A stretch of DNA of 48,239 bases from Actinomycetes bacterium (lineage in GTDB: Bacteria; Actinomycetota; Actinomycetes; S36-B12), in the NCBI GenBank assembly GCA_024641635.1, contig JAHECS010000002.1:133839-182077 (forward strand). Reading direction: 5' to 3'. Both the position numbers and the translations under genes were made by a program. The notes beneath the pieces were generated by a model, which made no database searches, had not been told where the DNA came from, and saw only the letters and a list, made by a program, of their open reading frames with translations. This document shows, piece by piece, positions 1 to 48,239 of the stretch (position 1 is the stretch's first letter; each line of letters starts with the position of its first letter).

Positions 1-272
1 GCAACTTGCCGGTGACGGTCCTCGGATTCTGCTTCCGACTCGACCTTGCGTGGCCCGATGCCAAGGTGGCCGTCGAGTACGACGGCCAGCAGTTCCACGG
101 CCCAGAGCGACAGGACCGCGACGCATGGCGACGACGCTTGCTGCGCGACGACGGCTGGACCATCATCACTGTCCGCAAGGAGGACTTGCGCCGCCCGAGC
201 GACTTCATCGACGCCGTGACCCGAGCCCTGTCATTGCGCGCAGTGACCACTCGCAGGGGGTGCGCGCAGTGA
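1..272 (+). CDS. DUF559 / VSR-like endonuclease-fold protein, 5' truncated
   Basis: This is the C-terminal part of a gene that begins before the window; the reading frame enters at base 3. The visible residues carry the pattern of the DUF559 family, a small PD-(D/E)xK nuclease-like fold related to very-short-patch repair proteins: a VEYDG strand, then QFHG, a conserved R..D...R..L helix and a final DGWTIITVRKEDL strand. The protein's role is not established; in actinobacteria such proteins are common stand-alone genes. The stop codon at 270-272 lies inside the second unit of a 26-bp tandem repeat, so the last dozen or so residues are encoded by repeat DNA and are probably not part of the ancestral protein. 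Confidence 0.7.
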   Translation, partial: NLPVTVLGFCFRLDLAWPDAKVAVEYDGQQFHGPERQDRDAWRRRLLRDDGWTIITVRKEDLRRPSDFIDAVTRALSLRAVTTRRGCAQ

Positions 273-334
273 CCACTCGCAGGGGGTGCGCGCAGTGACC
301 ACTCGCAGGGGGTGCGCGCAGTGACCACTCGCGG
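235..334. repeat. 26-bp tandem repeat, 3.8 copies
   Basis: Three perfect copies of a 26-base unit begin at 235, 261 and 287, and a fourth partial copy begins at 313. The core of each unit reads GCGCGCAGTGACCACTCGC, followed by a G run. The unit length is not a multiple of three, so each copy shifts the frame; the upstream gene stops inside the second copy. The array sits between convergent genes. Confidence 0.95.
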
Positions 335-353
335 ATGGGGGGGCGGGGTGGGG

Positions 354-1826
354 TTAGGCGCGGAGGACGAACGGGTCCCCGACCGGCTCCTCGCTCGACT
401 CCACCCACACTCCCTTGGGCTGGGTGAACTCGGCGAACCCGTCCATGCCGTTCTCGCGCCCGTAGCCGGACAGCTTGTTCCCGCCGAACGGCGTGGCGAA
501 CTGCAGCGCCCGGTACATGTTCACCCACACGGTGCCGGTGTCGAGCCGGCTGGCGACGCGGTGCGCCCGGCCGAGGTCGCGCGTCCACACGCCCGCGGCC
601 AGCGCGAACGGCGAGTCGTTGGCGATCGCCACCGCCTCGTCCTCGTCCGAGACACGGATGACCGACAGCACGGGGCCGAACAGCTCGTTGCGCGCCACGG
701 ACATGTCGTTGCGGACGTTGTCCAGCACGGTCGGGGCGTAGAACCACCCCTGCTCGGGCCGGTCCGCATCGTCTCCACCGACGATCAGGCTCGCACCCTC
801 CTCCACGGCCTCCCCGACACGGGAGCGGACGCCGGCGAGGATCTTCTCCTGCGACATGGGCCCCATCTCCGTCTCCTCCGAGGTCGGGTCGCCGAGCCGG
901 ATGGACCGCGCCCGCGCGGCGACCTTCTCCACCAGTTCGTCGGCCACCTTCTCGTGGACGACGAGGCGCGAGCCCGCGACGCACGTCTGACCGGCGGCCG
1001 CGAAGATCCCCGCGATCACCCCGTTCACGACGTCGTCGACACGCACGTCGTCGAAGAAGATGTTCGCACTCTTCCCGCCGAGCTCGAGGACGAGCGGCTT
1101 GAGGTTCTCGGCCGCACGGGCGGCCACGAACCGGGCACTGTCCGGCCCGCCGGTGAACCAGATCTTGCGCACGAAGGGATGCGCCACGACCGCGTCGCCT
1201 GCCTCGTGGCCGAATCCCGTGACGACGTTCAGGCAGCCGTCGGGCAGCCCGGCCTCCTTCGCGAGCTCCCCGAGGCGCAGCAGCGACAGCGAGTTCACCT
1301 CCGGCGGCTTCACGACGACGGTGTTGCCCGCGGCCAGTGCCGGAGCCAGACCCATCCCGCCGAGCAGCATCGGCGAGTTGAACGCCGGGATCACGCCCAC
1401 GACCCCGAAGGGGATGCGCTGGGTGTAGACGGTGAGGCTGGCTCGATCCTGCGGGATCGTCCGACCCTCGGTCTGGTACGCGAGCGAGGCGTAGTAGTGG
1501 TACCAGGATCGCAGCGACGTCATCTGGCCCCGGACCTCACGGACGACCTTGCCCGCATCACGGGCCTCGAGTGCCGCGAGCTCGTCCGCGTGCGCCGCGA
1601 TCAGGTCGCCCAGCCGCCACAGCACGTCCGCGCGGACTGTCGGTCCCACGCTCCGCCAGGACGCGAACGCAGCCTGCGCCGCGTGAGCGGCCGCCTCGAC
1701 GTCTGCTGCGTCGCCTCGCGCGATCTCGGCCCATGGTGCTCCGGTCATCGGGTCCAGGGTCGGGAGGTAGTTGCCGGCCGCCGGCTCCGTGCGGCGGCCG
1801 TCGATCCAGTGCAGGTGTCGGTCCAT
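354..1826 (-). CDS. NAD(P)-dependent aldehyde dehydrogenase
   Basis: A complete aldehyde dehydrogenase of 490 residues that should oxidise an aldehyde to its acid in the cytosol. The catalytic set is present: Asn150 in IPAFNSP, general base Glu248 in LELGGKSAN and nucleophile Cys282 in GQTCVAGSR. The ATG at 1826 shares its first base with the stop of the GntR gene upstream (TGATG), so translation is coupled to the regulator; the same frame extends further upstream but without support. It is the last gene of the operon PuuC-like dehydrogenase, GntR, this enzyme. Substrate is unknown; the context (GS-like enzyme, P450, alcohol dehydrogenase) suggests an aldehyde from amine or alcohol oxidation. 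Family assignment is firm, substrate open. Confidence 0.9.
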   Translation of the reverse strand: MDRHLHWIDGRRTEPAAGNYLPTLDPMTGAPWAEIARGDAADVEAAAHAAQAAFASWRSVGPTVRADVLWRLGDLIAAHADELAALEARDAGKVVREVRGQMTSLRSWYHYYASLAYQTEGRTIPQDRASLTVYTQRIPFGVVGVIPAFNSPMLLGGMGLAPALAAGNTVVVKPPEVNSLSLLRLGELAKEAGLPDGCLNVVTGFGHEAGDAVVAHPFVRKIWFTGGPDSARFVAARAAENLKPLVLELGGKSANIFFDDVRVDDVVNGVIAGIFAAAGQTCVAGSRLVVHEKVADELVEKVAARARSIRLGDPTSEETEMGPMSQEKILAGVRSRVGEAVEEGASLIVGGDDADRPEQGWFYAPTVLDNVRNDMSVARNELFGPVLSVIRVSDEDEAVAIANDSPFALAAGVWTRDLGRAHRVASRLDTGTVWVNMYRALQFATPFGGNKLSGYGRENGMDGFAEFTQPKGVWVESSEEPVGDPFVLRA

Positions 1827-2539
1827 CACTCGTCCTCGAAGAAGTCGAGGCGTTCGAGCACCTCGATGGCGTGTCGTGCGCTGGCGTTGATGTGCTGCTC
1901 CATGGACCGTTGGGCGGCCAGGGTGTCCCGCCTGCGGAAGGCGTCCAGGATGTCGCGGTGCTGGCGATTGGCCTCGTCCAGCCACTCGGGCGGGAAGTCG
2001 GCGTACGGCATCGGCAGGGACCGGGCGAGCAGCTGGATCATGCTGGTCATCCGCGGGCTGCCCGATGCGAGATTGATCGTGCGGTGGAACTCATGGTTCA
2101 GGCGCTGCTGCTCGTCCAGGCTCTCCGCCCGGGACATCCGCTCGTGCAGGTCGACGAGCTGGGCCAGCCCCTCGTCGTCGAGTCGCGCGACGGCCCGGGC
2201 CGCGGCAAGCCCGGCCACCTGCCCGAAGATCTGGTAGTGATCGGCGATGTCGTCGCGATCGATGCGGGCAACGTAGGACCCCTTGCGCGGGATCGTGTGG
2301 ACGAGGCCCTCCCGGTCGAGCGAGATGAGCGCCTCGCGCACGGGCAGCCGGCTCACGCCGAGCTCGTCGGCGATCGCATCCTGATCGATCCGCTGGCCCG
2401 GCTTCAGCCGGCCGGCGAGGATGCCGCCGCGGATGTGCGCCGCCACCTCCTCGCCCAGGTTGGGCCTGCGACGTGGACGGAGCTCGGCGACGGAGTCCGA
2501 CGGCTCGCGATCCGGGGTCGACGCGGGGACGGCGGTCAC
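1826..2539 (-). CDS. GntR-family transcriptional regulator, FadR subfamily (FCD domain)
   Basis: A ligand-responsive DNA-binding protein of 237 residues. The N-terminal third is a winged helix with the typical GntR signature: IRGGILAGRLKPGQRI, DELGVSRLPVREAL, then LDREGLV and a wing with RKGSYV. The C-terminal two thirds form an all-helical FCD domain with the acid/His residues that bind a metal or carboxylate effector (NHEFHRTI, then HRDILDAF). I place the start at the GTG at 2539, which overlaps the stop of the preceding gene as GTGA; another GTG lies five codons upstream at 2554. Its position between two aldehyde dehydrogenase genes makes it the likely regulator of module I, possibly through the TTGATAAATG sites at about 4036 and 8426. 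Confidence 0.87.
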   Translation of the reverse strand: MTAVPASTPDREPSDSVAELRPRRRPNLGEEVAAHIRGGILAGRLKPGQRIDQDAIADELGVSRLPVREALISLDREGLVHTIPRKGSYVARIDRDDIADHYQIFGQVAGLAAARAVARLDDEGLAQLVDLHERMSRAESLDEQQRLNHEFHRTINLASGSPRMTSMIQLLARSLPMPYADFPPEWLDEANRQHRDILDAFRRRDTLAAQRSMEQHINASARHAIEVLERLDFFEDE

Positions 2540-4014
2540 GAGAGCTCGATCCACGTGGTCTTGAGGTCGGTGAACTTGTCCATCGCATGCAGGGACTTGT
2601 CGCTCCCGAAACCGGACTGCTTGACGCCGCCGAACGGGACCGTGAGATCACCCTCCTCGTAGCAGTTGACCCATACGGTTCCCATGCGCAGCGCCTTCGA
2701 GGTCTTCCGCGCGCGGCTGAGGTCGTTGGTCCACACCGCCGACGCGAGCCCGTAGTTGGTCGCGTTGCCGATCCGGATGGCCTCCTCGTCCGTGGAGAAG
2801 GTGAGCACCGAGAGGACGGGGCCGAACACCTCCTTCTGCGCGAGCAGCGAGTCCGGGATCAGGTCGTCGACGACGGTCGGCGGGTAGTAGGAGCCGCCGG
2901 TCTCGGTGAGCACGGGCTCACCGCCGACGAGGAGCCGGCCCCGGTCGTCCAGTCCCTCCAGCACGATGCCGTGGATCGTGTCGAGCTGCCGGGCGCTCGC
3001 GATGGCGCCGATCGGTGCGGAGTCGTCGAGCGGGTCGGCCGGCTGCAGTGCCGTCATCGCGTCGAGCACCTTCCCGAGGACCTCGTCCTTGACGGACTCG
3101 TGGACGACGAGGCGCGAGCCGGCCGTGCACATCTGGCCGGCGTTGTAGGTGACGGCCCATGCAGCGGCCGCAGCTGCCTTGTCGAGGTCCGCGTCGGCGA
3201 AGACGATGTTCGCCCCCTTGCCGCCGAGCTCGAGGTACGGGCGCTTCATGTTCGACTGGGCCGCCGCCGTCATGATCGCCCGACCGGTTGTCGTGGAGCC
3301 GGTGAACGTGATGATGTCGACGTCCATGTGGCCCGCCAGCGCCGCGCCGGCGACGGGTCCCGTGCCGTTGACGACGTTGAGGACGCCCTCGGGCAGTCCG
3401 GCCTCGAGTGCGAGCTGCGCCACGTACAGCGCGGTGAGGGGTGAGTTCTCTGCCGGCTTGAGCACCATCGAGCAGCCCACGGCGAGGGCTGGAGCGATCT
3501 TCCACGTCTCGAGGGTCAACGGGAAGTTCCACGGAGTGACCGCGCCCACGACGCCCGCGGGCTCGCGCTCGATCATCGCCCACGACGTGTCGCCGACCTT
3601 GGGCATCTCGTCGAGGACCTTGTCGACGGCCTCTCCGAACCATCGCAGCGTGCGATGGCAGGCACGCACGTCGATGGCCTTCGCCTCGCGGGCCGGCTTG
3701 CCCATCTCCAGGGTGGTCAGGACGGCCAGCTGGTCGGCGTGCTCGTTGACGAGATGAGCCCAGCGAACGAGGACGTCCTTGCGGTCCGCCGGCGCCATCC
3801 CGGCCCACCGGCGATCATCGAAGGCAGCCCTGGCCGAGGCGACGGCACGATCGACGTCCGCCGCGGTGGCGAAGGCCACCTCCGCTATGACGGTGCCGTC
3901 GATCGGGGTGACGACCTCGTGGCGCTCCGAGCCGGCCTCCCATCGGCCGCCGATGAGGAGGCCGGTGGGGTAGGTCACGGAGGCCGCGAGCGCGCGCCAG
4001 TCGGTGGTGGTCAT
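2536..4014 (-). CDS. PuuC-like aldehyde dehydrogenase (gamma-glutamyl-aminoaldehyde type)
   Basis: A 492-residue aldehyde dehydrogenase. Catalytic residues are visible as Asn163 in PWNFP, Glu262 in LELGGKGAN and Cys296 in GQMCTAGSR. The C-terminus, with DLTVPFGGVKQSGFG and then DKSLHAMDKFTDLKTTWI, closely follows PuuC of the E. coli putrescine pathway, which oxidises gamma-glutamyl-gamma-aminobutyraldehyde. That match and the nearby GS-like and amidotransferase genes suggest it oxidises an aldehyde formed from a gamma-glutamylated amine. An AGGAG ribosome binding site precedes the ATG. It is the first gene of its operon and is divergent from the acyl-CoA dehydrogenase across a 44-base AT-richer promoter. 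The exact substrate is inferred. Confidence 0.9.
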   Translation of the reverse strand: MTTTDWRALAASVTYPTGLLIGGRWEAGSERHEVVTPIDGTVIAEVAFATAADVDRAVASARAAFDDRRWAGMAPADRKDVLVRWAHLVNEHADQLAVLTTLEMGKPAREAKAIDVRACHRTLRWFGEAVDKVLDEMPKVGDTSWAMIEREPAGVVGAVTPWNFPLTLETWKIAPALAVGCSMVLKPAENSPLTALYVAQLALEAGLPEGVLNVVNGTGPVAGAALAGHMDVDIITFTGSTTTGRAIMTAAAQSNMKRPYLELGGKGANIVFADADLDKAAAAAAWAVTYNAGQMCTAGSRLVVHESVKDEVLGKVLDAMTALQPADPLDDSAPIGAIASARQLDTIHGIVLEGLDDRGRLLVGGEPVLTETGGSYYPPTVVDDLIPDSLLAQKEVFGPVLSVLTFSTDEEAIRIGNATNYGLASAVWTNDLSRARKTSKALRMGTVWVNCYEEGDLTVPFGGVKQSGFGSDKSLHAMDKFTDLKTTWIELS

Positions 4015-4058
4015 CGGACTCTCCTGCGGATTGATTTGATAAATGATACAAATAGCGC
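4015..4058. promoter_or_regulatory. Divergent promoter with candidate GntR operator
   Basis: This 44-base spacer is strikingly AT-rich for the window. It holds the word TTGATAAATG at 4036-4045 within an imperfect inverted repeat whose outer arms are ATTTG and CAAAT (10-base spacer). The same word recurs in the other divergent promoter of module I, at 8426-8435. On the plus strand a TACAAA hexamer at 4047-4052 ends six bases before the GTG of the acyl-CoA dehydrogenase, and no ribosome binding site is visible, which suggests a leaderless transcript. Binding by the GntR protein at 1826-2539 is inferred from position. Confidence 0.5.
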
Positions 4059-5213
4059 GTGCTGTTGACCGAGAAACCGGAGTACGACGACCTGCGCGCA
4101 GGGGTCCGCCAGGTCTGCGCCGACTTCGACGGCGCCTACTGGCGGGGCCTGGAGCCGGACTCCTACCCCGAGGAGTTCGTCGCGGCGCTCACCGCGGCCG
4201 GCTACCTTGCTGCCCTGGTCCCCGAGGAGTACGGGGGCGGCGGGGCGACGATCACCGAGGCCTCCGTCATCCTGGAGGAGATCTCCGCGTCCGGGGGCAA
4301 CCCGTCGGCCTGCCACGCGCAGATGTACGTCATGGGCACGCTGCTGAGGCACGGCAGTCCTGAGCAGAAGCAGCGCTATCTGCCCGGTATCGCCGAGGGC
4401 TCGCTGAGACTGCAGGCCTTCGGCGTCACCGAACCGGGGGCGGGAAGCGAGACGACCCGCATCCGCACCCGGGCCGAGCGCGTGCCCGAGGGCTGGCGGA
4501 TCAACGGGCAGAAGATCTGGACGTCGCGAGCCCTCTACTCGGACCTCATGCTGCTGCTCGCCCGAACGACTCCGTACGAGGAGTGCGCCAAGCCGACGGA
4601 GGGCCTGTCGTGCTTCATCTTCGACATGCGCGAGCTCCGCGGCATGACCATCACGCCGATCCGAACGATGATGAACCACAACACGACCGAGGTGTTCTTC
4701 GACGACGTGGTCATCCCGGCGGACTCCCTGATCGGTGACGAGGGTCGCGGCTTCCGCTACATCCTCGACGGCATGAACGCCGAGCGGATCCTCATCGCCT
4801 CGGAGTGCATCGGCGACGGTCGCTTCGTCCTCGAGCGGGCGGTCGCCTACGCCGGCCAGCGCGAGGTGTTCGGCCGGCCGATCGGCGCCAACCAGGGGGT
4901 CCAGTTCCCGCTGGCGCGCGCCTATGCATCCCTGCGCGCCGCGGACCTCGTGCGCTACGACGCCGCCGCGCGCTACGACCGCGGCGAATCGTGCGCCGCC
5001 GAGGCGAACATGGCGAAGCTCCTCGCAAGCGACGCCTCGTGGGCGGCGGCCAATGCGGCCCTCGACGCACACGGCGGATTCGGCTTCGCCGTCGAGTACG
5101 ACATCGAGCGGAAGTTCCGCGAGACCCGCCTCTATCAAGTCGCTCCCATCAACAACAACCTCGTCCTCGCCTACCTCGGTCAGCACGTCCTCGGCCTGCC
5201 GAAGTCCTACTGA
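4059..5213 (+). CDS. Acyl-CoA dehydrogenase family flavoprotein
   Basis: A 384-residue protein with the full acyl-CoA dehydrogenase architecture: an N-terminal helical domain, the middle beta domain with FGVTEPGAGSETT and the WINGQKIWTS-type strand (here WRINGQKIWTS), and a C-terminal helical domain with DAHGGFGFAVEYDIERKFRETR. It should remove two hydrogens from an acyl-CoA thioester, using FAD and passing electrons to electron-transfer flavoprotein. The GTG start at 4059 has no clear ribosome binding site. Its stop overlaps tail to tail, by 7 bases, with that of the convergent CoA-transferase gene, its likely supplier of thioester substrate. Substrate chain is unknown. Confidence 0.88.
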   Translation: MLLTEKPEYDDLRAGVRQVCADFDGAYWRGLEPDSYPEEFVAALTAAGYLAALVPEEYGGGGATITEASVILEEISASGGNPSACHAQMYVMGTLLRHGSPEQKQRYLPGIAEGSLRLQAFGVTEPGAGSETTRIRTRAERVPEGWRINGQKIWTSRALYSDLMLLLARTTPYEECAKPTEGLSCFIFDMRELRGMTITPIRTMMNHNTTEVFFDDVVIPADSLIGDEGRGFRYILDGMNAERILIASECIGDGRFVLERAVAYAGQREVFGRPIGANQGVQFPLARAYASLRAADLVRYDAAARYDRGESCAAEANMAKLLASDASWAAANAALDAHGGFGFAVEYDIERKFRETRLYQVAPINNNLVLAYLGQHVLGLPKSY

Positions 5214-6352
5214 CCCCCTCGCGCCCGCAATCTCTCGAGCAGCGCCGGATCGTGCTCACCGAGCGCCGGCACGCGCGCCGTCGACGGCTCGAGCCCATTG
5301 ATGTCGAACGGCGACGCGAGGAGCTCCACGACGCCGCTCGGCGTCGACACGTCCTCGAATCGGTTCCTGGCGCGCAGCTGCTCGTGCTCCCAGACCCCGC
5401 GCAGGTCGTTGACCCGGGCCGTGGCGATCCGGCCCTCCGCCAGCCGCCCTCGGGCCTCGTCGGCGCTCATGCCGGAAAGCCGTTGCCGCACCAGGCGTTC
5501 GAGCTCGTCGACGTTCCGGATCCGGCTCGCATTCGTCGCGAAGCGCTCGTCCGTGCCGAGCGCTTCGTCCCCCATGAGGTGGTCGGCCATGCTCCGCCAC
5601 TCGCCGTCACTCTGGACCGCGATGAGCACCGTGCTGCCATCGCTCAGCTGGAACGTCCCGTAGGGGGCGATCGCGTGATGACGCCGACCCGTTCGCGCAG
5701 GCTGGCCAGGACCGTACGCGGCGTTGTAGAGAGGAGCCGACATCCACTCCGCAAGCGAGTCCAGCATGGACACCTGGATCGCGGCGCCCTCTCCCGTGCG
5801 ATCGCGACGGACGAGCGCCGCGAGGATGGCGGACATCGCGTACATGCCCGAGCAGATGTCGGCCACCGAGAACCCGACCTTGCTCATCTCCTCGTTTCCC
5901 GTCACGGAGAACACGCCCGCCTCCGCCTGGATGGCCAGGTCGTAGGCCTTGTCATCGGCACGCGGGCCGCCGTGCCCGTAGCCCGAGATCTCCGCCGCGA
6001 TGATCGCGGGATGCGCGGCAAGCAGCGTCGGGGCGTCGATGCCCAGCTTCACCGCCGCGCGCGGCGACAGGTTGTGCAGGAAGACGTCGGCGCCCGCGAC
6101 GAGCGCGCGGAACGTGGCCAGGTCCGACGCGTCCTTGAGGTCGAGGGCCACGGACTGCTTGCCCCGGTTGGCCCACACGAAGAAGGCCGACTCCCCGTTG
6201 ACGACGCTGTCGTAGTGCCGGGCGAAGTCCCCTTCAGGACGCTCCACCTTGAGCACGGTGGCGCCAAGGTCCGCCAGCTGGCGGGTGGCGAACGGCGCCG
6301 AGATCGCCTGCTCGAGGGAGACGACGACGATGCCGTCGAGGGGCGCGGTCAT
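5207..6352 (-). CDS. Class III CoA transferase (CaiB/BaiF/FRC family)
   Basis: A 381-residue CoA transferase of family III, which moves CoA from one acid thioester to another through an aspartyl-CoA mixed anhydride. The N-terminus (PLDGIVVVSLEQAISAPFATRQLADLGA, then VLKVERPEGDFAR) and the FLHNLSPRAAVKLGID block are typical. The catalytic aspartate is probably the one in DDKAYDLAIQAEAG. The start ATG at 6352 overlaps the amidotransferase stop as TGATG, so it is the third gene of the operon GS-like enzyme, amidotransferase, CoA transferase. It likely activates the carboxylic acid produced by this module for the adjacent acyl-CoA dehydrogenase. The donor and acceptor acids cannot be read from sequence. 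Confidence 0.88.
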   Translation of the reverse strand: MTAPLDGIVVVSLEQAISAPFATRQLADLGATVLKVERPEGDFARHYDSVVNGESAFFVWANRGKQSVALDLKDASDLATFRALVAGADVFLHNLSPRAAVKLGIDAPTLLAAHPAIIAAEISGYGHGGPRADDKAYDLAIQAEAGVFSVTGNEEMSKVGFSVADICSGMYAMSAILAALVRRDRTGEGAAIQVSMLDSLAEWMSAPLYNAAYGPGQPARTGRRHHAIAPYGTFQLSDGSTVLIAVQSDGEWRSMADHLMGDEALGTDERFATNASRIRNVDELERLVRQRLSGMSADEARGRLAEGRIATARVNDLRGVWEHEQLRARNRFEDVSTPSGVVELLASPFDINGLEPSTARVPALGEHDPALLERLRARGGQ

Positions 6353-7047
6353 GCGCCGATCTCGGCGACGTCGCGCAGGAACCAGGTGACCAGCTGCTCG
6401 CAGTTGGCCCGCAGGCTGGCTGCGTGGATCTCCAGGTCCTGCACGAGCTGCCCACCGGTCGTGTGGGCGGGCACGTGGTCCGGGCCGATCCGCAGCCATC
6501 CGCGGACGAGGTCCACATCCGCCTCGGGATGGAACTGGGTGCCCACCGCACGACCGTGCCGGAACAGCTGCACAGCCTTCCCGTTGTGCGCCAGCACTTC
6601 CACGTCCTCCGGCAGCACCATGCGGTCCTCGTGCCACGTGAACCACGGACCGGCGGGGACAGGCAGGGCCGGGTCCTCGTCGAACGTCACCAGCCCGATC
6701 TCCTGCTCCTCCTCGGGCGCTCGCTCCACGTGGCCGCCGAGCAACTCCGTGAGCAGCTGGCCGCCGAAGCAGATGCCGAGGTAGGGGATGTCCTCCTCGA
6801 CCATCTCCCGGATGAGGTCGATCTCCGGCTCGACCCAGGGGCGCGCGGCAGGGTCGTAGGCGTTCGCGAAGGATCCGAAGATGACCACGGCGTGGTAGGC
6901 GGCGGGATCGGGGTAGGCGATGTCGGGCGCACGCGGGTCGGCCAGGACGACGTGGACGTCCACCTCGTGGCCCCGCTCGAGGAGGATGTCGCCGACGACT
7001 GCCGGCGCCGCCTCCGGCTCGTGGCTGATGATGAGGATCCGGGCCAC
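6349..7047 (-). CDS. Class I glutamine amidotransferase-like hydrolase (module I)
   Basis: A stand-alone 232-residue class I amidotransferase domain. The nucleophile elbow LGICFGGQ holds Cys93, and the His/Glu of the triad are His173 and Glu175 in TQFHPEA. Without a synthetase domain, and directly following a GS-like enzyme, it resembles AtdA2/TdnT of aniline degradation, which hydrolyses gamma-glutamylanilide, rather than GMP synthase. I therefore infer a gamma-glutamyl-amide hydrolase that cleaves glutamate from a pathway intermediate. The GTG start at 7047 abuts the TAG of the GS-like gene with no intergenic base. A GMP-synthase-like annotation would be the default alternative. Confidence 0.82.
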   Translation of the reverse strand: MARILIISHEPEAAPAVVGDILLERGHEVDVHVVLADPRAPDIAYPDPAAYHAVVIFGSFANAYDPAARPWVEPEIDLIREMVEEDIPYLGICFGGQLLTELLGGHVERAPEEEQEIGLVTFDEDPALPVPAGPWFTWHEDRMVLPEDVEVLAHNGKAVQLFRHGRAVGTQFHPEADVDLVRGWLRIGPDHVPAHTTGGQLVQDLEIHAASLRANCEQLVTWFLRDVAEIGA

Positions 7048-8394
7048 CTACATGACCGCCCGGTACCGCGAGAGTTCCCACTCGCTGACATCGTCGCCCT
7101 TCTCGGCGTTCTCCTCGAACTCCTGCGCCTCGCGTCGCTGCATGAAGAGGAAGTTCTCGACGAAGACGTCGCCGAAGATGCTGCGGTTGAACGCGGTGTC
7201 GAAGTTCTCGATGGCGCCCTCGATGGTCGCGGGCAGCCGCTCCCACTGCTCGTCCCCGTGCGGATCGCCCACGACCTGGGGCATGAGCTCGTAGTCGTTC
7301 TCGAGGCCGTCGAGTCCGGCGCCCAGGCAGCCGGCCAGCACGAGGTACGGGTTCGCGTCGGCGGCTCCCCACCTCGACTCGAGCCGGTTCCCGCTGCCGG
7401 CTCCGACGATGGAGCGCACCCCCACGAGGCGATGGTCCAGCCCCCAGGTCACCTGCGTGGGCGAGAAGGAGTAGTCCTGCAGTCGCTTGTAGCCGCTGAT
7501 GGTCGGCGTCATGACCAGCTGCAGCTCCTTGTGGTGGGCGAGCAGCCCGGCCAGGTAGCGGCGCATGAGGCTGTTGCCCAGCACGGAGTCCTCGTCCTGC
7601 ATGGCGAAGACGTTCTGCCCGTCACGGGTCAGCGACTGGTGCACGTGCATGCCGTTGCCCGCCTCCAGCAGGAAGGGCTTGGCCATGAAGGTCACGTTCA
7701 ACCCGTGCCGCTTCGCCACGAGTCGGACGATGTACTTGAAGTAGACCGTGTGGTCGGCCATGTCCATGAGCGGGCCGTACCGGAGGTTGATCTCCGTCTG
7801 GCCCGGCCCGTACTCCACGTTCGTCGCCTCGACCTCGATGCCCGTCTTCCGCAGGGACTCGCGGATGTCGAGCATGAACGGCTCCATCTCGAAGCCACGG
7901 AAGATGGAGTAGCAGTTGATGTCGTCGTAGATGGGCTTCCAGTCCGGGGTGAAGAAGTGGCACTCCAGCTCGGTGGCGGCATCCACGCCGAAGCCCATGT
8001 CGGCGGCCCGGGCCTGTTGCCGCTTCAGCATGTTCCGGGCGTCCATGGCCACCGGCTCATGCGTGGCGTTGTCGATCGTGTCGCACATGACGATGGCGAC
8101 GCCGTCGGTCCATCCGGCGATCCTGAAGCTGGACAGGTCGGGGACGGCATGCATGTCCGGGAAGCCGTCGCTCTCGTCCACGAACGGGGTGGCGAAGATG
8201 AAGCAGGTCGGATCCCACGTGTAGACGACGTTGGCGATGTGGAAGCCGCCCCCCCGCAGGAACTGCCGCACCGGGATGCGCTTGCCCCGAGGCATGCCCC
8301 AGGTGTCGAGGATGACGCACTCGACGGTGTGCACGCCGTGCTCCTCGCACAACGCCGACACCCGGTCACGCTCGGCCGGATCCCACGACGACAT
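7048..8394 (-). CDS. Glutamine synthetase-like gamma-glutamylamine ligase (module I)
   Basis: A 448-residue protein of the glutamine synthetase fold, class PuuA/GlnT/AtdA1. It should join the gamma-carboxyl of glutamate to an amine with ATP. Metal and glutamate-site motifs are visible: TELECHFF, GPGQTEINL, GNGMHVHQSL, PTISGYKRLQ and SGNRLESRWGAADANPYL. The N-terminal domain is short, as in PuuA. In the related families the amine is putrescine, isopropylamine, ethanolamine or aniline, so sequence alone does not fix the substrate. A GGGAGG ribosome binding site supports the ATG at 8394. It heads an operon with the amidotransferase and CoA transferase, and its promoter region carries the module I TTGATAAATG word. 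It is not a housekeeping glutamine synthetase. Confidence 0.88.
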   Translation of the reverse strand: MSSWDPAERDRVSALCEEHGVHTVECVILDTWGMPRGKRIPVRQFLRGGGFHIANVVYTWDPTCFIFATPFVDESDGFPDMHAVPDLSSFRIAGWTDGVAIVMCDTIDNATHEPVAMDARNMLKRQQARAADMGFGVDAATELECHFFTPDWKPIYDDINCYSIFRGFEMEPFMLDIRESLRKTGIEVEATNVEYGPGQTEINLRYGPLMDMADHTVYFKYIVRLVAKRHGLNVTFMAKPFLLEAGNGMHVHQSLTRDGQNVFAMQDEDSVLGNSLMRRYLAGLLAHHKELQLVMTPTISGYKRLQDYSFSPTQVTWGLDHRLVGVRSIVGAGSGNRLESRWGAADANPYLVLAGCLGAGLDGLENDYELMPQVVGDPHGDEQWERLPATIEGAIENFDTAFNRSIFGDVFVENFLFMQRREAQEFEENAEKGDDVSEWELSRYRAVM

Positions 8395-8501
8395 CGAACC
8401 TCCCGAATCCGTGGATTTCAGATACTTGATAAATGTAGTGTTCCGAAGGGCGGCCGTCCGGACTTTCCCGCATGTCGCCGACCCCGATCGAAAGGTCCGC
8501 C
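8395..8501. promoter_or_regulatory. Divergent promoter with second TTGATAAATG site
   Basis: This spacer separates the GS-like operon (minus) from the alcohol dehydrogenase-P450 operon (plus). An AT-rich patch at 8421-8440 contains TTGATAAATG (8426-8435), identical to the word in the 4015-4058 promoter, preceded by GATAC. In the first site GATAC follows the word, so the overall operator is not a simple copy. Regulation by the same GntR protein is a reasonable inference. Confidence 0.45.
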
Positions 8502-9476
8502 ATGCGCGCCGTCGTCCTCACCAAGCCGGGAGAACCGCTCGTCGTCCAGGAGGTGGCCGACCCCCAGGCGCCCCCGGGAGGCGCCGTCGTCGACGTCCTC
8601 GCCTGCGGGATCTGCCACTCGGACCTGCACGCGGCCGCCGGCGACTACCCCACCACCCTGCCGGTCGTCCTCGGCCACGAGGTCGCGGCCCGGCACCCAC
8701 GACTCGGACCGGTGCTCGTGTACGCCTGCTGGGGCTGCCGGCGACCGGACTGCTGGGCCTGTTCGAGCGCCCAGGAGATGATCTGCCCCGACGCCACCGA
8801 GGCGGGCCTGATCCGCGACGGTGGCTACGCCGAGCGCATGGCCGTGCCCAGCGAGGAGTACCTCGTCCCGCTAGGCGACCTCGATCCCGCCCACGCTGCG
8901 CCGCTCGCCTGCGGCGGCCTCACCGCCTACCGCGCTGTCGAGCATGCTCTTGGGGACCTCGCCCGTGCCACGCGGCCGCGAGCCCTCGTCATCGGAGCCG
9001 GCGGCCTCGGCCAGTTCGGACTGCAATGGCTCAAGATGAGGTCCGACGCCGAGGTCACCGTCGTCGACGCCTCCCCGGACAAGCGCGATGTCGCCGTGCA
9101 GCTCGGCGCGGACGCCGTGGTGGCTCCCGGCGAGGTCGACGGGACGTTCACGACCGTCATCGACTTCGTCGGCGCCGACGCCACCCTCGCCACCGCTCGT
9201 GACCACGTCGCCCGCCAGGGTCTCGTCGTGGTCGTCGGCCTCTACGGCGGAAGCATCCCCTTCGGCTTCGGGCAGGTGCCGCACGAGGCGCGCTTCATGA
9301 CATCGGTCTGGGGCTCGCTGTCCCAGATGCGCGACATGGTGGGCCTGGCCCAACGTCATCCGCTCCACTCCCCGATCGAGGTCGTGGGCCTGGATGACGT
9401 GCCTTCCGCACACCAGAGACTCCACGAGGGCGACGTCTCGGGTCGCTTCGTCATCGTCCCGGGAGCGGTCGCATGA
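8502..9476 (+). CDS. Zinc-type alcohol dehydrogenase family protein
   Basis: A 324-residue medium-chain dehydrogenase. It has the catalytic zinc ligands in ACGICHSDLH and LGHEVA, and the Rossmann fold starting VIGAGGLGQFGLQWL. It would interconvert an alcohol and an aldehyde with NAD(P). Two features are odd. The stretch between GHE and VLVYACWGC is about ten residues shorter than in typical relatives, and the structural-zinc cysteines read C-x4-C-x2-C-x7-C instead of C-x2-C-x2-C-x7-C. I chose the ATG at 8502 because AAAGG precedes it and the family N-terminus starts there; another ATG lies at 8472. Its stop overlaps the P450 start as ATGA, so the two are co-translated. Confidence 0.85.
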   Translation: MRAVVLTKPGEPLVVQEVADPQAPPGGAVVDVLACGICHSDLHAAAGDYPTTLPVVLGHEVAARHPRLGPVLVYACWGCRRPDCWACSSAQEMICPDATEAGLIRDGGYAERMAVPSEEYLVPLGDLDPAHAAPLACGGLTAYRAVEHALGDLARATRPRALVIGAGGLGQFGLQWLKMRSDAEVTVVDASPDKRDVAVQLGADAVVAPGEVDGTFTTVIDFVGADATLATARDHVARQGLVVVVGLYGGSIPFGFGQVPHEARFMTSVWGSLSQMRDMVGLAQRHPLHSPIEVVGLDDVPSAHQRLHEGDVSGRFVIVPGAVA

Positions 9477-10714
9477 CGGCGCACGCCTTCGATGCCGTGG
9501 ACATCACCGACCCGGTGACGTACGAGCACGGGATCCCGCACGACGTCTTCGCGCACATGCGCCGGACGGAGCCCGTCGCGCTTCGCCACTACGAGGGCCG
9601 CCCGTTCTGGGCAGTGACCCGCTACGACGATCTCGTCACGGTGACCCGAGACCCCGCCACGTACTCGAACGCCCGCGGCATGACGAACCTCTGGGACCTG
9701 CCCCAGGAGGCGATGGATGCGCGGCGGTCGATCATCGACACCGATGCTCCCGAGCATGTGCGGCTTCGCCGACTCGGCATGCCGGCCTTCACCGGGCGCA
9801 AGGTCCGGGGCTACGAGGACACCACTCGCGAGATCACGCGCACCCTCCTCGACCAGGCCCTCGAGGCTGGTCACGTCGACATCGTGCAGGCGATCTCGGC
9901 CCCCCTGCCCATCCGCGTCATCGTCGGCATCCTCGGGGTCCCCGAGAGGGACACGGACTTCATGGTCCAGCTGAGCGACGAGCTGGTCGACGGCGCCGAT
10001 CTCCCCGCCGATGCCTACGGGAACACCACGCCCCTCGAGCTGCTGCCGTTCAGCTCCCCTGCCGCCCATGCCCTGTTCGAGTACGGACGGCAGCTGGGGG
10101 AGGAACGCCGACTCGACCCGCACGACGATCTCGTCACGACGCTCGTCGAGGCGGAGGTGGACGGTGACCGGCTCAGCTCCGTCGAGTACGCCAACATGTT
10201 CCAGGTGCTGGTGTTCGCCGGCAACGAGACGACCCGGACGGCCATCAGCAACGGCATCCAGGCATTCATCGACAACCCGGGCCAGCTCGAGCTGCTGCAC
10301 TCCCGCCCGGAACTGGTCGACCATGCAGTCGAGGAGATCATCCGATACGCCACCCCGGTGCTCCACATGCGACGCACGGCAAGCCGCGACACCGAGCTCG
10401 CCGGAGTCTCCATCGGCGAGGGGGACAAGGTGGTCATCTGGTACGCCTCGGCCAACTTCGACGACCAGGCGTTCCCCGATCCGCTGGCCTTCGACATCAC
10501 CCGGGCGATCAAGCCTCCGCAGGTCGCCTTCGGCGCCAAGGGACCCCACCACTGCCTCGGCGCACCCCTCGCGCGCATGGAGATCCGGGTCCTGCTGGAG
10601 GAGATCTTGGACCGCGGCATCCGCTTCGAGGCGGCCGGACCGGTCGTCCGGACGCGCTCCAACTTCGTCAACGGGATCGCCTCCCTTCCCGCTCGGGTCG
10701 GCACGTCCTGGTGA
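9473..10714 (+). CDS. Cytochrome P450, module I
   Basis: A soluble 413-residue bacterial P450 that would oxidise a small organic substrate with O2 and electrons from ferredoxin. The I-helix motif AGNETT (residues 249-254) has the acid/threonine pair, EIIR (288-291) is the K-helix ExxR, and Cys361 in FGAKGPHHCLGAPLAR is the haem ligand. No ferredoxin is encoded next to it; the 3Fe-4S ferredoxin at 24509 and the reductase at 24710 are the nearest candidates. It lies between alcohol dehydrogenase and MDMPI-type genes with overlapping starts and stops, so the three form one operon. Whether it hydroxylates, N-dealkylates or O-demethylates cannot be read from sequence. Confidence 0.92.
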   Translation: MTAHAFDAVDITDPVTYEHGIPHDVFAHMRRTEPVALRHYEGRPFWAVTRYDDLVTVTRDPATYSNARGMTNLWDLPQEAMDARRSIIDTDAPEHVRLRRLGMPAFTGRKVRGYEDTTREITRTLLDQALEAGHVDIVQAISAPLPIRVIVGILGVPERDTDFMVQLSDELVDGADLPADAYGNTTPLELLPFSSPAAHALFEYGRQLGEERRLDPHDDLVTTLVEAEVDGDRLSSVEYANMFQVLVFAGNETTRTAISNGIQAFIDNPGQLELLHSRPELVDHAVEEIIRYATPVLHMRRTASRDTELAGVSIGEGDKVVIWYASANFDDQAFPDPLAFDITRAIKPPQVAFGAKGPHHCLGAPLARMEIRVLLEEILDRGIRFEAAGPVVRTRSNFVNGIASLPARVGTSW

Positions 10715-11406
10715 CCGGAGACGTCGTGCTGGACTACGTGGCGGTCCTCGAGCGGGCGGGGGGCGAGTTCGTGGACCGCGTGGGGGCATCGGACCTGGAC
10801 CGCGTCGTGCCGTCCTGCCCCGGCTGGGCGATCAGGGACCTGGCCGCACACCAGGGTCGCGTGTGGGAGTGGGCTCGGCAGTGCCTCGAGACGGGCTCAC
10901 CCGCCGAACGGGCTGAGGTGCCCGTCCAGGACGCCGATCTGGGTCCGTGGCTCACGGAGTCACGCGACTCGCTCGTCGCATCCCTGCGCTCGACGGATCC
11001 CGCGACCCCGACGTGGACGTTCGGGCCACGGCCGCACACGGCCGGATTCTGGCGCCGCCGACAGGCGCACGAGGTGACCGTTCACCTGTGGGACCTGCAG
11101 GCGGCTGCGGGAACGCCGGTGGACCTTCCGGAGGACATTGCGGCCGACGGAGTGGACGAGGTGTTCTCCGTGTTCATCCCGCGACAGGTGCGGCTGGAGC
11201 GGATGTCGACGCCCGAGACCGGGGTCCGGCTCCACCTGCCCGACGGCCGCAGCTACGACCTCGGCTCCCCCGTCACCGCCCACGCCACCGGCTCGGCGGG
11301 TGACCTGCTGCTGGCCCTGTGGGGCCGCGTGCCCCTCGAGCGACTGGACATCACCGGCGATCCCGACGCCGCGCGGATGGCGTTCCAGCGCGCTCTGACC
11401 CCGTAA
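10711..11406 (+). CDS. Maleylpyruvate isomerase N-terminal / DinB-like domain protein
   Basis: A 231-residue protein of the actinobacterial MDMPI (TIGR03083-like) group. The N-terminal four-helix DinB-like bundle begins with the CPGWAIRDLAAHQGRVW segment, and the metal-binding set is visible as the His in AAHQG and the Glu and His in AHEVTVHLWD. A small C-terminal domain follows (LHLPDGRSYDLG ... ITGDPDAARMA). Related proteins include mycothiol-dependent enzymes such as maleylpyruvate isomerase, but most members have no assigned reaction. The GTG start overlaps the P450 stop as GTGA, linking it to the oxidative step; a role with mycothiol in handling a reactive P450 product is only a guess. 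Confidence 0.75.
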   Translation: MTGDVVLDYVAVLERAGGEFVDRVGASDLDRVVPSCPGWAIRDLAAHQGRVWEWARQCLETGSPAERAEVPVQDADLGPWLTESRDSLVASLRSTDPATPTWTFGPRPHTAGFWRRRQAHEVTVHLWDLQAAAGTPVDLPEDIAADGVDEVFSVFIPRQVRLERMSTPETGVRLHLPDGRSYDLGSPVTAHATGSAGDLLLALWGRVPLERLDITGDPDAARMAFQRALTP

Positions 11407-11407
11407 C

Positions 11408-11443
11408 GACGACGGGCCCGGTCCGAAGACCGGGCCCATCGTC
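11408..11443. terminator. Hairpin between convergent genes
   Basis: A 16-base stem with one G-A mismatch (arms 11408-11423 and 11428-11443) and a CGAA tetraloop closes the gap between the MDMPI-type gene (plus) and the permease (minus). The symmetry suits a bidirectional terminator. No long T run follows on either strand, which is usual in this GC range. Confidence 0.8.
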
Positions 11444-11457
11444 TCGTCCTGGTGCAA

Positions 11458-13029
11458 TCAGGTGACGAAGTTGTGCACTGCGTCGTAGTTCTCCTTGTCC
11501 CGCCTCACCGCACCGAGGATGAGACCGATGACGAAGAAGAGGAACGGCGCCAGCACGAGGAACCATCCCAACGTGTTCAGCTCGAACGGTCCGCACCCCG
11601 ATCCCGCGTCGCCGGGGCACATCGCCGGGTCGGGCGCCGTGCCCGCGAACAGGTTGAAGCGCGCCATGAGCATCGTCATGCCAAGGCCCAGGCCGAGGAT
11701 GGCCAGCACCGGGGCGATGACGGTGTTCCAGATGCGCGTGTCCTCCTTGGTCCGGCGGAAGTACACGATCACCGCGATGCTGACGAGGATCTCCGTCAGG
11801 ACGATGGCCAGCACGGCCACCGCGGAGAACCAGTAGAAGATGTTCAGGATCGGATCCCAGTTCGCGATGATGCCGACGACGACGAGGACGAGGGCGAACA
11901 CCGTCACGACCGAGGTGGCGATGTGCGGAGCCTGCTTGCTGTTGGTCCGGTCGAGGGCCTTGGGCAGCACGCCCGCGCGACCCATCGAGAACAGGTAGCG
12001 TGCGGCGCTGTTCTGGAACGCCAGCATCGCCGCGAAGAGCGACGTGAGGACGATCCAGCCGAACAGCTCGGTGAGCCACGACCCGACGAACTGGGTGGTG
12101 AGGCCGAAGAGCATCCCGGACGGGTCGGCGAGCGGCACTCCGTCGATGGCCGTGACCTCGAAGACCTTGTTCTGGATGTCCGAGGCCCCGAGGCCGGTGA
12201 CCATGCCGAAGCCGACGAACGCGAAGATCGCGGTGATGAGGATGACCGAGATGTACGTGGCAAGCGGCACGTTCCGCTTCGGGTTGCGTGACTCCTCGCC
12301 GTAGATCGCCGTTGCCTCGAAACCGATGAACGATGCGAGGGCGAACGAGAACGCGATGCCCGCGCCACCCGCCAGGCCGCCGGCGAAGATCTCGGAGGGG
12401 CTGAAGGACGCCGCGAAGTCCGGTCCGTCCGGGCCGCCGTCGACGATCGCCGCGAAGCCGACGACGAGCAGAGCGAGGAGCTCGACGGTGAGGAACACGC
12501 CCAGGACCTTGGCGCCGATGTCGACCGACAGGGCGGACAGCGCCCACACGATGACGATGAGAACCAGCGCGTACACCCACCAGTCCAGCGAGATGCCGAA
12601 CTTCGCATCGAACTGGAAGGACATCTGGGCGGCAAGGAATCCGATGACCGCCCACTGCACGGCGAGGTACGCGAGAACCGACACCGCCGCCGAGCCGACG
12701 CCGGGGACGATGCCGAGTCCGCGACCGACGTAGGCGAAGAATGCGCCGGTGTTCGTCACGTACTGGCTCATGGTCGCGTAGCCGACGCTGAAGATGAGGA
12801 GGATGACGCCGACAGCCACGTACATGCCCGCTGCGGCCGCCCCGTTGCCGATCGCGACAGCAACCGGGAAGGCGCCCGTCATGCCCGCCAGCGGCGCGGC
12901 CGCGGCGACGACGAAGAAGATGATGCCGGCGAGGCCCAGTGTGCCGCGCTTCAGGCTGGTGTCGGGGGTTTCCGGATCCGGGGCCCCGAGGGACTGATCG
13001 GACGGGGGGAGATTCTCCCTCTGGGACAT
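11458..13029 (-). CDS. APC-family amino acid/polyamine permease
   Basis: A 523-residue integral membrane transporter with about twelve hydrophobic helices. The first, beginning GTLGLAGIIFFVVAAAAPLAGM, carries the small-residue loop seen in amino acid-polyamine-organocation permeases; FALASFIGFEATAIYGEESRNPKRNVP is the typical helix 6 and loop. It should import an amine or amino acid by proton-coupled symport, as PuuP does for putrescine. The ATG at 13029 has a GGAGG site upstream. A copy of the 16-bp palindrome lies 36-51 bases upstream of the start (13065-13080), so the MarR protein at 19878 probably controls it. Convergent with the MDMPI-type gene, divergent from the ADC-family gene. Confidence 0.9.
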   Translation of the reverse strand: MSQRENLPPSDQSLGAPDPETPDTSLKRGTLGLAGIIFFVVAAAAPLAGMTGAFPVAVAIGNGAAAAGMYVAVGVILLIFSVGYATMSQYVTNTGAFFAYVGRGLGIVPGVGSAAVSVLAYLAVQWAVIGFLAAQMSFQFDAKFGISLDWWVYALVLIVIVWALSALSVDIGAKVLGVFLTVELLALLVVGFAAIVDGGPDGPDFAASFSPSEIFAGGLAGGAGIAFSFALASFIGFEATAIYGEESRNPKRNVPLATYISVILITAIFAFVGFGMVTGLGASDIQNKVFEVTAIDGVPLADPSGMLFGLTTQFVGSWLTELFGWIVLTSLFAAMLAFQNSAARYLFSMGRAGVLPKALDRTNSKQAPHIATSVVTVFALVLVVVGIIANWDPILNIFYWFSAVAVLAIVLTEILVSIAVIVYFRRTKEDTRIWNTVIAPVLAILGLGLGMTMLMARFNLFAGTAPDPAMCPGDAGSGCGPFELNTLGWFLVLAPFLFFVIGLILGAVRRDKENYDAVHNFVT

Positions 13030-13064
13030 GCTTCCTCCACGGTGGGGGGCGGGCGTACTCGGAT

Positions 13065-13080
13065 CGTGCGGGGCCGAACG
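13065..13080. promoter_or_regulatory. Palindromic operator copy A
   Basis: CGTGCGGGGCCGAACG, flanked by AT on both sides. It matches the palindrome CGTTCGGGCCCGAACG except at two positions. It lies upstream of the permease gene (minus strand) and is one of six copies in this region. Confidence 0.65.
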
Positions 13081-13188
13081 ATGTGACAGGGTGGCGCATC
13101 CCGTGGGGAGGGTCAAGCACTTTCGCCAAGTGTCCGCGGATTGCGAAGTACCTGTGACCAAGCGCGCACAACGGTGTTTGCCCGATTT

Positions 13189-13204
13189 CGTTCGTATCCG
13201 AACG
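13189..13204. promoter_or_regulatory. Palindromic operator copy B
   Basis: CGTTCGTATCCGAACG. With its flanks it is a perfect 22-base palindrome at 13186-13207 (9-base arms, spacer TATC). It ends 20 bases before the ATG of the ADC-family gene, so a bound repressor would cover that promoter. Confidence 0.75.
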
Positions 13205-13226
13205 AAACTCGCTAGGGTGCTCCCCC

Positions 13227-14036
13227 ATGAGCGACCTCCACGGCTTCCTCCCGCCCTTCTCGCCGAGTGGCGCGTCGGCCCTCGTCCCGCAGATGCCCTG
13301 GCACTACTCGGGGACGCTGCTCACCGTCGAGTACCGAACGGATCCCGCCAACGTCCGTGCACTCCTCCCTGCCGAGGTCGACCTCGCTCCCGAGGATCCC
13401 GGCGCCGTCGCCTTCATCTGGGCCGACTGGCAGTCATGCAGCGACAGCGGCGCAGAGCTGCTCGACCCAGCGCGATCGCAGTACCTCGAGGCCTTCGTCG
13501 TCGTCCGGTGCGCGTACCAGGGCGTCACCTACAGCCGCTGCGTCCTGATCTGGGTCACGACCGACTTCGCCATCGGCCGCGGCTGGTTCCAGGGCTACCC
13601 CAAGAAGCTCGGCAGCGTCTTCGTCACCCGCCCCTACAACCGCGGCCGGGCGGCACCTCGCATCGCTGCGGGAGGCGCCTTCGGGGCGTCCCTGGCCGCC
13701 TACGACCACCGACTCGCCTCGGCCCGGGTGACCTTGCGCGAGCCGGCCCAGTCCAACGGCTTCGTCAACGGGCACAAGATGCTGCACCACCGGGTGATGC
13801 CCTCACTGACGCCTGGGGCGGGCATGTCGATGCAGCAGATCGTGACGATGGGGGGCGTCGACCTCGACCTCGGCCAGCCCTGGGTCGGCGACGCCGAGCT
13901 GAGCCTGCACGACTCCCCCTGGGACGAGCCCGCGTCCCTGCTCCCCGTCGACGAGATCATCGCCGGCTACTACTGCGAGGTCGGCACCACCTTCGCCGGC
14001 GGCACGCTGCTCACGGACTCCTCCCAACCCGTGTGA
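13227..14036 (+). CDS. Acetoacetate decarboxylase (ADC) family protein
   Basis: A 269-residue protein of the ADC fold. The segment GWFQGYPKKLGSVFVTRPYNRG contains the paired lysines of the family; in true acetoacetate decarboxylase the first such lysine forms a Schiff base with the keto acid. Members also include aldolase-dehydratases and cyclases of natural-product pathways, so the reaction here is not certain. It is the first gene of the operon ADC protein, LLM oxidoreductase, P450, controlled by the palindromic site just upstream, and should act on a carbonyl or keto-acid intermediate. A Schiff-base enzyme would fit the processing of aldehydes derived from amines, but that is inference. 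Confidence 0.78.
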   Translation: MSDLHGFLPPFSPSGASALVPQMPWHYSGTLLTVEYRTDPANVRALLPAEVDLAPEDPGAVAFIWADWQSCSDSGAELLDPARSQYLEAFVVVRCAYQGVTYSRCVLIWVTTDFAIGRGWFQGYPKKLGSVFVTRPYNRGRAAPRIAAGGAFGASLAAYDHRLASARVTLREPAQSNGFVNGHKMLHHRVMPSLTPGAGMSMQQIVTMGGVDLDLGQPWVGDAELSLHDSPWDEPASLLPVDEIIAGYYCEVGTTFAGGTLLTDSSQPV

Positions 14037-14974
14037 CCGTGGCGTCGCCGCGACTGGTCAGCGTGCTGACCGAGAACTGGACGATGACCGACCCCCGTGA
14101 CCTCCGCGGCATCGTGCGGATGGCGCAGGAGGCCGAGGACGCCGGCTTCGACATGGTCATGGTCAGCGACCACATCCTCCTCGGCCCGTCGGCCGGCTCC
14201 GACGGGCGCATGGCCAACCCGCGCGACTACGCCATGCCGGGCAACCAGGACCCGGCCACGCCCTGGCCGTCGAACATCGTCCTGCTCAGCGCCATCGCTG
14301 CGGCCACGAGTCGGATCCGCATCGGGGCCATCGCGCTCATCGCACCGCTGCGCCACCCGCTCCTGCTCGCACACGATCTCGCGGCGCTCGACCTGCTCAG
14401 CGAGGGTCGCCTCGTCATCCAGCCGACAGTGAGCTGGCACGAGGACGAGTACCGCGCGATGGGGGTGCCCTTCAACCGCCGAGGACGCATTCTGGACGAG
14501 CAGCTCGACATCTGGTCGAAGGTCTGGGCTCGCTCTCCGGTCACCCACCATGGGGAGTTCTTCTCGTTCGACGACGTCTATCTCGAGCCGAAGGCGTGGC
14601 GGCCGCAAGGCCCCGCCATGTGGTTCGGTGGGCAGCGGGTGCACGGGCCTATCGTCGACCGACTCGTGCGCTACGGCAGCGGCTTCCACCCCGTCGGACG
14701 CGTCGACGAGGAGGACGTGGCGGAGCTGCGCAGGCTCCTCACCGACGCCGGACGGAACGCGGCCGACTTCGAGCTCGTCGGCGGGACCCGGGTCGAGTTC
14801 CCCGACGACCACTCGGTCGCGCCTCTTCCCCAGGCGCTGGAGGAGATCCCCCGCCAGCAGGCGCTGGGCTTCACGACCTTCTGCATCAAGCCGTCGATCT
14901 TCATCGACGACCGGCACGATCACGCGAGCTTCTGCCGGGACGTGGTCGGCCGCGTGGCGGACCTGACAGGCTGA
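14033..14974 (+). CDS. LLM-class F420-dependent oxidoreductase
   Basis: A 313-residue luciferase-like monooxygenase (TIM barrel) of the actinobacterial F420 group. Supporting motifs are MAQEAEDAGFDMVMVSDHILLGP near the N-terminus, the SRIRIGAIALIAPLRHPLLLAHDLAALD stretch, and GRLVIQPTVSWHEDEYRAMGVPFNRRG. It would reduce or oxidise a substrate with coenzyme F420, or possibly FMN. I use the GTG at 14033, overlapping the ADC stop as GTGA; a second GTG at 14039 is possible. The P450 gene follows after four bases. The product is unassigned: the family covers aldehyde, alcohol and nitro-group chemistry. Confidence 0.83.
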   Translation: MTVASPRLVSVLTENWTMTDPRDLRGIVRMAQEAEDAGFDMVMVSDHILLGPSAGSDGRMANPRDYAMPGNQDPATPWPSNIVLLSAIAAATSRIRIGAIALIAPLRHPLLLAHDLAALDLLSEGRLVIQPTVSWHEDEYRAMGVPFNRRGRILDEQLDIWSKVWARSPVTHHGEFFSFDDVYLEPKAWRPQGPAMWFGGQRVHGPIVDRLVRYGSGFHPVGRVDEEDVAELRRLLTDAGRNAADFELVGGTRVEFPDDHSVAPLPQALEEIPRQQALGFTTFCIKPSIFIDDRHDHASFCRDVVGRVADLTG

Positions 14975-14978
14975 CCCC

Positions 14979-16148
14979 GTGGGCTTCGCCGCAACCATCA
15001 CCGTTGACCAGCTCGAGACCGATCCCTACGCCGCGTACGCGCGGCTTCGGGCCGAGGAGCCGGTCGCCTGGGTGCCCTCGGTGAACCTGTGGCTGGTGAC
15101 CCGCGCCGCGGACGTGGAGTTCGTGACCACCCACCCCGAGCTGTTCACCGCCCATGTCGACGACTCACCGATCGACCGTTCGTTCGGGGGTCCGTCGATC
15201 ATCACCGTCGATGGCGAGCGACACCTCGACCTGCGCCGCAGCCTCGACGCCACCTACAAGCCCCGCGTCGTGGCGTCGTACATCGACGACCTCGTCACGC
15301 CCATCGCGCAGGCGACCCTCGAGGGCCTGCTCGCCCGGCCGGAACGACGTGCAGAGCTGATGGCCTCGTACTTCGAGCCCATCTCCGTGCTGAGCCTCGG
15401 ATCCGTGCTCGGGCTGGCACACCTCAGCGCGGACAGGCTGCAGGACTGGTTCCACGGCCTGGCCATGGGGGCCACCAACTTCGAGAACGACCCGGAGAAG
15501 CAGCGGATCAACGACGCCACTGCGGCGGAGATCGACGCCGAGCTCCGACCCCTGATGGAGCACCTGCGAGACGAGCCGGACGGCTCGACGATCGCGTCGA
15601 TGCTCACGGTCGGTCGGCTTCGCGCCATCGAGGAAGTGATGCCCTCCCTCAAGGTCATCATCCTCGGCGGCATGCAGGAGCCCGGGCATGGCGCGGGATC
15701 CTGCCTGGCCGGGCTGCTCGAGGACCCGGCCCAGTTGGCCCTTGTCCGGGCGGAACCCGCGCGCTGGGATGACGCCGTGCACGAGGGCCTGCGGTGGGTG
15801 GCCCCCATCGGGACGCAGACGCGCCAGGCCGTCGCCGACGTCGAGCTGGGCGGCACGGTCATCCCCGGCGGCGCGGCCGTCGGCGCCGTCGTCGCCAGCG
15901 CCTGCCGGGACGAGTCCGAGTTCGACGATCCCGACCGCTTCGACGTCACGCGGGAGCGGCGGCCGAACGCCGCCTTCGGCTACGGTCCGCACTTCTGCGC
16001 GGGTCACGCGTTCGCCCGCGGCCAGGAGCGCATCGCCCTGCAGGTCCTCGTCGAGGCGATGCCCGATCTCGCCCTCGACCCCGCACATGAGGTCGCGTTC
16101 CGGGGCTGGGAGTTCCGTGCCCCCGCCGCCCTGCACGTCACCTGGTAG
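14979..16148 (+). CDS. Cytochrome P450 with atypical I-helix
   Basis: A 389-residue soluble P450. The haem-binding Cys340 in FGYGPHFCAGHAFARG and the ExxR (Glu269-Arg272) are intact. The I-helix reads LGGMQEPGHG at residues 229-238, where most P450s have AGxxT; the threonine that helps protonate the iron-peroxo species is replaced by proline while the acidic residue stays. Such forms are found in some bacterial subfamilies and may use a substrate group or water instead. The start is a GTG four bases after the LLM stop. It is the last gene of the ADC-LLM-P450 operon and ends at a very long perfect hairpin. Electron donors are probably the ferredoxin pair at 24.5 kb. Confidence 0.9.
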   Translation: MGFAATITVDQLETDPYAAYARLRAEEPVAWVPSVNLWLVTRAADVEFVTTHPELFTAHVDDSPIDRSFGGPSIITVDGERHLDLRRSLDATYKPRVVASYIDDLVTPIAQATLEGLLARPERRAELMASYFEPISVLSLGSVLGLAHLSADRLQDWFHGLAMGATNFENDPEKQRINDATAAEIDAELRPLMEHLRDEPDGSTIASMLTVGRLRAIEEVMPSLKVIILGGMQEPGHGAGSCLAGLLEDPAQLALVRAEPARWDDAVHEGLRWVAPIGTQTRQAVADVELGGTVIPGGAAVGAVVASACRDESEFDDPDRFDVTRERRPNAAFGYGPHFCAGHAFARGQERIALQVLVEAMPDLALDPAHEVAFRGWEFRAPAALHVTW

Positions 16149-16214
16149 CCGCCGAGAGGCACGCTGTGGTCGCGAAACCGGGGGGTTTCGCGACCACAGC
16201 GTGCCTCTCGGCGG
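16149..16214. terminator. Perfect 31-bp inverted repeat
   Basis: Arms 16149-16179 and 16184-16214 are perfectly complementary, with a GGGG loop. It starts on the base after the P450 stop and ends 5 bases before the GS-like stop, between convergent genes. The stem is far longer than a normal terminator, and there is no T tail on either strand. It can act as a bidirectional terminator, but it may instead be a dispersed palindromic element. Confidence 0.85.
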
Positions 16215-16219
16215 GGTGG

Positions 16220-17572
16220 CTAGTAGTCCTCGAGGTACTCGTCGATCTCCCACTGCGTGGTGTCGCGGGTGTCCGGGTCGTCGACATCGGCCTCGTAGCG
16301 CTCGACCTCGTCGCGCTTGAGCGTCGTGAAGGTGTCGACGAACCAGTGCCCCAGGTGATCGCGAAGCCCCGAATCCGCGTCGAGGGCGTCGAGGGCCTCC
16401 TTCAGCGACATCGGGAGGACCGGCCGCGCCTCGTCCTCGTAGGCCCAGCCCTCGGCGGCAGGCGGCGGCGTCAGGCCGCGCTTGATGCCGTCGAGCGCTG
16501 CTGCCAGGACCACCGCGATGATGATGTACGGGTTCGCCGTGCCGTCGCCGATGCGAAGCTCCAGCCGAGTGCCCTGGCCGCGCTCGGGCGGGATTCGGAC
16601 CATCGTCGACCGGTTGTCGTAGCCCCAGTTGGACCGGTACGGCGCGAGGGTGTCCGGACCCAGCCGCTTGTAGGCGTTGACCGTCGGATTGCTGAACGCC
16701 GCGATGGCAGGGGCGTGGTCGATGACCCCGGCGATCATCTGCAGGGCCATCTCGCTGAGCTCCCCCTCGGGCGTGCCCATGAGGTTCTTCCCGTTCCCGT
16801 CGACGATCGAGAAGTGGAGGTGGAAGCCGCTTCCGCCTTCGTCGTTCCACGGCTTGCCCAGGAAAGTGCCCAGGATCCCGCGCGACGCGCACACGTCCTT
16901 GATGGCGGACTTGAAGAGGAACGTGCGGTCTGCGGCGTCCATCGCCTCGCTGTGCCACAGGTTGATCTCGTACTGGGAGGGGCAGAACTCGTGGTTGCCC
17001 GCGAAGGCGCCGATGTTGAGCTGGTCGAGCATGCGCAGCAGGTGCAGGTAGTGGCCGTCGGGGTCGACCTGCGTTCCCGTCGTGTACACCTGCCCGGTCT
17101 TGTTCAGGATCCGCTCCCAGCCGTCCGCGCCCTTCTGGGCGAAGTAGAACTCGAGCTCAGGTCCGCAGATGGGGACCAGCCCGAGCGCGTCGTACTCGTC
17201 CAGCACCGTGCGCAGGATGGCCCGGGGGGCGATCTCGCTCCGGGAGCCGTCGGGGTTGTCGATGTCAGCGATCGCGTAGGCGACCCCCGGGAGCCACGGG
17301 ATGTGCCGGATGGTGTCCGTGTCGAGCTTCGCGACCATGTCGGGGAGCCCGTCCCCGAACGATCCGATGCCGGCGTCGAGGACGCCACCTCGCGTCGTGG
17401 TGACCCAGGTGCCCGTGCAGAAGGCGGGGCCGTGGGCCGCCGACCGCTCGAGCTGGGACACCAGCAGGTCCTTGGATCGCGTGATCCCCAGCACATCCGT
17501 GAAGATCAAGCGGACGACGTCGATCTCCTGGGTCTCCAGGACGCGTCGGGTCTCAGCCAGGTCGTGCTGCAT
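16220..17572 (-). CDS. Glutamine synthetase-like gamma-glutamylamine ligase (module II)
   Basis: A 450-residue PuuA-type enzyme, second of its kind here and clearly diverged from the module I copy. Active-site blocks are GPELEFYFA, NHEFCPSQYEINL, GSGFHLHFSI, NPTVNAYKRLGPDTLAPYRSNWGYDNR and GTRLELRIGDGTANPYI. It should form a gamma-glutamyl amide from glutamate, ATP and an amine. The ATG at 17572 has GAGGGAG upstream; a longer in-frame extension lacks support. It is divergent from the paired amidotransferase across a spacer holding operator copy C. The neighbours (P450s, hpa genes, PLP decarboxylase) make an aromatic amine such as an arylethylamine a plausible substrate. This is inference. Confidence 0.88.
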   Translation of the reverse strand: MQHDLAETRRVLETQEIDVVRLIFTDVLGITRSKDLLVSQLERSAAHGPAFCTGTWVTTTRGGVLDAGIGSFGDGLPDMVAKLDTDTIRHIPWLPGVAYAIADIDNPDGSRSEIAPRAILRTVLDEYDALGLVPICGPELEFYFAQKGADGWERILNKTGQVYTTGTQVDPDGHYLHLLRMLDQLNIGAFAGNHEFCPSQYEINLWHSEAMDAADRTFLFKSAIKDVCASRGILGTFLGKPWNDEGGSGFHLHFSIVDGNGKNLMGTPEGELSEMALQMIAGVIDHAPAIAAFSNPTVNAYKRLGPDTLAPYRSNWGYDNRSTMVRIPPERGQGTRLELRIGDGTANPYIIIAVVLAAALDGIKRGLTPPPAAEGWAYEDEARPVLPMSLKEALDALDADSGLRDHLGHWFVDTFTTLKRDEVERYEADVDDPDTRDTTQWEIDEYLEDY

Positions 17573-17609
17573 GGGGCTCCCTCGTGAGGTGGGTGGGTTT
17601 CGCTGAAAT

Positions 17610-17625
17610 CGTTCGGACCCCAACG
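17610..17625. promoter_or_regulatory. Palindromic operator copy C
   Basis: CGTTCGGACCCCAACG, extended by AAAT and ATTT flanks into an inverted repeat with 8-base perfect arms at 17606-17613 and 17622-17629. It lies between the divergent GS-like gene (starts at 17572) and the amidotransferase gene (starts at 17698) and could control both. Confidence 0.75.
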
Positions 17626-17697
17626 ATTTTGTGGATACTAGGCGCTCATCGAGTGTTCGGGGACCAGTTTCCCCACAAATCCGGCCCGAGGTGACAG

Positions 17698-18405
17698 ATG
17701 CGCGCGTTGTTCCTGCAGCACGACCACGTCAGTCCGCCGGGGCCGGTGGCAGAGCGATTCGCGCACCGCGGCTACGAGATCGTCGAGCAGGTCGTCGTCG
17801 CCCCCGAGAACTTCCACTCCCCCAACCAGCCGTACGACTTCCCGGATCCTCGTGAGTTCGACGTCCTCGTCCCCATGGGCGCGCCCTGGGGGGCTTGGGA
17901 CGACGAGTCGATCGGCGCCTGGCTGCTCCCGGAGATCGAGTGGCTGCGCGAGGCCGACGAGTTCGGGGTGCCCGTCTTCGGCATCTGCTTCGGCGGCCAG
18001 CTGCTCGCCCGGGCCCACGGCGGCTCCGTGACGCGCGCCCCTCGCCCCGAGATCGGCTGGACCGCCCTTTGGACCCAGGAGCCCGACCTCGTCAGTGCGG
18101 GTCCGTGGTTCCACTTCCACTACGACCGCTGGACGGTACCGCCTGAGGCCCGCGAGGTCGCGCGCAACTCGATGGCGTCGCAGGCCTTCGTCCTCCGTCG
18201 CAACCTGGCTGTGCAGTTCCACCCGGAGCTGACGGCCGCGACCCTGCACGGCTGGATGGAGCTCGGCGGCCGCGCCAAGATCGAGGCGGACGGGCAGAAC
18301 GCCGACGTCCTGTACCAGCACACGCTCGCCGAGGGCGAGGATGCCGGCCGTCGCGCCCATCGACTCGTCGACGCCTTCCTCGACCAGATCGCCCTCGCCC
18401 CCTAG
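17698..18405 (+). CDS. Class I glutamine amidotransferase-like hydrolase (module II)
   Basis: A 235-residue stand-alone class I amidotransferase domain. Cys97 in FGICFGGQ is the nucleophile; His175 and Glu177 in VQFHPEL complete the triad. It pairs with the divergent GS-like gene just as the module I copy pairs with its own, repeating the AtdA1/AtdA2 (TdnQ/TdnT) arrangement of aniline degradation. I infer hydrolysis of a gamma-glutamyl amide, or proof-reading removal of stray glutamyl adducts. AGGTGA lies just upstream of the ATG. The gene stands alone and ends at a 23-bp inverted repeat. The two amidotransferases are only moderately alike, which argues against a recent local duplication. Confidence 0.82.
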   Translation: MRALFLQHDHVSPPGPVAERFAHRGYEIVEQVVVAPENFHSPNQPYDFPDPREFDVLVPMGAPWGAWDDESIGAWLLPEIEWLREADEFGVPVFGICFGGQLLARAHGGSVTRAPRPEIGWTALWTQEPDLVSAGPWFHFHYDRWTVPPEAREVARNSMASQAFVLRRNLAVQFHPELTAATLHGWMELGGRAKIEADGQNADVLYQHTLAEGEDAGRRAHRLVDAFLDQIALAP

Positions 18406-18411
18406 ACGACC

Positions 18412-18475
18412 CGTTGAGTGCGGGGTTGTTGGGGGAAAATCGCGCTGCGCGTCCCCAACAACCCCGCACTCAACG
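18412..18475. terminator. Perfect 23-bp inverted repeat with inner palindrome
   Basis: Arms 18412-18434 and 18453-18475 are perfectly complementary. The 18-base loop contains CGCGCTGCGCG, itself nearly palindromic. It lies between the convergent amidotransferase and P450 genes, and five A residues follow on the plus strand. A bidirectional terminator is likely, though size and lack of a T tail after the stem resemble an intergenic palindromic element. Confidence 0.8.
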
Positions 18476-18488
18476 AAAAAGAGGGGGG

Positions 18489-19733
18489 TCAGGCCTGCTT
18501 CACCGGCAGGCGCTTGAAGCCGTGCACGAAGTTCGAGCGCACGTAGTCGGGAGTGCCGTTCGGGGCGAGCGTCACGCCGCGCGCCAGGAACTCCTCGAAC
18601 ATGATCTGGATCTCGAGCCGGGCGAGGGCGTTGCCCAGGCACATGTGCGGGCCGCCGCGGCCGAACGACATGTGCTCGTTCGGCTTGCGGGTGACGTCGA
18701 ACCGGTAGGGATCCTCGAAGACCTCGTCGTCCCGGTTGCCCGAGCCGAACCAGACGACCACCTTGTCGCCCGCCTTGATCTCCTCGCCCCGCATGATGAC
18801 GTCGCGCGTCGCCGTGCGGCGGAAGTGGTGCACCGGGCTCGCCATCCGCAGGAACTCCTCGACGGCCCAGGGAATGAGATCAGGCTGCTCGGTGAGCAGT
18901 GCCTGGGCATCCGGGTTGGCCATCAGGTTGTTCATCGTGTGAGTGATCGTGTGCCGGGTCGTCTCGTTCCCCGCGATCACCAGGAGCAGGAAGTAGTTGC
19001 GGAAGTCACGGGCATCGATCGGGATGCCGTCCGACGGAGGCGTGTTGAGGACGATCGACACGAGGTCGGTGCCGTCGCCACCCTTCCGGTTCCAGGCGAG
19101 CTCGTACCCGTACTTGAACACCTCGAGTGCAGCGGGCGAGCGGAAGGGCAGGTCCCGGTACTGCTCGCTCTCGGGGCTGCCGGAGATGACGTCGGCGTGC
19201 TCGGGGTCGGTGTTGCCGACCATGCGGTTGCCCCATTTGATGAGCTGCGGGATGTCCGACTCGGGCACGTCGAGCAGCTGGGCCAGCACGCGGATCGGGA
19301 AGTCCGCTGCCACGTCTGCCACGAAGTCGAACTCGTTCTTGGCAAGCGCCTTGTCCAGGGTCGAGGCGGTGATCCCGCGGAGGAAGGTCTCGTAGCCGGC
19401 GATCGCGCGAGGGGAGAACTGCGGCTGCAGCATCTTGCGCAGCGCACGATGGCGCGTCCCGTCGGTCTCGAGGATGGACCGGCGGATCTCCATCTGCCGG
19501 GTGTCCAGCTCCTCGAGGTTCGCGGTGCCGAGCTGGCTCGAGAAGACGTCCGTGTTGCGGAGCACGTCCACGATGTCGTGGTACCGGGTGATCGACCAGA
19601 AGCCGGCATTGGGCTCGGGCTCGATGTTCCAGTGGACGGGGTTCTCCCGGCGCAGGTCCTCGAACACCTGCCACGGGGCGCCGTTCTCGAACAGGTCGAG
19701 GTCGGCGAGGGTGACGTCGGTCGTGGTACTCAT
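18489..19733 (-). CDS. Cytochrome P450, module II
   Basis: A 414-residue soluble P450 with all standard motifs: AGNETT at 254-259, EFLR at 293-296 and haem Cys365 in FGRGGPHMCLGNALARLE. It looks related to the module I P450 at 9473 (similar AGNETTR and TATRD segments), unlike the atypical one at 14979. The ATG has GGAGGACGC upstream. The gene is monocistronic and divergent from the MarR regulator; operator copy D lies 34-49 bases upstream of its start. A hydroxylation, dealkylation or O-demethylation on the imported amine or its glutamyl adduct is plausible, because no flavin amine oxidase of the PuuB type is present. The actual reaction is unknown. Confidence 0.92.
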   Translation of the reverse strand: MSTTTDVTLADLDLFENGAPWQVFEDLRRENPVHWNIEPEPNAGFWSITRYHDIVDVLRNTDVFSSQLGTANLEELDTRQMEIRRSILETDGTRHRALRKMLQPQFSPRAIAGYETFLRGITASTLDKALAKNEFDFVADVAADFPIRVLAQLLDVPESDIPQLIKWGNRMVGNTDPEHADVISGSPESEQYRDLPFRSPAALEVFKYGYELAWNRKGGDGTDLVSIVLNTPPSDGIPIDARDFRNYFLLLVIAGNETTRHTITHTMNNLMANPDAQALLTEQPDLIPWAVEEFLRMASPVHHFRRTATRDVIMRGEEIKAGDKVVVWFGSGNRDDEVFEDPYRFDVTRKPNEHMSFGRGGPHMCLGNALARLEIQIMFEEFLARGVTLAPNGTPDYVRSNFVHGFKRLPVKQA

Positions 19734-19766
19734 GCGTCCTCCGGGTCGGCAAGGGAGCCCTCAGAT

Positions 19767-19782
19767 CGTTCGGGCCCAAACT
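19767..19782. promoter_or_regulatory. Palindromic operator copy D
   Basis: CGTTCGGGCCCAAACT, flanked by AGAT and ATCT, which extends the dyad. It lies upstream of the P450 gene (minus strand, start 19733). It is the weakest right half-site of the six. Confidence 0.65.
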
Positions 19783-19844
19783 ATCTGGCCGACTGTAGCC
19801 TCCCGCTCCCCGGTTCGCGCAACCTTTCCCGGACTTTTCGCGTA

Positions 19845-19860
19845 TGTTCGCCCCCGAACG
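19845..19860. promoter_or_regulatory. Palindromic operator copy E
   Basis: TGTTCGCCCCCGAACG, with GTTCG/CGAAC arms. It ends 17 bases before the ATG of the MarR gene, the classic position for autorepression. Confidence 0.7.
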
Positions 19861-19877
19861 ACCCACGAGGGAGACGC

Positions 19878-20381
19878 ATGGCTGGACCGCACACGCTGGC
19901 GGAGACGGAGAACGCCGTGCGAACGCGGCTGTCCGGCCTGACCCTCGACTACGAGGCCATGGCGGTGGCCTCCAACCTCTTCCGCGCCGCGAATGCCGTC
20001 CGCAACCACCTCGAGCGCACCGTCCTTCACCCGCACGACCTGACGTGGACGGCCTTCGTGGTCCTCTGGGTCACCTGGATCTGGGAGCCCGTCGAGACGC
20101 GCGTCATCGCCGAGGAGGGCGGATTCTCCAAGGCCACGCTGTCGGGGGTGCTCGCGACGCTCGAGGGGCGAGAGCTCGTCACCCGGGAGCGCAGCACGAC
20201 GGACGGCCGACTCGTCCTGGTGCGTCTGACGCCGGCGGGACGGCGGCTGATGAAGCGGCTCTTCCCCGAGTTCAACGAGCAGGAGAGAGCCGTCGTGTCA
20301 GGGCTCCCCAAGGAGCAGCTGCCCGAGGCGGCCCAGATGCTCCGATCCATGGCGACCTCCGCGTCCGGCGAGGACACGTGA
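19878..20381 (+). CDS. MarR-family transcriptional regulator
   Basis: A 167-residue winged-helix regulator. The order is helical dimerisation segment (AMAVASNLFRAANAVRNHLE), the HTH (VIAEEGGFSKATLSGVLATLEGRELV), the wing (RERSTTDGRLVLVRLTPAGRRLM) and a C-terminal dimer helix. MarR proteins usually repress and are released by small aromatic ligands. The start ATG follows GAGGGAGACGC. Six copies of a 16-bp palindrome surround genes from 13 to 21 kb, one of them just before this gene; it is the only regulator in that stretch, so it is the best candidate for the binding protein. The effector is probably an aromatic pathway intermediate. Site assignment is inferred, family is clear. Confidence 0.9.
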   Translation: MAGPHTLAETENAVRTRLSGLTLDYEAMAVASNLFRAANAVRNHLERTVLHPHDLTWTAFVVLWVTWIWEPVETRVIAEEGGFSKATLSGVLATLEGRELVTRERSTTDGRLVLVRLTPAGRRLMKRLFPEFNEQERAVVSGLPKEQLPEAAQMLRSMATSASGEDT

Positions 20382-20397
20382 TGCCGGCGGGGTGCCC

Positions 20398-21129
20398 CTA
20401 GCGCTCTGCAGCGCTCTCGGCGACGAACCGCGTCATCAGTTGCCGCTGCCGAGGGTCGGTCGTCCAGGTGTCCTCGGGATGCCACTGCACTCCGACGGTC
20501 CATGCCGGCGCTTCGACGACGACGGCCTCCACCGTCCCGTCCTCGGCCGTGGCCACGACGCGCATGCCCTCACCGAGTCGCTCGATCGCCTGGTGGTGGT
20601 AGCAGGAGATGCGGACGGCGGCGGATTCGATGCCCAGGGGCGAGGCCTCGTCGTCGAGGGAGACGTCCTGGACGGTGTGCCGGTGGTGCTCGGGCATGTC
20701 GACCACGAGGGTCCCCCCTCGGACGACGTTCACGACGTGCATCCCCCGGCACACGGCAAGAGTCGGCATGCCGCTGTCCAGGCAGTAGGCGGTCAACGAG
20801 AGGTCCGCCTCGTCCTGGACGGCGTCGACGTCGTACACGGACTCGTGCTCGTGGTCACCGCCGTAGTGCCGAGGATCCAGATCCCCGCCGCCGGCGAGCA
20901 GGACGCCGTCGATCCCCGCCAGTCGGGACGACCAGTCCAGGGCGCCCTCTCCGGTCGCAGGGAGCAGGGTGACGGGGTCTCCTCCTGCCGCCCAGACCAG
21001 CTCGAGGAGCGCGCGGGACGACACCACCCCGCGGTAGCGCAGGGCGCTCGCTGACTCCGTGTACCGGCCCAGCAGCGCGATCCGCGGACGACGGGACCCA
21101 CCGGATGCCCCACCAGACGTCGGCGCCAT
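20398..21129 (-). CDS. Peptidase C26 / gamma-glutamyl-gamma-aminobutyrate hydrolase (PuuD-like)
   Basis: A 243-residue class I amidotransferase-fold hydrolase of the C26 family. The nucleophile is Cys127 in LAVCRGMHVVNV, with His217 and Glu219 in VQWHPED; GVLLAGGGDLDPRHYG is the typical upstream block. PuuD releases GABA from gamma-Glu-GABA; here the likely job is to release an acid or amine from a gamma-glutamylated intermediate. It differs from the two AtdA2-like amidotransferases, so three separate deglutamylating enzymes exist in one locus. The ATG at 21129 follows GGAGGATCC. It is divergent from hpaE, with operator copy F between them, and convergent with the MarR gene, whose stop is only 16 bases away. 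Confidence 0.88.
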   Translation of the reverse strand: MAPTSGGASGGSRRPRIALLGRYTESASALRYRGVVSSRALLELVWAAGGDPVTLLPATGEGALDWSSRLAGIDGVLLAGGGDLDPRHYGGDHEHESVYDVDAVQDEADLSLTAYCLDSGMPTLAVCRGMHVVNVVRGGTLVVDMPEHHRHTVQDVSLDDEASPLGIESAAVRISCYHHQAIERLGEGMRVVATAEDGTVEAVVVEAPAWTVGVQWHPEDTWTTDPRQRQLMTRFVAESAAER

Positions 21130-21177
21130 GGATCCTCCAAAACTGTTGGCCAAGGGGATGACGTGCGGCACAATATC

Positions 21178-21193
21178 CGTTAGGGTCCGAACG
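21178..21193. promoter_or_regulatory. Palindromic operator copy F
   Basis: CGTTAGGGTCCGAACG. It lies between the PuuD-like gene (start 21129, minus) and hpaE (start 21270, plus) and could control both, including the whole eight-gene hpa operon. Confidence 0.7.
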
Positions 21194-21269
21194 AATCTAG
21201 GACCACCTACGGCACAGTGGGCAACCCGCCCATTGTGCCGCGTCCATATCACCGACGGGAAGGCTGCCC

Positions 21270-22736
21270 ATGTCCCTCGCCGAGGTCGCCGGCGTGCAGG
21301 TGGACACGCGCCACTGGATCGGCGGGCAGCGGGTGTCGTCGCCCGAGACGTTCGCCACGGTGAGCCCCATCGACGGCACCGAGCTCGCCCAGGTCGCCCG
21401 CGGGGGCAAGACCGAGGCGGATGCCGCCGTGGCAGCCGCCCGCGCCGCATTCCCCGCATGGGCCGCGCTCAGCCCCCAGGAGCGCGGGGCGATCCTGCAC
21501 AGGGTCGCGGACAACGTCGAGTCGCACATCGAGGAGCTGTCGCAGCTCGAGACGGCCGACAACGGCTCGCTGCTGCGCTCCCACCGTCGGGGCGTCATGC
21601 CCCGAGTCGTCACCAACCTGCGCTTCTTCGCCGACTACGCCATCAACGAGCTCCACCACCCGGTGTTCGAGACCCGCGGTCACGACAACCATGTGTCATG
21701 GGACCCGTCGGGCGTGGCCGTCATCATCACGCCCTGGAACGCGCCCCTCATGCTCGCCACGTGGCGCATCGGCCCGGCCCTCGCCTCCGGCGACACCGTC
21801 GTGGCCAAGCCACCGGAGTGGGCCCCCCTGACCGCCTCCCTCTTCGCCCAGCTGGCGCACGAGGCCGGGCTCCCGGCCGGCGTGTTCAACGTCGTGCAGG
21901 GCTTCGGCACGGAAGCGGGAGCGGCACTCACGGCGAATCCGGGCATCTCCCGGATCTGCTTCACCGGCTCGGTCCCCACCGCCAAGGTCATCGCCCACGC
22001 TGCCGCCGACAACCTCATCCCCTGCTCGTTCGAGCTCGGCGGCAAGAGCCCGACCGTGATCCTCGACGACGCGGACCTGGACCTCGCCGTGGACCTCGCC
22101 GTCGAGCAGTACGACAACGCCGGACAGGTCTGCCTCGCCGGGACCCGCCTCCTGGTGCAGGAGGGAATCGCGGACGAGTTCACCGCGCGGTTCGCCGAGC
22201 GCGCCGCGCAGATCCGGCAGGGCGATCCCCGCGACGAGGAGACCCAGATCGGGCCGAACATCCACCTCAAGCACGTCGAGCGCGTCGAGGGCTTCATCGA
22301 TCGCGCGAGGGCCGACGGCGCGACGGTGGCCTACGGCGGGGAGAGGAACACGGACCTGGGTCCGCACTACTTCAGGCCCACGCTGATCGTCGACGCCCCT
22401 GCGGGCAGCGAGATCCTGACCCAGGAGGTCTTCGGTCCCGTCCTCACGATGCAGACGTTCGCCTCCGACGACGAGGGGCTCGCCCTCGCGAACGGCACCG
22501 AGTTCGGGCTCGCTGCCTGCGTGGTGACCGGCAGCCGCGAACGCGCCGAGGCCTTCACCAAGCACCTCGTCGCAGGCACGATCTGGGTCAACTGCTTCTT
22601 CGTGCGCGACCTCGCGGCTCCCTTCGGCGGGTCGAAGCGCTCCGGCATCGGTCGGGAGGGCGGCCTCTGGTCGTTCGACTTCTACGCAGACGTCAAGAAC
22701 ACCGTGTACGCGCCGAACGGCTGGACGAAGGAGTAA
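21270..22736 (+). CDS. hpaE: 5-carboxymethyl-2-hydroxymuconate semialdehyde dehydrogenase
   Basis: A 488-residue aldehyde dehydrogenase with Asn157 (TPWNAP), Glu255 (FELGGKSPT) and Cys288 (GQVCLAGTR). The C-terminal WVNCFFVRDLAAPFGGSKRSGIGREGG is the signature I associate with HpaE and related muconate-semialdehyde dehydrogenases. Its reaction oxidises the ring-fission product of homoprotocatechuate to the tricarboxylate. The neighbouring ring-cleavage dioxygenase and isomerase/decarboxylase strongly support this. GGGAAGG precedes the ATG. First gene of an eight-gene operon with gaps of 22 bases or fewer, under operator copy F. Cytosolic. Confidence 0.87.
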   Translation: MSLAEVAGVQVDTRHWIGGQRVSSPETFATVSPIDGTELAQVARGGKTEADAAVAAARAAFPAWAALSPQERGAILHRVADNVESHIEELSQLETADNGSLLRSHRRGVMPRVVTNLRFFADYAINELHHPVFETRGHDNHVSWDPSGVAVIITPWNAPLMLATWRIGPALASGDTVVAKPPEWAPLTASLFAQLAHEAGLPAGVFNVVQGFGTEAGAALTANPGISRICFTGSVPTAKVIAHAAADNLIPCSFELGGKSPTVILDDADLDLAVDLAVEQYDNAGQVCLAGTRLLVQEGIADEFTARFAERAAQIRQGDPRDEETQIGPNIHLKHVERVEGFIDRARADGATVAYGGERNTDLGPHYFRPTLIVDAPAGSEILTQEVFGPVLTMQTFASDDEGLALANGTEFGLAACVVTGSRERAEAFTKHLVAGTIWVNCFFVRDLAAPFGGSKRSGIGREGGLWSFDFYADVKNTVYAPNGWTKE

Positions 22737-22740
22737 CGCC

Positions 22741-23637
22741 ATGGGTGAGGTTGTCGGAGCGGGCCTGCTGTCGCACGTGCCCACGATCATGCTCCCGAAG
22801 GAGACGCGGCTGGAGCTGAACGAGGGCAAGGAGATCTCCCTCGTCCCCGCTCTGGAGCGGATCCGCGCGGAGAAGTTCGAGACCCTCGACTACGACACGG
22901 TGATCGTCCTGGACTCGCACTGGTTCACGACCGTGGAGTTCGTCGTCACCTCGCAGAAGCGTCGCGCCGGGCTGTTCACCGCAGAGGAACTGCCCCGCGG
23001 GATGTGCCGGATCCCCTACGAGTGGCGCGGCGACCCCGAGCTGGCCGAGGCGATCGCCGCCCAGGCCGAGTCGCACGGCACCTGGATCACCCCCATCGAC
23101 GACGAGTACCTGCCGCTGTACTACCCGTCGGTCAACATCTGGAGCTACCTCGGCAAGGGGCTCGACAAGCAGTGGATCTCGATGAGCGTCTGCCAGACCG
23201 GCGAGACGGACGACTTCCTGAGGGTCGGGAGGGCGATCGGCGAGGCGATCCGGGAGACCGACCGCAAGGTCATCATCGTTGCCACCGGTTCCATGTCGCA
23301 CACGTTCTACAAGCTCAAGGAGCTGCGCAAGCACGAGGCCAGCGACCCGTCGCACATCATCACGCAGAAGGCCCGCGACATGGACCACGAGCGACTGCAG
23401 TGGTTCTTCGAGGGGCGCCACGACCGGGTCCTGGAGACCATGCCGGAGTTCATGACCGTGCGGCCCGAGGGGATGTTCGCCCACTACCTGATGATGGCCG
23501 GCGCCCTGGGCGAGATGGACTTCGCGGCACCCGGCGTCCAGTACGGCGACTACGAGAACTCGATCGGCACGAGCCAGGTGCACGTGTGGTTCGACCGCCC
23601 CCAGAACGGCTGGACTCGCACAGGAGCTGCCGCATGA
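22741..23637 (+). CDS. hpaD: 3,4-dihydroxyphenylacetate 2,3-dioxygenase (class III extradiol)
   Basis: A 298-residue extradiol dioxygenase of the LigB/HpaD superfamily, which opens the ring of homoprotocatechuate next to the hydroxyls using Fe(II). The N-terminus GAGLLSHVPTIML carries the metal-ligand histidine; YDTVIVLDSHWFTTVEFVV provides the second, and ATGSMSHTFYKLKEL and the Glu-rich C-terminus follow as in E. coli HpaD. AAGGAG lies before the ATG. It is followed with a 4-base ATGA overlap by the isomerase/decarboxylase. No hpaBC hydroxylase is present in the window, so the catechol must come from elsewhere, possibly from P450 chemistry or from a substrate that is already a catechol. Confidence 0.88.
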   Translation: MGEVVGAGLLSHVPTIMLPKETRLELNEGKEISLVPALERIRAEKFETLDYDTVIVLDSHWFTTVEFVVTSQKRRAGLFTAEELPRGMCRIPYEWRGDPELAEAIAAQAESHGTWITPIDDEYLPLYYPSVNIWSYLGKGLDKQWISMSVCQTGETDDFLRVGRAIGEAIRETDRKVIIVATGSMSHTFYKLKELRKHEASDPSHIITQKARDMDHERLQWFFEGRHDRVLETMPEFMTVRPEGMFAHYLMMAGALGEMDFAAPGVQYGDYENSIGTSQVHVWFDRPQNGWTRTGAAA

Positions 23638-24509
23638 CCGAGTACCGAAGGATCCTGCTCGAGGGCGCTCCCGCCCTCACCGAACGGCACGGCGACGAGC
23701 TGGTAGCTCGCGACGGCCGCGTCGTCGGCATCGAGGACGCCGTCCACCTGCCGCCCTGCGAGCCGACGAAGATCATCGCGGTGCACCTGAACTACGACTC
23801 GCGCACGCAGGAGTTCATGACGAAGCTCCCGCCCGCACCCACCTACTTCAGCAAGCCGGTCACGGCGCTCAACTCGCACAGGGGTGCCGTCGTGCGCCCC
23901 GACCGATGCAAGTGGCTGAACTACGAGGGCGAGATCGTCATCGTCATCGGACGGACCTGCCGGAACGTCTCCCCCGAGGAGGCGGGCGACTACATCGCGG
24001 GCTACACCGTGGGCAACGACTACGGCCTGCATGACTTCCGCGACACCGATGCCGGCTCGATGCTCCGGGTCAAGGGCTCGGACACCCTCGCCCCGATCGG
24101 CCCGGGTCTCGTGACGGACTGGGACTTCCGCGACAAGCGCATCCAGACCCGCGTCAACGGCGAGGTGAAGCAGGACTCCACCACGGGTGAGATGGAGTGG
24201 GACATGCACTACCTCGTCGCCGACATCGCGCGCACGATCACGCTCGTCCCCGGCGACATCCTGTTCTCGGGGACGCCGGCCAACTCCCGAACCGTGTACC
24301 CCGGCGACGTCGTCGAGGTGGAGGTCGAGGGGCTCGGCACGCTGAGCAACACCATCGTGCAGGGACCGACACCCATCCGCGAGGATGTCGGCGCCCAGCC
24401 CTCCGAGAGCGAGGAGGTCGTCTCCACCGCGAAGGGCGGCGACTGGGAGTTCCGCGGGATCCGCACGCCATCCAAGGACCTGTACCCGTCAACGATTGAG
24501 GAGAAGTGA
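23634..24509 (+). CDS. FAH-family isomerase/decarboxylase (HpaG-like)
   Basis: A 291-residue fumarylacetoacetate-hydrolase-fold protein. The metal site is seen in YEGEIVIVIG, and GYTVGNDYGLHDFRDTDAGSMLRVKGSD and DILFSGTPANSRTVYPGDVVEVEVEGLG are family blocks. In the homoprotocatechuate path HpaG decarboxylates 5-oxopent-3-ene-1,2,5-tricarboxylate and isomerises the product to 2-oxohept-3-enedioate. Only one FAH domain is present, whereas E. coli HpaG is a tandem fusion, so one of the two activities may be encoded elsewhere. No hydratase (HpaH) or aldolase (HpaI) gene follows here. Start overlaps hpaD stop (ATGA); stop overlaps the ferredoxin start (TGATG). Confidence 0.82.
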   Translation: MTEYRRILLEGAPALTERHGDELVARDGRVVGIEDAVHLPPCEPTKIIAVHLNYDSRTQEFMTKLPPAPTYFSKPVTALNSHRGAVVRPDRCKWLNYEGEIVIVIGRTCRNVSPEEAGDYIAGYTVGNDYGLHDFRDTDAGSMLRVKGSDTLAPIGPGLVTDWDFRDKRIQTRVNGEVKQDSTTGEMEWDMHYLVADIARTITLVPGDILFSGTPANSRTVYPGDVVEVEVEGLGTLSNTIVQGPTPIREDVGAQPSESEEVVSTAKGGDWEFRGIRTPSKDLYPSTIEEK

Positions 24510-24700
24510 TGACTGTCAAGGTCTTCGTCGACATGGACAAGTGCCAGCACTACGGACAGTGCTGCTTCGAGGCCGACGACATCTTCCACCTGGACGATGA
24601 CGGCAAGCTCCAGTACGTGGCCGAGGCTGACGACAGTCGCCGGGACGACATCGAGAGCGCGGCTGACGTCTGCCCCATGCAGGCGATCACCGTCGAGTAG
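24509..24700 (+). CDS. 3Fe-4S ferredoxin, P450 electron donor type
   Basis: A 63-residue ferredoxin with three cluster cysteines in a C-x5-C-xn-C-P layout: Cys in DKCQHYGQC, then CPMQAI near the C-terminus; the extra Cys in QCCFEA is adjacent to the second. This is the single-cluster 3Fe-4S type that feeds soluble actinobacterial P450s. The reductase gene follows nine bases later, so together they should deliver electrons from NAD(P)H to the three P450s of the locus. A GAGGAG site lies upstream; ATG at 24509 overlaps the preceding stop. Being in the hpa operon, the redox pair is made only when ring cleavage is induced. Confidence 0.9.
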   Translation: MTVKVFVDMDKCQHYGQCCFEADDIFHLDDDGKLQYVAEADDSRRDDIESAADVCPMQAITVE

Positions 24701-24709
24701 GCGCTGCAG

Positions 24710-25894
24710 ATGAGTGGTGTGGTGATCGTCGGCGCAGGCCTGGGCGGGCTGCGGTCGGCCGAGGCGCTTCGAGGCGCCGGATACGAGGGTGAGATCACCG
24801 TCGTCGGCGACGAGCCGCACCTGCCCTACAACCGGCCTCCGCTGTCCAAGGAAGCACTGCTCAGCGGCGTCGACGTGGAGGGGCTGCAGTTCCGCCGCAA
24901 GGCGACCGTGGAGGACGTCATCTGGCGACTGGGCGCACCGGCGGCGTCCTCCGACCTGTCAGCGCGCACCGTCACGCTCGAGGACGGCAGCGTCCTGGAG
25001 TTCGACGGCCTGGTGATCGCCTCCGGCATCCGCCCCCGGCGACTGCCGATCCCCGGCCCGACCACGGGGCGCTCCGTCCTGCGGACCGCGACCGACGCCG
25101 AGCACGTCAGGGCCCTGCTCGGACCCGGAGTCCACGTCATCATCATGGGCGCCGGCTTCATCGGCTGCGAGACGGCTGCCACCGCGCGCAAGCTGGGTGC
25201 CGAGGTCGCCGTGGTGGCCATCGACGAGCAGCCCATGGTGCGACCGCTCGGGGCCGAGCTCGGGGCCGGCATGCGTCGGCGGCACGAGCGGCATGGGGTG
25301 CACTTCCACCTCGGGCACACGATCGACGCGTTCGTCGGAGACGATCGGGTCCGGTCGGCGGCATTGAGCGACGGATCAGAGCTCCCTGCCGACATCGTCA
25401 TCGAGGCCGTCGGCTCGGTGACCAACACCGAATGGCTGCAGGGCAACGGCCTCGACCTGTCCGACGGACTGCTGGTCGACAGCGCGATGCAGGTGGATAC
25501 CGAAGTCGCCCCCGTCGTCGCCGTGGGCGACATCGCGCGTCACCCCAACGCCCTCTTCGGGGACATCCCCCGGAGGATCGAGCACTGGAACATGCCCACC
25601 GAGACGGGGCGGCGGGCCGGAGCCACGCTCGCAGCCCTGCTGGCCGGCGCCGAGCCGGATCGCGGCCCCTTCACCGCGATGCCCTCGTTCTGGTCCGACC
25701 AGTACGACCACAAGCTCCAGTCCTTCGGGATGCCCGGCATCGCCGATCGCATCGAGCTCGTCGAGGGTGAGCCGGACGGCCCCTGCATCGTCGAGTACCA
25801 CGACGCCAGCGGTCTCGTCGGCGTCGTCGGGGTCGATCGCACGCAGGAACTTGCCCCGTACCGGAAGCAGCTCATGACACGCTCAGCCTCGTGA
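24710..25894 (+). CDS. FAD-dependent ferredoxin reductase
   Basis: A 394-residue pyridine-nucleotide-disulfide-type reductase. The FAD-binding GxGxxG is in VVIVGAGLGGLRSAEALR, the NAD(P) fold in HVIIMGAGFIGCETAATARKLG, and the FAD-closing motif in VVAVGDIARHPN; PYNRPPLSKE is typical of the putidaredoxin/rubredoxin reductase family. It takes electrons from NADH or NADPH to the adjacent 3Fe-4S ferredoxin. A C-terminal reductase domain (FWSDQYDHKLQSFG) completes it. Its stop overlaps the GTG of the PLP decarboxylase by four bases (GTGA), so redox partner and decarboxylase are translationally coupled. Confidence 0.9.
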   Translation: MSGVVIVGAGLGGLRSAEALRGAGYEGEITVVGDEPHLPYNRPPLSKEALLSGVDVEGLQFRRKATVEDVIWRLGAPAASSDLSARTVTLEDGSVLEFDGLVIASGIRPRRLPIPGPTTGRSVLRTATDAEHVRALLGPGVHVIIMGAGFIGCETAATARKLGAEVAVVAIDEQPMVRPLGAELGAGMRRRHERHGVHFHLGHTIDAFVGDDRVRSAALSDGSELPADIVIEAVGSVTNTEWLQGNGLDLSDGLLVDSAMQVDTEVAPVVAVGDIARHPNALFGDIPRRIEHWNMPTETGRRAGATLAALLAGAEPDRGPFTAMPSFWSDQYDHKLQSFGMPGIADRIELVEGEPDGPCIVEYHDASGLVGVVGVDRTQELAPYRKQLMTRSAS

Positions 25895-27300
25895 CCCGTC
25901 CTCTGTCCCTCGGCGACCAGCGCGACGCGGCTCTCCGACACGCGGCGGACATCGTCGCGCACGCCTGGCGCGAGTTCGACCAGGCTCGCGAGGAGGTGGC
26001 CCCGTCACCTGAGCTCCTGGCACGCCTGCGCGAGCGTCTTCCCGAGCAGCCCGGAGACGTCATCGAGGATCTCGACCTGGCCTCGGACGTGCTGGACGCG
26101 TCGCTGGCGCAGTCGCGACCGCGCTACTTCGCCTACATCGGTTCCAGCGGGCTGGAGGTCGGCGCGCTGGCGGACCTGCTCGCGCACTCCTACGACATCA
26201 ACCTCGCCCTCGACGCCGGAGCCGCCACCCAGCTCGAGCGCCAGGCGATCGAATGGCTGGCCCAGTTCCTGGGCTTCCCGGCCGCCACAGGGTCGTTCAC
26301 CAGCGGCGGCACGATCAGCAACATCACCGCCCTGGCGGCTGCGCGGGAGCGAGCCCTGCCCGGCAGCCGGTCGACGGGAATGGCCAACCGTCGCGCTGCC
26401 CTGTACTGCTCGGCCGAGGCGCACTACTCGGTGACCCGTGCGGCGGAGCTCCTGGGGATCGGTCGGGACAACGTGCGCGACATCGCCATCGACGCGCGGC
26501 GGCGGATGGACCCCTCGGACCTGGCCGCTCGCATCGATGCCGACCTCGCCGCCGGAATCACTCCCATCGCGGTCGTCGCCACCGGGGGCACGACGCTCAC
26601 CGGTGCCGTCGACCCGCTCGACGCCATCGCCGACGTGTGCCAGGAGCGCGGGGTGTGGCTGCACGTCGACGGGGCGTACGGACTGCCCGCGGCCGCCGCG
26701 CCCACGAGCGCTCCCCGCTTCAGGGGCCTCGATCGCGTCGACTCCTTGAGCGTGGACGCGCACAAGTGGATGTTCGTGCCCAAGGCGTGCAGCGCGGTCC
26801 TGGTGCGGCGCACAGCCGACCTTGCCGCCGTCTTCTCGCACGACGAGGACTACATCCCGCACGAGGACGACGAGCTCAACGCCGTCGACGTCACCCTCGA
26901 GTACAGCCGACCACTGCGCGCTCTCAAGCTGTGGCTCGCGATGCGCGTGCATGGAGCGCAGGCGTTCCGTGCCGCTGTCGAGGCCAATCTCGCGCAGGCG
27001 CAGCTCCTGTACGGGTTGGCCTCGGCCCACCCCGACTTCCAGACCCGCGAGCACGAGCCGCAGCTGTCGATCGTCCCGATCCGACACGTCGTCGCCGGCT
27101 GCCCCGACATCGACCGGCACAACGAGGAGCTGTGTCGCGCGATGCAGAGGGACGGCCGTGTCTACATCTCGCCCGCGGTGATCGACGGGCGCACCTGGTT
27201 GCGTCCCTGCTTCACGAATTTCCGGACGACGACCGACGACGTGCACACCACCCTTGCCGTCGCTGCGGAGCTGGGCAGCACCATCTGCTCCGCTCACTGA
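25891..27300 (+). CDS. PLP-dependent group II decarboxylase
   Basis: A 469-residue fold-type I PLP enzyme of the group II (aromatic amino acid / glutamate / diaminobutyrate) decarboxylase family. His178 in AEAHYS should stack on PLP, Asp260 in HVDGAYG binds the pyridine nitrogen, and Lys292 in SVDAHKW forms the Schiff base; GSFTSGGTISNITAL binds phosphate. It would convert an amino acid to its amine and CO2, or carry out an amine-oxidising variant reaction such as that of arylacetaldehyde synthases, which use the same scaffold and O2. In an operon for arylacetate degradation either activity would make sense. The GTG start overlaps the reductase stop. Substrate unknown. Confidence 0.85.
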   Translation: MTRPLSLGDQRDAALRHAADIVAHAWREFDQAREEVAPSPELLARLRERLPEQPGDVIEDLDLASDVLDASLAQSRPRYFAYIGSSGLEVGALADLLAHSYDINLALDAGAATQLERQAIEWLAQFLGFPAATGSFTSGGTISNITALAAARERALPGSRSTGMANRRAALYCSAEAHYSVTRAAELLGIGRDNVRDIAIDARRRMDPSDLAARIDADLAAGITPIAVVATGGTTLTGAVDPLDAIADVCQERGVWLHVDGAYGLPAAAAPTSAPRFRGLDRVDSLSVDAHKWMFVPKACSAVLVRRTADLAAVFSHDEDYIPHEDDELNAVDVTLEYSRPLRALKLWLAMRVHGAQAFRAAVEANLAQAQLLYGLASAHPDFQTREHEPQLSIVPIRHVVAGCPDIDRHNEELCRAMQRDGRVYISPAVIDGRTWLRPCFTNFRTTTDDVHTTLAVAAELGSTICSAH

Positions 27301-27322
27301 GGCGATTGGCTACTCTCGCGAT

Positions 27323-28870
27323 ATGGCTGACGCCGCACACCCGGGAGTAGAGGGCGTGGCGTTCCCTGAGGGCGGGGACGGGCGACGCAGCACGAGTGCC
27401 ACGGGCCGCGCCATCTTCGCGGACTGCATCCGTGCCGTCGATCCGGCGATCGCGGCGAGGATCGAGCACACCTCCGACTGGCGCGGCGGCTACATCGGTC
27501 CGCTGCGAGACATCTCCCTTGCCTCCGCGCTGTCGGCCGCCGCCGCACTCAGCGTCTCCCGGGACGGCCTCGAATCGGCGCACCGCCGGTTCGTCTTCGC
27601 GCGCGACGGCGAGCAGCAGCTGCTGTGGGAGGCGATGCGACGGTACGACCGTCCGAGCTTCGGCTCCGTGACGGTCAAGGGTGCCGTGCCGCCCGAGACC
27701 GAGTTGACCCTGCCGTATCGCGGGCGCCGACTCTTCGGGGACGACCTGCGGCGCCAGATCGACCAGTGGGTGGCGTCAGGCGTCGCCGAGCCTGGTCTGG
27801 CCGACGCGATCACCCTCGTGCTCGACAACCCTGACTGGCTGGACCTGACCGACGTCGACATCGCCGTCCTCGGCGCTGGTGCCGAACTCGGTCCCACGCG
27901 CTCGCTCCTGCGGTGGGGTGCCCGCGTCCATGCGGTCGACCTGCCCCGCCCCGATCTGTGGCAGCGGCTCATCGAGACGACGCGCAACACCGCCGGCTCC
28001 TTGCGGCTCCCGATCCAACTGGATGATTCCGGCAACCCCCCGTTCGTCGTGGGCGGGGTCGTGCATCCGGACGACGACTCCACCGTGGCTGCCGCGGCGG
28101 GTGCCGACCTGCTTCGACGAACCCCCGAGCTCCTCAGCTGGCTCACCGAGATCGAGCAGCCGTTCGTCCTCGGCACCTACGCCTACGCCGACGGTGCCGC
28201 TCACGTGCTGCTGTCGATGGCCGCCGACTCCCTCGTCACGGAGCTGCTGACGCGACGCGACGACGTCACCCTCGCCTACCTCGCCACCCCGACCGATGTC
28301 TTCATGGTCCCGCTGGACGCGGTCGAGGAGTCTCGACGTCGCTGGGAGTCGCGCGGGTTGAGCGGCCTGCTGCAGAGTCCCCTGCGCCTGATGAAACAGT
28401 TCGAGCCCAACTACTCGCGTACCTACACCGCCGATGACGGAACCGTCTTCGGCATCAACGACTCCCTCGTCCCCCAGCAGGGGCCGAACTACGCGCTCGC
28501 GAAGCGCCTGCAGCGCTGGCGCGCGCTCGTGGCCCGCGCCGACGGCGTGCCGGTGTCCTTGAACCTCGCCCCGGCGACTCGCACCCACTCCGTGGTGAAG
28601 AACAGGGCGCTCGCAGCGGCCTACGCCGGGGCCGGGCGATTCGGGGTCGAGGTGTTCGACCCGGCGACGTCCACCACCTTGATGGCCGCGCTGCTCGTGC
28701 ACGACCTCCGCAATCCCGCCGCTGCCGCCAACCCCGCGACGCCATTGGCGAACCCCATGGACCTGTTCGCGCAGGCCGCGAACCATGGCGGACTGTGGCG
28801 GGCGGCATACGCCCCGCGAAGCGTGCTGGGAGTTGCCGCGCTCCTGGGCATGTTCGAGTCCCGCGCCTGA
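27323..28870 (+). CDS. Conserved protein of unknown function, Rossmann-like segment
   Basis: A 515-residue soluble protein that I cannot assign to a reaction. No signal peptide or membrane helix is evident. A glycine-rich turn, IAVLGAGAELGPTRSLLRWGA (GAGAELG at 184-190), followed by VHAVDLPRPDLWQRL, looks like a nucleotide-binding Rossmann unit with an acidic residue ending strand 2. Other notable segments are LPYRGRRLFGDDLRRQIDQW (about 130-149) and a C-terminus with SLNLAPATRTHSVVKNRALAAAY. The reading frame is intact and codon use matches the neighbours. It sits 22 bases after the PLP decarboxylase and 5 bases before the TPP enzyme in the hpa operon, so it very likely has a pathway role. 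An NAD(P)- or SAM-dependent function is a guess. Confidence 0.75.
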   Translation: MADAAHPGVEGVAFPEGGDGRRSTSATGRAIFADCIRAVDPAIAARIEHTSDWRGGYIGPLRDISLASALSAAAALSVSRDGLESAHRRFVFARDGEQQLLWEAMRRYDRPSFGSVTVKGAVPPETELTLPYRGRRLFGDDLRRQIDQWVASGVAEPGLADAITLVLDNPDWLDLTDVDIAVLGAGAELGPTRSLLRWGARVHAVDLPRPDLWQRLIETTRNTAGSLRLPIQLDDSGNPPFVVGGVVHPDDDSTVAAAAGADLLRRTPELLSWLTEIEQPFVLGTYAYADGAAHVLLSMAADSLVTELLTRRDDVTLAYLATPTDVFMVPLDAVEESRRRWESRGLSGLLQSPLRLMKQFEPNYSRTYTADDGTVFGINDSLVPQQGPNYALAKRLQRWRALVARADGVPVSLNLAPATRTHSVVKNRALAAAYAGAGRFGVEVFDPATSTTLMAALLVHDLRNPAAAANPATPLANPMDLFAQAANHGGLWRAAYAPRSVLGVAALLGMFESRA

Positions 28871-28875
28871 CCCGG

Positions 28876-30519
28876 ATGAGCGCGAACCCGTCCGTCGCCG
28901 CCGCGATCCTCGAATTGCTGGGGCGTCACGGCGTCACCCGTGCCTTCGGCATCCCGGGGGTCCACAACCTGCCGTTCTGGGACGCCGACCTCGAGTCCGG
29001 CCCCCGCATCATCGGCGTGCGCCACGAGCAGGCGGCCGGCTACGCAGCAGATGGCCTGCACCGGGCAACGGGCGACGTGTCCGCCACCCTCCTGACGAGC
29101 GGGCCGGGCGCCGCCAACGTGGTGGCCGCCTTCGGGGAGGCGTACGTCAGCGGCTCGCCGGTCATCGTCCTCGCCAGCGAGGTGGGCCAGTCGCTGCGCT
29201 CGCCGGGAGGGCCACGCGGCATCCTGCACGAGATGGCCGACCAGGGCGCGATGTTCGAGGCGTTCGGAGCGACGGCCCGGCGTGCACGCACGAGGCAGGA
29301 GGCGATCGCGTCGACCGTGCTGGCCCTCCGAGACGCCTGGGGGCCTCCGGCCGCAGGCAGCTACGTCGGCATTCCGTCGGATGTGCTCGGCGAGGAGTGG
29401 ACCGCGGCGATCCCGCACATACCCAGGCTGCCGTCGCCTGCGGCGGACCCCAGCCTCGTCACCGACCTGGCAGAGCTGATCCGCATGTCGTCACGCGTCG
29501 TGCTGTGGCTCGGCGGGGGGGTCGTCTCCGCGGGCGCCGAGGAGGCCGCTCGCGCCCTGGCCCACCGACTCGGCGCACCCGTGCTGACGTCGTATGCGGG
29601 CCGGGGTCTTCTCGCCGGGGACCCCCTGCTCGTGGACGCGCCGGTTCACGAGCCCGAGGTCGGTGCCCTTCTGCCCGACGCTGATCTGCTTCTCGTGCTG
29701 GGTTCGTCCTTCGACGGCATGAACACGAAGAACTGGCGCCTGCCCCTGCCAGATCGGCGAGCCGCGATCACGCTCGGGTCCGTGGTCCGGGAGACCATCG
29801 ACTGGGACTGCCTCATCCAGTCCGACGTCGGCGACGCTCTGGGCGCACTCGACGAGCTCCTCGAGGACATGGGGGTGACGGCGCGCGAGCCGTGGGTGGA
29901 CGTGACTCCCATCCGGCGCGACATCCTCCAGAGGCTGGCGGCGGACTCCCGAACCGCTCCGGCGATCGCGTGGGTCAATGAGATTGATGCATGCTGGCCG
30001 GCCGGATCGGCGGTCGTCTGCGACATGGCGGTGGGCGCCTACTGGTACGGCGGGTACAGCTCCCAGCCCCGCCCCCGCCGACTCCAGTACCCGGTCGGCT
30101 GGGGCACCCTCGGCTACGCGCTACCCGCGTCTATCGGTCCTGCGTCTGTGGGCATCCCGACGCTCGCCGTCTGCGGTGACGGTGGGCCGATGTTCGCGCT
30201 CGGCGAGCTGGCCACGCTGGCGCAGGAGTCGCTGCCGGTCACGCTTCTCGTCGTCGACGACGGTGGCTACGGGATGCTCCGCTTCGACCAGCAGGTGTTC
30301 GGTCATCCGGAGCGCGGGGTCGACCTGCTCACCCCTGAGTGGCGGAGCCTTGGGCTCGCCTTCGGCATCGCCACCGAGACCGTGCCGGATCTCGGGGCAC
30401 TGGGCGACGCCCTCGGCCGGGCACACGAGGCGAACCTCAGAGGGGAGCCGAGGATCGTGGTCTGGCACGAACGGCTCTTCCCACCGCGGACGACGTCACC
30501 CCGGTGGTTCGAGTCCTGA
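28876..30519 (+). CDS. Thiamine-diphosphate-dependent enzyme (acetolactate synthase/decarboxylase family)
   Basis: A 547-residue ThDP enzyme with the three expected domains. The N-terminal PYR domain has the cofactor-activating Glu51 in VRHEQAAGYAADG; the central domain includes LWLGGGVVSAGAEEAARALA; the C-terminal PP domain carries GDGGPMFALGELATL and then VVDDGGYGMLRF. The metal-binding motif usually ends in an asparagine pair, but here it reads Asp-Asp. Relatives include acetolactate synthase and 2-keto-acid decarboxylases such as the guanidino-oxopentanoate enzyme. A keto-acid decarboxylase or carboligase acting on an aryl or aminoaldehyde intermediate is possible. Last gene of the hpa operon; ATG at 28876 follows the unknown gene by five bases. 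Confidence 0.83.
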   Translation: MSANPSVAAAILELLGRHGVTRAFGIPGVHNLPFWDADLESGPRIIGVRHEQAAGYAADGLHRATGDVSATLLTSGPGAANVVAAFGEAYVSGSPVIVLASEVGQSLRSPGGPRGILHEMADQGAMFEAFGATARRARTRQEAIASTVLALRDAWGPPAAGSYVGIPSDVLGEEWTAAIPHIPRLPSPAADPSLVTDLAELIRMSSRVVLWLGGGVVSAGAEEAARALAHRLGAPVLTSYAGRGLLAGDPLLVDAPVHEPEVGALLPDADLLLVLGSSFDGMNTKNWRLPLPDRRAAITLGSVVRETIDWDCLIQSDVGDALGALDELLEDMGVTAREPWVDVTPIRRDILQRLAADSRTAPAIAWVNEIDACWPAGSAVVCDMAVGAYWYGGYSSQPRPRRLQYPVGWGTLGYALPASIGPASVGIPTLAVCGDGGPMFALGELATLAQESLPVTLLVVDDGGYGMLRFDQQVFGHPERGVDLLTPEWRSLGLAFGIATETVPDLGALGDALGRAHEANLRGEPRIVVWHERLFPPRTTSPRWFES

Positions 30520-30593
30520 CCGTCGGCCCGCCCACGGGCGAGTCCGCGTCGGTGCATGACACGAGACCTCGGGTGTAACGCCCAGGCATGGAC

Positions 30594-31319
30594 TCAGGGG
30601 ATGAAGCCGGAGTCGAGTGACCAGGGGGCGATCGGCGAGTTCATGATCACCCAGGCCTGGATGTCCTTGTCGAACCCGGTGATGATGACGACTCCCACGA
30701 TGATGAACACGACCCCAAGGCCCCGACGGAACCACCCGTGCGGGTCGGCCGCCCATCGCGCGTTGCCGATGAACCGCTGCCCGAGCAGGGCGATCAGCAG
30801 CAGCGTGGCGCACAGACCGACGACGTACCCGAGCAGGAGCAGCATCCCCTGCGCGAAGGAGGCCGGCAGCACGGTGACGATCACATAGCCGTACATCGGG
30901 CTGCACGACGAGAAGACCGGCCCGAGCGCAGCACCGGTGAGGACCGCGCCCGTCATCCCCTCACGCTGGCGTGCCGAAGCGAGCCGCGTCGACGTACGAC
31001 TCTGCAGGCTGAGTCGGGCGGAGACCCAGTCCCAGATCCCCGGGAAGGCGGAGACGATGCCCAGGGCGATGAGGATGCCACCGCTGATCCACTGCCAGAC
31101 GCTGCTGGGGATGCCGATCAGGGCGGTACTGGCCTTCAGGATCAGGGTGAAGGCGACGATCGACAGTCCAAGCGACGCGGTGATCACGTACGCCCGCCGA
31201 CGGGCCTGCTGCGACGACGGCCCGAGCGAGCCGCCGACGATCACGGGGAGCATCGGCAGCACGCACGGGGCGAGCGTGGTGAGCACCCCGGCGACGACGG
31301 CGCCGAGGAACAGCAGCAT
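30594..31319 (-). CDS. Cytochrome c biogenesis / thiol-transport protein CcdA-like
   Basis: A 241-residue polytopic membrane protein of the CcdA/DsbD-beta family, which passes reducing equivalents from cytosolic thioredoxin to extracytoplasmic thiol proteins. The family Cys pair positions are visible as LTTLAPCVLPMLP in the first helix and LGPVFSSCSPMYGYV in the fourth. About six to seven hydrophobic helices follow the usual layout. The ATG at 31319 shares a base with the stop of the upstream thioredoxin-like lipoprotein gene (TGATG), so the two form a membrane reductase/effector pair. Ends 74 bases from the convergent TPP gene. Whether it serves cytochrome c maturation or another thiol protein is not shown. 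Confidence 0.85.
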   Translation of the reverse strand: MLLFLGAVVAGVLTTLAPCVLPMLPVIVGGSLGPSSQQARRRAYVITASLGLSIVAFTLILKASTALIGIPSSVWQWISGGILIALGIVSAFPGIWDWVSARLSLQSRTSTRLASARQREGMTGAVLTGAALGPVFSSCSPMYGYVIVTVLPASFAQGMLLLLGYVVGLCATLLLIALLGQRFIGNARWAADPHGWFRRGLGVVFIIVGVVIITGFDKDIQAWVIMNSPIAPWSLDSGFIP

Positions 31320-31921
31320 CAGACGGTCTGCCCGGCGATCTCGTCTGCCGTCGACGAACCGGTCCACTTCGCCAGCTCGTTGCCTGCGGCGTCGATCTGA
31401 ACGAAGGAATGCTGCGTGGTGATCCCGTACTTCTGCTTGAGCTCATCCGAGTCGTCGTAGTCGACCTTGACGATGGTCAGGCCCGCGGGGATCGCCGCCG
31501 GGTCGCCCTCGAGGTTCTTCTGGGTCTCCTGACAGGTCGGGCACCACGAGGCGTTGAAGAACAGGACGACGTCGCCCGCCGCGTCGTACATGTCCTTGCC
31601 GGACTCGTAGTCCGCCAGGCTGATGTAGGCGCCGGCGTCGGACATCATCGCGTCGTCGGACGCGGTCATCTCGTCCGATGATCCCTCGTCGGAGGCCATG
31701 TCGTCAGAGTGACCCTCGGTCTCCTCTGACATCGCCTCGTCGGACGCCATCTCGTCGGACGCCATCTCATCGGAGGCCATGGCGGACGCCTCGACCATGG
31801 CGGACTCCGCGGCCGGCTCGGCGGAACCGTCCGCCGTCGTGGAACCGCAGGCGGTCAGCACCAGGGCGGTCGCCGCCAGCGGAAGTGCGAAACGGGCAAT
31901 GAAGGAGCGTGAGTTCGTCAT
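31319..31921 (-). CDS. Thioredoxin-like lipoprotein with acidic MASDE repeats
   Basis: A 200-residue exported lipoprotein. A signal peptide ends in the lipobox LTAC with acylated Cys25. Residues 30-96 form a low-complexity acidic linker rich in Met, Ala, Ser, Asp and Glu, with MASDE repeated. The C-terminal half is a thioredoxin-like domain: VVLFFNASWCPTCQETQK with active-site Cys127 and Cys130, then TIVKVDYDDSDELKQKYGI and SFVQIDAAGNELAKWTG. It should act at the outer face of the membrane as a thiol oxidoreductase, taking electrons from the CcdA-like protein encoded next. ATG at 31921 is chosen over one 18 bases upstream because it starts the signal peptide. Divergent from the two-component system. 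Confidence 0.85.
   Translation of the reverse strand: MTNSRSFIARFALPLAATALVLTACGSTTADGSAEPAAESAMVEASAMASDEMASDEMASDEAMSEETEGHSDDMASDEGSSDEMTASDDAMMSDAGAYISLADYESGKDMYDAAGDVVLFFNASWCPTCQETQKNLEGDPAAIPAGLTIVKVDYDDSDELKQKYGITTQHSFVQIDAAGNELAKWTGSSTADEIAGQTV
31737..31781. repeat. 15-bp tandem repeat in lipoprotein linker
   Basis: Three 15-base units (31737-31751, 31752-31766, 31767-31781) encode successive MASDE blocks on the minus strand. The first two are identical and the third has two changes. The unit is in frame, so copy-number changes would alter only linker length. Confidence 0.85.
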
Positions 31922-31966
31922 GCATCCATGACAGCGCACCGGTAGCGACGAGAACAGCGAGAACCC

Positions 31967-31983
31967 TTACGGACCCATTACCG
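31967..31983. promoter_or_regulatory. Candidate OmpR-type direct repeat
   Basis: TTACGG at 31967-31972 and TTACCG at 31978-31983 are spaced 11 bases apart in the divergent promoter between the lipoprotein and response-regulator genes. Half-sites one helical turn apart are usual for OmpR/PhoB regulators, so this may be the autoregulatory box. Short motif, modest support. Confidence 0.35.
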
Positions 31984-32032
31984 ACACCGCCGAGTGGCTC
32001 GCAACACCGCCGCCCGCCCCTACCCTTGACGC

Positions 32033-32713
32033 ATGCCCACCGTCCTCGTGGTCGACGACGACCCCACTGTGCGCGAGGTCGTCGTCACCTACCTGCAGCA
32101 GGCCGGCCACGAGACCCTCGAAGCTCCGGACGGTCCTAACGCCATCCGGGCGGCGCAGGGCGATCCCGATCTCGTCGTCCTCGACGTCATGCTGCCCGGG
32201 TTCGACGGCTTCGAGGTGTGCCGACGGCTGCGAGCGGAGAAGCCGGACCTGCCGATCATCATGCTCACTGCCCTGGGCGAGGAGGAGGATCGAATCGCCG
32301 GCCTCGACTCAGGTGCCGACGACTACCTGAGCAAGCCGTTCTCCCCACGTGAGCTCGTCCTGCGCGTGGCCTCCGTTCTGCGTCGGGTCCAGCCGCCGAC
32401 ACCGGCGGCACAACAGGTCCGCGAGGACGGCAACCTCCGCCTCGATCCGGTCGCGCGCACGGCGACCCTCGACGACGCTCCCCTCAATCTCACGTCCCGT
32501 GAGTTCGACCTGCTGGCGCACCTTCTCGGACATCCCGGCGAGGCGTTCTCCCGCGAGGAGCTGCTGTCCGAGGTCTGGGGATGGGAGTACGGCGACCTCA
32601 CCACGGTGACCGTGCACGTGCGCCGGCTGCGGGAGAAGGTCGAGTCCAACCCCAGCCAGCCGACCCGCCTCGTCACCGTGTGGGGCATCGGCTACCGCTG
32701 GGATGCCGCATGA
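32033..32713 (+). CDS. OmpR-family response regulator
   Basis: A 226-residue response regulator. The receiver domain has the acidic pocket (VVDDD at the N-terminus), phospho-acceptor Asp51 in [10 protein letters not shown], Thr79 and Lys101 in YLSKPFSP. The C-terminal winged helix of the PhoB/OmpR type has [28 protein letters not shown] and [13 protein letters not shown]...GIGYRW. It controls transcription when phosphorylated by the kinase that follows. The kinase ATG overlaps this stop as ATGA. The stimulus and regulon are unknown; its neighbours are a thiol-redox lipoprotein and an L,D-transpeptidase, which point to cell-envelope control. Confidence 0.93.
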
Positions 32714-33711
32714 GATCCGAGGTCGAGGCGGTCCTCATCGCCGCAGGAAGCGCGGCCGCGACGGGCGTGATCGGACTCGGTGCCACGGCACTCATCGGCA
32801 GGCGGTCACCCCGGACAGCCGCCATCGTGGCGCCGTTGATCCCTGTCATCGCCGTGGCGGCCGCGATCTTCGTCTCGGGACGCGCGATGTTCATCTCCTC
32901 ACGCGATCTGACCATCCTGGCCTGGATCGTGGTGGCGGCGTTCCCCATCGCGATCGCGTTCGGCATCTTCGCCGCGCGGCGACTCGACGAGCAGACCCGG
33001 GCTGCGGCCGCCGTGGCGGCCGAGCTCGAGGCCGACCGGGAACTCGAACGCCGGCGCCGCGAGATGGCCTCGTGGATCAGCCACGACCTGCGCACCCCCC
33101 TGGCCGGGATGCGAGCCATGACCGAGGCCCTCGAGGATGGTGTCGCCCCGGATCCGCAGCGCTACTACCGGCAGCTGCACCAGGAGGTCGACCGGCTCTC
33201 CGGCATGGTCGATGACCTGCTCGCGCTGTCGCGCCTCCAGTCCGGCGAGCTGCAGCTGACGCTGGACGAGGTCGACGTCCGAGACGTGGTCTCCGACACT
33301 CTCGCGTCGACGGAGCCGCTGGCGCAAGCCCAGCACGTGCATCTGCACGGCCACGCCGACCCCGGACTCGTCGTCCGAGCCGACGGCCGCGAGCTCTCGC
33401 GTGCCCTGACCAACCTGCTCGTCAACGCGCTTCGGCACACACCGCCGGACGGCTCGGTCACGGTCGACGCCCGGCGCCGGGGCGAGGAGGTCGTCATCTC
33501 GGTGACGGACCAGTGCGGCGGGATCCCCGACGCCGACCTCGCCCGACTCTTCGAGCCGGGCTGGAGCGGCTCCGCGGCCAGGACGCCGGGTGACGGCGCC
33601 GGTCTCGGGCTCGCGGTGGTGAGCGGAGTCATGACGGCGCATGGTGGTGACGTGCGCGCGCACAACACCGAGGAAGGCTGCGCGTTCGAGCTCACGCTCG
33701 CGACACGCTGA
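32710..33711 (+). CDS. Membrane sensor histidine kinase
   Basis: A 333-residue sensor kinase. Three hydrophobic segments fill residues 6-88 with almost no extracytoplasmic domain, suggesting it senses within or near the membrane. A coiled linker rich in Ala, Glu and Arg (about 92-117) leads to the H box [16 protein letters not shown] with phospho-acceptor His125. The N box ([14 protein letters not shown]) and G boxes ([22 protein letters not shown]) of the ATPase domain follow. It should phosphorylate the response regulator encoded just upstream, with which it overlaps by four bases. Confidence 0.92.
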
Positions 33712-33742
33712 CCGTCGGTCACGTGCAACGTAGGCTGATCTG

Positions 33743-34603
33743 GTGATCCGACCCGCACGCCTCGTGTCTGCCGGACTCACGGCAGCCGTCATGGCGGCGG
33801 CACTGCTGATCGCGCCCACCGCTTCGGCCGAGGACCTACCGCCGGCGCCGTCCTCGAGCGAACCTTCCGAGCCGACTCCTGCGCCGGCGGATCCACCGGT
33901 GCAGGATCAGACCTCGCCGGCCGCTGACGCCGAGTCCACCCAGGCTCAGCCAACCGCCCCGCCAGCGGCCCTGCCGGTCGCCCCGGTCGCGAGGCCGAGT
34001 CGACTGCCTCTGCGCGAGGGGGCGACGGGCTGGCGCGTGCGGCACGTCCAGGAGCGACTGCTGTGGCTGGGCTACGACATCTACCCCGGCAATCTCGACA
34101 ACGAGCGAGTGGGCGAATCGACCGTCAAGGCGGTGAAGGCCTTCCAGTCGAAGTTCGGCTTCCGTCCCACCGGCAAGGTGGGGACCGGAACGTACGAGCT
34201 CCTCGACGACGTCGCCGGCCGACCCGGACGCCTGCCGAAGGCGTGCCGGGGCGAGCTGACGATCTGCATCGACAAGGCCCAGCGGCTCGTACGGCTCGTC
34301 GAGAAGGACGAGGTCGTCCTCACCCTGGATGCCCGGTTCGGCTTCGTCGGTGCCGAGACCAACGAGGGCACGTTCCGGATCCACCTGAAGAGCCGGGACC
34401 ACACGTCCAGCCTGTATCGCACCTGGATGCCGTTCGCGCTGTTCTTCTCCGGCGGCCAGGCCGTCCACTACTCGCCCTACTTCGCCCGCGACGGCTACAA
34501 CGGCGCGTCTCACGGGTGCGTCAATCTGCGCGACTACACGAAGGCCCGCTGGCTGTTCGACCAGGTGCCTGTCGGCACCCGGGTGCACGTCTACCGCTCG
34601 TAG
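33743..34603 (+). CDS. L,D-transpeptidase with peptidoglycan-binding domain
   Basis: A 286-residue exported protein. A signal peptide ends near PTASA, followed by a Pro/Ala/Ser-rich linker to about residue 85. Residues 90-155 form a peptidoglycan-binding type 1 domain (GATGWRVRHVQERLLWLGY, AVKAFQSKFGFRPTGKVG). The C-terminal YkuD domain carries the catalytic block HGCVNLRD, preceded by the supporting histidine in AVHYSPYF. It should make 3-3 cross-links in peptidoglycan outside the membrane, a common feature in actinobacteria. The start is GTG with a weak ribosome site. It follows the kinase by 31 bases and may share its transcript. Confidence 0.9.
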   Translation: MIRPARLVSAGLTAAVMAAALLIAPTASAEDLPPAPSSSEPSEPTPAPADPPVQDQTSPAADAESTQAQPTAPPAALPVAPVARPSRLPLREGATGWRVRHVQERLLWLGYDIYPGNLDNERVGESTVKAVKAFQSKFGFRPTGKVGTGTYELLDDVAGRPGRLPKACRGELTICIDKAQRLVRLVEKDEVVLTLDARFGFVGAETNEGTFRIHLKSRDHTSSLYRTWMPFALFFSGGQAVHYSPYFARDGYNGASHGCVNLRDYTKARWLFDQVPVGTRVHVYRS

Positions 34604-34653
34604 GCGGCCGGTGCGACGAGGAACGAGGCAGAACTGGGGCCCTGACAAGGAAA

Positions 34654-34684
34654 ACCCGCGCGGCTGGGGGGCTGTCGCGCGGGT
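34654..34684. terminator. Hairpin after the L,D-transpeptidase gene
   Basis: A 9-base perfect stem, ACCCGCGCG paired with CGCGCGGGT, encloses a 13-base loop in the 213-base gap between the convergent transpeptidase and SDR genes. The rest of the gap shows no gene. It likely terminates the transpeptidase transcript. Confidence 0.65.
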
Positions 34685-34816
34685 CTTCGGGGTCGTGCCC
34701 TGAGGCAGCGGACCCATGTCGCCCGGGGGAGAGCGACACCCTCATTCTGCCCCAACAGTGGCGGCTTGTCATGCCCTGCACGCCGATCGTGAGGTTTCCC
34801 CCCAGCGCTCGTCGGC

Positions 34817-35551
34817 CTAGCTCTGCTGCCCCATGCCCCACATGGCCCACATGGTGGTGCGGGCCGAGCGTGGCTGCTGGAGCACCGTGACGATCGCGTG
34901 GGCGACGTCATCGGCGGTCAGCCAGTCGGCGAATCGGGGATCGTTCTCGACGCGACCGGCACCGATGGCGAACTCGGTGGCCGTCCCCGCCGGGCAGATG
35001 GCCGTCACCCGGATGCCCTTGGCCCGCAGCTCCCGGTCCAGCGAGCCCGCCAGGCCCAGCTGCGCGAACTTCGTCCCGGCATAGACCGCCTCGTCGCCGC
35101 CGCCGCGCAGGCCGGCCACCGAGGACACGATCACCACGTCGCCGCCGCCAGCGTCGAGCATCGCCGGCAGCGCGGCCCGGATCGCCCACACGGTTCCGTC
35201 GTAGTTCGTGTGCATCATGCGCTCGATCTCCGCGTCGCTGTGATCGAGGATGTCGCCGTAGAGGCCGATTCCCGCGTTCGGGACGATCGTGTCCAGGCGG
35301 CCGAACGTCGACACGGCGGCGTCGACGAGCCGCCTGCAGTCCGCCGGCGATCGCACGTCCATCGTCACGCCGAGGGCGTTGTCGGCGCCCAGCCGTGCGA
35401 CGGCCTCCTGGAGCCTCTCCTCGCGCCGGCCGCCAAGCACGACCTTGGCGCCCGCCTCGACGAGCTGACTGGCGGCGGCGGCCCCGATACCCGCAGTCGC
35501 CCCAGTGATGGCGACGACGGAACCGGTCAGGTCACGGGTGGGGTATGGCAT
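34817..35551 (-). CDS. Short-chain dehydrogenase/reductase
   Basis: A 244-residue classical SDR using NAD(P)H. The cofactor motif is TGATAGIG near residue 17, NAG is at IVPNAGIGLYG, and the catalytic set is Ser in VIVSSVAG, then Tyr and Lys in YAGTKFA. The arginines in LGGRREERL at the end of strand 2 suggest NADPH. The substrate is unknown. A strong AAGGAGGAGAT site precedes the ATG. It is divergent from the Gfo/Idh oxidoreductase with 59 bases between them, and the two may act on one sugar-like or polyol compound. No link to the amine modules is evident. Confidence 0.88.
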   Translation of the reverse strand: MPYPTRDLTGSVVAITGATAGIGAAAASQLVEAGAKVVLGGRREERLQEAVARLGADNALGVTMDVRSPADCRRLVDAAVSTFGRLDTIVPNAGIGLYGDILDHSDAEIERMMHTNYDGTVWAIRAALPAMLDAGGGDVVIVSSVAGLRGGGDEAVYAGTKFAQLGLAGSLDRELRAKGIRVTAICPAGTATEFAIGAGRVENDPRFADWLTADDVAHAIVTVLQQPRSARTTMWAMWGMGQQS

Positions 35552-35610
35552 ATCTCCTCCTTGGTCGTGATCACGAACCTACTCCGCGGGGGTGGTGGTT
35601 CACTTGCCGT

Positions 35611-36702
35611 ATGTCGAGTGACCAGATCTCCGTCGTGCTCGTCGGCTACGGCCTGGGGGGACGGGTCTTCCACGGTCCCCTGATCACCGCCGCCCCGGGG
35701 CTGTCCCTCGACGGCATCGTGACGAGCCGCCCCGACCGCTCGGTGCAGGCGTCCCAGGCCCACCCGGATGCCTCCGTCTACGCCTCGATCGACGAGGCTC
35801 TCGCCGCGGGTCACGACCTCGCCGTCATCAGCACCGCGAACGTCACGCACGTCCCGTATGCCGAGCAGTCGCTGCGCGCGGGGCTGCACGTCGTGCTCGA
35901 CAAGCCGATCGCGCCGACGGCCGATGCCGCGACCTCGCTCGCAGCCCTGGCTGCGGAGCAGGAGCGGCTGCTCATCCCCTTCCAGAACCGACGGTGGGAC
36001 AGCGACTTCCAGACTGCCCAGGACGTCGCGGCCAGCGGTCGCATCGGACTCGTGCACAGGTTCGAGTCTCGAATCGAGCGCATGAGGGTGGTGCCGAAGG
36101 CCGGATGGCGGGGTTCGCCCGACCCCGCCGACATGGGCGGCATGCTCTACGACCTGGGCGCCCACGTCGTGGATCAGGCGCTGACCCTTCTCGGACCCGT
36201 CGTGTCGGTCTCGGCCACGGTGCGGTCGGTGCGCCCCATGGACCCGACCGATGACGACGTCGTCCTGCTGCTCACGCACGACTCCGGCGCGGTAAGCCTG
36301 CTCATCGTCAGCCAGATCGGCGCCTTCGCCCAGCCACGGATGACCCTGCTCGGGACCCGCGGAGGGCTGCGGATCGACGCGAGCGACTCACAGGAGCAGG
36401 CACTCGCGGGCGGTGCCGACCCGTCCTCGGACGGTTGGTGGGTCGAGCCCCCGGGCAGCGAGGCCCTTCTCCGAACGGTCGACGACGACAACCGCGCCAC
36501 CGACGGACTCGTCCCACTGGCACCGGGTCGTTGGCCCGACTTCTACCCCGGCGTGGTCGCCGCCGTCCGTGACGGGGCGGCACCCCCCGTCTCCATCGAC
36601 GACGTGATCGAGAACCTGCGGGTGCTGGACGCGGCCCGAGTGGCTGGCACCACGGGCACGACCGTCACGCTGGATCCGCCGGCCGGTCACGCCCCGGACT
36701 GA
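35611..36702 (+). CDS. Gfo/Idh/MocA-family oxidoreductase
   Basis: A 363-residue NAD(P)-dependent oxidoreductase. The N-terminal Rossmann fold has VVLVGYGLGGRVFHGPLI, and the family motif around the catalytic lysine is VVLDKPIAPTADAA. The C-terminal alpha/beta domain includes GGMLYDLGAHVVDQAL with the usual Asp and His. Members oxidise or reduce sugars, inositols and similar polyols. I placed the start at the ATG at 35611, where the Rossmann strand begins shortly after; upstream in-frame sequence is unlike the family. Convergent with the aldose epimerase gene, only six bases apart. YhhX-like or inositol-type substrates are possible. Confidence 0.88.
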   Translation: MSSDQISVVLVGYGLGGRVFHGPLITAAPGLSLDGIVTSRPDRSVQASQAHPDASVYASIDEALAAGHDLAVISTANVTHVPYAEQSLRAGLHVVLDKPIAPTADAATSLAALAAEQERLLIPFQNRRWDSDFQTAQDVAASGRIGLVHRFESRIERMRVVPKAGWRGSPDPADMGGMLYDLGAHVVDQALTLLGPVVSVSATVRSVRPMDPTDDDVVLLLTHDSGAVSLLIVSQIGAFAQPRMTLLGTRGGLRIDASDSQEQALAGGADPSSDGWWVEPPGSEALLRTVDDDNRATDGLVPLAPGRWPDFYPGVVAAVRDGAAPPVSIDDVIENLRVLDAARVAGTTGTTVTLDPPAGHAPD

Positions 36703-36708
36703 CGACAC

Positions 36709-37569
36709 TCAGCCGGCGAGGTCGCGCATGGACCATGTCGTCGTGAGCACGTGCGGTCGCTCCGGGGTCGCCGTGCCGATGCCCCCGTAGGCCGTGGCGC
36801 GCTCGGCGCCTGAGACGAGGCCATCCGGAGGTCCGCTCTGGGGCTCGACGCACGCGCAGTCCGGAAGCTCGTCGTAGACGACGAACCACGTCGAATCCGA
36901 TGCGATGTCGATGGCCAGCGCCTCCGGCCACACCACTTCGGCCCGTCCGTCAGGGACCACGAACGCGTCATCGAACGGACCATCCGCGCGCGAGAACGGG
37001 ACGTCCAGGCCCGTCGGCAGGTGGTCGTCGCCGCGGACGAGCCGCGTTGTTGCGCGCAGTGCCCACTCGAGAGGCCTGCCGACCCCGATGTCGCGCCGGA
37101 ACCAGGGGTGCCAGCCCACGACGCACGGGAACGACGCATCCAGTGCGTGCACCACGATTCGAGTCGTCAGGCGCCTCGGCTCGAGAGTCCACTCGACATC
37201 GACCGCCATCGGCCAGGGCCAGCCGGGGTGGTCGTCCATCGTCATGGAGAGTCGGGCCAGGCCGGTCTCCTCCACGAGTTCGACAACGCGGGTGGGCTGA
37301 CCGAGCGCGGTGCCATGCAGGGCCCACGAACCGTAGGTGGTCGGCAGGAGATGCTCCTTCCCCGCCCACGAGAACCGATTGCCTCGGATCCTCCCCGCCC
37401 AGGGGGCCATGGGATACATGCCGTGCTCGACGGGATCGGCCCCTCGCCAGTGCAGGAGTTCCCTACCGGCAACCGTCCACGACACGGCCCGCCCGCCCGA
37501 TCCGGGATCGATGCCGATCTCGACGTCGCCGACGGAGAGCCGGACCAGGGAGTCAGGAGGCGACGGCAT
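36709..37569 (-). CDS. Aldose 1-epimerase family protein
   Basis: A 286-residue galactose-mutarotase-fold protein. The family histidines are seen in LHGTALGQ and VVGWHPWFRR, and the catalytic glutamate is probably in CVEPQSGPPDGL. It should interconvert alpha and beta anomers of a hexose or pentose. Its place as the last gene of the xylose operon suggests xylose mutarotation, feeding xylose isomerase. The ATG at 37569 lies inside the last codons of the ROK regulator (17-base overlap); another in-frame ATG is seven codons upstream at 37590. The enzyme's true sugar is inferred from context. Confidence 0.85.
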   Translation of the reverse strand: MPSPPDSLVRLSVGDVEIGIDPGSGGRAVSWTVAGRELLHWRGADPVEHGMYPMAPWAGRIRGNRFSWAGKEHLLPTTYGSWALHGTALGQPTRVVELVEETGLARLSMTMDDHPGWPWPMAVDVEWTLEPRRLTTRIVVHALDASFPCVVGWHPWFRRDIGVGRPLEWALRATTRLVRGDDHLPTGLDVPFSRADGPFDDAFVVPDGRAEVVWPEALAIDIASDSTWFVVYDELPDCACVEPQSGPPDGLVSGAERATAYGGIGTATPERPHVLTTTWSMRDLAG

Positions 37570-38770
37570 GGTGCGCGTGGGACACGACATCGATCGGGTC
37601 GGTCAGCAGCCCTTCGAAGGCCGACTCCGCCGCTCCGATGAGAGTGCTGTCTCCGTTCAGCGCCGGGACCTCGACCCGCACCTGCTCGCGGGACGCGGGC
37701 AGCGCGTAGTGGATGCGCCGGTACACGGTCCCGGAGACGAGCGGGAAGATGAGCCGGAGGTGCCCGCCGAGCACGATCACCTCCGGGTTGAACAGGTTGA
37801 CGAGGTTCGCCAGCCCGACGCCCAGCCACTCGCCGACCTCGTCGATCGCCGCCTGAGCCTTGCGGTTGCCGGCAGCGGCTGCAGCGACGACGTCCTCCAC
37901 CTCGACCGAGTCATCGCCCAGGGCGGCCGCGCGGATGATCGCGTCCCTGCCGATCTCCGTCTCCCAGCAGCCCCGGGCGCCGCAGCGGCAGGTGACGCCC
38001 TGAGGATTGACGACCATGTGGCCGACCTCGCCCCCGAAGCCGCCGGCTCCCGTCATGGCGCGACCCTCGATGATGACGCCGCCTCCCACTCCGACCTCGC
38101 CGGACAGGTAGATGAGGTTGCGATTGCTCGCACCGACGCCGCGCACGTGCTCGGCGACCGCGCCGAGATCGGCGTCGTTGCCGACCTCGATCGCCGGCGC
38201 GTAGCCGAACTTGCCGTTCATCGCCTCCCGGACCAGCCCGCCGAGGGGCACGTCCGCCCAGCCCAGGTTGGGCGCCAGCCGCACGCGACCGTCGACGTGG
38301 TCGACGGTGCCCGGCACGCTGACTCCTACGCCCACCCACACCGCATGCGGGGGCGCGTGCCGAAGAGCATGCGCGGTGAGCGTCGTGACATTCCGAATGG
38401 CGGCCTGGGGCGTGTAGCTCGTCCTTTTGTGCGACTGCTCCTTGCGCCACAGCACGGTGCCGCCAAGGCCGACGAGGGCCACCACCGTGCGCTCGACCTT
38501 GAGATCGAGCGCCACGACGACGGCCGACTCGGCGTCCGGCTGGACCAGCAGGGACGGGCGACCCACCTGGCCGGCCGCGCCCGCCACCTCGGTGACGAGT
38601 CCGGCGTCCGCGAGCTCAGAGACGAGCACCCCGACCGTGCTGCGGTTGAGACCGCTGAAGGCCACCAGGTCCGACCGGCTCGCCGCCCCGCCCTCGTGCA
38701 GGCGGCGGAGCAGACGGGCACGGTTGTGACGCCGCAGGTCGTCCTGGGTTGCCGCAGTTCGTGCGGTCAT
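37553..38770 (-). CDS. ROK-family transcriptional regulator, probable xylose repressor
   Basis: A 405-residue ROK protein with an N-terminal winged helix (RARLLRRLHEGGAASRSDLVAFSGLNRSTVGVLVSELADAGLV) and a sugar-kinase-like domain. The zinc site is CRCGARGCWET, and the DxGxT-like region is ALDLKVERTVVALVG. Genes of this design next to xylose operons are usually XylR, released by xylose. GAGAGGCGA lies upstream of the ATG. It follows the permease by 22 bases, so it is part of the operon it should control; the candidate operators are the dyads at 43442-43462 and 43521-43533. Confidence 0.88.
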   Translation of the reverse strand: MTARTAATQDDLRRHNRARLLRRLHEGGAASRSDLVAFSGLNRSTVGVLVSELADAGLVTEVAGAAGQVGRPSLLVQPDAESAVVVALDLKVERTVVALVGLGGTVLWRKEQSHKRTSYTPQAAIRNVTTLTAHALRHAPPHAVWVGVGVSVPGTVDHVDGRVRLAPNLGWADVPLGGLVREAMNGKFGYAPAIEVGNDADLGAVAEHVRGVGASNRNLIYLSGEVGVGGGVIIEGRAMTGAGGFGGEVGHMVVNPQGVTCRCGARGCWETEIGRDAIIRAAALGDDSVEVEDVVAAAAAGNRKAQAAIDEVGEWLGVGLANLVNLFNPEVIVLGGHLRLIFPLVSGTVYRRIHYALPASREQVRVEVPALNGDSTLIGAAESAFEGLLTDPIDVVSHAHHAVAS

Positions 38771-38792
38771 TCGCCTCTCGACCTCTCGGTTC

Positions 38793-40094
38793 CTATGAGG
38801 GTGTCGCGCGCTTCCGCGAGATGGCGTCGACGCTGGCGGCGACGAGGAGCACGAGGCCGGTGACGACGAACTGGATACCGGACTGCTGCGTGATCAACGG
38901 GAGGCCGTTGGCGATGACGGCGATGACCAGACCGCCGATGACGGCGTCCATGACCCGGCCCTTGCCGCCGAAGAGGCTGGTGCCGCCGATGACCGCTGCA
39001 CCCACCGCGAACAGCAGGGTCTGGGCACCGCCGGTCGTCGGGGAGACCGAGTTGTCACGCGAGGCGATCAGCACGCCGCCCAGGGCAGCCAGGGTCGAAC
39101 AGATCATGAAGCAGGCGATCTTGATGCCCTGCACGCTGATGCCCGCTCGACGCGCCGCCTCCGCGTTGCCGCCGGTCGCGTAGATGTGCCGGCCGAAACC
39201 GGTGCGCGACAGCACGAAGGTGAGTCCGACGAGAAGGACCAGGACGACGAGGACCGCCCACGGAACGCCTTCGATCACCGGGATGCAGCCGAGGGGGGCG
39301 TCGCCACTCGACGGGCAGGACTCCTTCCCGGGGCGGACGATCTGGCGCGGCTCGTTCAGGAGATAGACCGTCACACCCAGGAGAACAGCGAGGACGACAA
39401 CCTTGGCAGCCCACACCGACGTGGCCGTGGCCCTGAGCCCGGCCTTGCGACGACCGCTGATCGCGCGCCATCCGACGAAGGCGTAGCCGCCGATGACGAT
39501 GGCCCACAGGAGCCAGCCACCCCACAGCGGCATGTTCTGGTTCATGATCCCGATGAGGAAATCGCTGCGCAGGCGGATGGTGCCGCCCTCGCTGATGATC
39601 AGGAGCATGACGCCCTGGAGGGCCAGGAACATCGCCAGGGTCACGACGAACGACGGGATGCCCAGTCGCGCGACGAGCAGGCCGATGCTGAGGCCGATCA
39701 CCGTGCCGGTGAGCAGGCCGATCATCAGCGCGATCGGCCACGCCAGGCCCCACGACGAGAGCGCGACGGCGAGCACCGCAGCCGCGGTGCCTGCCGTGAA
39801 ACCAGCGGACAGGTCGATCTCGCCGAGGAGGAGCACGAAGACCAGTCCCATGGCGAGGACGATGATCGCGGTCCCCTGGTTGAGCAGGTTCGCGAAGTTG
39901 AAGGTGGAGAAGAAGGTGTCCGGCTTCATGAGGCTGAAGAAGGCGAACAGGACGATGAGTCCGAGCACCGCTGGCAGTGAGCCGACGTCGCCGCCCCTGA
40001 CGCGCGTGAAGTAGTCCCTGATCGCCTGCGGGATGCCCCCGGTGTCTCCGGCCTCGGCGACGTCGACGTTGGTCGGCTGCTGCACGGTGCTCAT
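38793..40094 (-). CDS. xylH: Xylose-type ABC transporter permease
   Basis: A 433-residue membrane protein of the carbohydrate-uptake type 2 permease family. About ten hydrophobic helices are visible; GEIDLSAGFTAGTAAAV and GRHIYATGGNAEAARRAGI (the loop that docks on the ATPase) are typical of XylH/RbsC. A longer loop with PGKESCPSSGDAPLGC lies between mid-protein helices. It forms the channel of the importer with the ATPase and binding protein encoded upstream. The start overlaps the ATPase stop by four bases (ATGA). The xylose assignment rests on xylA and xylB in the same operon. Confidence 0.9.
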   Translation of the reverse strand: MSTVQQPTNVDVAEAGDTGGIPQAIRDYFTRVRGGDVGSLPAVLGLIVLFAFFSLMKPDTFFSTFNFANLLNQGTAIIVLAMGLVFVLLLGEIDLSAGFTAGTAAAVLAVALSSWGLAWPIALMIGLLTGTVIGLSIGLLVARLGIPSFVVTLAMFLALQGVMLLIISEGGTIRLRSDFLIGIMNQNMPLWGGWLLWAIVIGGYAFVGWRAISGRRKAGLRATATSVWAAKVVVLAVLLGVTVYLLNEPRQIVRPGKESCPSSGDAPLGCIPVIEGVPWAVLVVLVLLVGLTFVLSRTGFGRHIYATGGNAEAARRAGISVQGIKIACFMICSTLAALGGVLIASRDNSVSPTTGGAQTLLFAVGAAVIGGTSLFGGKGRVMDAVIGGLVIAVIANGLPLITQQSGIQFVVTGLVLLVAASVDAISRKRATPS

Positions 40095-40879
40095 GCCGCA
40101 CCTCCCAGCTCGGACGCGTCGGGTTGCAGGCCCATGTCTCCCGACCGTCCGGTCGTGATCAGCTCGACGATGCTGCTGTGGTTGACGTCCTTGGCCGACA
40201 CCTGGGCGGCCATCTCCCCGAGGTACAGGCAGGCGACGTTGTCGGCGACCTGCATGACGTCGACCATGTTGTGCGAGATGAGGACGACGCCGAGGCCGGC
40301 ATCGGCGAGGCGGCGGACCAGGTTGAGGACCTGCTCGGTCTGGGCGACGCCCAGCGCGGCGGTCGGCTCATCGAGGATGACCAGCTTGGAGTTCCAAAGG
40401 ACGGCACGGGCGATGGCAACGGTCTGACGCTGGCCGCCGGAGAGGCTGGAGACCTGCTGCCGCACCGACTTCAGCGTGCGCACCGACAGGCCCTTGAGGG
40501 TCTCCGTCGCGCGCTTCTCCATCAGGATCTCGTCCAGGACTCCTGTCTTCGTCTCCTCGCGCCCGAGGAACATGTTGTGCACGACGTCGAGGTTGTCGCA
40601 GAGGGCGAGGTCCTGGTACACGACCTCGATGCCCAGCTCGTTCGAGTCCTTGGGGTCGTGCACGTGCGTCGGCTTGCCCTCGAAGAGGTACTCGCCGGAG
40701 TCGAAGGGGTAGATCCCCGCGACGCCCTTGATCAGCGTGCTCTTACCAGCGCCGTTGTCGCCGACCAACGCGGTCACCTGTCCGGCATAGACGCTGAGGT
40801 CGACGTTGCGCAGGACGTGGACTGGCCCGAAGCTCTTGTTGATCCCCTTGAGCTGGAGGAGGGGGGTGTCTGCAGTCAT
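40091..40879 (-). CDS. xylG: Xylose-type ABC transporter ATP-binding protein (single domain)
   Basis: A 262-residue ATPase with Walker A (GDNGAGKST), the ABC signature (SLSGGQRQ), Walker B (LVILDEP) and the H loop (VLISHNM). It drives sugar import through the XylH permease. It has one nucleotide-binding domain; XylG of E. coli has two in tandem and is about twice as long, so here the ATPase probably works as a homodimer, as in many actinobacterial relatives. I use the ATG at 40879, with AAGGTG upstream, rather than the GTG at 40888. Separated from the binding-protein gene by 133 bases including a hairpin. Confidence 0.88.
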   Translation of the reverse strand: MTADTPLLQLKGINKSFGPVHVLRNVDLSVYAGQVTALVGDNGAGKSTLIKGVAGIYPFDSGEYLFEGKPTHVHDPKDSNELGIEVVYQDLALCDNLDVVHNMFLGREETKTGVLDEILMEKRATETLKGLSVRTLKSVRQQVSSLSGGQRQTVAIARAVLWNSKLVILDEPTAALGVAQTEQVLNLVRRLADAGLGVVLISHNMVDVMQVADNVACLYLGEMAAQVSAKDVNHSSIVELITTGRSGDMGLQPDASELGGAA

Positions 40880-40941
40880 GGTGGTCACCTTGTCATCAGT
40901 GAGTGCCAGTCGGGGGAGTTTTGATTCATCAGTCTTGACGG

Positions 40942-40976
40942 CGGTGGGGGCGGATGTTGCACACCCGCCCCCACCG
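40942..40976 (-). terminator. Hairpin between xylF and xylG
   Basis: Arms CGGTGGGGGCG (40942-40952) and CGCCCCCACCG (40966-40976) form a perfect 11-bp stem with a 13-base loop. It lies just after the binding-protein gene. Such hairpins often let the binding protein be made in excess by partial termination or by protecting the upstream mRNA end. Confidence 0.75.
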
Positions 40977-41012
40977 TTCCGTGCTATCCGGCTATGAACC
41001 GGAGAGGGGGAC

Positions 41013-42167
41013 CTACTGGACCCCGAACTCCGCGCACTTCGCCTTGATCTCGTCCGTCGTGCACACCTTGTCCACGGTGGTGAAGCCGTCAGCGATGACG
41101 TCCTTCACGTTCTCCGGGTAGATGGCCTGCGGCACGAGCAGGACGCTCGGGACGTCCGCACCCGACTCGCTGTCGGCGGTGGCGCCGGTAGCGAGAGCGT
41201 CGGCTGACGCCTGGTCCCCATTGAGAAGGGCGACTGCGAGGTCGGCAGCCGCCTGGGCCTCCTGCTTGACAGCCTTGTAGACCGTCATGCACTGGGTGCC
41301 GAGCAGCACGCGCTGCAGACCCTCATCGGTGGCGTCCTGGCCGGTGGTGAAGATCTTGCCGGCCTGGCCGTTGCGGTCGAGGACTGCGATCACAGCGCCG
41401 CCGAGGCCGTCGTTCGCGGACGCAACGCCCACGAAGTCACCATTGGCCTCGGTGTACATCTGCTCGAAGATGGTGCCGGCCTTCGTGTTGTCCCAGTCCG
41501 GAACGGACTGGTCGGCGGTCGGCGTGAAGCCGGCAGCCTCGATGGCCGTCGAGTAGCCCTGCTTGAACAGCGTGGCGTTGTTGTCGGTCGGGGAGCCGTT
41601 GAGGTACGCAACGGGACCCTCGGTGATGCCGGCGTCGTTCAGGCACTTGACCAGGCCCTCGCCGATGGTGGTGCCCACGGCCACGTTGTCGAAGGACACG
41701 TAGTACTGGGCTCCGCCGCCGAGAGTGAGACGGTCGTAGTCGATGACGGGAACGCCGGCTGCCGTCGCCTTGGCGATGACTGCTGCGCCGGTCTCGCTGT
41801 CGAGGTTGACGATGGCGAGGACGCCGCAACCGCTGGCGAGCATGCCCTCGGCGATGGTGGCGAACTTCGCCTTGTCACCGTTGGCGTTCTGGATGTCGTA
41901 CTCGACGCCAGCCGCAGTGAAGGCCTCCTCGAGGAACGGACGGTCCGCGGTCTCCCAGCGAGCCGATGAAGCGGCGTCGGGAAGGATCACGCAGGCCTTG
42001 CCACCCGCGGCCACGGCCTCGGATGCCATCTCCGACGCAGGCGCCGAAGCGGCCGCCGACTCCGCAGGAGCGGATGTCTCGGTGGTATCACTGGAGCTGC
42101 TACACGCAGCGACGAGCAGGGACGCGGCCGCGAGGCTGGCTACTGCTCCGATCAGTTTCTTGGACAT
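41013..42167 (-). CDS. xylF: Xylose-type ABC transporter substrate-binding lipoprotein
   Basis: A 384-residue periplasmic-binding-protein-like lipoprotein. The signal peptide ends in LVAAC (lipobox, Cys near residue 22), followed by a Ser/Thr/Ala/Glu linker to about residue 55. The mature part follows the type I sugar-binding fold: ACVILPDAASSARWETADRPFLEEAF, VPVIDYDRL and FTTGQDATDEGLQRVLLGTQCMTVYKAVKQEA, as in XylF. It captures sugar outside the membrane. The start is the ATG at 42167, where the signal peptide begins, with AAGGGA upstream; the frame stays open beyond it. A short 7-bp hairpin (42186-42201) lies between it and xylA. Confidence 0.9.
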   Translation of the reverse strand: MSKKLIGAVASLAAASLLVAACSSSSDTTETSAPAESAAASAPASEMASEAVAAGGKACVILPDAASSARWETADRPFLEEAFTAAGVEYDIQNANGDKAKFATIAEGMLASGCGVLAIVNLDSETGAAVIAKATAAGVPVIDYDRLTLGGGAQYYVSFDNVAVGTTIGEGLVKCLNDAGITEGPVAYLNGSPTDNNATLFKQGYSTAIEAAGFTPTADQSVPDWDNTKAGTIFEQMYTEANGDFVGVASANDGLGGAVIAVLDRNGQAGKIFTTGQDATDEGLQRVLLGTQCMTVYKAVKQEAQAAADLAVALLNGDQASADALATGATADSESGADVPSVLLVPQAIYPENVKDVIADGFTTVDKVCTTDEIKAKCAEFGVQ

Positions 42168-42240
42168 GCGTTGCTGTCCCTTCCCCGCAGGCGAGCCTGC
42201 GATTTCTTGGTGTGTGAGGTGGTGCTGTCGGTCCCGAGGA

Positions 42241-43407
42241 TCAGGCGATCCCCAGGATGTGATCGACGACGAGCTGGTCGAGCTTCTCGATGCCGAACCC
42301 GCGTGATGCGAGGGAGTCGACGTCGAACTGCTCGTCCATGAGCCCGGCTGCGGCTTCCGTTGAGTACGGGCCCACAGACGGCTCCGCGAGCTGCGGGACG
42401 CCGGTGTACGACATCGCCGCGGCAACACGGGGATCAGAGTCGAACTCGCGGGCCTTCTCCGCGAGCGCGAGGTAGTTGCGGATGCAGCCTCGGGCGAAGT
42501 CCCACACGCCCTCGACGTCCTCGGTGCGGTAGGCGTGGGCGTCGAAGTGCTTGACGCCCGCGTATCCGCTGTTCTCCAGCAGGCGCACGAGGAAGAAGTG
42601 GTCCTTGATGCCCTCGGAGCCGAACCTGAAGTCCTGGTCGAAGCGGCCGATCCGCTGGTCGTTGAGGTCGATGTGGAAGAGCTTTCCCTGCCACAGCGTC
42701 TGCGCGACGCCCTGGTAGAAGCTCAGCCCGGACATCGTCTCGTGCGCGACCTCGGGGTTCAGGCCCACCATCTCCTGGTGCTCCAGCGTGGAGATGAACC
42801 CGAGCGCGTGACCGACGGTGGGCAGGAAGATGTCGCCGCGGGGCTCGTTGGGCTTCGGCTCGAGGGCGAAGCGGATGTCGTACCCCTTGTCCTTGACGTA
42901 TCCCGCCAGGAAGTCGAGGGCCTCTGCGTAGCGGGCCAGCGCGTCCCGGGTGTCCTTGGCGGCCGCGGACTCGACGCCCTCGCGCCCGCCCCAGAACACG
43001 TAGATGGGAGCTCCGAGCTCGGCCGCCACGTCGATGTTGCGCATCGACTTCTGGATGGCGTAGCGACGGACCTGCGGATCGTTCGACGTGAAGGCGCCGT
43101 CCTTGAACACCGGGTGGTAGAAGAGATTGGTCGTCGCCATCGAGCACACCAGACCGGTCTCGTCGAGCGTCTTCTTGAACGCGTCGAGCTCGGCCCGGCG
43201 CTGCGACTCCGGCGCCCCGAAGGTCATGAGGTCGTCGTCGTGGAAGCTCACGCCGTACACGCCGAGATCGGCGAGGCCCCTGAGCATGTCGGCCACTTCG
43301 ATCTTGGGCCGGACCGCCTCGCCGAACGGGTCTCGGCCGCGGTTGCCCACGGTCCAGAGGCCGAAGGAGAACTTGTGCTCGGGTCGGGCGGTGAGTTCAG
43401 GTGACAC
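42241..43407 (-). CDS. xylA: Xylose isomerase
   Basis: A 388-residue class I xylose isomerase, the short actinobacterial form. It converts D-xylose to D-xylulose with two divalent metals. Active-site blocks: His56 and following aspartates in VSFHDDDLMTFG, EPKPNEPRGD (metal Glu and Lys), GLNPEVAHE (metal Glu and His), DLNDQRIGRFDQD (metal aspartates) and FDAHAYRTED. The start is the GTG at 43407, preceded by AGGAG at 6-7 bases; the same frame runs open about 38 codons further but has no family match. Upstream dyads suggest repression by the ROK protein. Confidence 0.94.
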   Translation of the reverse strand: MSPELTARPEHKFSFGLWTVGNRGRDPFGEAVRPKIEVADMLRGLADLGVYGVSFHDDDLMTFGAPESQRRAELDAFKKTLDETGLVCSMATTNLFYHPVFKDGAFTSNDPQVRRYAIQKSMRNIDVAAELGAPIYVFWGGREGVESAAAKDTRDALARYAEALDFLAGYVKDKGYDIRFALEPKPNEPRGDIFLPTVGHALGFISTLEHQEMVGLNPEVAHETMSGLSFYQGVAQTLWQGKLFHIDLNDQRIGRFDQDFRFGSEGIKDHFFLVRLLENSGYAGVKHFDAHAYRTEDVEGVWDFARGCIRNYLALAEKAREFDSDPRVAAAMSYTGVPQLAEPSVGPYSTEAAAGLMDEQFDVDSLASRGFGIEKLDQLVVDHILGIA

Positions 43408-43441
43408 GGTGCTCCTCGTGCGTCGTCCGCGCTCTGCGGCA

Positions 43442-43462
43442 CGACAACGGTAATTGTTGTCG
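43442..43462. promoter_or_regulatory. Candidate ROK (XylR) operator 1
   Basis: Inverted repeat CGACAAC-N7-GTTGTCG, 35 bases upstream of the xylA GTG. On the minus strand a possible promoter, TTGTGT (43492-43497), 16-base spacer, CATATG (43470-43475), lies just upstream of the dyad, so a bound repressor would block RNA polymerase. The spacer contains ACGGTAA, shared with dyad 2. Confidence 0.55.
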
Positions 43463-43520
43463 CTGCCAACATATGTCGAAGGACCCTTGCGACACAACCG
43501 CTTACTGCAACGATTCGACA

Positions 43521-43533
43521 CGTTACGGTAACG
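43521..43533. promoter_or_regulatory. Candidate ROK (XylR) operator 2
   Basis: CGTTACGGTAACG is a 13-base palindrome in the xylB-xylA gap, again containing ACGGTAA. It lies upstream of the possible xylA promoter and may be a second binding site for the ROK regulator. Confidence 0.45.
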
Positions 43534-43569
43534 ATTTGGTCACGCGGCGACGCGCTCCGCGGGCGTGCC

Positions 43570-44961
43570 TCAGACGGGGTAGAGGGCGACGCGGGACTCC
43601 GCGTACTGCTCCCGCACGGCGGCGACCGGCGTCGCCTCGTGAACCACCGTCTCCCCCGCGCGGGCCTCGGCCCATGCCGGCGGCTCGGCTGCTCCCGACA
43701 GCACCCAGGCGGCCTGCCGAGCCGCTCCGTCCGCGACGTACTCGCCGGGCGGTGGGATGACGACAGGGACGGAGAAGAGCGTGGCGGCCACGGCACCGAC
43801 CGCCGGATTGGCCGCCGCTCCGCCGACCAGGAGGATCCTCTCCGGCTCGACGCCGACCGCGACCAGCGCGTCGACCGCCTCCGCCAGCCCGCCCATCATC
43901 CCCTCGACGGATGCTCGGGCGACGTTCTCCGGCGTGAGGTTCGACCGGGTGATGCCGTGCAGTGAGCCCCGCGCCTCCGGCAGGTTGGGCGTGCGCTCGC
44001 CGTCGAGATACGGCAGGAGCGACAGCCCTCCGGCACCGGGCTCGGCGGCGAGGGCGAGCCTGGCGAACTCGTCGACGTCGACACCCAGGAGCTCGGCCGT
44101 GGCAGTGAGGACGCGGGCCGCGTTGAGCGTGCACACCAGCGGCAGGAAGTGCCCCGTCGCATCCGCGAACCCAGCCACGAAGCCGCTCGGGTCGCGCGCC
44201 GGCACCTCCGACACCGCGAATGCCGTCCCGGATGTTCCCAGGGAGACCACGACGTCGCCCGGGTGAAGGCCGAGTCCCAGGGCGGCCCCCATGTTGTCGC
44301 CTGTGCCCGGGCCGAGGGCGATGCCGGACGCCGTGCGGCCGATCACCTCGCCCGGCGCCGCCACGCGCGGAACCTCCGGCGCGTGGCCGAGCGCCATCGC
44401 GAGCAGGTCGTCCCGGTATGCGCCGGTGATGGGCGACCAGTACCCCGTGCCTGATGCCTCGCCCCGGTCGGTCGCCGCCACCGCCGGGCGGCCCGCGAGC
44501 AGCCACGTCAGGTAGTCGTGCGGCAGCATCATCCGGGCGGTTCGTGCGGCGTTCTCAGGCTCCATGCGGGCCATCCACCGGGCCTTGGTGACGGTGAAGG
44601 CCGCGACTGGCACGCTGCCGACCGCCTCCGCCCAGGCCGCCGGCCCGCCGAGTTCGTCCACCAGGTCGAGCGCATCCGGGGCGGAGCGGGTGTCGTTCCA
44701 CAGGAGGGCGGGCCGGATGACGTCGCCCGACTCATCGAGGGCGACCATGCCGTGCTGCTGCCCGGCGATGCTCAGCGCCTCGACGCCCTCGAGAACTCCG
44801 GAGGTGGCCTGGTCGAGGGCCTCGACCCAGGCCGACGGATGGACCTCGGTGCCGTCCGGATGCGCGGCGCGCGCCTCGCGCACGAGCACACCGGTCTCGG
44901 CATCGCGGACGACGATCTTCACGGACTGGGTGGAGGAGTCCACACCTGCAACGAGGGCCAT
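43570..44961 (-). CDS. xylB: Xylulokinase
   Basis: A 463-residue FGGY-family sugar kinase that phosphorylates D-xylulose to xylulose 5-phosphate, entering the pentose phosphate path. The N-terminal domain begins [15 protein letters not shown] with the family Asp; [13 protein letters not shown] and LLWNDTRS are typical of xylulokinases. The second domain has [14 protein letters not shown] and [21 protein letters not shown]. The GxGxxD-type substrate contacts are consistent with XylB. Length is in the usual range. It is upstream of xylA with a 162-base gap that holds the dyads, so it may have its own promoter in the 79-base gap before 45041. Confidence 0.92.
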
Positions 44962-45040
44962 GCCCGCAAACTACATTCCCTTACCCGGACTTTGCCCGGG
45001 GAAGGTTCGCCCTTCATCGACCGGGCGGCACCATCGACCT

Positions 45041-46360
45041 GTGACCGCACGTCTCGGACTGAGCACCCCGCCCTCCCTCGCCGCGCATCACCGCGAGTTC
45101 GGGCGACTGCCCCTCGTCGATGCGCGACGCGGGGACCGGCCCGGAGACCTCGTCGACGACGTCGAGCGGGCCGCGCTTCGCGGCCGAGGCGGAGGCTGGT
45201 TCCCCACGCACCTGAAACTGCGCGCCGTCGTGGACAGCTCCGCGGCCCGCGGTCCGCTCAGCAGGAGCCGTCGCCCGGTCGTCATCGGCAACGGCATGGA
45301 GGGCGAGCCCGCCAGCGGCAAGGACGCCGCCCTCCTGACGCGATCTCCCCACCTCGTTCTCGACGGAATCAGCGCAGCAGCGCGGACCATCGGCGCGACG
45401 GACGCCTTCATCGCGGTGCACCGTGGCTCTCCCGCCGTTCCCTCTCTCGAGGTCGCCCTGGCCGAGCGCGCGTCGTCACGCATCGACCCCGTGACGATAC
45501 GAATCGTCACCCCGCCGGCCCGCTACGTCGCGAGCGAGGAGAGCGCGCTGGCCCATTGGGTCGGCGACGGAGAGGCGACCCCCGTCTTCCCCGACCGGCC
45601 CTTCCAGCGCGGGGCCGCGGGGCGGCCCACCCTCGTCCAGAACGCGGAGACACTCGCGCACCTCGGGCTGATCGCGCGGCGCGGCGGGGCGTGGTTCGCC
45701 GAGGTGGGCGCGCCGGGTGCCCCGGGCACGACGCTGGTGACCGTCGGCGGCTCCGTGCCGAACCCGGGCGTCGTCGAGGTGCCGACAGGGACAGCCGTGC
45801 ACGAGATCCTCGCGCGCTGCGGGGGGCCGGCGGGCACCGTGCGCGGATACCTCACTGGGGGCTACGGCGGTGGCTGGGTCGCTGCCGGGGATTTCGACCA
45901 GGCCGCCTGGGACCCGGACTCGGTGCGCGCCGCCGGCGGGGTGATCGGCGCCTCGGTGCTGTGGGCCATCGGCGAGCTCACCTGCCCGCTGGAGGAGCTG
46001 GCCCGGGTCACCGCATGGATGGCCGGCGAGAGCGCGGGCCAGTGCGGGCCGTGCATGTTCGGTCTCCCCTCCGTGGCCGAGGACGTACGGTCCCTCGCGC
46101 TGCGCACCGCGGACGGCGTCGAGTTCAAGCAACTGCAGAATCGGCTGCGCCTCATCACGGGGCGAGGCGGGTGCAAGCATCCCGACGGCACCGCCCGGCT
46201 CGTCGCCACGGCCCTGGATGCCTTCCCGGACGAGGTCGCGCTGCACCTGGACCGCCGATGCTCGGTCGCGGGCCGCCGCGGGACGGACCCGGCCGGCACC
46301 CTTCCCGTTCCGCCCGCGCGACTCCCCGGCCTCGACCTGCGCCGACGGGACTTCACATGA
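45041..46360 (+). CDS. NuoF-like flavoprotein / NADH-binding oxidoreductase
   Basis: A 439-residue protein resembling the 51-kDa subunit of complex I, but outside any nuo operon. The FMN/NADH block is seen as LRGRGGGWFPTHLK and GNGMEGEPASGKD; an SLBB-type segment (VPNPGVVEVPTGTAVHEIL) follows; the C-terminal cluster region is GESAGQCGPCMFGL with a last Cys in GRGGCKHPDG. NuoF has Ser-Cys-Gly at the first position; here it is Ser-Ala-Gly, so only three of four cluster cysteines remain. It should move electrons between NAD(P)H and the ferredoxin encoded next, which overlaps it by four bases. Start GTG at 45041; the frame is open further upstream across xylB antisense. Confidence 0.82.
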   Translation: MTARLGLSTPPSLAAHHREFGRLPLVDARRGDRPGDLVDDVERAALRGRGGGWFPTHLKLRAVVDSSAARGPLSRSRRPVVIGNGMEGEPASGKDAALLTRSPHLVLDGISAAARTIGATDAFIAVHRGSPAVPSLEVALAERASSRIDPVTIRIVTPPARYVASEESALAHWVGDGEATPVFPDRPFQRGAAGRPTLVQNAETLAHLGLIARRGGAWFAEVGAPGAPGTTLVTVGGSVPNPGVVEVPTGTAVHEILARCGGPAGTVRGYLTGGYGGGWVAAGDFDQAAWDPDSVRAAGGVIGASVLWAIGELTCPLEELARVTAWMAGESAGQCGPCMFGLPSVAEDVRSLALRTADGVEFKQLQNRLRLITGRGGCKHPDGTARLVATALDAFPDEVALHLDRRCSVAGRRGTDPAGTLPVPPARLPGLDLRRRDFT

Positions 46361-46578
46361 GCACGGAACCTGTCGGCACCCTGGTCCTTGACCCGATCCG
46401 CTGCGACGGGCGCGGCATGTGCCACGACGCGGCGCCCGGGCTGATCGAGCTCGACGAGTGGGGCTACCCGTTGCTGCCGAGCGGAACTCTGCGCGCGCCG
46501 ATCGAGCGTTCGGACATGAAGGCCGCACGTGACGCGACGCACGCGTGCCCGCTGCTGGCCCTCCACATCGAGAGGTAG
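46357..46578 (+). CDS. Small ferredoxin, three cluster cysteines
   Basis: A 73-residue ferredoxin. Cluster ligands are Cys-x5-Cys in IRCDGRGMCHDAAPGL and a third Cys in ACPLLALHI, the layout of a single 3Fe-4S (or incomplete 4Fe-4S) cluster. ATG at 46357 overlaps the NuoF-like stop as ATGA, so the two are made together and probably form an NAD(P)H-ferredoxin electron chain. The final electron acceptor is not in the window. It is unlike the P450-type ferredoxin at 24509 in spacing and in its acidic residues. Confidence 0.85.
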   Translation: MSTEPVGTLVLDPIRCDGRGMCHDAAPGLIELDEWGYPLLPSGTLRAPIERSDMKAARDATHACPLLALHIER

Positions 46579-46587
46579 CCTCGTGGG

Positions 46588-46824
46588 GTGAGCTACCCCC
46601 CGTCCGACGCACGGTTCCAGACATCGACGGCGACGAAGGTGATCGCTGTCGTCGTCGCGATCCTCACCGGCGGCTACATGCTGCCGTGGGCCATCGCCGC
46701 GGTGCGCGACCTGCGGACACACGTGAGCGTGCTCCTCGTCAACCTGCTGCTCGGGTGGACCATCATCGGCTGGGTGGTGGCCCTGGTGATGTCGCTGCGC
46801 CGGTTGCGCCCCGACGAGGGCTGA
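46588..46824 (+). CDS. Small two-helix membrane protein (superinfection-immunity-like domain)
   Basis: A 78-residue protein with two hydrophobic helices: TKVIAVVVAILTGGYMLPWAIAAV and VLLVNLLLGWTIIGWVVALVMSL, ending in basic residues. The Asn-Leu-Leu-Leu-Gly-Trp-Thr-Ile-Ile-Gly-Trp core matches the small membrane domain named after the phage T4 superinfection-immunity protein, widespread in bacterial chromosomes. It does not imply a prophage. GTG start; ten bases after the ferredoxin stop, so it may be co-transcribed. A function with the NuoF-like/ferredoxin pair is unknown. Confidence 0.75.
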   Translation: MSYPPSDARFQTSTATKVIAVVVAILTGGYMLPWAIAAVRDLRTHVSVLLVNLLLGWTIIGWVVALVMSLRRLRPDEG

Positions 46825-46902
46825 CAACCGAACGTTCCGTCAGGCGGGAACCCTGTCCCACCTGGGGTGCCTCGTGCGGGACGAAGGGGGCAGACTGCGC
46901 CC

Positions 46903-48239
46903 ATGGACTTCTACGGGCACATCATCGACGGCGAGGAGGTGCCCTCACTCGACGGCGCCACCATGGCCGACATCGACCCCTTCACGCGGGAGCAGTGGGC
47001 GACGGTCGCCTGCGGCGGCAAGGCCGACGCAGACCGTGCGGTCGCCGCTGCACGGAAGGCGTTCGACGAAGGCCCGTGGCCGCGGATGGGCTACGAGAAG
47101 CGACAGGCCATCATGCACCGGCTCGCCGACCTCATGGACGAGCATGCCGACGAGATCGCCATGGCCGACACGCGTGACATGGGCAAGCCGATCGTGCAGG
47201 CGCACCATGACGTTGCCCGGTCGTCGTGGAACGTCCGCTTCTTCGCCGATCACGCCCGGATGACCCCGTCCGAGGCGTACCCGATGGACTCCGGCCACCA
47301 CGCCTACACCCGCTTCGACCCGACGGGCGTCGCGGTGGCCATCTCGCCGTGGAACTTCCCGCTCATGCTGGGCACGTGGAAGGTCATGCCGGCTCTGGCA
47401 TGGGGCAACACCGTCGTCTGGAAGCCTGCGGAGGACACCCCCGTGTCCGCCACCCTGGTCGGCCGACTCGCTCTCGAGGCCGGCATGCCTCCGGGAGTCC
47501 TCAACGTCGTGCACGGCTACGGCCCGGACTCGGCCGGCTCCGCACTGACGAGCAACCCGGACGTCGACCGCATCACCTTCACCGGTGAGTCCGGCACGGG
47601 CAAGATCATCAGTGGCGCAGGCTCCAAGAACCTCGTCCCCGTCAGCCTCGAGCTCGGCGGCAAGGGCGCGAACATCGTGTTCGACGACGCCGAGCTGGAC
47701 AACGCCGTTCACTGGGCGGTCCAGGCGATCTTCCGCAACGCCGGACAGATCTGCCTGTCCGGCTCGCGGCTGTACCTGCAGGCCGGCATCTACGACGAGT
47801 TCGTCGACCGGTTCAAGGCGGCCGCCGAGGCGCTCAAGGCCGGGGACCCGAAGGACCCGACCACGGAGTTCCCACTGGCGCTGGCCAGCGAGGAGCACTT
47901 CACCAAGGTCAAGGGCTACCTCGACACCCTCGAGCTCGACGGCGGCAAGATCCTGACCGGCGGTCTTGGCGAGGGCTGGAGCGTCAAGCCGACGATCATC
48001 GTCGACGCACCCTCGAGCGCGCGCGTGTGCCGCGAGGAGATCTTCGGGCCGGTGTGCGTCGTGCAGAAGTTCGAGACCGAGGACGAGGTCGTCCACGCGG
48101 CGAACGACACCCGGTACGGCCTGAACGCCATGGTGTTCACCGAGAACCTGTCGCGCGCCCACCGGGTGTCGGCGAACCTGCGGGCCGGCACGGTGTGGGT
48201 GAACTGCTTCTTCATCCGCGACCTGCGGGCCCCGTTCGG
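46903..48239 (+). CDS. Aldehyde dehydrogenase, 3' truncated by window edge
   Basis: The reading frame is open from the ATG at 46903 to the window end, giving about 445 residues, with the last 40-50 missing. It is an aldehyde dehydrogenase with Asn151 (SPWNFP), Glu250 (SLELGGKGAN) and Cys284 (GQICLSGSR). The ending WVNCFFIRDLRAPF resembles HpaE (WVNCFFVRDLAAPF) and other 2-hydroxymuconate-semialdehyde dehydrogenases, so an aromatic ring-fission aldehyde is a reasonable substrate. It may begin another aromatic catabolic operon beyond the window. The promoter region 46825-46902 contains CCGAACGTTCCG but no copy of the MarR-type palindrome. Confidence 0.88.
   Translation, partial: MDFYGHIIDGEEVPSLDGATMADIDPFTREQWATVACGGKADADRAVAAARKAFDEGPWPRMGYEKRQAIMHRLADLMDEHADEIAMADTRDMGKPIVQAHHDVARSSWNVRFFADHARMTPSEAYPMDSGHHAYTRFDPTGVAVAISPWNFPLMLGTWKVMPALAWGNTVVWKPAEDTPVSATLVGRLALEAGMPPGVLNVVHGYGPDSAGSALTSNPDVDRITFTGESGTGKIISGAGSKNLVPVSLELGGKGANIVFDDAELDNAVHWAVQAIFRNAGQICLSGSRLYLQAGIYDEFVDRFKAAAEALKAGDPKDPTTEFPLALASEEHFTKVKGYLDTLELDGGKILTGGLGEGWSVKPTIIVDAPSSARVCREEIFGPVCVVQKFETEDEVVHAANDTRYGLNAMVFTENLSRAHRVSANLRAGTVWVNCFFIRDLRAPF

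Follow-up and report, generated by a model that had tools for sequence, protein, structure and literature searches.

A conserved gene module within the 48,239-nt stretch analysed here (the window, in whose numbering all coordinates are given) probably encodes the complete degradation of an arylethylamine, such as tyramine or dopamine and possibly O-methylated, that would be carried through the route masked as a gamma-glutamyl amide, with probable control by a MarR-type regulator. The proposal draws on gene content, conservation, family relations, active-site residues and a shared operator, all read directly from the sequence. A gamma-glutamyl ligase, an ADC-superfamily enzyme, PuuC- and PuuD-like genes and the operator itself, missed in the first-pass annotation, are what lead to a glutamyl-masked amine.

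Layout, conservation and operator of the module

Eight same-strand ORFs with strong third-position GC bias span 21270-30519, and no junction exceeds 22 bases of overlap or gap (from gene 1 to gene 8: +4, -4, -1, +9, -4, +22 and +5 bases), in the place, order and tight spacing first annotated. All on the forward strand, they encode an HpaE-like aldehyde dehydrogenase (21270..22736; best NCBIfam match HpaE), a LigB-type (class III) extradiol dioxygenase (22741..23637; Pfam LigB and HpaD_Fe), an HpaG-like member of the FAA-hydrolase family (FAAH; 23634..24509; HpaG-C-term), a Fer4_15-type single-cluster ferredoxin (24509..24700; Pfam), a ferredoxin reductase (24710..25894; Pyr_redox_2 and Reductase_C), a PLP group II decarboxylase (25891..27300; PDB and NCBIfam matches), a protein without a family match (27323..28870; an ORF with homologues) and a TPP enzyme (28876..30519; TPP_enzyme N, M and C domains). 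The eight genes were rejected as a self-contained unit because conservation and the operator take in upstream genes. Searches for tRNAs, Rfam families and viral contigs gave no matches; the Pfam scan covered window ORFs up to 43521, apart from the true MarR reading frame and the LLM gene, which was scanned with NCBIfam alone.

Conservation was tallied at 40% identity or more in the 48 loci reaching 17 kb among the best 80 of 593 stretches from a GTDB scan, which lean to near relatives. In these 48 loci, LigB is universal (48/48), followed by FAAH and the HpaE-like gene (47 each), the ligase and the ADC gene (46 each), the MarR gene (42), the P450 (41), the C26 gene (36), the ferredoxin (35) and its reductase (34), and then the permease (26), the PuuC-like dehydrogenase (23), the class-I amidotransferase (22) and the LLM gene (16). 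The low count for the PuuC-like gene and the absence of the P450 from seven loci count against the route; no replacement hydroxylase was found among 10 ORFs in five of these seven. A Novosphingobium plasmid carries the module set without the C26 gene, and 21 of 296 sampled genomes of the class carry the module's dioxygenase. A wider conserved module, comprising the HpaE-, LigB- and FAAH-like genes together with the ligase, P450, ADC, C26, amidotransferase, MarR, permease and PuuC-like genes, is well supported by this comparison. By distribution, the PLP decarboxylase (2/48), the 27323..28870 protein (4/48) and the TPP enzyme (1/48) are accessories, mostly of close relatives.

The palindrome TCGTTCGGnnCCGAACGA precedes the cluster's divergent promoters. 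Sites lie upstream of the permease ATG (13063..13082) and of the ADC gene (13187..13206), between the ligase and amidotransferase genes (17608..17627), between the P450 and MarR genes (19765..19784), with a second, weaker site before the MarR gene (19843..19862; 13/16 positions), and between the C26 and HpaE-like genes (21176..21195; 14/16). Genome-wide, five of the seven sites with up to two mismatches fall in this cluster; the genome also has two more sites resembling the operator, C11 and C38. A consensus taken from the window's own sites was scored in 86 of 105 stretches (14 shorter than 12 kb and 5 duplicates removed), with locus L053 left out, and these were divided by our own list into 48 non-streptomycete-type loci, including the window, an Embleya and a Novosphingobium plasmid, and 38 streptomycete-type loci. 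The former hold 143 sites at 13/16, of which 129 precede core genes; permuted palindromes give means of 7.6 and 0.6 for these two counts, with maxima of 38 and 15. A set of 34 loci, with one duplicate pair (L031/L055), holds 175 sites at 12/16 against 67.8 expected. The window at looser thresholds has no clear excess (30 against 40.25 expected at 11/16; 8 against 5.85 at 12/16). The operator is weak in the streptomycete-type loci (at 12/16, ligase 22/37 and HpaE-like gene 8/37), and overall it seldom precedes the LLM gene (3/24) or the PuuC-like gene (1/8). All three observations count against the regulon. Co-regulation of the module through a shared operator is well supported by the site distribution, and the regulon is probably MarR-controlled, the MarR protein presumably binding the operator. 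A second ligase/amidotransferase pair (6349-8394) was rejected as part of the regulon, as the 8394-8475 gap holds no operator.

Upstream and accessory genes and the proposed route

The ligase (16220..17572, reverse strand; Gln-synt_C; ATG from the translation) is glutamine-synthetase-like and lacks equivalents of the ammonium-site residues Asp50 and Glu327 in all 78 aligned sequences (5 duplicates), with Cys (72) or Ser (6) in the Asp column and Leu (65), Met (11), Ala (1) or Thr (1) in the flap Glu column. PuuA also lacks both residues, and the genome's L148 glutamine synthetase has both. In the accessible part of the source, these two absences are marks of a gamma-glutamylamine ligase, with Tyr179 as the third residue of the criterion (PMC6529630); at the two columns compared here, Asp50 and Glu327, the window ligase agrees with this PuuA/GlnA4 kind, to which it putatively belongs. 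A class-I glutamine-amidotransferase-like protein (17698..18405, forward; Pfam GATase) keeps C97, H175 and E177 in 46/46 sequences, and a PuuD-like peptidase-C26 gamma-glutamyl hydrolase (20398..21129, reverse; Peptidase_C26) keeps C127, H217 and E219 in 65/65, duplicates included in both sets. The C26 hydrolase is the only window match of E. coli PuuD, at a weak 68 bits that count against the route; its PDB matches begin with Lin1909 and reach PuuD (6vtv) in fifth place, and it has no NCBIfam PuuD match at E 1e-20. The PuuD equivalog (PRK11366, cut-off 266) is the sole family match of two Streptomyces homologues, at 83 and 92 bits.

The PuuC-like aldehyde dehydrogenase (2536..4014, reverse), assigned by homology, has PuuC as its best NCBIfam match (528.8 bits, cut-off 850; next family 452.2) and is 47% identical to E. 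coli PuuC (429 bits), and two Streptomyces homologues reach 568 and 554 bits with the PuuC equivalog. In S. canus and S. lunaelactis its relatives adjoin the C26 gene; in the window the PuuC-like gene lies 17 kb off, without an operator, which counts against the route. PuuC and HpaE queries each rank their own window dehydrogenase first, and a GABA aminotransferase in the genome scores over its cut-off, both of which count for it. The remaining upstream genes encode an amino-acid/amine permease (11458..13029, reverse; AA_permease; ATG at 13029), an F420-type LLM oxidoreductase (14039..14974, forward; TIGR03619 at 175.2 bits, over the cut-off of 166.9), a cytochrome P450 (18489..19733, reverse; Pfam p450; operator upstream) and the MarR-type regulator (19878..20381, forward; matches to MarR-annotated genes in L049 and L050). 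No step can be assigned with certainty to the LLM oxidoreductase or the second amidotransferase, which counts against the route.

The ADC-superfamily enzyme (13227..14036, forward; Pfam ADC) carries the motif Q-G-Y-P-K-K in 82/82 sequences (duplicates included), which we take to be the site of the active-site (Schiff-base) lysine of MppR. It resembles MppR and other 2-keto acid enzymes of the superfamily in this motif and in sequence (nearest PDB entry 4jm3, MppR, 167 bits), and it differs in falling below the MppR equivalog cut-off (TIGR04460, its sole NCBIfam match at E 1e-20; 194.9 of 380 bits), so far with a putative pyruvate aldolase role. MppR has an active-site lysine (PMC10367076) and, in the accessible part of a further paper, acts as a pyruvate aldolase, which counts for the route, with MppR-like enzymes proposed as phenol meta-pathway aldolase in Saccharolobus (PMC7820114).

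The Fer4_15-type ferredoxin is a likely P450 partner, and the module P450 could use the operon's ferredoxin and reductase. The conserved neighbourhood and shared operator uphold the link drawn in the first-pass annotation between redox partners, P450 and ring cleavage, and its suggestion of O-demethylation is made plausible by the VanA/B-like or C1-folate genes near the module in 20/86 loci (PurU 10, VanB 7, VanA 6, FolD 4, GcvT 2). The arylethylamine it named is also a likely substrate, the PLP decarboxylase having DOPA decarboxylase as its nearest PDB entry, though only just (7xin, 199.3 bits; the desferrioxamine-type 5o5c, 199.0). This enzyme perhaps converts an aromatic amino acid to the arylethylamine. 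Its best NCBIfam match, diaminobutyrate decarboxylase (191/900 bits), counts against a tyramine-type substrate, as does its rarity outside close relatives; in both S. lunaelactis and Nonomuraea soli, a relative at 32-35% identity adjoins FAAH. The 27323..28870 protein has 12 near-full-length homologues in the fetched loci. Neither Pfam nor NCBIfam matches it at E 0.001, and its predicted fold (mean pLDDT 70.7) resembles no PDB entry at E <0.001. The TPP enzyme has tblastn matches in L029, L064, L068 and L069 only; other TPP enzymes lie near the module in L105 (27%) and L109 (Pfam).

From these genes we infer every reaction of the route, their order and the substrate. The permease would import an amine or amino acid; where a PLP decarboxylase is present, it would supply the amine. 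The ligase would form gamma-glutamyl-arylethylamine. The P450, with ferredoxin and reductase, would then hydroxylate or O-demethylate the ring to a catechol, which the LigB enzyme would open adjacent to the side chain with the glutamyl group still attached; the mask would keep the amine from cyclising onto the aldehyde newly formed by LigB. The HpaE-like enzyme would oxidise this semialdehyde, and FAAH would carry out isomerisation and decarboxylation. The ADC enzyme, standing in for HpaH and HpaI, would hydrate the 2-oxo-enoate and release pyruvate and gamma-glutamyl-4-aminobutanal by retro-aldol cleavage. The PuuC-like dehydrogenase would yield gamma-glutamyl-GABA, from which the PuuD-like hydrolase would release GABA and glutamate. 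HPA-type cleavage of a catechol bearing a CH2CH2NH-Glu side chain gives pyruvate and the PuuC substrate, and the substrate suggested here follows from this carbon count and the PLP decarboxylase.

Ring-cleavage enzymes and alternative readings

The HpaE-like dehydrogenase scores 505.6 bits with its best NCBIfam family (cut-off 638) and 311 bits with E. coli HpaE, to which the other two window dehydrogenases score 294 and 291. This preference is narrow, and the third dehydrogenase (354-1985) also matches HpaE best (461 bits); both points count against the masked-amine route. The LigB enzyme has the LigB fold (Pfam LigB, 88 bits) and the His, His and Glu of a class III extradiol dioxygenase: H12, H60, H187 and E243 are invariant in 25 sequences, H12, H60 and E243 presumably being the metal ligands. 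With the HpaD equivalog TIGR02298 it reaches 128.3 bits (cut-off 315.95), a Kitasatospora homologue reaching 122.4, and FAAH reaches 194.4 bits with HpaG-C-term (cut-off 276) and 145 bits with E. coli HpaG. HpaB_N (PF11794) has no match in the genome assembly (96.88% complete), and neither HpaH hydratase nor HpaI aldolase occurs among the window genes scanned, in keeping with the absences of hpaB, hpaH and hpaI first reported; HpaF was not seen in the cleavage operon. In the genome, the strongest PF03328 (HpaI-type) match is CitE-like and the other is weak (24.5 bits). One of six FAA-hydrolase matches, outside the operon, is a DmpE-like hydratase, which could make a replacement of HpaH by the ADC enzyme unnecessary. 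A plain Hpa operon was rejected because the HpaD, HpaE and HpaG cut-offs were missed and HpaB had no match. The first-pass label of a homoprotocatechuate operon holds in part, as these cleavage genes belong to the wider module.

A diverged Hpa pathway, in which the amine is removed first, LigB cleaves homoprotocatechuate and the ligase and hydrolase serve nitrogen metabolism, would agree with HpaE, HpaD_Fe and HpaG as best or nearly best family matches and with 8iq8, a DHPA dioxygenase, as the nearest solved fold of LigB (Foldseek, E 2.7e-21). We consider it unlikely. Among the matches listed, the LigB enzyme is only 26-30% identical to HpaD-annotated plasmid proteins, its own clade sharing 58-88%, which argues against the homoprotocatechuate substrate first proposed; residues differing between this clade and five HpaD proteins are not readable as substrate determinants. 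Within flanks of 3-6 kb, five HpaD loci used for comparison contain additional FAAH or hpaH genes and neither a ligase nor an ADC gene. In the module loci, ligase and ADC gene are nearly always linked and share the operator. No amine oxidase was found among the recurrent families examined, and PuuB has no match among 28 window proteins (E 1e-5). A gamma-glutamylanilide route of the aniline or aminophenol type, taking an arylamine through ligase and amidotransferase, P450 hydroxylation and LigB action on an aminophenol or catechol, is more doubtful still. The next PDB relatives of LigB are 2-aminophenol 1,6-dioxygenases, and a glutamine-synthetase-like ligase with a class-I amidotransferase occurs in aniline pathways, but no second dioxygenase subunit or aminomuconate deaminase occurs among the window ORFs scanned, the dehydrogenase favours HpaE (506 bits) over 2-hydroxymuconic-semialdehyde dehydrogenase (439), FAAH matches HpaG rather than DmpH among the families listed, and the PuuC/PuuD-like genes and PLP decarboxylase are left without explanation.

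The same masking might also serve a different aromatic amine, such as benzylamine, 2-hydroxyphenethylamine, N-methylated tyramine or part of a plant alkaloid. The recurrence of VanA/B-like, PurU, FolD and GcvT-like genes makes methylated substrates likely in some hosts, but a side chain of two carbons is favoured by the decarboxylase, whose nearest solved relative is DOPA decarboxylase, and by the end enzymes of GABA type, and we give this reading a low probability.

Related pathways and significance

The module shares with the Hpa pathway (hpaGEDFHI) a LigB dioxygenase, an HpaE-like dehydrogenase and an HpaG-like FAAH in one operon, as well as a MarR-type regulator, which HpaR is. It differs in lacking an HpaB match and HpaF, HpaH and HpaI in the operon, in three homologues below curated cut-offs, and in having P450, ligase, ADC and C26 genes as additions that share one operator. 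Like the module, the E. coli Puu pathway has a glutamine-synthetase-like ligase, a dehydrogenase of PuuC type, a hydrolase of PuuD type and a permease (a weak 41 bits between PuuP and the window permease); here an aromatic ring-opening sequence would sit between ligase and hydrolase, and PuuB is missing as noted above. Aniline degradation of the tdn type starts with a glutamylating ligase. As far as the accessible text of the source goes, 1-naphthylamine breakdown likewise starts with gamma-glutamylation (PMC11335346), whereas here the proposed oxygenase is a P450, the mask would be kept through ring cleavage, the opening enzymes are HpaD/E/G-like, and no Rieske domain, which in the aniline type marks a dioxygenase encoded next to ligase and amidotransferase, occurs in the window ORFs scanned. 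The Streptomyces GlnA4 ethanolamine pathway, as far as its source is accessible, shares the ligase without ammonium-binding residues, the aldehyde dehydrogenase, the amidotransferase and an actinobacterial host, and differs in its small aliphatic substrate and in having no dioxygenase, P450 or ADC-superfamily gene (PMC6529630). A full-text literature search, with subscription journals mostly outside its coverage, found no description of the module. Part of the gene set adjoins an antibiotic cluster in Streptomyces lunaelactis and is listed there without an assigned role.

There is about an even chance that the module represents a class of aromatic catabolism not described before: glutamate would protect a tyramine-type amine through ring cleavage until GABA is released, and one ADC enzyme would replace hydratase and aldolase. 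Such a route for biogenic amines would be widespread in actinobacteria of water and soil and would occur on plasmids and in Novosphingobium too. If so, it would explain a conserved set now annotated piecemeal as 3,4-dihydroxyphenylacetate dioxygenase, catechol 1,2-dioxygenase, glutamine synthetase family and acetoacetate decarboxylase family. It would also provide a testable reaction for nearly every core enzyme and an operator usable to find further members, and would predict that the breakdown of aromatic amines yields GABA.

Gene content and recurrence of the module

The eight genes at 21270-30519 are one part of a genuine module, both conserved and jointly regulated, in which Hpa-like ring cleavage is combined with Puu-like masking of an amine. 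The source genome is 3.06 Mb in 82 contigs, and the window corresponds to positions 133839-182077 of one contig. The gene order described in the first-pass annotation is borne out, with junctions of -4 to +22 bases, and HMMs assign the products, in order, as an HpaE-like aldehyde dehydrogenase, a LigB dioxygenase, an FAA-hydrolase, a Fer4_15 ferredoxin, a ferredoxin reductase, a PLP group II decarboxylase, a family-less protein and a TPP enzyme. Its homoprotocatechuate reading stands insofar as the first three products are related to HpaE, HpaD and HpaG, though each of the three scores under the curated HMM cut-off; its eight-gene operon captured the Hpa-like ring cleavage and left out the larger module with Puu-like amine masking. 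The ~19 kb upstream carry genes for a GS-like ligase, a class-I amidotransferase, a P450, a MarR-type regulator (so named from matches to MarR-annotated genes), a PuuD-like peptidase-C26 (C26), an ADC-superfamily protein (ADC), an F420-type oxidoreductase, an amino-acid permease and, most distant, a PuuC-like dehydrogenase.

A GTDB genome scan with two patterns, and hence without a gene count, gave at least 597 pattern matches, of which 593 were relatives. The loci of the best 80 of these 593 were retained. In the 48 that span at least 17 kb, counterparts of the window genes with no less than 40% identity are distributed thus: LigB in 48, FAA-hydrolase and HpaE-like in 47 each, ligase and ADC in 46 each, MarR in 42, P450 in 41, C26 in 36, ferredoxin in 35, reductase in 34, permease in 26, PuuC-like in 23, amidotransferase in 22 and F420 oxidoreductase in 16. 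These counts define a core of ligase, P450 system, ADC, HpaE-like dehydrogenase, LigB and FAA-hydrolase. The PLP decarboxylase (2 loci), the family-less protein (4) and the TPP enzyme (1) are accessories, and a relative of the decarboxylase (32-35% identity) adjoins the FAA-hydrolase gene in S. lunaelactis and Nonomuraea soli. The family-less protein (27323-28870, ~515 aa) is kept in close relatives, where the TPP enzyme sometimes follows it, and matches no Pfam or NCBIfam family and no PDB fold with confidence. DsbD- and thioredoxin-like genes (30594-31939) adjoin the TPP gene, with counterparts near the module on a contig from a different family (L036, 6817-8400; 53-62% identity).

A shared operator

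In three gaps of the window, an inverted-repeat search identified two palindromes that share a sequence. The operator pattern derived from them, allowing up to three mismatches, matches the window three times and has no match in any of 100 shuffles. With a score over 16 positions, six sites in the window reach at least 13, where 20 Markov resamples predict 0.5; the excess shrinks at 12 (8 against 5.85) and is absent at 11 (30 against 40.25). Of the six, one is upstream of the permease gene, one upstream of ADC, one in the ligase-amidotransferase interval, two in the P450-regulator interval and one between the C26 and HpaE-like genes. Genome-wide, five of the seven sites with at most two mismatches, including all three with one mismatch, fall in the cluster, and 27 sites have at most three, compared with 5 for a reversed control pattern.

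The operator was surveyed in 86 loci, 38 streptomycete-type and 48 outside that set, the latter including the window itself, from which the scored consensus was taken. These 48 loci hold 143 sites at 13/16, 129 of them no more than 250 bases ahead of a core gene; permuted half-site palindromes (up to 200) average 7.6 and 0.6, with maxima of 38 and 15. A site at 12/16 precedes the ligase in 37/37, amidotransferase in 32/36, HpaE-like in 37/45, regulator in 32/40, P450 in 31/39, ADC in 24/33, C26 in 23/33 and permease in 14/22. Sites are rare before the mostly operon-internal LigB (2/48), FAA-hydrolase (3/47) and ferredoxin (3/37), as well as before the F420-type gene (3/24) and the PuuC-like gene (1/8). 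The signal is weaker in the streptomycete-type loci (ligase 22/37, ferredoxin 16/27, HpaE-like 8/37), and the S. lunaelactis sites resemble a TTTG..CAAA variant. Loci with relocated genes, such as L057, L063, L068 and L069, have a site upstream of the ferredoxin gene; the redox partners, along with the genes that follow them, therefore appear to be under this control too. We hold with high confidence that the module exists and is under common control.

The stretch 6349-11406 holds a second GS-like/amidotransferase pair, transcribed divergently from genes for an MDMPI-domain protein, a P450 and a zinc alcohol dehydrogenase. The gap between the two groups showed none of this regulon's operators; the pair may therefore form a separate gamma-glutamylation route.

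Occurrence in other hosts

Dioxygenase homologues with 61-88% identity occur in 20 other genomes, and 21 of 296 genomes sampled from the class, including its own, carry one. Among the best 80 of 593, the nearest named relatives are MAGs under the labels Actinomycetales, Actinomycetota or Candidatus Nanopelagicales; the isolate names of several suggest lakes, a habitat read from the names alone. A culturable carrier is Aurantimicrobium minutum MWH-Bo1. Homologues on Streptomyces, Embleya and Novosphingobium plasmids share 58-64% identity, and HpaD-annotated plasmid proteins among the 20 of 41 matches listed share 26-30%. The core is present on S. canus and Novosphingobium plasmids, where the annotation names no pathway.

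Full-text literature searches brought up no account of such a module among the results listed. Its S. lunaelactis genes are tabulated as Lun33-Lun39 of BGC 28a (lunaemycins), corresponding to 4591-14340 of our pSLUN1 locus (L050); that table gives permease, ligase, ADC, C26 and dehydrogenase as function unknown and assigns the MarR gene to regulation (PMC9866976). A paper on Embleya mentions genes for a ligase, ADC and C26 close to a lanthipeptide cluster (PMC11672506), and these may belong to this locus type.

Variants of the arrangement were also observed. A Sphingobium TomTYG64 plasmid (L053, 7567-16410) carries an intermediate LigB (32% identity to the window dioxygenase) with genes annotated as HpaE, FAA-hydrolase, hydratase, aldolase and 2-dehydropantoate reductase, and is perhaps another variant meta pathway. 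Streptomyces toyocaensis (L125) and S. marokkonensis (L115) have the module with no P450 match within the fetched stretch; such hosts may use only ready-made catechols or encode the P450 elsewhere. A short P450 (14979-16148, 389 aa) stands behind the ADC and F420-type genes in the window, and 5 of the 48 loci spanning 17 kb or more have a relative of it close to the module. VanA/VanB-like Rieske O-demethylase genes lie within or adjoining the module in L029 (same genus), L038, L046 and L067.

Enzyme families and a proposed route

The GS-like protein has recognisable catalytic motifs. All 78 aligned sequences carry Cys (72) or Ser (6) in place of the ammonium-binding Asp, and Leu, Met, Ala or Thr in place of the flap Glu; E. 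coli PuuA is without both residues, and a glutamine synthetase (L148) encoded in the window's own genome has both. PMC6529630 describes changes at Asp and Glu plus one further change as marks of a gamma-glutamylamine ligase, and the Asp and Glu positions were compared here.

E. coli PuuC matches the dehydrogenase at 2536-4014 first (47%, 429 bits; the other two 300 and 289), and E. coli HpaE narrowly prefers that at 21270-22736 (311 bits against 294 and 291); the third dehydrogenase (354-1985) also has HpaE as its top model (461 bits). E. coli HpaG matches the FAA-hydrolase, and E. coli PuuD matches C26 only (68 bits). The C26 gene of S. canus and S. lunaelactis, with PuuD as its sole family match, stands next to a dehydrogenase gene for which PuuC is the top family. 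The predicted dioxygenase model (mean pLDDT 84.1) best matches 8iq8, a DHPA dioxygenase, followed by 2-aminophenol dioxygenases. Among PDB entries, the PLP decarboxylase comes closest to the DOPA decarboxylase 7xin (199.3 bits), just ahead of a desferrioxamine-type decarboxylase (199.0), and its top NCBIfam model, diaminobutyrate decarboxylase, is far under cut-off. A GABA aminotransferase is encoded in the genome, above cut-off. The ADC protein, whose lysine motif is kept in 82/82 sequences, is nearest to MppR (167 bits), then to 6eej and 4zbo (152 bits each), the last of which we take to be a pyruvate aldolase-dehydratase. MppR is described as a pyruvate aldolase, with relatives proposed for a phenol meta-pathway (PMC7820114), and its lysine and 2-keto-acid chemistry are stated in PMC10367076.

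The substrate is one weak point of the masked-amine scheme. VanA/B-like, PurU, FolD or GcvT-like genes stand near the core in 20/86 loci (PurU 10, VanB 7, VanA 6, FolD 4, GcvT 2, some outside the core), which makes a methoxylated amine a fair alternative, in line with the O-demethylation suggested earlier; the Novosphingobium VanA match has 40% identity only. Further weak points of the scheme are a P450 missing in 7/48 loci, a scattered PuuC-like gene, low similarity of C26 to PuuD, a DmpE-like hydratase encoded outside the module, and an F420 enzyme and second amidotransferase without a step. Even so, we lean towards a masked-amine route, and with somewhat less assurance towards tyramine, dopamine or methoxytyramine as natural substrates.

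In the Hpa route, a catechol with a CH2COOH side chain is cleaved beside that chain, then oxidised, decarboxylated, hydrated and split into pyruvate and succinic semialdehyde. With CH2CH2NH-gamma-Glu as side chain, the same sequence would yield pyruvate and gamma-glutamyl-4-aminobutanal, a PuuC substrate, which would give gamma-glutamyl-GABA, a PuuD substrate. On this assumption nearly every conserved gene would receive a step, and the joining of Puu-like and Hpa-like genes in one regulon without HpaH or HpaI would be explained.
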